A stretch of DNA of 31,846 nucleotides from a virus. The DNA lies in the IMG/VR virus record IMGVR_UViG_3300005527_000191, positions 1-31,846 of that record; one strand, written 5' to 3'. Numbering within the stretch: the stretch's first letter is position 1; every line of letters starts with the position of its first letter. Shown one piece after another: positions 1 through 31,846 of the stretch. A model generated the notes under the pieces. The model did not search any database. It saw only the letters and a program-made list of their open reading frames with translations, and was not told where the DNA came from. Position numbers and translations under genes: made by a program.

Positions 1-1
1 C

Positions 2-352
2 CAAGTGTGGATCAACCGTCAGTCAGGCGCGACCGAACCCAGCACCGGGGTGGCGTATCCGAATATCAACGTATGGCCTGCCCCAGAGCAGTCCAACTAT
101 TACACCTTCGTCTACTGGCGGCTTCGCCGTATTCAGGACGCTGGCAACGGTATCACGACGCAGGACATCCCGTTCCGCTTCTTGCCGTGTATGGTAGCAG
201 GTCTAGCGTACCATCTGTCGAAGAAAATCCCCGGCGCGCTTGAGCGCAGCCAGATGCTCAAGATGGAATACGAAGAGTTGTGGCAGCAAGCTGCTGACGA
301 GGACCGCGAGAAGGCGTCGTTGCGTATCGCACCGCGTCAGATGTTCTATTAA
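2..352 (+). CDS. C-terminal part of a head-tail connector-type virion protein (cut by left edge)
   Basis: The frame is open to the left edge (a Gln codon precedes the GTG at 5), so this is the last ~116 codons of a longer gene, and the GTG should not be taken as its start. The visible part is rich in aromatic residues, with WPAPEQ near residue 25 and FVYWRLRRIQDAG just after, followed by a helical LPCMVAGLAYHL segment and an Arg/Glu-rich end finishing RIAPRQMFY. From memory, this C-terminus resembles a protein encoded beside the tail adaptor in aquatic podoviruses. The likely role is head closure or connection, but that is inferred from context. The next gene follows after 9 bases with a strong ribosome site (AAGGAG, 351-356). 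Confidence 0.75.
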   Translation, partial: QVWINRQSGATEPSTGVAYPNINVWPAPEQSNYYTFVYWRLRRIQDAGNGITTQDIPFRFLPCMVAGLAYHLSKKIPGALERSQMLKMEYEELWQQAADEDREKASLRIAPRQMFY

Positions 353-361
353 GGAGATAGC

Positions 362-802
362 ATGCCAAATAGGTTTGCCTCCGGTAAATGGGCTATTTCG
401 CAGTGTGACCGCTGCGGATTCCGCTATAAGCTGAAGCAGCTTCGGCGTCTCGTCATCAAGACGAAGAACGTCAATATCCTCGTATGCCCGTCCTGCTGGG
501 AACCAGATCAGCCACAGCTTCAGTTGGGGATGTACCCAGTTGATGATCCTCAGGCGCTGCGTAACCCGCGTCCGGATACGACATATTATCAAGGCGGCTT
601 GACTGGTCTCCAAGAAGAAACACAGGGCGAAGTGCCCAGCGAGAACGTGCTGGCGTTCGGTACACCGTCAGGTGGTAGCCGTGTAATCCAGTGGGGGTGG
701 AACCCTGTTGGCCTGAATGATCCTTTGGGTTTGTCCGGCCTTGTAAATGTGCTAATAGCACATGGTGACGTAGGCACCGTAACTGTTCAGACGGAGAATT
801 AA
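362..802 (+). CDS. Conserved phage protein with a four-cysteine zinc-ribbon-like core
   Basis: 146 residues. ATG at 362 lies 5 bases after AAGGAG. Near the N-terminus, CDRCGFRYK and then CPSCWEPDQPQ give two CxxC pairs about 30 residues apart, as expected for a zinc ribbon or rubredoxin-like knuckle. The middle (DDPQALRNPRPDT) and a low-complexity C-terminal half follow. I recall a common phage family with the same layout but serine in place of the first cysteines (SDRSGFR-type); its function is unknown to me. The position between a connector-type gene and the tail adaptor suggests a virion or assembly role. Zinc binding is inferred from the cysteine spacing only. Confidence 0.8.
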   Translation: MPNRFASGKWAISQCDRCGFRYKLKQLRRLVIKTKNVNILVCPSCWEPDQPQLQLGMYPVDDPQALRNPRPDTTYYQGGLTGLQEETQGEVPSENVLAFGTPSGGSRVIQWGWNPVGLNDPLGLSGLVNVLIAHGDVGTVTVQTEN

Positions 803-803
803 A

Positions 804-929
804 ATGGCTAAAGGTGGCAAGACGAATAAGCAGATGTTGAATATGGGCCGTAATCTGGCGAAGATTGCGAACCAGAAGAGCGGCAGCAAGCCGAAGAAGG
901 ACATGGGAAAGGTCAATAAAAATGGCTGA
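804..929 (+). CDS. Tiny Lys-rich basic protein, 41 residues
   Basis: Begins MAKGGKTNKQ and ends KVNKNG. Lysine, asparagine and glycine dominate and acidic residues are nearly absent, so it is strongly basic and probably unstructured. It starts one base after the stop of the Cys4 gene and overlaps the next start by 8 bases, the packing expected of a real late gene. The ribosome site is weak (GGAG at 793-796), so it may depend on coupling from upstream. Binding to DNA or to acidic virion surfaces is conceivable but unproven. Confidence 0.6.
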   Translation: MAKGGKTNKQMLNMGRNLAKIANQKSGSKPKKDMGKVNKNG

Positions 930-1071
930 TTATAAACAACCTAAGGTCTACACACAGGCCGACCTCGGCAACAACGGCTATCCTAACAAGATTGCCAATA
1001 CCCAGACGCAGAAGACCCGTGGTACGGGCGCGGCGACCAAGGGTACTGGGCACAGCAAGAAGATGGGCTAA
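922..1071 (+). CDS. Small conserved basic phage protein, 49 residues
   Basis: Start chosen at the ATG at 922 (MADYKQPKVY). A longer reading from 865 would add 19 Arg-rich residues that merely shadow the previous gene. The C-terminus RGTGAATKGTGHSKKMG resembles a short Gly/Lys tail (RGxGAATKG) that I recall from many small phage proteins of unknown role located among head-tail genes. It overlaps the preceding gene by 8 bases, and its stop shares TAATG with the tail-adaptor gene, suggesting coupled translation. No enzymatic motif is seen. Confidence 0.7.
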   Translation: MADYKQPKVYTQADLGNNGYPNKIANTQTQKTRGTGAATKGTGHSKKMG

Positions 1072-1751
1072 TGAACTACGCTACTCTGTTCGAGACGATT
1101 AAGGGTTACGTCGAAAACGACTTCCCCAACACCTCATGGACCGGCTCTGACGGCTCCAGCACGGTTACGTTGACATCCACCGAACAGATTAACACGTTCA
1201 TCCAAGAGGCTGAGCAGCGTATTTTCAATACCGTCCAGTTGCTGGACCTCCGCAAAAACGTGACGGGTAACTGCACGTTGGGGAATAAATACCTGTCTGT
1301 ACCTTCCGATTGGCTGGCTAACTTCTCAATCGCCGTGATCGACGGGGATGGGAACTACGAATATCTGTTGAACAAAGATGTGAACTTCATCCGGCAGGCG
1401 TATCCCAACCCCAGCGATCAGGGTCTCCCATATTGCTACGCCTATTTCGACGAGAACTCGTATATTCTTGGGCCTACACCCGATCAGAATTACAGCGTAG
1501 AGCTTCACTATTTCTACTACCCGCCTTCGATTGTGACTGCGGGGACGTCGTGGTTGGGCGATAACTTCGATAGCGTTTTGCTTTACGGCTCCTTGCTGGA
1601 AGCCTATACCTTTATGAAGGGCGAACAGGACATCATCGCGGGCTACCAGAAACGGTATGACGAAGCGATGGCGATACTTAAACAGCTTGGCGAAGGTAAA
1701 AACCGTCAGGACATGTATCGTTCTGGCCAAGTTCGATATCCGGTGAGGTAG
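1071..1751 (+). CDS. Tail adaptor protein (T7 gp11 / P22 gp4-like)
   Basis: 226 residues, near the usual size for podovirus adaptor (tail tubular A-type) proteins. It opens with a helical segment MNYATLFETIKGYVENDFP, then TSTEQINTFIQEAEQRIF, the typical N-terminal helices of this family. A β-rich middle carries the aromatic stretch YSVELHYFYYPP, and LLYGSLLEAYTFMKGEQD begins the C-terminal helix pair. In a virion such proteins form a 12-fold ring below the portal and receive the nozzle. Start shares TAATG with the upstream gene. Assignment rests on recalled family features and neighbourhood. Confidence 0.75.
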   Translation: MNYATLFETIKGYVENDFPNTSWTGSDGSSTVTLTSTEQINTFIQEAEQRIFNTVQLLDLRKNVTGNCTLGNKYLSVPSDWLANFSIAVIDGDGNYEYLLNKDVNFIRQAYPNPSDQGLPYCYAYFDENSYILGPTPDQNYSVELHYFYYPPSIVTAGTSWLGDNFDSVLLYGSLLEAYTFMKGEQDIIAGYQKRYDEAMAILKQLGEGKNRQDMYRSGQVRYPVR

Positions 1752-1752
1752 T

Positions 1753-2034
1753 ATGTTTAACGGTTTAAACGATGTCGGAAACGTGATGGTCATGACGACC
1801 GAAGGACGTGGCTTCACGCCTGAGGAAACTGCTGAGCGCGCTCTCGATAAAATCATCTACGTGGGTAGTCAGGCACACCCTGCTATTCGCGATCAGGCCG
1901 AAGCCTTTAAGGACAGCATCCGTCAGGTGCTCGTCCACTACATGCACGAGGCAGTGCGGTCTCATAACGTAACTCTGGTAAATAAATTCAAACAGGCGGG
2001 TCACCCAGAGTTGATCCCGATCCTCGACGCATAA
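1753..2034 (+). CDS. Small helical conserved phage protein, function unknown
   Basis: 93 residues, start preceded by GGTGAGG (1742-1748). After a flexible N-terminus comes GRGFTPEETAERALDKI and then a largely helical remainder ending in GHPELIPILDA. Proteins with a GRGFTPEE-type motif and a GHPEL ending are familiar from aquatic phage structural regions, where they sit near the adaptor genes. No membrane segment, signal peptide or catalytic motif is visible. It may be a virion or assembly component, by position only. Confidence 0.75.
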   Translation: MFNGLNDVGNVMVMTTEGRGFTPEETAERALDKIIYVGSQAHPAIRDQAEAFKDSIRQVLVHYMHEAVRSHNVTLVNKFKQAGHPELIPILDA

Positions 2035-2039
2035 GGAGG
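2033..2039 (+). promoter_or_regulatory. Strong ribosome binding site deciding a GTG start
   Basis: AAGGAGG lies 7 bases before the GTG at 2047, a near-perfect Shine-Dalgarno. It supports GTG rather than the internal ATG at 2065 as the start of the next gene. Confidence 0.8.
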
Positions 2040-2046
2040 CCATAAC

Positions 2047-2526
2047 GTGGCAATTACACAAGCAATGACTACGTCGTTTAAGGCCGAGCTTATGCTGGCT
2101 GTACACGATTTCCGGGCTACTGGTGGTGACACTTTCAAGCTCGCTCTTTACACTTCGTCCGCTTCGTTGGATGCGAACACCACGGCGTATACATCCAGCC
2201 AAGAAGTTTCGGCTTCGGGCACCAACTACACAACTGGTGGTGGTACGCTGACCAACCTTGGTGTTGTGACGTCGAACAACTCAGCTTCAACGGGCACGGG
2301 CTTCACGGACTTTTCCGACCTGACCTTCGCTAACGCGACGATCACGGCTCGCGGTGCGTTGATCTATAACAGCACGCCTTCGGCTAACTCGAACGCGAAC
2401 ACCACGCTGACGAACGCTGCTGTGGCTGTGCTGGATTTTGGCTCGGACAAGACCTCGACAGACGGTGATTTTACCATTATTTTCCCAACGGCAACCAATA
2501 CCACCGCTATCATCCGTATTGCGTAA
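2047..2526 (+). CDS. Conserved β-rich virion protein (GTG start)
   Basis: 159 residues. The N-terminus MAITQAMTTSFKAELML leads into a domain with DTFKLALYTSSASLD, a Gly/Thr-rich middle, a conserved TARGALIYNS strand, VAVLDFGSDKTSTDGDFTI and a C-terminal IIRIA. I recognise this arrangement from many phage genomes, where it sits just before fibre genes and is listed as a structural protein of unknown exact place. It could be a decoration, baseplate-like or fibre-attachment protein. The fold is predicted β-rich from the alternating hydrophobic pattern. It ends 9 bases before the long fibre gene. Confidence 0.75.
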   Translation: MAITQAMTTSFKAELMLAVHDFRATGGDTFKLALYTSSASLDANTTAYTSSQEVSASGTNYTTGGGTLTNLGVVTSNNSASTGTGFTDFSDLTFANATITARGALIYNSTPSANSNANTTLTNAAVAVLDFGSDKTSTDGDFTIIFPTATNTTAIIRIA

Positions 2527-2535
2527 GGAAAACTA

Positions 2536-5500
2536 ATGGCTTTCGTCCTCGCTGATCGCGTTAGGGATACCACTACTACAACTGGTACAGGTACGGTAAC
2601 GCTCAGCGGGACCGCACCAACAGGGTACCAGACCTTTGGTGATGGTATCGGTAACGGCAACAATACCTATTACACGATCAACGCGGACTCTCAGTGGGAA
2701 GTTGGCATCGGTACCTACACGGCTTCCGGTACGACCCTATCACGTAACACGGTGTTGGCATCAAGCAATGGCGGTGCGCTTGTAGACTTTGCCTTAGGTA
2801 TTAAAGACGTCTTCGTTACCTATCCAGCCGAGAAGGCGGTTACGGATGTTTACGGTACGGCGCTAGCTGCAACCACTACGGCTAATATCGCGGGCGGCGC
2901 TGCGGGTTCCATTCCTTACCAGACTGCGGCTAACACCACATCGCTGCTTGCAGCGGGCACAGGCGTCCTGATTGGTGGTGCAACTCCATCATATACGATG
3001 TCTCCGTCGCTGACGCAGGTTACTGTTGCTGGCAACCCATCTACGGACCTTCAAGTTGCCACCAAGCAGTATGTGGACACTCAAGTGTCCGCTGGCATCC
3101 ACTACCACGCACCGGTAATGGTTGAAAGTCCAACCAATCTGAACGCGACGTACAACAATGGCACCGCTGGGGTTGGCGCTACACTGACAAATGCTGGAAC
3201 GCAGGTTGAGTTGATTATTGACGGTATTTTCACGTCGCCGGGTGACCGCGTCTTGGTTTACCAACAGACCAACCCAATACAAAACGGTATCTATGTTGTT
3301 ACAACGGTAGGTACAGTTTCTACAAACTGGGTGCTGACGCGTGCCAGCGACGCAGACACTTACATCAACGCTAGCGCAAACGGTCTGAGCGAAGGTTCAA
3401 CCGTATTTGTCCAACTAGGCGCAACCGGCGCAGGCGAGACCTATACCTGCAACACGTCGGGTGTAATTACCTTTGGTACGACAGCAATTACGTTTGCTCA
3501 GATTTCATCGGCGCAGATTTATTCGGCTGGCACTGGCCTCACGCTAACCGGGACGACATTCAGCCTTACCGCACCTGTTGCGACCTCGTTGGGCGGCACG
3601 GGTCTCACCACATTTACCTCTGGCGGCGCAGTCTACGCGACGTCTGCAAGTGTGCTGGCCACAGGCACGCTACCTGCAACGGCAGGTGGTACAGGACAAA
3701 GCAGCTACACAACTGGTGACTTGGTCTACGCGACCTCAGGTACGGCGCTTGGTGCGCTGGCTGACGTAGCCACTGGTAATGCGCTCATCTCAGGCGGTGT
3801 TGGTAGTGCTCCTTCATACGGTAAGATTGGCCTTACGACGCATATCAGCGGCACACTGGCTGTCGGTAATGGTGGTACAGGCGCAACCTCGCTGACGGGT
3901 TATCTCGTTGGTAATGGCACCTCTGCATTTACGACAACAGCCACTATTCCAACCAGCGATCTGTCGGGCACAATCAGCCTCACCACGCAGGTCAGCGGCA
4001 CCCTTGGTGCAGGTAATGGCGGTACTGGTCTCAGCAGCTACACCGTTGGCGACATCCTCTACGCCTCTGGGACTACGACGCTAAGCTCATTGGCTGATGT
4101 GGCTACCGGCAACGCACTCATATCTGGTGGTGTCAGCAACCCTCCATCATGGGGCAAGATTGGCCTTGTAACGCATATTACCGGCACACTAGAGGTGGGC
4201 AACGGTGGTACAGGCGCGGTCACCCTGACTACTCGGGGTGTGTTGATTGGTAACGGCACCAACGCTGTTAGTGCTACGGCTGCGGGCACCACTGGTCAGG
4301 TTCTAGTCGGCAACACAGGTGCGGACCCATCATGGGCCACCCTCACTGGTATCGGCGTAACTTCGTTCAGCGCAGGCACGACGGGCTTTACGCCAGCGAC
4401 AGCCACAACTGGCGCGGTCACACTCGCAGGCACACTAAACGTCGCCAACGGCGGCACCAGCAATACCACACTGGCGGCTAACTACCTCCTTAAGGGTAAC
4501 GGCGTATCACCTATTGCTACGTCAGTGGTCTACGACGACGGCACGAACGTCGGGATTGGTACGGCTGCACCGGGCACAAGGTTAGATGTTGTAGGCCCAG
4601 ATAATAATGGCGCTCAGTATCGTACATCTACGCGGACCATAGGTATCGGGTCTATAAGCGGTGTAAACGCCCTCTACGGTGGTTCTGGAACTGAGCTTAC
4701 ATTCCACATCGGCTCAGAACGTATGCGCATCAACGCCAGCGGCAACTTGCTGGTGGGGACTACCACGGACTTCGGCGGGCGTCTAACGCTTATCCCAGCA
4801 ACAACACCAACAACCTTTGTTGGTGGTAACCAATTACAAATCGGCGAAGCTACAAACAATACCGCCTACCGCTTGCAAGTGGGGTATATCAACCACCCTG
4901 TGCAAGGTTATGTAGGGTCAATACAGTCCTACGCGGGTGGCGTCCCCTCGTCATTAGTCTTGCAAGGCGCTGGTGGCAATGTCGGCATAAACACCGCAGC
5001 CCCCGGTGCAAAGTTAGAGACATTCAATGACATTGGCGGCGTAAACGCACTCAGGCTTAATACTAATTTTGCGGGTGGTAACTACGTTGACATAAACCCT
5101 TACATAAGCGGCGTATCCAACGGCGGGTTCTCTATCTCGCTCAACGGAACTATTCGTCAGACAATCGACACCAGTGGCTCAATCACAGCCAACGTCGATT
5201 TCCGTGCGCCGATCTTCTACGACAGCAACAACACTGCTTATTACGTTGATCCGAATAGCACATCAAGGATTGTGCGTTTAGCTCTTGATAACGGCGATAA
5301 CTTGTCGTGGGGTGGTGTCTACGGGGCGGGCATACCGACCATTGCTGGTTCAACCAGTAATGGTTTATACTTTTACCCAACCGGTTCGACCGCTGGCAAT
5401 ACGTTCACGATGTTCAGTTCGTATGCAATCGCTACTGGTTCTATGCGTGCCCCCCTCTTCTACGACAGCGATAATACCAGCTACTACCTTGATCCTGCTG

Positions 5501-8187
5501 GCTCCAGCGTGCTTGGGATCATCACGGCACAATCCACCAATGACGCGCAGCTTTATCTGAACGGGAATGGAACGTCGTGGGCTGGTATCCAGTGGACGGA
5601 TGTCAGTGGCAGCGACAACATGTGGTACAACGGCTCCACATCTACGTTTGCCATCGGCGGCGGTGGATCGGTTGTTGCCAATAAAAAACTGCATATTAAC
5701 GGTGGGACAACCATCGGAAGCGGACTTGCTGCTTCATCTAGCGGCGTGAATGGCTTGCTGATTGAAGGTGCGCTAAACGCGGGTAACGGCAACCTCACAC
5801 CCGCAGGAACAGCCTTTAGCAACGTCATTACTGGTCGCGGCACAAATCGTGTCGTGGCCTTCGACGGCAATGGCACCGTGCCGTCTGTCTGGTGGACCAA
5901 CGGTGGCACTGCCATCGGCGCTATCGATGCCATTTCTGGCGGCGGTCTTGCTCACTGGGCGAACAACGGCAGTAGCTGGCAACAGCAGATGGCGGTTAAC
6001 TATGGCAACGTCACCATAAATACCGATATCCGCTCGCCGATATACTACGACAGCAACAACACTACGTATTATGTCGATCCCGCATCTGGTTCAAATCTAG
6101 TAGGGCAAGTCCAGATTAACGGCGGGACTACAATGTCTGGCGGTTGGAACAGGGCGCTATACCTTGCATCCCAATTCCCTGTCATTGTGATGAACTCAGG
6201 AAGCGTCAAATACTCCGCTATCGGCGTTGATTACACCGAAGCTCAGAGCGGCATGGTGTTTTGGGTTAACGGCAACAGCGCCGACATAACCAACGGCTCT
6301 GCGACAATAGCGCTGCGGATAAACACTGGAAACTTCATCGTAGCCAATGACGTCCGTGCGACTATCTTCTACGACAGCAACAACACTGCGTTCTTCGTAG
6401 ACCCCAACAGCACGTCGGTGCTTAACACCATTCGGGCAAGTAGGGTTCAGTTCTCTAACAGCAACCCAGCCATTGTGTTGGATAACACCAGCTACCAAAT
6501 ACTGTACGACCCGACAGGGAACGCCGCCCTCTACCTCGGCGGCGCGGACCCAGCCAACTATTACGACAACAGCACGCACTACTTCCGCACCCGTGGCGGT
6601 AGCAATATGGCGGTCATGAATAGCAACGGTATTCAGGCCCCTATCTTCTACGACTTAGCTAACACTGGGTATTACGGCGACTTTGCCGGTACTTCTAACC
6701 TTTTTAATCTTACCATCAGCGGCGGGGGTAACAAGTACCTCCAAATCCAATCGACCGACGGCGGCGAAGCTATGGTGCGTTATCTCGGCGCTACTGGCCC
6801 CTCTTGGTATGTCGGTAAGCGAACGACATCGCAACTTGTTGATACTGCGTCCTTCCATTTTTACTCCGAGAGCGCGGGGGCTACGGTTGGCGGTATTGAT
6901 GTATCCGGCAATATGTTTGCTTCTACCTCTTTCCGTGCACCTATTTTCTACGACAGCAACAACACTGGGTATTACGTCGATCCGGCCAGCGGTACGGTTC
7001 TTGGAGGTACTGTTTCAATCCTCGGCGGTAGGAACATCACTCTTAGTACTAGCGGCGGCAACGTGCAGATTAAAGGTGATGCTGGTGGCTGGTCTAATGG
7101 ACTACTGTTTTACGGCTCGTCTAATACCTTTAGGGGCGGTTTCGGCGCTCTAGGTAGCGGCGACGGATTGTCTTACTTATGGGCTGGCAATGACTACAAC
7201 AATGCCGCGCTTTATCTCTACGCATCCAATTACGCCGAAAGCCCCGGCTCGTTCCGCGCCCCCATTTTCTACGACAGCAACAACACCGCGTACTATTTTG
7301 ACGGGGCCAGCACTTCTAACTGGAACACCTCCGGCCAACAAGGCTTCCACACCTTTGGTAACTACGGTCTTGGTATTGTTGGTACATACTCGCCAACGCG
7401 CTACCAGCTTGTTTGGGCTTTAGGCGATGCGTACAAAGGCAACGCAGATGGGACCAGTTTAGCCAGCGCATACGGCCTCTGGTTCTCGTATCCCAGTGCT
7501 GGCGGACCTGCTGCAAACCTCTCTACGCATGGCTTGATGCTCATCCAGAACGGCGTGTTTCAAGCATCGCTTGACCCAAGTATGCGCGCCATCGGCGATA
7601 TGCGTGCGCCTATCTTTTACGATTATAACAACACTGCATTCTTCGTTGACCCAAACAGCACTTCGGTCCTTAGCACTGTCCGCGCTGCTGGCATTCAACA
7701 TTCATCTGGCAACAACGCCATTATTTTGAATAGCGGCGTATGGACGCAGTTTTGCGACGTTAATGGGGCGACCAAGTTGTGGCTTGGTGGAACCGCCGAT
7801 CCGAATAATTATTATAACGCTAATATTCACTACTTCCGCAACAATTCTAGCTCCAACACCATGACGATTGATAGCTCTGGCAATGTTGTAGCTACAGCAA
7901 ACGTCACGGCATATTCAGATGCTCGCCTCAAGAAAGACGTTGAGACCATTGGTGACGCGCTTGGTCTCGTCGGTAAGATGCGCGGCGTGCGGTATACCCG
8001 CATCGACACTGAGAAACGCAACGTCGGTGTCATCGCGCAGGAGATGTTGGAAGTTATACCTGAAGTGGTTCATCAAGGCACGGGTGACGACGACACGCTC
8101 TCTGTTGCTTATGGTAACCTTGTTGGTGTATTAATAGAAGCAATCAAGGAACTCGAAGCCCGCGTGGCCGAATTGGAAGGAAAGTAA
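2536..8187 (+). CDS. Very long tail fibre with C-terminal self-cleaving endosialidase-type chaperone
   Basis: 1883 residues. Residues 1-100 form a conserved fibre N-terminus (MAFVLADRVRDTTT, then YPAEKAV) that probably anchors to the tail. Residues ~160-330 form a β-domain entered by ATKQYVDTQVSAGIHYH. A shaft of NGGTG-type repeats follows (~350-660), including an exact-length 62-residue duplication. Two NVGIGTAAPG/NVGINTAAPG shaft motifs come next, and then eight copies of a (F/M/I/V)RAPIFYDSNNTAYYVDP-type motif starting at residues 889, 970, 1165, 1273, 1366, 1466, 1573 and 1689. The last 90 residues are a peptidase S74 chaperone: S1794 in SDARLKKD with K1799/K1800 fits the known Ser-Lys autocleavage dyad, and the end is a coiled coil (IEAIKELEARVAELEGK). 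Such chaperones fold the trimer and are then cut off. Ribosome site AAGGAA at 2525-2530. Confidence 0.9.
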   Translation: MAFVLADRVRDTTTTTGTGTVTLSGTAPTGYQTFGDGIGNGNNTYYTINADSQWEVGIGTYTASGTTLSRNTVLASSNGGALVDFALGIKDVFVTYPAEKAVTDVYGTALAATTTANIAGGAAGSIPYQTAANTTSLLAAGTGVLIGGATPSYTMSPSLTQVTVAGNPSTDLQVATKQYVDTQVSAGIHYHAPVMVESPTNLNATYNNGTAGVGATLTNAGTQVELIIDGIFTSPGDRVLVYQQTNPIQNGIYVVTTVGTVSTNWVLTRASDADTYINASANGLSEGSTVFVQLGATGAGETYTCNTSGVITFGTTAITFAQISSAQIYSAGTGLTLTGTTFSLTAPVATSLGGTGLTTFTSGGAVYATSASVLATGTLPATAGGTGQSSYTTGDLVYATSGTALGALADVATGNALISGGVGSAPSYGKIGLTTHISGTLAVGNGGTGATSLTGYLVGNGTSAFTTTATIPTSDLSGTISLTTQVSGTLGAGNGGTGLSSYTVGDILYASGTTTLSSLADVATGNALISGGVSNPPSWGKIGLVTHITGTLEVGNGGTGAVTLTTRGVLIGNGTNAVSATAAGTTGQVLVGNTGADPSWATLTGIGVTSFSAGTTGFTPATATTGAVTLAGTLNVANGGTSNTTLAANYLLKGNGVSPIATSVVYDDGTNVGIGTAAPGTRLDVVGPDNNGAQYRTSTRTIGIGSISGVNALYGGSGTELTFHIGSERMRINASGNLLVGTTTDFGGRLTLIPATTPTTFVGGNQLQIGEATNNTAYRLQVGYINHPVQGYVGSIQSYAGGVPSSLVLQGAGGNVGINTAAPGAKLETFNDIGGVNALRLNTNFAGGNYVDINPYISGVSNGGFSISLNGTIRQTIDTSGSITANVDFRAPIFYDSNNTAYYVDPNSTSRIVRLALDNGDNLSWGGVYGAGIPTIAGSTSNGLYFYPTGSTAGNTFTMFSSYAIATGSMRAPLFYDSDNTSYYLDPAGSSVLGIITAQSTNDAQLYLNGNGTSWAGIQWTDVSGSDNMWYNGSTSTFAIGGGGSVVANKKLHINGGTTIGSGLAASSSGVNGLLIEGALNAGNGNLTPAGTAFSNVITGRGTNRVVAFDGNGTVPSVWWTNGGTAIGAIDAISGGGLAHWANNGSSWQQQMAVNYGNVTINTDIRSPIYYDSNNTTYYVDPASGSNLVGQVQINGGTTMSGGWNRALYLASQFPVIVMNSGSVKYSAIGVDYTEAQSGMVFWVNGNSADITNGSATIALRINTGNFIVANDVRATIFYDSNNTAFFVDPNSTSVLNTIRASRVQFSNSNPAIVLDNTSYQILYDPTGNAALYLGGADPANYYDNSTHYFRTRGGSNMAVMNSNGIQAPIFYDLANTGYYGDFAGTSNLFNLTISGGGNKYLQIQSTDGGEAMVRYLGATGPSWYVGKRTTSQLVDTASFHFYSESAGATVGGIDVSGNMFASTSFRAPIFYDSNNTGYYVDPASGTVLGGTVSILGGRNITLSTSGGNVQIKGDAGGWSNGLLFYGSSNTFRGGFGALGSGDGLSYLWAGNDYNNAALYLYASNYAESPGSFRAPIFYDSNNTAYYFDGASTSNWNTSGQQGFHTFGNYGLGIVGTYSPTRYQLVWALGDAYKGNADGTSLASAYGLWFSYPSAGGPAANLSTHGLMLIQNGVFQASLDPSMRAIGDMRAPIFYDYNNTAFFVDPNSTSVLSTVRAAGIQHSSGNNAIILNSGVWTQFCDVNGATKLWLGGTADPNNYYNANIHYFRNNSSSNTMTIDSSGNVVATANVTAYSDARLKKDVETIGDALGLVGKMRGVRYTRIDTEKRNVGVIAQEMLEVIPEVVHQGTGDDDTLSVAYGNLVGVLIEAIKELEARVAELEGK
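3685..4203 (+). repeat. Two copies of a 62-codon unit in the fibre shaft
   Basis: Unit A is 3685-3870 and unit B 4018-4203, both exactly 186 bases and in frame. Each begins GGTG(Q/L)SSYT and contains LADVATGNALISGGV, then a KIGL(T/V)THI(S/T)GTL strand, and runs into another GNGGTGA. They are separated by a 49-codon spacer. Protein identity is much higher than in the flanking shaft, pointing to duplication. Confidence 0.85.
5200..7653 (+). repeat. Eight dispersed copies of the FYDSNNTAYYVDP motif in the long fibre
   Basis: Copies begin at 5200, 5443, 6028, 6352, 6631, 6931, 7252 and 7600. The ~54-base motif is preserved while the 80-195 residue segments between copies differ. At base level TACGACAGCAACAACAC recurs identically in copies 1, 3, 4, 6 and 7. 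Copies 2, 5 and 8 are variants (DSDNTSYYLDP, DLANTGYYGDF, DYNNTAFFVDP). Confidence 0.9.
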
Positions 8188-8189
8188 AT

Positions 8190-8606
8190 ATGGCACTTAC
8201 GTACACTTGGGCGATCACGTCCTTGAAGAAAACCACGGATGTCACTCTCGACATCGACAACGTCGTCGTGCAGACCACATGGACCTGCACTGGCACGGAC
8301 GAAGACGGCGACAGCGGTACGTTCAACGGCGCTACGCCGTTCTCGCTCGCGACCGTAGACCCTGCTACGTTCATTCCTTATGAAGACTTGACAGAAGCCG
8401 ATGTCCTTGGTTGGATAGAGGCCGTTGTTGTCGGTTCTTACAAGGAGCACGTCGATGCGCAAATCAACAAGCAGATTGCGCTAATCAAAGACCCAGTAGT
8501 GGACGTCCCTAATGGCGATTTCCCGTGGGACCCAACCCCGACACCAACACCACCAACACCAACACCCCCTGTTACCCCCACCGCAGCACCTGAAGGAGAA
8601 GAGTAA
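8190..8606 (+). CDS. Fibre-linked accessory protein with Pro/Thr-rich tail
   Basis: 138 residues. The N-terminal ~90 residues form a compact domain, with VVVQTTWTCTGTDEDGDSGT and then FIPYEDLTEADVLGWIEAVV, resembling a small domain family I recall next to phage fibre genes (possibly the one catalogued as DUF7936, which I could not check). The C-terminal 30 residues are almost only Pro, Thr and acidic residues (DPTPTPTPPTPTPPVTPT), probably an extended linker or an assembly tag. It starts 2 bases after the long fibre and overlaps the next start as TAATG. Role could be fibre assembly or a small tail component; unproven. Confidence 0.75.
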   Translation: MALTYTWAITSLKKTTDVTLDIDNVVVQTTWTCTGTDEDGDSGTFNGATPFSLATVDPATFIPYEDLTEADVLGWIEAVVVGSYKEHVDAQINKQIALIKDPVVDVPNGDFPWDPTPTPTPPTPTPPVTPTAAPEGEE

Positions 8607-8797
8607 TGAATCCAGAACTTGATAAGTATGACGTTGAGAAGCAGGCCGCGCCGGAAATTACGGTCGTCCTGTCTATCCAAGAATTGAACACCGTTCTCGC
8701 TGCGCTTGCTGAAATGCCGCACCGCGTCTCTGACCCGGTCATCCGTAAGGTATTCACACAGGCTAACGAGCAAATTCCGCAACAGCGAGTAAACTAA
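8606..8797 (+). CDS. Small hypothetical protein, 63 residues
   Basis: No family recognised. The sequence is soluble and helical in appearance: an N-terminal charged stretch (MNPELDKYDVEKQAA), a hydrophobic strand (EITVVLSIQELNTVLAALAEMP), and a C-terminal amphipathic helix ending NEQIPQQRVN. ATG is shared with the stop of the preceding gene (TAATG), and its own stop overlaps the endolysin start in the same way, so it is embedded in a coupled series. The core pattern suits an oligomeric helper protein. Confidence 0.7.
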   Translation: MNPELDKYDVEKQAAPEITVVLSIQELNTVLAALAEMPHRVSDPVIRKVFTQANEQIPQQRVN

Positions 8798-9279
8798 TGT
8801 CTGACCCCCGCTGGTTAGAGACGGCAGAAAGTTTCCAAGGGTTGAAAGAAATACCCGGCCCTGCGCACAACAAGGTCATTCTCGGATGGCTGGAGAAGTT
8901 ACGCGCTTGGTGGAGGGATGACGAGACCCCTTGGTGCGGTGTGTTTGTCGCACACTGTATGGATGAAGCGGGCCTACCGTATCCTAAATACTACATGCGT
9001 GCACGAGACTGGGCGGATTATGGTTCGCTTTTACGTCGTGACCGACTGGCTCCCGGAGCTATCCTTGTGTTTGGCCGTACAGGTGGCGGGCATGTGGGTT
9101 TCTATGTGGGGGAAGACGCTGGACATTATTATGTGTTGGGCGGCAACCAAGGCAATTCCGTTAGTGTGATGAAGATCGGTAAGACCCGTCTCATTGCCTC
9201 TCGGTGGCCGAAGGGCGAACCTGTCATTGGCGGGTACGTGTTTATGAAAGGTGGAAAAGTCTCCACTAACGAAGCATAG
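8797..9279 (+). CDS. Endolysin, NlpC/P60-CHAP-like cysteine peptidase (TIGR02594-type)
   Basis: 160 residues, the usual size for this family. Catalytic triad candidates are C47 in TPWCGVFVAHC, H99 in TGGGHVGFYVG and N117 in LGGNQGNSV; these motifs and their order match the TIGR02594 group of phage lysis proteins. It would cut peptide bonds in peptidoglycan at the end of infection. There is no signal peptide or membrane segment, so release to the cell wall should depend on the holin encoded 9 bases downstream. Start overlaps the previous stop (TAATG). No spanin gene is recognisable nearby. Confidence 0.88.
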   Translation: MSDPRWLETAESFQGLKEIPGPAHNKVILGWLEKLRAWWRDDETPWCGVFVAHCMDEAGLPYPKYYMRARDWADYGSLLRRDRLAPGAILVFGRTGGGHVGFYVGEDAGHYYVLGGNQGNSVSVMKIGKTRLIASRWPKGEPVIGGYVFMKGGKVSTNEA

Positions 9280-9288
9280 GAGTTTATT

Positions 9289-9465
9289 ATGAATAAGAAC
9301 GAAGTTTATGGCGTAGTTCGTACCATCCTCGCCGCAGTTGGCGGATACTTTGCGGGTCAAGGCGTAATCGACTCTGAGACTGCCGTTGCACTTGCTGGCG
9401 CTGGTGCCACCATTGCTGCTGCTGTTTGGTCCATTAAGTCGAAGCGGGTACCAACTCAGGATTAA
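9289..9465 (+). CDS. Holin, small membrane protein (58 residues)
   Basis: Begins MNKNEVYGVVRTILAAVGGYFAGQG. There are two hydrophobic segments, VVRTILAAVGGYFAGQGV (~9-26) and AVALAGAGATIAAAVWSI (~32-49), with a short acidic turn IDSET between and a basic end KSKRVP. This is the layout of small phage holins, and the text resembles the group named after Pam3 gp28. It would make membrane lesions that let the endolysin reach the wall. AGGAG at 9278-9282 sits 6 bases before the start. It directly follows the endolysin, forming a two-gene lysis cassette inside the fibre region. Confidence 0.82.
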   Translation: MNKNEVYGVVRTILAAVGGYFAGQGVIDSETAVALAGAGATIAAAVWSIKSKRVPTQD

Positions 9466-9508
9466 AATAGGTTTATTAGCCCACTAACGAAAGGAGGGAG
9501 GCAGAATT

Positions 9509-10471
9509 ATGTTCGGTTTCTCTCCTTTCGCGACTACCGCCTTTGCGGACATTCTTGAGACCAATCGGGCCAACCAGAATGTAACTGGCGTTGAAGCTAC
9601 GTGCTCCCTTGGCTCTGTCACGGTCGCAGCCGAAGTTAATATCTCACTTACTGGCGTCGAAGCCACAGGAGACATCGGGCACGTTGATGCTCGGTCGATT
9701 GTTAGCGTATACCTAACTGGTGTCGAAGCTCTTGGTGAAGTCGGCACCGCTGCCGTATCTGCCGCTGCATCTACTGGCGTTACTGGCGTCGAAGCCACTG
9801 GCGAAACGGGCACAGCAAATGCCACAGGCACAGCCAATGTAATCCCCATAGGCGTTACAGCCTCAGGTGTAATCGGTACGGTTGCTACCAGCGCAGGCGC
9901 TGCGGTCTTCCCAACTGGGGTTCAAGCTGCGGGCGAAACAGGCACGGCGACTGTCGCGGCCTCTGGAAGTGTGGTTGTCACTGGCGTCGAAGCTATTGGC
10001 CAGACAGGCACGGTAAACGTCGCAGCGGGAGCCAACGCATTCGCTACAGGCGTAGAAGCCCTTGGCCAAACAGGCACGGCTGAAGTTTCAGGTAAAGCCT
10101 TTGTCTCCGTCACTGGCGTCAGCGCCACCGTTGATCTTGGCAGCGTCGTTGTCCGCATACCGAAAATCGTGCCTGTCACGGGTGTAGAGGCTTCTGGCGC
10201 TATCGGTAACGCCACCGTTATAGGTGGTTCCAAAGTTTATCTTGTTGGTGTACAAGGGGTAGGTAGAGTTACCACTCCGCTTGTCTGGGGCGTTATCAAT
10301 GACAACCAAGACGCGAACTGGCAACCGATTGATGATGCGCAAACTGGTAACTGGGCGACGGTAGATGATGCTCAAACACCAAGCTGGCAGACGATTGATG
10401 ATTCCCAAGCTGGGGATTGGGTACAAGTGGTAGACGGCAACACCGTTGTTTGGGTACAGATACCGACGTAA
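9509..10471 (+). CDS. Periodic-repeat virion protein (22-residue TGVEA units, then 11-residue Trp units)
   Basis: 320 residues, start 8 bases after a very strong purine-rich ribosome site (9491-9500). After 25 N-terminal residues come eleven units of exactly 22 residues, starting at 9584 and every 66 bases to 10244, with consensus TGVEAxGxxGTxxVxxxxxV; no insertion or deletion breaks the period. The end switches to a repeat with Trp every 11 residues (codons at 10286, 10319, 10352, 10385, 10418, 10451), each with a DDAQ-type turn. The 22-residue pattern alternates hydrophobic strands with Gly turns, so a β-solenoid or long β-structure is likely. It lies between the lysis genes and the second fibre; a tail spike, collar or fibre role is inferred. 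Confidence 0.8.
   Translation: MFGFSPFATTAFADILETNRANQNVTGVEATCSLGSVTVAAEVNISLTGVEATGDIGHVDARSIVSVYLTGVEALGEVGTAAVSAAASTGVTGVEATGETGTANATGTANVIPIGVTASGVIGTVATSAGAAVFPTGVQAAGETGTATVAASGSVVVTGVEAIGQTGTVNVAAGANAFATGVEALGQTGTAEVSGKAFVSVTGVSATVDLGSVVVRIPKIVPVTGVEASGAIGNATVIGGSKVYLVGVQGVGRVTTPLVWGVINDNQDANWQPIDDAQTGNWATVDDAQTPSWQTIDDSQAGDWVQVVDGNTVVWVQIPT
9584..10309 (+). repeat. Eleven tandem 66-bp units with perfect period
   Basis: Units start at 9584, 9650, 9716, 9782, 9848, 9914, 9980, 10046, 10112, 10178 and 10244. Most open with ACTGGCGT(C/T)GAAGC. Base-level divergence between units is moderate, yet length is invariant. Confidence 0.92.
10286..10453 (+). repeat. Six Trp-centred units of 33 bp
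   Basis: TGG codons recur every 33 bases from 10286 to 10451, with DDAQTGNW, DDAQTPSW and DDSQAGDW as the clearest units. The period is exactly half of the 66-bp repeat that precedes it in the same gene. Confidence 0.9.
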
Positions 10472-10480
10472 GGAACGAAG

Positions 10481-12544
10481 ATGGCAAGTACGTATAGCAA
10501 TCTCAAAATCCAATTAATGACCACGGGTGAGAACTCGACCACGTGGGGCGACGTCACAAACGTCAACTTAGGCACTGCCTTGGAAGAGGCCATTGTTGGT
10601 TCCGATGATGTCACTTTTGCCAGTGCCAACGTCACACTGACCCTATCCAATACCAACGCTTCGCAAACTGCTCGCAACATGCGGCTGCGCTGCACGGGTA
10701 CTACTGGTGGATCAACTCGCAACCTCGTGGTACCTGCGATTGAAAAACCGTATATCGTCCAGAACGACTGCGCGGATAGCATCGTAATTAAGACGTCGGC
10801 TGGCAACGGCATCACCGTCCCTGCTGGTAAGACCATGTGGGTCTATAACAACGGCACGGACGTAGTGGATGCAACCACTCACCTCACGTCACTTACGCTT
10901 GCCTCGGCCCTTCCTGTTCTCTCAGGCGGCACAGGCTCCAACACTGCTTCTGGTGCACGGACCAATCTCGGCCTCGGCACAATCGCCACGCAGAACTCAA
11001 ATGCCGTCACCATCACTGGTGGCTCAATCACAGGCATCACTGACCTTGCTGTTGCCGATGGCGGCACAGGCGCTTCGAACGCTGGGGACGCACGGACTAA
11101 CCTTGGTCTCGGCTCTCTTGCTGTTCTCTCGTCGATCAACAACTCCAACTGGTCTGGCACTGCTCTGGCTGTTGCTAATGGCGGCACAGGCGCAGTCGAT
11201 GCACCAACTGCTCGGACTAATCTTGGCGCTGGTACAGTAAACTCGGTGGCTGGTACTGGCACAGTAAATGGCCTAACCCTTACCGGCACGGTCACTACAT
11301 CTGGCTCACTTACTCTTGGTGGCGCGCTTTCCGGCGTCAGCCTGACTACGCAGGTCTCAGGTATATTGCCTGTCGCCAATGGCGGAACAAACGCTACAAC
11401 AGAGTCCGGTGCACGCACAAGTCTAGGTGCTACTACGGTTGGGGGTAACATGTTTACCCTGACCAATCCCGATGCGATTACTTTCCCACGTTTCAATGCA
11501 AACAACACGGTCTCTGCTTTGGATGCTGCGACTTTCCGGAGTGCAATCGGCGCGGGTACTAGCTCGACTACGGGTACAGTTACTTCGGTCGCTATGTCGG
11601 TCCCCGCGTTTCTTTCTATTTCGGGTTCACCGATCACAAGTTCTGGTACGCTTGCAGTCACCCTTTCCGGCACGGCACTCCCTGTCGCCAATGGCGGTAC
11701 TGGCGCAACCACCCTTACGGGTGTTCTAAAGGGTAATGGCACTTCGGCTTTTTCCGTTGCTACTGCGGGCACTGATTACGTCGCCCCCGGTGGCGCACTC
11801 GGCACACCTTCATCGGGTAACTTGGCGAACTGCACCTTCCCAACACTAAACCAAAATACCACTGGTAGCTCTGGTTCCTGCACCGGTAACTCGGCAACAG
11901 CTACGACTGCTACTACAGCTACTACAGCTACTACAGCTACTACGGCTGGGTCTGTTACCAACGCTGTAACTTTTAACACCTCGGGTGGTGCAGCCGCTGG
12001 CACGACGTTCAACGGGTCCGCAGCGCGTACGATTGATTACAGCACGGTGGGTGCTTACGCTGCTACTAACCCATCGGGCTTTACGTCAAACGTCGGTACG
12101 GTAGTTTCGGTAAGCGGTACCGGTACGGTTAACGGTATCACGCTCACCGGTACGGTTTCATCTTCGGGTAACCTAACTCTAGGCGGTACTCTTTCCGGTG
12201 TTAGCCTCACGACACAAGTGTCAGGTACGCTCCCGATTGGGAACGGTGGTACAGGCGGAACCACACAAGGCACTGCGCAGACTGCTCTCGATGTTCCTTC
12301 CCGTGCAGGTTCAGGTGCCAGCGGTACATGGGGTATAAGCATCAGCGGCAACGCAGCCACAGCTACTTCGGCTACCTCGGCTACAAACGCTACAAACGCG
12401 GCAAACCTCGTAGCGGCCAACTTCTCTATCGTAGAAAGCGGCGGCGTCCTGTACTTCAAATATGGGGCGACCAATATCGCTAAGTTGGAAAGCAACGGAG
12501 CGTTTACCGCACTCAATAACGTCACAGGATTTGGGAGCATCTAA
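10481..12544 (+). CDS. Second tail fibre protein with NGGTG/ARTNLGLG shaft repeats
   Basis: 687 residues. The N-terminus MASTYSNLKIQLMTTGE and TTWGDVTNVNLGTALEEAI is a familiar phage fibre attachment region, followed by a β-domain to about residue 140. The rest is a Gly/Thr/Ala shaft with repeated (A/G)NGGTGA and ARTNLG(L/A)G modules, TTQVSG(I/T)LP strands, and two low-complexity stretches (ATTATTATTATTAG near residue 475, ATATSATSATNATNAAN near 625). The C-terminal ~35 residues (VLYFKYGATNIAKLESNGAF) resemble a common fibre tip or trimerisation ending. There is no S74 chaperone. The shaft shares modules with the long fibre. AAGGAA lies shortly before the start, and the end overlaps the glycine-rich gene (TAATG). 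Confidence 0.87.
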   Translation: MASTYSNLKIQLMTTGENSTTWGDVTNVNLGTALEEAIVGSDDVTFASANVTLTLSNTNASQTARNMRLRCTGTTGGSTRNLVVPAIEKPYIVQNDCADSIVIKTSAGNGITVPAGKTMWVYNNGTDVVDATTHLTSLTLASALPVLSGGTGSNTASGARTNLGLGTIATQNSNAVTITGGSITGITDLAVADGGTGASNAGDARTNLGLGSLAVLSSINNSNWSGTALAVANGGTGAVDAPTARTNLGAGTVNSVAGTGTVNGLTLTGTVTTSGSLTLGGALSGVSLTTQVSGILPVANGGTNATTESGARTSLGATTVGGNMFTLTNPDAITFPRFNANNTVSALDAATFRSAIGAGTSSTTGTVTSVAMSVPAFLSISGSPITSSGTLAVTLSGTALPVANGGTGATTLTGVLKGNGTSAFSVATAGTDYVAPGGALGTPSSGNLANCTFPTLNQNTTGSSGSCTGNSATATTATTATTATTATTAGSVTNAVTFNTSGGAAAGTTFNGSAARTIDYSTVGAYAATNPSGFTSNVGTVVSVSGTGTVNGITLTGTVSSSGNLTLGGTLSGVSLTTQVSGTLPIGNGGTGGTTQGTAQTALDVPSRAGSGASGTWGISISGNAATATSATSATNATNAANLVAANFSIVESGGVLYFKYGATNIAKLESNGAFTALNNVTGFGSI
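11897..11946 (+). repeat. 9-bp microsatellite (ACTACAGCT) inside the second fibre gene
   Basis: About four near-perfect copies of ACTACAGCT, with slightly varied units at both ends, encode a run of Ala and Thr (ATTATTATTATTAG). The unit is a multiple of three, so slippage would change shaft length without breaking the frame. Confidence 0.85.
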
Positions 12545-13410
12545 TGGCACTACCAACCAGCGGACCATTAACTCTTGCGCAAATCCAAGGTGAATTTGGC
12601 GGCAGCAACCCTATCTCGTTAAGCGAGTATTACGCTGGCGGTGGTCTGGTGCCTGCGGGCACGACTGGTACTTATGGTGCTGTGCCCTCCTCTGGTGCGA
12701 TTAGCATCCAGAACTTTTATGGTACGAGCAATTTCGTACCCGGCACGTTCACCTTTACAAGTAGCGGTAGCTTCACCCTCCCATCGGGCTACTCCACGGC
12801 TGTCATTGAAGTCTGGGGTGGCGGTGGTGGTGGCGGTACGTTCGGCGCTGCTACTGCGGCCACAGCGGGTGGTACATCTTCTGTTTCGGGTACTGGCGTT
12901 AGCCTTACATCAAACGGTGGCGGGGCTGGCTCTGATGCTTCGTCGTTAGGTACTGTCGTCTCCGGTGGCGCGGGTGGTACAGCTAGTGGCGGCTCTACCA
13001 ATACGACTGGCGGTAGCGGTGGGAATGGTACGTACGACAGTCTATCCACAAACGGCATCGGCGGTGCAGGTGGTAACACAGCCGCTGGTGTCAACGCGTA
13101 CACATCAGGTGGTACGGGCGGGGCTACAGTAGTTGCTGTTGCGAATACCGCAGGTAACGCTGGAGGACCTCCCGGTGCGGGCGGTAGCGGCGCTGTCGTA
13201 TACATAGCCGCTAAAGTCAACCAAGGGCAAGGTGGTGGTGGTGGCGGTGGTGGTGGCTACTCACGGGTCACAGCTACCGTAGGTTCATCCCCCGCAGGCA
13301 CTGTGCTAACCATAACAGTTGGCGGCGGCGGCTCTGGGTCCACACAAGGTAATACTATTTCAAACGGTGGCGCTGGCGCTGGTGGCTACGTCGTGATTAA
13401 GACGGCATAA
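12544..13410 (+). CDS. Glycine-rich tail tip/adhesin-type protein
   Basis: 288 residues. The first ~60 residues (LTLAQIQGEFGGSNPISLSE, then GAISIQNFYGTSNF) match a fibre/tail N-terminal module often seen in phages. Next come FTFTSSGSFTLPSGYSTAV and IEVWGGGGGGG, the entry to a glycine-rich domain known from phage tail proteins, with many GG(A/T/S)GG runs. It ends GGAGAGGYVVIKTA. Such sheets of polyglycine helices form variable receptor-contact tips (compare T-even gp38 adhesins, a functional rather than sequence analogy). Start is shared with the fibre stop (TAATG), so the two are probably made together and may assemble together. Confidence 0.83.
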   Translation: MALPTSGPLTLAQIQGEFGGSNPISLSEYYAGGGLVPAGTTGTYGAVPSSGAISIQNFYGTSNFVPGTFTFTSSGSFTLPSGYSTAVIEVWGGGGGGGTFGAATAATAGGTSSVSGTGVSLTSNGGGAGSDASSLGTVVSGGAGGTASGGSTNTTGGSGGNGTYDSLSTNGIGGAGGNTAAGVNAYTSGGTGGATVVAVANTAGNAGGPPGAGGSGAVVYIAAKVNQGQGGGGGGGGGYSRVTATVGSSPAGTVLTITVGGGGSGSTQGNTISNGGAGAGGYVVIKTA

Positions 13411-13412
13411 GG
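13408..13412 (+). promoter_or_regulatory. Ribosome binding site deciding the microprotein start
   Basis: AAGGA spans the stop of the glycine-rich gene. It is only 2 bases from the ATG at 13415 but 8 bases from the ATG at 13421, favouring the latter. Confidence 0.5.
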
Positions 13413-13420
13413 ATATGACT

Positions 13421-13507
13421 ATGGGCACGGCTGAGTGGGTAGAAATAATCGAAATCCCGAAACTAAACCTTTATCTGGAAATCACCCATAACGCGGAGGA
13501 GTTGTAA
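13421..13507 (+). CDS. Microprotein, 28 residues, between adhesin genes
   Basis: Reads MGTAEWVEIIEIPKLNLYLE and ends ITHNAEEL; an alternative start at 13415 adds two residues. It fills the only gap between the glycine-rich gene and the next gene, has a well-spaced AAGGA, and its stop overlaps the following start as TAATG. It is acidic with alternating hydrophobics, like a short β-hairpin or strand. No family recognised. It may be translated mainly to couple the next gene, whose own GGAGG (13495-13499) lies inside this frame. Confidence 0.5.
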   Translation: MGTAEWVEIIEIPKLNLYLEITHNAEEL

Positions 13508-13977
13508 TGCGCGACTACTGCCGCAAATACAAACGATACCACATCGACGTGGTCTACATGGACCCGAACGAAACCTTTGTATTCAAGGCCATTAGCAATA
13601 TCCGGTGGATTTCCAGCTTTGTTTTCCAAGGTGATTGCACCCGTGTCCAAGACGGCGAAACACTTCCTTCTTGGTCAGTCGGCTACCAGAACGATCCGCC
13701 TGAGAACAAGCTGACTGGCTCGACCTACACGGCTGGCCCTGAAGGTGTTGCTTGGGTGTGCGTAGAGTGCGTGGACGGGATGTCGAGCGTTGAGGATACC
13801 GAGACCGGACACGTCAATGTAGCTGGTGACTACACACTACCTGCGGGCTGGGGTTTTACCGTTGCTCAAGGTGAGGTGACTGCCGATGGTAAAACTGCTA
13901 CGCAGGGTTTGTACTTCGCCCCGCGCAGCGCGGACGTTGTTGTTTCGGGGAACGCCGACTTAATTCTTTTGAGGTAG
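13507..13977 (+). CDS. Unrecognised β-rich protein of the tail-tip cluster
   Basis: 156 residues, preceded by GGAGG at 13495-13499 and overlapping the microprotein stop. The N-terminal third is basic and aromatic (CRKYKRYHIDVVYMDPNE), followed by a FKAISNIRWISSFVFQGD strand pair; the rest is Gly/Thr/Asp-rich and looks β-stranded, ending GNADLILLR. Four cysteines (near residues 5, 43, 83 and 86) are notable for a phage virion protein and include a CVEC pair. I do not recognise the family. Position between adhesin genes and the nozzle gene suggests a tail-associated part. Confidence 0.72.
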   Translation: MRDYCRKYKRYHIDVVYMDPNETFVFKAISNIRWISSFVFQGDCTRVQDGETLPSWSVGYQNDPPENKLTGSTYTAGPEGVAWVCVECVDGMSSVEDTETGHVNVAGDYTLPAGWGFTVAQGEVTADGKTATQGLYFAPRSADVVVSGNADLILLR

Positions 13978-13980
13978 CTA

Positions 13981-15903
13981 ATGGCATTCATCAAGCTCCA
14001 ATTTAAGCCCGGTGTAAACCGCGACCAGACCGACTACTCCAACGAGGGCGGCTGGTACGAGTGTGACAAAATTCGGTTTCGCTCAGGTTATCCGGAGAAG
14101 ATTGGCGGCTGGGTAAAATCTACCCCGACTGCATTTGACGGCGTGTGCCGCCAGATGTGGAACTGGATCACGACGTTCAACGATAACCTACTGGCACTTG
14201 GGACTGACACCAAAGCCTATATCGAGAACGGTGGTTACTACTACGACATTACTCCGTTCGGTGAAGCGCTTGCTGGGTCTAACACTTTTGCGGTAACGAA
14301 CACCCTTGCTGTAGTCACAGTGACCACAACTGCTACACTCCCATCTTGGCTGGTGACAGGGGAACCCGTGCTTGTCGCTGGGTTCGTATCCGCTCTTGGT
14401 GGTATCCCCATCATCGAACTGAACGCAGTCCACATAATTACCAAGCTCGGGGCCAATAGCTTTAGTTTCACGGTAGCTACACCTGCCTCGTCTACTACCT
14501 CCGTCAGTGGCGCAGGCTACACCGTTAAGGCCGAGATTGAACCGGGCAATGCAATTACCACCGCTGGTCTTGGTTGGGGTGCAGGTGCTTGGGGGCGTGA
14601 TGCTTGGGGTCTGGGTAGCACCACAGGCGGTATCAACCTTCCGCAGCGCGACTGGTGGTTTGACAACTTCGACAACGATCTTGCAATGAATATCCGCAAC
14701 GGTGCACCTTACTGGTGGGTGCGTGGTACAACGGACGATCCGCAGACTTCGTTGGCTACCCATGCAATAACGCTCCAAACCTATGCCACTAACGAAGGGT
14801 ATACGGCTGCTTCCGTCCCTGTGCAGGTTATGCAGTTGCTGGTATCCCAGCAGGACAAACACTTAATTGCTTTTGGCGCGGTGCCGTTTGGCTCGACCAG
14901 CACGGCTGACTTTGACCCGCTTCTGATCCGCTGGGCTGACCAAGACACTCCGGGCGATTGGACGCCGTCAACAACCAATACGGCTGGTGACCTTCGCGTC
15001 TCTCGCGGTTCGCGTATCGTACGGGCACTACCTACTCGTCAGGAAATCTTGGTTTGGACTGACACCAACCTGTATACGCTCCAGTTCCTTGGCACGACTG
15101 ACGTATTTGGCTTGCAGGAATATGCGGACAACATCTCGATTGCTTCGTCACGTGCAGTGGCATCTGCGGCCAATATTACTTACTGGATGGGGCAGGACAA
15201 GTTCTATGCCTATACCGGTCGCGTCGAGACGCTACCCTGCACCCTGCGTAACCATGTGTTCAACAACATCAACTTCAACCAAGCAGATCAGATTATCTGC
15301 GGCACCAATGAGCAGTGGAACGAAATCTGGTGGTTCTATCCGACGGCTGATAGCGATCACAACAACGCTTATGTGGTTTATAACCATCTTGAGCGTATCT
15401 GGTATTACGGCACGATTGACCGTACGGCATGGCTTGACACGCCACTCCGCCAAAACCCACAGGGCGCGAACACTACAATTACTGTTGATGGCAGCACCGT
15501 CACGACTGGCGATGGCTTCCTTTACAACCACGAAGATGGTGTAAACGACGATGTGTTAGCGATGGACAGCTACATCCAGTCATCTGACTTTGACCTTGAT
15601 GACGGCGACAACTTTATGCTGACTCGGCGTATACTACCTGACGTTGGCTTTGATGGCTCGACCGCTGCATCTCCCGAAGTAACGCTGACTATTCGCCCAC
15701 GCAATTTCCCCGGCAGTGCGTTCCGTACGGATGCGGCTGATACTCAGCGCGTCATTGAGTCTCCGATTGGCGTCTATACCGATCAGGTCTTTGTCCGTGC
15801 CCGTGCCCGCCAGATGGCGCTTAAAGTGCGCTCGGAGAACCTCGGTGTTCAATGGCAACTTGGTGCACCACGCCTTGATGCACGACCAGATGGACGTCGC
15901 TAA
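13981..15903 (+). CDS. Tail nozzle / packaged-DNA stabilisation protein (P22 gp10- / T7 gp12-like)
   Basis: 640 residues, in the range of podovirus nozzle proteins. It opens with FKPGVNRDQTDYSNEGGWYE, then CDKIRFRSGYPEKIGGWVK, a strong family hallmark seen in phage stabilisation proteins. A β-propeller-like body follows, with repeated Trp/Gly strands (LGWGAGAWGRDAWG, RDWWFDNFDNDLAMNI, GRVETLPCTL, EIWWFYPTAD). The protein should form the hexameric tail nozzle that plugs DNA after packaging. The C-terminal ~100 residues (SPIGVYTDQVFVRARARQMA) form another β-domain. It is the clearest marker for a short-tailed phage here. Downstream start shares TAATG. Confidence 0.85.
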   Translation: MAFIKLQFKPGVNRDQTDYSNEGGWYECDKIRFRSGYPEKIGGWVKSTPTAFDGVCRQMWNWITTFNDNLLALGTDTKAYIENGGYYYDITPFGEALAGSNTFAVTNTLAVVTVTTTATLPSWLVTGEPVLVAGFVSALGGIPIIELNAVHIITKLGANSFSFTVATPASSTTSVSGAGYTVKAEIEPGNAITTAGLGWGAGAWGRDAWGLGSTTGGINLPQRDWWFDNFDNDLAMNIRNGAPYWWVRGTTDDPQTSLATHAITLQTYATNEGYTAASVPVQVMQLLVSQQDKHLIAFGAVPFGSTSTADFDPLLIRWADQDTPGDWTPSTTNTAGDLRVSRGSRIVRALPTRQEILVWTDTNLYTLQFLGTTDVFGLQEYADNISIASSRAVASAANITYWMGQDKFYAYTGRVETLPCTLRNHVFNNINFNQADQIICGTNEQWNEIWWFYPTADSDHNNAYVVYNHLERIWYYGTIDRTAWLDTPLRQNPQGANTTITVDGSTVTTGDGFLYNHEDGVNDDVLAMDSYIQSSDFDLDDGDNFMLTRRILPDVGFDGSTAASPEVTLTIRPRNFPGSAFRTDAADTQRVIESPIGVYTDQVFVRARARQMALKVRSENLGVQWQLGAPRLDARPDGRR

Positions 15904-16595
15904 TGGCATTAGATAAGTTCAAAGCCGCTCCGATACCCAACCCGCCTTCGGAGTATGACGCGCAGTATCTGCGGCAGGTTATTCGTGTGCTGGAAACTTA
16001 CTTCTCGCAGTTGGACTCACGCGCAGGTAACAATGCTCAGAGTTACACAGCCGATTTCTTCTATGGGAGCGGCATTGGTCTGACGTTCCCACATAACCAG
16101 TTCTTGAGCAACGTGGATCAGACAGTAACAGTTGTTGACCAAGCCTATGCAGTGCAACTGGAGATTACGTCTTTCACAGACGGTATCACTATTACTGGTG
16201 TGAATAATACACGGATTACCTTCGCGTCTCCGGGTATGTACATGTTCATATACAGCCTGTCATTTAAGAACCCGACCAACGATGCGCAGTCGGTAGATGT
16301 CTGGCTGCGGTACAACAACGGCACTACCACGACGGATGTCCCCAACTCGAACAGTAAGTTTACAATCCCACCACGCAAATCGACTGGTGACCCTTCGTAT
16401 CTTATCGCAGTTACGCCCTTTAGTGGTTATGCAGAAGCTCCGGGTGTGTGGGTCGAAGTTATGTGGCATACAACCAACACAAGTGTAGTTATGGAACATC
16501 TTCCTGCTGTGGCTTACTCGGCAGGTGTGACGCCAGCCATCCCAGCTACACCTTCGGCTATTGTCGAAGCGTTCTTTGTGTCGAAGGCCGTGTGA
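15903..16595 (+). CDS. Conserved virion protein with C1q/TNF-like jelly-roll character
   Basis: 230 residues. Residues 1-45 hold FKAAPIPNPPSEYDAQYL and a helical RQVIRVLETYFSQLDSR, a virion-attachment-like segment familiar from aquatic podoviruses. The remainder has the alternating strands of a jelly roll (ITITGVNNTRITFASPGMY, MFIYSLSFKNPTNDAQSVDV, WVEVMWHTTNTSV). C1q/TNF-like folds in phages are used in trimeric fibre heads and receptor binding, so a head-fibre or tail-tip role is plausible. It begins at the TAATG of the nozzle gene; about 59 non-coding bases follow. Confidence 0.75.
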   Translation: MALDKFKAAPIPNPPSEYDAQYLRQVIRVLETYFSQLDSRAGNNAQSYTADFFYGSGIGLTFPHNQFLSNVDQTVTVVDQAYAVQLEITSFTDGITITGVNNTRITFASPGMYMFIYSLSFKNPTNDAQSVDVWLRYNNGTTTTDVPNSNSKFTIPPRKSTGDPSYLIAVTPFSGYAEAPGVWVEVMWHTTNTSVVMEHLPAVAYSAGVTPAIPATPSAIVEAFFVSKAV

Positions 16596-16654
16596 GAATG
16601 GTATTTGGTTTTAAGCAGATTAACGCTATAAGCGTAGGTACAAGGTAGGTAATC

Positions 16655-18373
16655 ATGATGGACATGCAGGCTGCTCCGCCAACATACGCAGAAATGAACA
16701 CTGGGCAACCGCCGGTTGGTAACCCTCCTATGCTTGGGCAGCAGGTTCCGGGCATGACTGGTGGTCTGCCTTCGCAGGGTGGCTTGTCTGTTTTGGCTAA
16801 CCCAATGGCAGAACAACTCCGTAGCTTCGGTCGTGGCGACGACTCCATGCTTGTCCACATGACGCCGGGTGAAGTTAACAGCCTCCAAGGTCTGGCTATG
16901 GCTACGGGCGGTTCCCTCACCATCAACCCACAGACAGGTCTGCCCGAAGCTGGCTGGCTCGGTAAACTCCTCCCAACGATCCTTGGCGCAGCCTTAGCGG
17001 CTACTGGCGTCGGTGCCCCTCTTGCTGCTGGTATCGTAGGCGCAGGTCAGTTTGCACGCACCGGTAGTTTGAAGAAGGGTCTCATGGCTGGCCTCGGTGC
17101 ATTTGGTGGTGCTGGCATGGCTGGTATGGCGGGTCTTGGCGGTAAGATTTCTTCCAACGCACTCGGGATACTTGGTGATAAACCGGGTATGTTCGGTGCT
17201 AACATGGGTCTTGGTACTGCGACGAAAACAGCCGCACAACTTGCTGCGCCGACTGCCGTTACTGCTGACCCTCTCGCTAATGCACTACCCGTAACACCAA
17301 CAGTAAACGTCCCAGCATCTGGCATTGCCGGTGGTCCGGGAGCTACTACACTAAGTGCGCCAGCAGCGGCAGCGCCTACGGCGGTTAACCCTATGCAGGC
17401 GTATATAAACAATCCGTTAGGAGAGTTTTCAAAGCAGGCTAACGCCCTATGGGGTGGCACGCCTACAGGACCTATGGCTAAAGTAGGTGGCGGCGCTCAG
17501 TTCACAGGTGGTCTAGGTTCGCGTTTCGGCCAAGCGGTTCGCGCTGGTCTGCCCGGTGGCACTCCCGGTATCATTTCTAAAGCTGCGCCTATGATGGCTG
17601 CTTCCGGCGTTCTCCAAGGTGTCTCCGGTGCGATGACCCCATCTGGATACCAAACCGCATCTGGTATGATGGACAACTCCTACCAAGGACCGTACACGGC
17701 GCAGAAGCGTACACCGAGCTTCGCTAAGGACACCAGTGAAATCCTTGGTTCGTCCAAGGAGCGCCGTTACTTCGACATTGATATGCCCGAAGTTTACAAC
17801 ATGGAAGGTCAGATTGTGCAGCCGGGATCGTCCACTGCACGGGGTACGCCTATCCTCCAAAACTATTTGCTACCCACCAACAAGAAGACGCCTAAGGGTT
17901 CTCCGATGTATGGCCAGCGTTTCGTACCGTATATGGGCGGCGTTGATCCTTCTCAGGGTATGAGTGCTCCAAACCAAGGTATGTTTAATCCTGAGGAAGA
18001 TACTACCTACGCTCATGGTGGTGAAGTCGAACTGGCCGATGGAGCCTTTGTGCTTGATGCCCGCACGGTGTCTGAACTTGGTAATGGCAGCAGCAACGCG
18101 GGTCTTGAAGCTCTTCGTCGTATTGGTGGTAAGCCAATCCAAGGGCCGGGTGATGGGGTAAGTGATAGTATCCGTGCCCGCATAGGGCGTGACCAACCTG
18201 CGCGTGTTGCGCGTGACGAAGCTATTATACCTGCTGAAGCAGTACGTAAAATCGGTAAGGGCAACCCGAAGCGTGGCGCTGATAAACTATACGCGCTCAT
18301 GGATAAGGCTCACAAAGCCCGGAAGAAAGCCAAGCGCGGTCAAGATACTAAGGTACGTCGGGGTCTCGTATAA
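16655..18373 (+). CDS. Internal virion protein with glycine-zipper membrane-like segment
   Basis: 572 residues. The first ~95 residues are Pro/Met-rich with DSMLVHMTPGEVNSLQGLAM. Residues ~99-165 form a Gly/Ala-rich hydrophobic stretch (LLPTILGAALAATGVGAPLA, then AGIVGAGQFARTGSLKKGLM and GAFGGAGMAGMAGLGG), like the glycine zippers of phage pore or ejection proteins. The C-terminus has EVELADGAFVLDARTVSELG, a PGDGVSDSIRARIG motif, ARVARDEAIIPAEAVRKIG and a very basic end (KAHKARKKAKRG). I recall the latter motifs from many phage ejection-region proteins. A T7 gp14-like role, forming the outer-membrane part of the channel, is possible but inferred. Either ATG (16655 or 16658) could start it. 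Confidence 0.75.
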   Translation: MMDMQAAPPTYAEMNTGQPPVGNPPMLGQQVPGMTGGLPSQGGLSVLANPMAEQLRSFGRGDDSMLVHMTPGEVNSLQGLAMATGGSLTINPQTGLPEAGWLGKLLPTILGAALAATGVGAPLAAGIVGAGQFARTGSLKKGLMAGLGAFGGAGMAGMAGLGGKISSNALGILGDKPGMFGANMGLGTATKTAAQLAAPTAVTADPLANALPVTPTVNVPASGIAGGPGATTLSAPAAAAPTAVNPMQAYINNPLGEFSKQANALWGGTPTGPMAKVGGGAQFTGGLGSRFGQAVRAGLPGGTPGIISKAAPMMAASGVLQGVSGAMTPSGYQTASGMMDNSYQGPYTAQKRTPSFAKDTSEILGSSKERRYFDIDMPEVYNMEGQIVQPGSSTARGTPILQNYLLPTNKKTPKGSPMYGQRFVPYMGGVDPSQGMSAPNQGMFNPEEDTTYAHGGEVELADGAFVLDARTVSELGNGSSNAGLEALRRIGGKPIQGPGDGVSDSIRARIGRDQPARVARDEAIIPAEAVRKIGKGNPKRGADKLYALMDKAHKARKKAKRGQDTKVRRGLV

Positions 18374-18813
18374 TGGAAGTAAGTCTGGTTCCTCCTGAGT
18401 TGGTTGAAGGGCTTTGGCCCCGCATCTTCCCCTACCTGAGCAGTGCTTCGGAATATACTTTTGGGCGCTACGAACCAGAGGATATCATTGAGTTTGTGCT
18501 TAACGGTCAGGCGCATCTTTGGGTTGTGCTTGACGAAGATGAGATTAAGGGTGTGACGATCACCCGCTTCTGGCAGTACCCACGTAAGAATTGCCTTGAT
18601 CTGGTCTTTCTTGCCGGTGACGATGGGTTTAGTTGGAAAGACGAAATGCTGTCCACGTTGCAAAACTGGGCACGTGATAGCGGATGTGATGTTATTGAAG
18701 CATCGGGCAGGCTTGGGCTTGCACGTGCTTTTAAAGATGACGGATATCGTGTATTGTGGCAAGTGTTTGAATTACCCGTAGCTGAAGCGGGCTTTGGAGG
18801 TCAGAATGGCTAA
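18373..18813 (+). CDS. GNAT-fold protein of the internal virion gene cluster (T7 gp13-like position)
   Basis: 146 residues, close to the size of T7 gp13 (138, from memory). The pattern is that of a GNAT fold: VPPELVEGLWPRIFPYLS helices, HLWVVLDEDEIKGVTI strands, NCLDLVFLAGDD, then helix LSTLQNWARDSGCDVIEASG and FKDDGYRVLWQVFELPV. The acetyl-CoA pyrophosphate loop (Q/RxxGxG/A) is not seen, so catalysis is doubtful and a structural or packaging role is more likely. It starts at TAATG and its end overlaps the next gene by 8 bases. The protein substrate, if any, is unknown. Confidence 0.78.
   Translation: MEVSLVPPELVEGLWPRIFPYLSSASEYTFGRYEPEDIIEFVLNGQAHLWVVLDEDEIKGVTITRFWQYPRKNCLDLVFLAGDDGFSWKDEMLSTLQNWARDSGCDVIEASGRLGLARAFKDDGYRVLWQVFELPVAEAGFGGQNG
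18796..18800 (+). promoter_or_regulatory. GGAGG ribosome site deciding the ATG at 18806
   Basis: GGAGG is 5 bases before ATG 18806, inside the end of the GNAT gene. It favours this start over an upstream in-frame TTG at 18794, which would place GGAGG inside the coding frame. Confidence 0.7.
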
Positions 18814-21112
18814 GGGTGGCAGCAGCAATCAACCAGTCAAGCAAGAGGTAACCCAGTCTAACCTCCCCGAATACGCACGTCCCTATTTTGAAGGGCTGAT
18901 GCAGCGTGCGGGTACCGAACTGACCAAGGGTTACACCCCCTACGAACAAGAGCGCATCGCTGGGTTTACGCCGGAACAGCAACAGGTCCAGCAGAATATC
19001 CTGAACCAACAGACGCCGGGTCAGTTCGGCACCGCTTCAACTCTCGCTACAGCCGCTGGCCTTGGTTCGCTTCAGGCGGGTCAATACGCTACGGGTCAGT
19101 TCGGCGCGCAGCAGATCGGGATGCCCAACCTCCAGCAATACAGCATGAGTGGGCCGCAGCAGGTCCAAGCAGGCCAGTATAACACACCCCAGATGGGCAC
19201 TGCCCAGACTGGGTTCCAGCCAAACCTTAACTATTTCCAGATGGGTGGAGCGCGTGACGTTGCCTCGCGTAATGTCCGTTCCCAAAATATGCAGGGTGCT
19301 CAGACCGGCTACCAACCCAATCTACAGCAGTACGAGATGGGTGGAGCGCGTGACGTTGGTGCACAGGGCGTATCGGCACAGGACATGCAGGCTGCGCAGA
19401 GCGGCTATCGTCCAGACCTTGAAGCATTCCAGATGGGACCTGCTGAGCGTGTTGGTGGTTATGATGTAAATGCCCCCATGATGCAGGCTGCGCAGACAAG
19501 CTACGGCCAAGGTCCGCTTGAGCAGTTCCGCATGGAAGGGCCGCAGGCTTTTGGTTTAGAGCAAGCGCAGCGTTATATGTCGCCATTTGCGGAAGCCGTA
19601 ATGGAGCCGCAGAAGCGCGAAGCTATCCGTAGCGCGAAGCAAGCGCAGCTTGTCCAAGACCTCGGCGCATCGCGTCAGGGCACCTATGGCGGGTCTCGCC
19701 AGCTTCTTGCTGGTTTGGAGCGCGAACGTAACCTCGGCCAACAGCTTGGTGATATTGATGCTCGTGGTCGGCAGGCGGCGTATGAAAGTGCGCAGCAGCA
19801 GTTCGAGCGTGACCGCGCAGCGGGTATGACCACAGGTCAGCAGAACCTCCAAGCTGCACTCCAGCAGCAACAGTTGGGTGTCAGCACCGGCTTACAAGCA
19901 TCCTTGGCTAATCTGTCCAACGAGCAGCAAGCCAACGTCAACAATCAGGCTATGCAGTTCCAAGCACAGGGTATGTCTGCGGATAACGCCATGAAGGCGG
20001 CACTGGCCAACCAGCAGGCTGGCCTCACCACAGGCCAACAGAACCTCGCTGCTCGGCTTGGTGTGCAAGAACTGGGTACGCAGCAGAACCTCCAAGTGGC
20101 GATGCAGAACCTGTCGAACGAGCAGCAGTCGCGGGTCAACAACCAAGCGCAGCAGTTCCAAGCTCAGGGTATGAATGCTGATAACGCACTACGCGCAGCA
20201 CTTGCTAACCAAGGTGTGGATGTCACACGGGGTACGCAGAACCTCCAGTCGCAGCTTCAAACGCAGCAGCTTGGTGCGCAGACTGGTACGCAGCTTGCAC
20301 TGGCTAACCTGTCGAACGAGCAGCAGGCACGTGTAAATAATCAAGCTCAGCAGTTCCAAGCGCAAGGTATGAACGCAGACAACGCGCTCAAGGCGGCGCT
20401 GGCCAATCAGGGTGTAGACGTCACTCGCGGACAGGCAAACCTCCAAGCTGCGCTCGGTGTCCAGCAACTTGGTACCCAGACGGGTATGCAGACGGCGCTT
20501 GCTAACCTTGACTCCGCTTCGCAGGCGAATGTCCAGAACTTGGCAGCCCAGCTTCAAACGCAGGGACTTAACGCTGAACAGGCGATGCGCGCAGCATTGG
20601 CCAACCAGCAAGCGCAGCTTACGACGGGCCAGCAGAACTTGCAGGCTGCGCTTCAAACGCAGCAGCTTGGTGCACAGACCGGACTTGAAGCCCTCCGGGC
20701 TAACCAGCAGGCGGACCTTGAGCGTCAGCGCATGCGGGAGCAGTCGCGTCAGTTTGGGTCGCAGCAGGGTCTTGCGGGTCTATCTCAAGCAGGCCAGATG
20801 GCTCAGACGTTGTCAAATATCGGTACAGGTCAGTCACAGGCAGATCAGGCACGCTTCGGCTTGCAGACTTCCACTGCGGCGCAACAGCAGGCGCTTCAAC
20901 AGCAGTACCTCGACATGGCGTACCAAGATTTCTTACGTCAGCGCGACTATCCGATGGAGCAGTTGCAGCAGTACAGCAGCTTGCTACGCGGCGTTCCGGT
21001 CACGCCGAACTCGACGACCTCGACCTACGCTCAACAGCCGGGTATCGGGCAGCAGCTTCTTGGCACGGGTCTCGGCGCGGCCAGCCTTTATAATATGTAC
21101 AAAGGGGGTTGA
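18806..21112 (+). CDS. Gln-rich tandem-repeat virion protein, probable ejection component
   Basis: 768 residues from MAKGGSSNQPVKQEV. Order: an N-terminal region with YEQERIAGFTPEQQQVQQNI (to ~100), five 32-33 residue units with (Q/E)MGGARDV (residues ~114-250), a conserved block YMSPFAEAVMEPQKREAIRS and LGASRQGTYGGSRQLLAGLE (~255-310), four full 66-residue units plus a partial fifth from residue 342, and a C-terminal YLDMAYQDFLRQRDYPMEQL followed by a short Gly-rich end. The conserved block is familiar from aquatic phage structural proteins. The 66-residue units should form long helices. Its place between the GNAT and transglycosylase genes suggests a T7 gp14/gp15-like internal protein, but no homology to those is visible. 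Confidence 0.8.
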   Translation: MAKGGSSNQPVKQEVTQSNLPEYARPYFEGLMQRAGTELTKGYTPYEQERIAGFTPEQQQVQQNILNQQTPGQFGTASTLATAAGLGSLQAGQYATGQFGAQQIGMPNLQQYSMSGPQQVQAGQYNTPQMGTAQTGFQPNLNYFQMGGARDVASRNVRSQNMQGAQTGYQPNLQQYEMGGARDVGAQGVSAQDMQAAQSGYRPDLEAFQMGPAERVGGYDVNAPMMQAAQTSYGQGPLEQFRMEGPQAFGLEQAQRYMSPFAEAVMEPQKREAIRSAKQAQLVQDLGASRQGTYGGSRQLLAGLERERNLGQQLGDIDARGRQAAYESAQQQFERDRAAGMTTGQQNLQAALQQQQLGVSTGLQASLANLSNEQQANVNNQAMQFQAQGMSADNAMKAALANQQAGLTTGQQNLAARLGVQELGTQQNLQVAMQNLSNEQQSRVNNQAQQFQAQGMNADNALRAALANQGVDVTRGTQNLQSQLQTQQLGAQTGTQLALANLSNEQQARVNNQAQQFQAQGMNADNALKAALANQGVDVTRGQANLQAALGVQQLGTQTGMQTALANLDSASQANVQNLAAQLQTQGLNAEQAMRAALANQQAQLTTGQQNLQAALQTQQLGAQTGLEALRANQQADLERQRMREQSRQFGSQQGLAGLSQAGQMAQTLSNIGTGQSQADQARFGLQTSTAAQQQALQQQYLDMAYQDFLRQRDYPMEQLQQYSSLLRGVPVTPNSTTSTYAQQPGIGQQLLGTGLGAASLYNMYKGG
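19145..19570 (+). repeat. Five 96-bp tandem units in the Gln-rich protein
   Basis: Anchor ATG codons at 19145, 19241, 19337, 19433 and 19532 give 32-residue units (33 for the fourth). ATGGGTGGAGCGCGTGACGT is identical at 19241 and 19337. Units carry an AQTG(Y/F)QPNL-type linker and an (N)MQAAQ helix. Confidence 0.88.
19829..20752 (+). repeat. 198-bp tandem repeat: four full units and a partial fifth
   Basis: Units begin at 19829, 20027, 20225, 20423 and 20621, exactly 198 bases (66 residues) apart. Each reads T(T/R)GQxNLQAxLxxQQLGxQT, then LANLSNEQQARVNNQAQQFQ, then AQGMNADNALRAALANQ. Three similar 22-residue thirds are visible within each unit, i.e. six 11-residue steps. Confidence 0.92.
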
Positions 21113-21118
21113 TAACTA

Positions 21119-22774
21119 ATGGAGACCAAACCTTACAACCTCCAGTCCCCTGAGCAGATTGCCAAGGATTACGGTGGTAACAAGCAGAAGATCGCTGAAG
21201 CCATGCAGATGGGGATCGTTGACCCTACGGCTGGCACGATGGCGGGTATGTTTATTGACCGTATGCGGTCGGCTGCGCAAACGGAACAAGCTCCACAACA
21301 GACGGTAGCCCAACAAGTATTTGCTCCTCCGGCCCCTGTCGCGCCGGGTATGGGTGCTATACCACAGGGAGGTATGCAGCCTCCCGCTCCTGCTCCAGCG
21401 GGTCTCGGCGCTACACCAGAAGCTGCCATGATGGCCGAGCAGATGCCTGCCCCTGCACCAGAAATGCCTCCGCAGGAAATGCCCCCACAAGAAATGCCTA
21501 TGATGGCTGAAGGCGGTATGGTTCCTCCATATATGTCTGGTAGTGGGATTTCTGATCTTCCGCTTCCTGACGATATGTTTGATGAAAGTCGCAATGGTGG
21601 GTTTAACGACGGCTACGCAGGTGGTGGTATCGTTGCACTTGCTCGTGGCGGTGGCCCCCTTACCGATGAAGAGGCATGGAGCCGTATCAAACGCCTCGAA
21701 GGTGGTCTTGGCCCCAAGGGTGAAATGCGCGTAAGCTCCGCAGGTGCTGTTGGTCCTGCACAACTGATGCCCGCTACTGCGCCAGAAGCAGCAAAACTTG
21801 CCGGTCTTCCATGGGATGAGAAGCGCTACCGCACCGATGCTGCCTACAATGAGGCGTTGGGTAAGGCTTACTATTTATCCCGTGTTAATGCCCGTGGAGG
21901 TGACTATAACAAAGCTGCGCTCGATTACCACACAGGTATGGGCAACGTAGACAAGGGTAAGATTGGTCCAGCAGGTCGTGAATATCTGCGTAAGTTTAGC
22001 GGGGCGGAAATACCAAGCCGTGATATCAATACCCCTGAGGGACAGGTTGCATCCGTCGAGGATATCTTCGGCAGGCTACAAGAGCGTTTTGGCCCTTCTG
22101 CGGAAGAACGCGCAGCGCGTGAAAAGTTGACGGCTCGTGCTGAAGAACTGACTTCGGACGAATATCAGAACAAGCTACGCAAGGAATCCCTGTGGGAGAC
22201 GCTGGCGGCCATTGGGTTTAACATGGCAAGTTCCAAGTCACCTTCGCTGCTTCAAGCAGTGGGTGAGGCTGCCGCCGCTGCGCTTCCCGGTGCTTCTGCG
22301 GACAAGAAAGAACGCAAGGCGCTTAAGGATCGTGGGCTTGAGCTTATGGTTGAACTGGGTGCTAAGGATCGCAAGGAAGCTATTCCACTCTGGAACATGG
22401 CTACCGAAGCGGCCAAGACAAATATGTCGCAGCAACAGTTTACTAAAAAGCTGGAACTCGATGAACGCCAAGTTGCTGTGGCTGAGAAAAACCTCAACGA
22501 ACAAATTCGCCAAGCTAACCTCACCAAACCTGAAGACATCAACGATACGGTCACACGATACTTGTTGGTGTATCCTCCGGGTTCGCCACAACATGAAGCG
22601 GCTAAGCGGGTATACGCAGCAAGAAATCCTTCTTCTACGACCAATACGGTAGACCCGAAGGCAATCGTGGAAGCGGGACGTCAGGGTGCGAGCGGTTTCT
22701 CCGAAGGCCAAACAGCCAAGGACACAAAAGGTCGTACGATTGTATTTCAGGGTGGTCAGTGGGTCTACCCTTAA
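21119..22774 (+). CDS. Virion lytic transglycosylase (SLT domain) with Pro/Met-rich linker
   Basis: 551 residues. Residues 1-50 (PEQIAKDYGGNKQKIAEAMQ, then TAGTMAGMFIDRMR) are a conserved phage domain. Residues ~60-185 are a Pro/Met/Gly linker with PAPEMPPQEMPPQEMP and a GGGIVALARGGG motif. Residues ~185-300 form an SLT-type lysozyme fold: probable catalytic E194 in RLEGGLG, SSAGAVGPAQLMPATAPEA, and DYHTGMGNV in the place of the usual AYNxGxG. The C-terminal half is helical and charged. It would open peptidoglycan locally during DNA entry. It sits between the repeat protein and the giant protein; in T7 the equivalent activity is the N-terminus of gp16, whereas here it is a separate gene. Confidence 0.85.
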   Translation: METKPYNLQSPEQIAKDYGGNKQKIAEAMQMGIVDPTAGTMAGMFIDRMRSAAQTEQAPQQTVAQQVFAPPAPVAPGMGAIPQGGMQPPAPAPAGLGATPEAAMMAEQMPAPAPEMPPQEMPPQEMPMMAEGGMVPPYMSGSGISDLPLPDDMFDESRNGGFNDGYAGGGIVALARGGGPLTDEEAWSRIKRLEGGLGPKGEMRVSSAGAVGPAQLMPATAPEAAKLAGLPWDEKRYRTDAAYNEALGKAYYLSRVNARGGDYNKAALDYHTGMGNVDKGKIGPAGREYLRKFSGAEIPSRDINTPEGQVASVEDIFGRLQERFGPSAEERAAREKLTARAEELTSDEYQNKLRKESLWETLAAIGFNMASSKSPSLLQAVGEAAAAALPGASADKKERKALKDRGLELMVELGAKDRKEAIPLWNMATEAAKTNMSQQQFTKKLELDERQVAVAEKNLNEQIRQANLTKPEDINDTVTRYLLVYPPGSPQHEAAKRVYAARNPSSTTNTVDPKAIVEAGRQGASGFSEGQTAKDTKGRTIVFQGGQWVYP

Positions 22775-22789
22775 GCTAGGAAGGTATCC

Positions 22790-25700
22790 ATGCCCACTCC
22801 CGTACCAGCCAATCTCCTTCCCCAAGGTCTCCGGGCGGCTCCAGCCGCCCCTAAAGCCGTACCTGCCGATATGCTACCAGAAGGGCTTCGCCCCCAAAAG
22901 GAAGCCGCTGGTTTCTTTGGCTCCTTGATGGAGGGTGCCCAAACCCTTGGGATTACTGACGAAGCTGCGGCGTTTGCCGCTGATCCAAGCGAGAAGAACC
23001 GTCGTGCGCTTATCAAGGCTGGCGAGTCTAAGTTTCGCCAAGTAGGTTTTGGTGAGGGTGAGAACTGGGAAGCATTTAAGCAGTTGCTCGGCGGCTCAAT
23101 CGGCCAGCTTGCGGCTCCTGTTGCCGCAGGTGTCGGTGCTTCGTTCGTATCTACTCCTATTGGCGGTCTTGCCGCTGCGAGCACGGTTTCGGGTGCCCAG
23201 TATACGTCCCAGAACCTTCTGCGTCAGGCGCAGGCACAGGAAGCGGCCATAGCAGCGGGTAAGAAGCCTGAGGATACGTCGGTAGGTAAAGCTATCTTGG
23301 CAGCTACCGGACAGACCGCGCTTGATGTGGCTGGTGGTAAAGTCTTTACAGGTATCGCCAAAGCCTTCCCGTTTATGCGTCCGTTGCTAGGTCAAGCTGG
23401 CGGCAAAGCTACACAGGAAGCCGGAGAAGTTCTGGCTGATGCAGCGGCGAACGGTACCATTAAGTTTACCAAGGGTGTCGCCACAGGTGTTGGTAAGGGT
23501 GTTGCCTTCGAAGTACCACAGGAAGTTGCTCAACAAGGACTTGAGCGTTGGCAGGCAGGTTTATCTCTGACAGATGATGAAGCCCAAGGTGAATATGGCC
23601 AAGCAGCCCTTGGCGCGCTCTTATTGGGTGGTGGCTTCGGTGGTGTCTCGGGTGCGCTATCTACACGTAGTGAAAGGGCGGAGGCAAAAGCTGCCCAAGC
23701 TGACGCAGAAGCTGAGACTGAGGGAGAAGCAACACTACCAGAAATCCTCCCGACAACGGGCATAAAGCGCGAAGATATACGGGCGCAGTTGTCCGAAGCC
23801 GCTGGCCCTGAACTATCTCGGAGCGCAAATGCAGCGGTAAAAGCCCTTGAGTCCACGGTATCTAATGCCCTTGCTACTGGGCGTCCGGAAGACATTGAGG
23901 CTGCGCGTTCGTTTATTGCTGCGCGAGAAGATAAGCTTGATGCGGGCCTGTACGAAGACGATGCGCTGGTAAATGCACTCCGACGCCCAGCCTTTGACGA
24001 GGCAGGGCAGCCCGCTATGTCGCCAGAAGGTATGCCAGTCTATGAAGGTGCCTTGGCGCAAGCCAAGCGGATGCTGGATGAAGTAGCACCGGTTGAAGAA
24101 GTAGCACCGGTTGAAGAAGTAGCACCGGTTGAAGAAGTAGCACCGGTTGCAGAAGTGGCACCGGTAGCAGCCGCCCCAGACCTTACTTCCGTGTACGAAG
24201 CACCCAACATGGAAGCGCGCAAAGCAGCAGCGCTGGATGTAGCTACGTCCATTGTGGAGTCGCTGCCGGGTATTGAGGCGACGAGCATATCTAAGAAGGT
24301 ATACAACCAGATTTCCACCCAGATCGCACAGCAAGCAGCGCGGGGCGAGACCTTTGATCCTGTAACGGTGGCACGGGCGACATTGGCAAAGAATGGTGTT
24401 GAGGTCCTTGAAACCGCAGCCGTACCCGAAGTTAATGTTTCAGCCGCGCCTGAATTGACTACACCTGAATTTACACCTCAGTCATACGTTGATCGCTACA
24501 TGGCGGGTGAAGGTCGGGGTACATCCACGGCTGACCTAGAGATGCAGCAATATGCTGCCAACAACGCCCCAGAGATCGAAGCAGAATTTAATCGGCGTAC
24601 CCAGCAGGAGACCCCAGATGCAGGAACTGGAAGACCTACAACATCTATCGACGAAGGAGTTGGAATTAGCGTTCCGCCTAGTGGAGAACCCGAGACTATC
24701 AGTGTCGCTCCCAGCGGGGTTAGCGGAATTGAACCGGGAACAGTGGGAGTCGGTGGGGTACCTCCTGTTCCTCCTCCGGTCGGCCCAAATGCGGAGCCGA
24801 GTCCACTAACACCGGAACCTACCCCAGAGCCTACGCTTGAGCCGCAGAGGACTCCCCTCAACCTTGTCCCTAATTGGTTGGCTAGAACGCGGCGGAAGCT
24901 TGCTGACAGCTTCGAAGGTTCCAAGGCGCTTGACACTTGGATGCAGTCCAGCCTTGGTTATGAGACGCTTCCTGAAGAGTTTCAGACTGCGGCTAAGTTA
25001 GAAACACTACAAACCCAGCAGGCTGGTAAATCACGTAACCTCCAGCGGGATTTTTTCGACCCGATCATAGAGATGACAGGGAAACTTGGCGTCGATCTTG
25101 GCGACCTTGGTATGTACCTATGGGCACGCAGCGCTCCGGATCGCAACCGGGATGTGGCTGAAACCAACCCTGAAAACTTCCCCGAAGGCGGCTCAGGTCT
25201 CACAACGGCGCAGGCCAGCGAAATTCTCGCCAAGTTCAAGGAAGAAGGTAAGCTCGCCAAGCTCAACCAAGTCGCACGTAAAGCCGATGCCCTTGTGGAT
25301 TTTACGTTGGCTGAGCGCGTCAAGGCTGGGAAAATGTCGCAGGCGCAGGCTGATGCCATGCGTGCCAAGCAGAAATATTACATGCCGCTCAAGGGCTTCG
25401 CCAAGGATGGCGATATGCTCACGTCAGACCTAGAGGGCGATACCGAGATCGAGAGCCGCCAAGCAGAGGCTATGCGTGCGTTGCGCGCTGCGGCCCCCGG
25501 TGGGACTGTGAATGAAATCCGCCAAGCCTTTGGTCGTGGCTCGATGCCGTTCCACCCGCTCTTTAATCTGTTCCAAGATGCAGAAGCGACGGTACGTAGC
25601 AACGTCGAGAACCAAGCCATGCGCCCGATTATTCGCGCATGGAAAAAAGACCCCAGCATGTTTGAGGGCATTCTCAATGTCTACACCAAAACCAACCCCA

Positions 25701-27592
25701 AGCGGGTGATGGTGAGCAACGACACGCCCGGTGGGCGCTGGGAACCTATCGACATGGAGAAGGCGTACCGGAACAGCCCGCCCGGTACTTATACACTCAT
25801 CAAAGACAATGGGGCCAATTACTACGTTGAGTTTGCGGAGCAGGGTGCAGGCGCGGACCTCAAACGCATGTTTGCCAATATGCGTCCGGAGCAGATGAAA
25901 GGTGCGCTCAAAACGCTCGCCACCATTAATAACTTCATGAAGGGAATGCTGACGTACAAGAACCCCTTGTATCTGATGTTTGTGGCCCCGTTCCGCGATA
26001 CGTCGGCTGCGATTGCGACAGCCATGCACCACCAGAACCTCAAGGGTAGCCGTGCCTTTGGTAAAAATCTGGCGGCTCGGACGTTCATGTACAGCCTACC
26101 CTTCTCCGGCACAGGTTCCGCGATTGGCCGCTATGTGTTCGGTAAAGCCCCGCTTGACGACGCAACGAGCAAGCAGTTGCAGGAGATGATCGACGCTGGT
26201 GGTGCACCGCTCCAAACGCGCTTCTTGAACGTCGAGGAGAGCGCCAGTGTGGCCTCACGTGCCATCCGGGCTATGAAAGGGCTAGAGAACCTGTCTGCCA
26301 AGGAACGTCCGGCCAAGCTCTGGGAAGGGCTGAACCAGTGGGTTGACGGTCTGGCCGACATCATGGACATGAACGCACGCTTCGCCACTTATCGTGCGGC
26401 TAGGGATTACGGCATCGAGCCTGCGGACGCAGCGCGCCTTGCTCTGGACTCGTCACTGAACCTTACACGTCGTGGTGAGATGGCACGCGGCCTCGACCTC
26501 ATCTTCCCGTTCTTCGGCGCTGGCGTTGAGAGTACCCGTAAAACCTTGCGTATCGCTTCGAACCCCAGAGCACTTACTAAGGTGTTCGGTGGGATGATTG
26601 CTGTCGGTGTGATGGAGTCAATCTGGAACGCGATGCAGGCCGGTGATGCCGATGATGACGGGCAAGAGGACCATCTCGACCAAGACCTTGGTGCGGGCCT
26701 GCGCGCAAGCCGCTTCATCATCTATTACGGTGACGGCCCGGATGACTACATCAAGGTGCCAATCGACCCGATGCTAGGTTACTTCAAGTTCGTTGGTAAC
26801 AAGATTGGCGACGTGATGGCTGGGGCCATAGCGCCTTCTGAAGCAACCACAGGGCTTGTGTCCGGCTTTACCAGCCTTATGCTGCCCACGCGTATCCCCG
26901 GCACAGATGTCCAGTCCGTTGGGATTGCGATGACGCCGCTGGTTGGTAAGCCCTTCATGGAAAACATCATCAACCGGAACTTCTTCGGGTCGCCCATCTA
27001 CAAGGAGCGTACGTTTGACAGCGCACCGCGCTCTGAGCTTGGGCGTGAAACCACAGGGGACTTCTGGAAGGGCTTGGCTAAGACGCTTAACTCAGTAACT
27101 GGCGGCTCCGCAGCAGTCAGCGGGGGTATGGACTTCCAGCCTGAGGTGTATCGCCACTTTATCGAGAGCTATTTCGGTGGGCCTTACCAGCTTGCCAAGC
27201 AGATGGTTGGTATCAAAGAAGCCGAGGGTATGGCTGACATCCCCGGCATCAAGAGCTTCGTGGGTACAGGGTCTGAGTACGCGCCACAAACCAAATATTA
27301 TGAGAACTCCAGTAATGTCCGGCAGATTATGAACCGTCTCAGCAAGCTAACGCCAGAGCAGCAGATGGCCCAAGGCGCTGAGTTTTACATGGACACCGAC
27401 CCGCGCATTATGGACGCGTACAAGGCTGTTGAAGCCAATCTCGACCGGATCAACAAAGAGCAGAAGGCATCCATGGCTTTGGCCAAGACGGATGAGGACG
27501 AGAAAGTCGTACTGGATTACTACCGTGGCCAGAAGAACGAGTACTACGCAGCGTTCAACTCGGTCTATAACGGGGTGAAGAAGGAACAATAA
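22790..27592 (+). CDS. Giant internal virion / polyvalent protein with LPD38-like C-terminal region
   Basis: 1600 residues. Two short motifs VPANLLPQGLR and VPADMLPEGLR open it (residues 5-15 and 24-34). Gly/Ala-rich hydrophobic stretches near 100-140 and 271-291 could insert in membranes. An acidic Ala/Val/Glu linker with five VAPVEE-type units follows (~432-461), then a Pro/Thr-rich region to ~690. From ~700 on, a large helical domain starts (LGYETLPEEFQTAAKLETLQ). LNLTRRGEMARGLDLIFPFF and GAGVESTRKTLRIA near 1222-1255, with ADDDGQEDHLDQDLG following, resemble the LPD38 domain of phage polyvalent proteins. It is likely injected with the DNA, like T7 gp16 in position. Stop overlaps the opposite terminator T-tract. 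Confidence 0.85.
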   Translation: MPTPVPANLLPQGLRAAPAAPKAVPADMLPEGLRPQKEAAGFFGSLMEGAQTLGITDEAAAFAADPSEKNRRALIKAGESKFRQVGFGEGENWEAFKQLLGGSIGQLAAPVAAGVGASFVSTPIGGLAAASTVSGAQYTSQNLLRQAQAQEAAIAAGKKPEDTSVGKAILAATGQTALDVAGGKVFTGIAKAFPFMRPLLGQAGGKATQEAGEVLADAAANGTIKFTKGVATGVGKGVAFEVPQEVAQQGLERWQAGLSLTDDEAQGEYGQAALGALLLGGGFGGVSGALSTRSERAEAKAAQADAEAETEGEATLPEILPTTGIKREDIRAQLSEAAGPELSRSANAAVKALESTVSNALATGRPEDIEAARSFIAAREDKLDAGLYEDDALVNALRRPAFDEAGQPAMSPEGMPVYEGALAQAKRMLDEVAPVEEVAPVEEVAPVEEVAPVAEVAPVAAAPDLTSVYEAPNMEARKAAALDVATSIVESLPGIEATSISKKVYNQISTQIAQQAARGETFDPVTVARATLAKNGVEVLETAAVPEVNVSAAPELTTPEFTPQSYVDRYMAGEGRGTSTADLEMQQYAANNAPEIEAEFNRRTQQETPDAGTGRPTTSIDEGVGISVPPSGEPETISVAPSGVSGIEPGTVGVGGVPPVPPPVGPNAEPSPLTPEPTPEPTLEPQRTPLNLVPNWLARTRRKLADSFEGSKALDTWMQSSLGYETLPEEFQTAAKLETLQTQQAGKSRNLQRDFFDPIIEMTGKLGVDLGDLGMYLWARSAPDRNRDVAETNPENFPEGGSGLTTAQASEILAKFKEEGKLAKLNQVARKADALVDFTLAERVKAGKMSQAQADAMRAKQKYYMPLKGFAKDGDMLTSDLEGDTEIESRQAEAMRALRAAAPGGTVNEIRQAFGRGSMPFHPLFNLFQDAEATVRSNVENQAMRPIIRAWKKDPSMFEGILNVYTKTNPKRVMVSNDTPGGRWEPIDMEKAYRNSPPGTYTLIKDNGANYYVEFAEQGAGADLKRMFANMRPEQMKGALKTLATINNFMKGMLTYKNPLYLMFVAPFRDTSAAIATAMHHQNLKGSRAFGKNLAARTFMYSLPFSGTGSAIGRYVFGKAPLDDATSKQLQEMIDAGGAPLQTRFLNVEESASVASRAIRAMKGLENLSAKERPAKLWEGLNQWVDGLADIMDMNARFATYRAARDYGIEPADAARLALDSSLNLTRRGEMARGLDLIFPFFGAGVESTRKTLRIASNPRALTKVFGGMIAVGVMESIWNAMQAGDADDDGQEDHLDQDLGAGLRASRFIIYYGDGPDDYIKVPIDPMLGYFKFVGNKIGDVMAGAIAPSEATTGLVSGFTSLMLPTRIPGTDVQSVGIAMTPLVGKPFMENIINRNFFGSPIYKERTFDSAPRSELGRETTGDFWKGLAKTLNSVTGGSAAVSGGMDFQPEVYRHFIESYFGGPYQLAKQMVGIKEAEGMADIPGIKSFVGTGSEYAPQTKYYENSSNVRQIMNRLSKLTPEQQMAQGAEFYMDTDPRIMDAYKAVEANLDRINKEQKASMALAKTDEDEKVVLDYYRGQKNEYYAAFNSVYNGVKKEQ
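24083..24172 (+). repeat. Five 18-bp VAPVEE tandem units in the giant protein
   Basis: Units at 24083, 24101 and 24119 are identical (GTAGCACCGGTTGAAGAA); 24137 and 24155 are variants encoding VAPVAE and VAPVAA. In frame, so changes in copy number would only lengthen an acidic linker. Confidence 0.9.
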
Positions 27593-27623
27593 AAAGACCC
27601 CGCCGGGAGGGCCAGCGGGGTCT
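27591..27623 (-). terminator. Intrinsic terminator for the leftward replication transcript
   Basis: A 9-bp perfect stem AGACCCCGC/GCGGGGTCT (27595-27603 with 27615-27623) with an 11-base loop. Read on the minus strand it is followed by TTTTTATTG, a proper U-tract; on the plus strand no T-run follows. It therefore best terminates the minus-strand operon, although the hairpin could also stabilise the 3' end of the late transcript. The T-tract overlaps the stop codon of the giant protein gene. Confidence 0.85.
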
Positions 27624-27663
27624 CAGATCAAGCGACAGGAGCAAACTGTCCCGGGCTATATAC
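27624..27663. other. Convergent intergenic spacer
   Basis: About 40 bases between the terminator and the end of the leftward gene. A weak 5-bp hairpin GACAG/CTGTC (27634-27650) is present without a T-run; nothing else is seen. Confidence 0.4.
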
Positions 27664-27858
27664 TCACATCCGCCAGACGCGTAAACCCCTAATTCCCTCT
27701 TCGATGACCTCTTTCGTCAATACCTTGACTCTCAGGCGCTCGGTGACCACCATTAGTTGTGCTTTGGCGCGATCTGAATCCAAGCACGGGAAGAAGACGG
27801 AGGTCCCTTTTTTGAACCCCCGCCAGTTAATTTCATAGGTTACGCCCTCAATCAGCAT
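27664..27858 (-). CDS. Small conserved basic phage protein, 64 residues
   Basis: Reads MLIEGVTYEINWRGFKKGTS, then VFFPCLDSDRAKAQLMVV, TERLRVKVLTKEVIEEGI and RGLRVWRM. It overlaps the end of the primase-helicase gene by 11 bases and is the last gene before the terminator. The compact mix of strands and basic helices, with a GTSFF/VFxPCLD-type core, is familiar from aquatic podoviruses as a short protein downstream of replication genes; its function is not known to me. Nucleic-acid binding is a reasonable guess from its many Arg and Lys residues. Confidence 0.72.
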   Translation of the reverse strand: MLIEGVTYEINWRGFKKGTSVFFPCLDSDRAKAQLMVVTERLRVKVLTKEVIEEGIRGLRVWRM

Positions 27859-30688
27859 CGACCTTTCCAGCCTCTTCGTACTGCGTGGTATCTACGAAAT
27901 CGTCGTCAATCTTGAACCACAGGCAATGGATTGGTTCCCCGCTAATCGCCGTCCCCTTGGACAGCCGGATGGGTTTCTTCTCGATGATGCGTCCTTCCGT
28001 CTCCAGCTTCTTGACGGTTTCGTTGTAGTTAAGCTGGAACTTGACGCAGTAGTCCTTGAACGACTTGGCGATGATGAACATGCGCTTGGTGTCCGGCTCA
28101 ATCCGGATGAGCAACTCACCCTTTGGCTCGCGCAACGGTGCGGCCTGCATATTGGTCCGACGGTCCACTTCCCCGTTGACCACGAGAATGTTCTGGATGT
28201 TGCGGTACAGATAGTCAGCCACCGTCTGACGCACGTTGTCCACTGGGGTCACGCCGTTCTTACGTAGGTCGTCAATCAAGCCACACGCATACAAGTAGAC
28301 GCGGTCCATATCCCAGTCCATGATCCCACACTCGTTAGCCACAAGACCGCCTGCGATGTTGGCTGCTGTCGTTGCAGACCAGAAGCGTTCCTTCGGCTCA
28401 AGCTGAAGTTCCCTGTCGATTTTCTCTTGCAGGTTGTTACACCTGCGCTGGACGCGCTCCATATTCTCAAGCACATACCGCGTGAAATGCACCCCAGCAT
28501 GGCCATAGTTGTGAAACAGGTCACGGTCGAACATCTGCTTGGCCCCAGCCGTGTTAAGCGCCTCGACCTTATTGATGGGGTACTCAATCAGGCGCATGAG
28601 TTCGCCTTCTGGGTTGTTCTTGATGACCGAGAGCTTCTCCGCAAACGAAGCGTTGGATGTAGCCACCGTGATGCTCTGCCATGTGGTATTGTTCTCACGA
28701 AGCTCGTTGGTACCAGCCTGCATGCGCTCCTTACCCTTACCGTTCGACAGGGCGTAGAGGAAATCCGAATATTCCAGCGGACCCATGTTGGTCAGTTCGT
28801 CCATCGTCGGCGGGATGTTGTTAAGTATACCGACCCACTGCAAGCGCCCATTGAGCGTGTCATTCTGCTTCAAGCGCAGTTCCTTGGGATGCCCGTAGAC
28901 GCTGTTCACCATATTAAGGATCGTGGATTTACCAGTACCGGAACGAGCATTGAACAGGTTGATAACCGCCCCTGTCTGTTCGAGGAACCTGAGCAGCGGC
29001 GACCCAAAGGCACTGAGCGCGGCAAAGGCATGAGGTTCGAGGCCCGGTGTGTTATATAGCGCCCAGATTTCCTTCCAGCGTTCGAACGAGCCAACTGGCC
29101 CCATGAACTTGGCAAGCGGTCTCGTGGTCTTGGATGGTGGTGAATAGGCAATCCCATCGACGCTGATCTCTTGGCTGCCGATGATGAATTTACTGCTGTT
29201 GTCGGCCCAGCCGAACTGCTGACGCATGATTTGCTCCTTATATTTGATCTGGAGGTCTTTGAGCATAAGTGCCGTGAACTCCAACAGGTGTGCCTGCTTT
29301 TTACCAGTGCTGATGACGCCCTTAGAACTGAGCACCTTACGTAGTTCCGTTGGGTCAAGCACGTGCTTGAGCGGGGAAATAAATTCCTTCGTGTTGTTAT
29401 GGGGAAGGTGCAAACGAAACAGCACGACGTTGCCATCTATACTATCATCCATGATCTTCACCGGATAGAGGTCGTACTCATAGACCTGTACTGGCATAGC
29501 CTCATCGTCTTCGGCCTTCTTGCTCGGCTCCCACCAGATACCACCTCCGTCGCCCCTGTAATAAGGCTTGGGGTATTTCGGCACGGTGAAGGCTTCTACT
29601 TCGCCCTCCTCGGTTTCCACCTCGACTATGTCGTTCGTGGCTTCCTTGATTTGCCTACCTAAGTCCTTTGGCCCCATGATCTTACCAAAGTGTGGGCAGC
29701 CCTCGCATAGCTCTGGGTTGACGCTCTTGAACTTGGCACAGCTAGTCGCCTTCCGGATGGTAGCTACCTTGCTCTCAACCGTATCTGGGTCATAGTCTGG
29801 ATAACCATCCGACATCATGTGGACAGCCTTGTCAGCATCCTCGCACATCGCAGCCACGGACAGCGCATAGAACCACTCGTAATAGCCAATCGTGGATCGG
29901 TTCTTGTAGGCGTGGAGAAGCTGGTTGCACCCGTCCCCCTTGGCCGTGCGCTGCATGATACGTTTAAAGCTGTAGCCAATGCCGTTGTACATCGCGAGTT
30001 CGCGAGGACTGGCCTCATAGTTGTCGTCGAAGATAGACCGCTTGGGCTTATCCACCACGCCGAGTATGCGCCGGAAATCATCCAGCGTTGTTGTCTTGCC
30101 AGCCGCTATTATGCTTACGGGCCGTGGCGTTTCCTCCTTGAAGTTATAAGTGCCCGGTATGCGCAAGATACGCGCTACCTCAAACACCTTGTCGTCCACA
30201 TAGAAGTTCTGGGTACGGCATATATCCTTGAAGCGCTCAGCTACAGGCTCCCATTCGGCCCGCGTGATCTCTTCTTCCAGCGGCCAGTAAACATGCAGCC
30301 CACCACCTGAGTTGACTAGCGTGGGCTTTGGTAGCCCGACGACAGAACAAAACTCTTTAAGTGCCTGCAAACCAGCGGCCTGATTGATATACCCATCCGG
30401 CCTACCCGTCTCCGGATTGACCTGTGCCTTGGCTTCCCCACAATCAATATCCAGCCAGAAAGCCTTAAGCGCTCTGACGTTTTCCTTGGTGCGGTTATCC
30501 CCCGTTGCGTACTTGGCTACACCGAAGAAGACATTGCGGCCTTCTGCGACATATCGCTCTACCAGTTCGTCAACTTCCCTTCGTGTGGAAACTAGCTCCT
30601 GTCGGACGTCACGTGGCCCCTTAATACCAAGTACAGCAAACCAACCAGTGGCTGGCTGTACAAAGTCAAGGAGGTCTACGTTCTCCAT
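27848..30688 (-). CDS. Primase-helicase: archaeo-eukaryotic-type primase fused to a P-loop helicase
   Basis: 946 residues. Residues ~1-200 are an AEP primase: D80 and D82 in FWLDIDCG, H132 in SGGGLHVYW, and DDKVFEVARILRIPGTYNFK. Residues 230-345 are a helical PriCT-like region ending in a C317, C328, C331 cluster (CxxxxxxxxxxCEGCPHFGK), typical of phage primases and able to hold metal. Residues ~530-780 hold a helicase-type ATPase of the DUF927 kind: GTGKST around K587, and a probable Walker B at NNIPPTMDELTN. The C-terminal region (~830-946) has a winged-helix-like end. It should prime and unwind DNA at the fork. GGAGAAG (30695-30701) precedes the start on the minus strand. Confidence 0.88.
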   Translation of the reverse strand: MENVDLLDFVQPATGWFAVLGIKGPRDVRQELVSTRREVDELVERYVAEGRNVFFGVAKYATGDNRTKENVRALKAFWLDIDCGEAKAQVNPETGRPDGYINQAAGLQALKEFCSVVGLPKPTLVNSGGGLHVYWPLEEEITRAEWEPVAERFKDICRTQNFYVDDKVFEVARILRIPGTYNFKEETPRPVSIIAAGKTTTLDDFRRILGVVDKPKRSIFDDNYEASPRELAMYNGIGYSFKRIMQRTAKGDGCNQLLHAYKNRSTIGYYEWFYALSVAAMCEDADKAVHMMSDGYPDYDPDTVESKVATIRKATSCAKFKSVNPELCEGCPHFGKIMGPKDLGRQIKEATNDIVEVETEEGEVEAFTVPKYPKPYYRGDGGGIWWEPSKKAEDDEAMPVQVYEYDLYPVKIMDDSIDGNVVLFRLHLPHNNTKEFISPLKHVLDPTELRKVLSSKGVISTGKKQAHLLEFTALMLKDLQIKYKEQIMRQQFGWADNSSKFIIGSQEISVDGIAYSPPSKTTRPLAKFMGPVGSFERWKEIWALYNTPGLEPHAFAALSAFGSPLLRFLEQTGAVINLFNARSGTGKSTILNMVNSVYGHPKELRLKQNDTLNGRLQWVGILNNIPPTMDELTNMGPLEYSDFLYALSNGKGKERMQAGTNELRENNTTWQSITVATSNASFAEKLSVIKNNPEGELMRLIEYPINKVEALNTAGAKQMFDRDLFHNYGHAGVHFTRYVLENMERVQRRCNNLQEKIDRELQLEPKERFWSATTAANIAGGLVANECGIMDWDMDRVYLYACGLIDDLRKNGVTPVDNVRQTVADYLYRNIQNILVVNGEVDRRTNMQAAPLREPKGELLIRIEPDTKRMFIIAKSFKDYCVKFQLNYNETVKKLETEGRIIEKKPIRLSKGTAISGEPIHCLWFKIDDDFVDTTQYEEAGKVDAD

Positions 30689-30744
30689 CGAAATCTTCTC
30701 CGTTGCGAGCAGCGCTCGCTAATAATTTATAATTGTACCGAGGG
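30689..30744 (-). promoter_or_regulatory. Leader of the primase gene with hairpin and A+T island
   Basis: Between the HTH stop and the primase start lie a perfect 6-bp inverted repeat GCGAGC/GCTCGC (30705-30719, 3-base gap) and an A+T block AATAATTTATAATTGTA (30721-30737). The A+T block could be a promoter -10 region and the inverted repeat an operator or attenuating hairpin. No convincing -35 at normal spacing was found. Confidence 0.4.
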
Positions 30745-30984
30745 TCAGGTGTTGGCTTGTGTAAGCTCTTCGATCATCCGGCGCACAGACGTAGCGTAAT
30801 ACGCCTGCGGCTCGGACTTTCCACTAAACCAACTATAAATCGTCTGACGGGTAACCCCGAGGTCACGAGCCACTTGCGACACCGAAATGTCGTGCTTGAT
30901 ACACAAGCGTCCAAGCTGGACTCCCACGAGGCTACCGTCAGCGTTATTAGTCGCCTCGGCTACACGGATGGTGTAACCTTGCAT
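30745..30984 (-). CDS. Small helix-turn-helix DNA-binding protein (Cro/C1-like)
   Basis: 79 residues. After an N-terminal β-like segment (MQGYTIRVAEATNNADGSLV), residues ~24-60 form an HTH: LGRLCIKHDISVSQVARDLG, then VTRQTIYSWFSGKSEP, with the usual SxxxVAxxLGVTRQTIYxWxSGK pattern. A C-terminal helix (SVRRMIEELTQA) may dimerise. It lies 3 bases downstream of the preceding gene and just upstream of the primase, so it may tune the replication operon, possibly through the inverted repeat in the primase leader. No integrase or partner repressor is seen, so a lysogeny switch is not supported here. Confidence 0.85.
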   Translation of the reverse strand: MQGYTIRVAEATNNADGSLVGVQLGRLCIKHDISVSQVARDLGVTRQTIYSWFSGKSEPQAYYATSVRRMIEELTQANT

Positions 30985-30987
30985 GAC

Positions 30988-31846
30988 TTAATCCTCATCC
31001 TCATCGAGCCAGTCACCAAGAACTTCATTCAGTTCAGCCTTGGGAGCAGCAGGGGTTTCCTTCTTGGCAGCGCGCTTAACGGGAACTTCGTCCTCATCAT
31101 CGTCACCGAAGGGATTAACCGACGCAGTGGGCGGTGCGATGGCAGCCACAGGTTCAGCAGCAGCAATAGCCTTGGCCCCATCCACAGCCGCAGCCGTCAG
31201 CTTGAGATAACGGTCTGTGGTAGGGTCCTTCTGCGCAACATCCACAGCAGCAGCTTGCTGCGCGTTCAAAAAGCTCGCTGCCTTGAACCACAGCTTGGCA
31301 GTGTCGGTTTCAGGGTCATAGATAAGGCTGGTTACGACTGTATCGGGTGCTGCGTTATTGGCCAGAAGGAATTTCTTATAGCCCTCGAACCCATAAAGAT
31401 TGCCGTTGTTGTTGCTAAACAAAGACCCGCCGGGGACCGTGATCTGGTAGACATCGCCCGATGAATCACCAGCAACGAGGACAGCCAGACGACGCTCATA
31501 ACGGCAAGCTTTACCCTGACCGTTGGAACCGGAACCCTTCACGTTCTTGGGGCATTCCATGCAGGTCTTAGCCTGCGGAGCCTTGGCTGATACTTCCGGT
31601 TTAATACCGTCGTTCGACCAGCAGTCAGGTAGAGTTGCCTTAGCGTTCTTATCGTATGCACCGGCATAGAACTTGCGTGATGGCTCAAGCAGCCAATCGA
31701 CGATGATGACATCAAGCTGCTTGTCAACAGCCTTACCAATTTCTTCACCGTTGACGACTTTCTTGAAGACGCGCCCGTTGCTGATCTTGATGCGGCGCGA
31801 CGTGATGCCGCTACCGCCCATACGGTCCAGACGACCCGACTCACGC
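30988..31846 (-). CDS. Cys-cluster protein with acidic tail, probable ssDNA-binding role (cut by right edge)
   Basis: At least 286 residues. The frame is open to the right edge (RESGRLDR precedes the ATG at 31821), so the true start is outside. Residues counted from that Met: an N-terminal strand region (KISNGRVFKKVVNGEEIGKA), four cysteines near 67, 87, 90 and 107 (CWSNDG, CMECPKN, ACRYERR) that could bind zinc, a β-rich middle, an Ala-rich linker, and a very acidic end LNEVLGDWLDEDED. Acidic tails ending like this are typical of phage single-strand binding proteins, and it leads the replication operon here. The family resembles an aquatic phage protein I know only as hypothetical, so SSB is an inference. 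Confidence 0.68.
   Translation of the reverse strand, partial: RESGRLDRMGGSGITSRRIKISNGRVFKKVVNGEEIGKAVDKQLDVIIVDWLLEPSRKFYAGAYDKNAKATLPDCWSNDGIKPEVSAKAPQAKTCMECPKNVKGSGSNGQGKACRYERRLAVLVAGDSSGDVYQITVPGGSLFSNNNGNLYGFEGYKKFLLANNAAPDTVVTSLIYDPETDTAKLWFKAASFLNAQQAAAVDVAQKDPTTDRYLKLTAAAVDGAKAIAAAEPVAAIAPPTASVNPFGDDDEDEVPVKRAAKKETPAAPKAELNEVLGDWLDEDED

Follow-up and report, generated by a model that had tools for sequence, protein, structure and literature searches.

What is a viral protein with two unlike blocks of tandem repeats built for, and what sets the length of each block? The question is raised by a 768-aa protein encoded in a virus record of 31.8 kb, the whole of which is referred to here as the window. 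An earlier note had proposed that this is an ejection protein, an identity supported by both family membership and genomic setting. In a profile search, the protein matches PHROG 4287, 'DNA ejection protein' (E 5.6e-7), through residues 640-760, in the region of its C-terminal domain, and short relatives match the same profile almost end to end (profile positions 8-314 of 392). The genes that define the setting are as follows.

13981..15903, plus strand: P22 gp10-like tail stabilization protein, upstream of the ejection gene
18373..18813, plus strand: GNAT-like protein, upstream of the ejection gene (weak match)
18806..21112, plus strand: 768-aa ejection protein, ATG start, PHROG 4287 family
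21119..22774, plus strand: SLT transglycosylase-domain protein, next downstream (domain match)
22790..27592, plus strand: 1600-aa protein with LPD38, kin to large proteins of Vibrio, Burkholderia, and Stx phages

The start of the ejection gene overlaps the GNAT-like gene by 8 bases, and the same synteny of GNAT-like and ejection genes occurs in Roseobacter phage CRP-902. The P22 gp10-like tail gene places the virus with P22-type podophages. With adjacent genes for an SLT protein and for a protein of >1000 aa, and with a P22-type tail module in the same record, the 768-aa gene looks, from gene content and order, like part of the ejection operon of such a podophage. Within this operon, the SLT-domain product is probably a second ejection protein and the 1600-aa LPD38 protein probably a gp16-like one. 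That the window protein is present in virions is suggested, but not proved, by gp27 of Sinorhizobium phage phiM5, a distant and weakly similar homologue whose annotation records its detection in the proteome of the particle.

The protein divides into five parts.

18806..19084, plus strand: N-terminal base region, residues 1-93, with LPEYARPYF and TPGQFG conserved in the alignment
19085..19555, plus strand: N-block, residues 94-250 (boundaries approximate), non-helical, with 32-aa units that each consist of 16-residue halves
19556..19801, plus strand: middle domain, residues 251-332, with the loop RQGTYGGSR (~19673-19699) between two predicted helices
19802..20737, plus strand: C-block, residues 333-644, hendecad helix, 66-aa units of 6 x 11 residues
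20738..21112, plus strand: C-terminal domain, residues 645-768, starting at EQSRQFG, ~124 aa and constant in relatives

The N-terminal base region is also of near-constant length among relatives, and the middle, measured from YMSP to FERD, is 76 residues long (75-77) in nearly all of them. The repeats noted earlier are confirmed, and their interpretation is partly supported. Its tandem-repeat protein at 18806-21112 corresponds to an exact open reading frame (ATG, 768 aa), and the self-identity of residues 345-650 reaches 60% at a lag of 66 residues and 58% at 132, against an all-lag mean of 13%. The C-block holds four full 66-aa units (residues ~342-605) and one partial unit, whereas TRF detects just 2.0 copies, at 20108-20508. 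As to the inner structure of the unit, read earlier as 66 = 3x22 = 6x11, identity is raised at multiples of 11 (26% at lags 33 and 99, 20% at 22, 18% at 11), so the base step of 11 residues is right; the three similar thirds of 22 residues were rejected, because halves of 33 residues are more alike (26% versus 20%). The hendecad helix proposed on this basis gains support from hydrophobicity, which peaks at a period of 3.67 residues (11/3) with a power of 18.1, compared with a maximum of 8.7 in 300 shuffles. The 11-residue step and this period are found in the window protein and in divergent relatives alike. Across 52 relatives, every 11th C-block residue is Asn (72%) or Gly (19%), the position five residues further on is mostly Leu, Met, or Phe, and the composition of the block is polar, rich in Q/N/T/G. 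The upstream block of 32-residue units was likewise recognized correctly (41% identity at lag 32 in residues 130-262, versus 8% background).

Counting units in relatives, a check that the same note had recommended, revealed that their number differs widely, and with it a feature that the note did not contain and that is the main finding as well as the new and strong part of this analysis: the lengths of the 32-aa and 66-aa repeat blocks are coupled. Relatives were drawn from IMG/VR and GTDB genomes, and block lengths were measured between conserved anchors, from the TPGQF proline to YMSP for the N-block (LN) and from FERD to EQSRQFG for the C-block (LC). The first 28 distinct proteins, counted with a slightly different N anchor, had matched LN/LC values only (r = 0.99995). 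A fit to 55 proteins gave LN = 0.4857*LC + 34.0 (sd 0.54); it omitted the outlier L103, and the anchors of L087, L091, L098, and L099, plainly wrong when placed automatically, were re-measured by hand. This relation was then confronted with a hold-out set in which anchors were located solely by profile HMMs. Here, 42 of 43 further proteins fell within 3 residues of the predicted length (median error 0.6). The set covers 30 distinct values of LC, which range from 10 to 465 (26 to 465 excluding the single misfit) and mostly differ from 48 plus a multiple of 11. The set was not fully clean, since L105 was already among the 55 fitted points and L138, a 955-aa near-copy, was also included; without these two, 40 of 41 proteins remain within 3 residues. 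All 95 distinct relatives together, leaving out L071/L103 and L218, follow LN = 0.487 x LC + 33.7 (slope 0.4874 +- 0.0009, sd 0.82) over an LC range of 26-465 residues, with a maximum error of 2.6 and no quadratic term. The rule survives differing repeat sequences (L098, L105) and LC values not divisible by 11. It is broken by two proteins only, each with a surplus of N-block and never a shortfall. In L071/L103, ~76 aa of Gly-rich sequence are inserted; in L218, the surplus amounts to ~120 aa and is rich in Pro and Arg. The genes on either side do not follow LC in length (r = 0.11, -0.12, and 0.23). No earlier description of such length coupling was found in a literature search of limited extent.

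Seemingly fused to a long C-terminal extension are the ejection proteins of L197/L199 (1042 aa) and L188 (1141 aa). The extension of L197 resembles the product of the next gene, and the N-terminal part of these proteins obeys the length rule.

The coupling is not due to shared ancestry. On trees built solely from the conserved parts of the protein, at least 28 changes of LC are required among 55 sequences and at least 61 among 97, and independent contrasts retain the relation almost unchanged (slope 2.054, r = 0.9999); of the 75 that are not zero, 74 share one direction. Repeat misassembly would break a law of this kind, not produce it. The MinM2 sister group has a similar slope, and its line is offset by about +6 (LC 11 with LN 45; LC 98 with LN 88). 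Two cultured phages of a distant outgroup, Roseobacter phage CRP-902 (gp34) and phiM5 (gp27), lie off the line on weak anchors; for CRP-902 gp34 (L224:2876-4318), LN so measured is 97 versus 82 predicted. In this protein, the C-repeat (RQARFGAEDVMRGQFMED) is 18 residues long and the N-repeat 12. The phiM5 homologue (L231:2983-4389) and L228:2977-4215 seem to end in an endosialidase-chaperone (peptidase S74-like) domain, and the tailspike/chaperone annotation of these homologues is probably a mis-annotation of an ejection protein. Searches of phage records by tblastn gave no match for the long proteins, probably because of low-complexity filtering, and the shorter homologues did better. A whole-genome scan of bacteria (GTDB) returned two relatives only, both on MAG contigs.

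Matched insertions also bear on the direction and register of the two blocks. Among protein pairs whose two blocks are each at least 72% identical in nucleotide sequence, the best single-gap site was located in each block, and eight author-chosen pairs, each standing for a separate event and a disjoint path on the tree, were compared. Measured from the middle domain, the N gap (x 2.06) lies as far out as the C gap, which corresponds to an antiparallel register (r = 0.99, offset 18.6 +- 7.4 residues; permutation p = 0.0002 to 0.003 for two measures). A parallel register was rejected (r = -0.03 in the same pairs). Over all 43 pairs with at least 72% identity, the offset spans 3 to 81 residues, and amino-acid scans of more divergent pairs give noisier gap positions, several of them discordant. 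When L041 is compared with L114, one extra hendecad near the outer end of the C-block has its counterpart in 6 additional residues near the outer end of the N-block.

The slope of the law has a geometric reading. Given a C-block alpha helix at 1.5 A per residue, the N-block would rise 3.08 A per residue, a value close to that of polyproline-II or of a slightly twisted strand. The expected N-block period is 11 x 0.487 = 5.36 residues and half of that, and the observed hydrophobic periods agree (5.35 and 2.67); the 32-residue repeat of the first set permits discrete N-block periods only, and the divergent hold-out set gives 5.28 and 2.67. The N-block is likely a stretched strand.

Covariation of N- and C-block lengths within about one residue suggests a hairpin rod, and that this podophage ejection protein is built as such a length-locked rod is the reading we favor, with moderate confidence. 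A strand running along a helix is its likely structural core. The N-block would be an almost fully stretched, polyproline-II-like strand lying antiparallel on a C-block helix, its own or that of a neighbor. The middle helix-loop-helix would form the tip of the rod and both termini its base, so that each added 66-aa unit would make the rod ~10 nm longer with base and tip still in register. The figure of ~10 nm per unit had been put forward earlier. Its arithmetic is sound (66 x 1.5 A = 9.9 nm), but it presupposes a straight helix, and AlphaFold2 breaks the helix near QGMN in models of low confidence (pLDDT 48 and 50 for the window protein and a 468-aa relative). If straight, the 312 residues of the window C-block would measure 47 nm. 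A rod of this length, longer still in relatives, exceeds the typical Gram-negative periplasm, which counts against the model.

The AlphaFold2 prediction returned a C-block that is helical, as expected, but broken in each unit into helices of ~28, 16, and 11 residues (local pLDDT up to 85). It placed middle-domain helices at residues 251-290 and 296-368 with a loop between them (pLDDT mostly ~57-68) and gave the N-block no regular structure (pLDDT ~30). Neither of these low-confidence models shows how strand and helix pack. As AlphaFold2 is too unsure here, the hairpin rod is drawn from lengths, register, and periods. The broken helices would fit a solenoid, in which the 66-aa unit forms two or three short helices with a 32-aa unit packed on one of them; copy numbers would then match because each C-unit needs one N-unit, and in the window's class of proteins the units are indeed coupled 1:1. 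The relation is, however, linear in residues and not in units: C-block additions of 11, 33, 44, 66, and 99 residues go with N-block additions of 5-6, 16, 22, 32, and 48, and changes that are not multiples of 11 are matched as well. The N:C ratio is also identical for halves with and without the helix-break motif. We consider a solenoid unlikely.

A C:N ratio near 2 could, in principle, arise from helices alone if the C-block were a long helical hairpin, running down and up beside a single N-block helix, and ejection proteins do undergo strong conformational change (PMC8954989). The measured LC per LN is indeed close to this value, but at 2.052 over 95 proteins it lies many standard errors from 2.0. 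Moreover, Pro (~7%) and Gly (~12%) occupy regular positions in the N-block, for which no helix is predicted, the turn of the C-block would have to remain centered whatever the length, and the register puts matched insertions monotonically outward from the middle domain. All this makes an all-helical arrangement improbable. Equally improbable is the notion that both blocks span the same third object, such as a tube wall or a tail of given length, without touching each other. The need to keep base and tip aligned would then make their lengths match, and the law of total length would be accounted for equally well; yet this arrangement needs matching totals only, while matched units share height and the periods of the two blocks are commensurate (~5.3 and 11 residues). 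Finally, a lipid-coating protein whose 11-residue amphipathic repeats, which may resemble those of perilipin 4, lie on a membrane would suit the hendecad period and the polar Q/N/T/G-rich composition, but is very improbable, as with repeat number unimportant the exact coupling to the N-block is left unexplained.

How might a length-locked hairpin rod serve DNA ejection? The family name, the operon, hendecads like those of phiX174 H, and T7 precedents lend plausibility, by analogy, to the earlier suggestion of a tube for DNA passage. The ejectosome of T7 (gp14/gp15/gp16) and the ejection proteins of P22 (gp7/gp20/gp16) likely do the same job from the same operon position, before the SLT and very large proteins. 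In the ejected channel, T7 gp14 consists of two antiparallel helices with a short connecting loop (PMC11784390), which the predicted middle domain of the window protein may resemble. The gp15 tunnel of T7 is cemented by an extended tape belonging to gp16 (PMC8954989). This tape is on a separate protein, whereas the one proposed here would be in cis and length-matched. The H protein of phiX174 opens with three hendecads, and its lumen is lined mostly by N, Q, and R; it forms a 170 A decameric tube, mostly heptad, for which no length-coupled strand is reported (PMC7354561). H and the window C-block have a Gln/Asn-rich hendecad helix in common. The family profile has no sequence match among the chains of solved structures, and homology with phiX174 H is accordingly not indicated. 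Another close counterpart is MM2_23 (316 aa, PHROG 4287) of Synechococcus phage MinM2, which belongs to the same family by profile match. Minimal members of PHROG 4287 share the middle domain of the window protein (GGSR loop) and its C-terminal domain but are almost without repeat blocks, whereas in the window protein both blocks are expanded and length-coupled.

These likenesses allow a tentative proposal, which we regard as possible though less probable than the rod itself, of a self-gauging, extensible DNA conduit in which the stretched strand of each subunit is bonded along its own hendecad helix as a tape. Several copies would be ejected alongside the DNA and assemble, across the cell envelope, into a helical conduit or an extension of the tail that is rich in Gln and Asn; the strand would hold the helices in cis, as the T7 gp16 tape does on gp15, and repeat number would set the reach of the conduit. 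Were this correct, trans-envelope tubes of roughly 10 to over 60 nm could be altered only via both blocks together, and their reach would be tuned to host surface layers. Independently of that proposal, two unlike blocks of one protein keep to a linear law within <1 residue across >60 inferred changes, a degree of exactness unusual for co-variation inside a single molecule. From this law follow predictions about the geometry of an ejection protein (rise per residue, direction, and register) for which no solved relative was found, as well as a testable claim about how short-tailed podophages cross envelopes of differing thickness.

Other repeats and features occur elsewhere in the window. The 1600-aa protein contains an 18-bp tandem repeat (24080-24165; 4.8 copies, 97%) that codes for EVAPVE. 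A 33-bp repeat at 10316-10402 codes for WxxIDDAQTxx at the end of a 320-aa protein (9509-10471), the body of which also carries repeated TGVEA..G.. motifs. The adjacent tail-fibre-like open reading frame (10481-12544) includes 5.7 copies of the 9-bp repeat ACAGCTACT at 11897-11947. On the minus strand, 27848-30688 encodes a protein of 946 aa that contains DUF927 and probably marks where the replication module starts.
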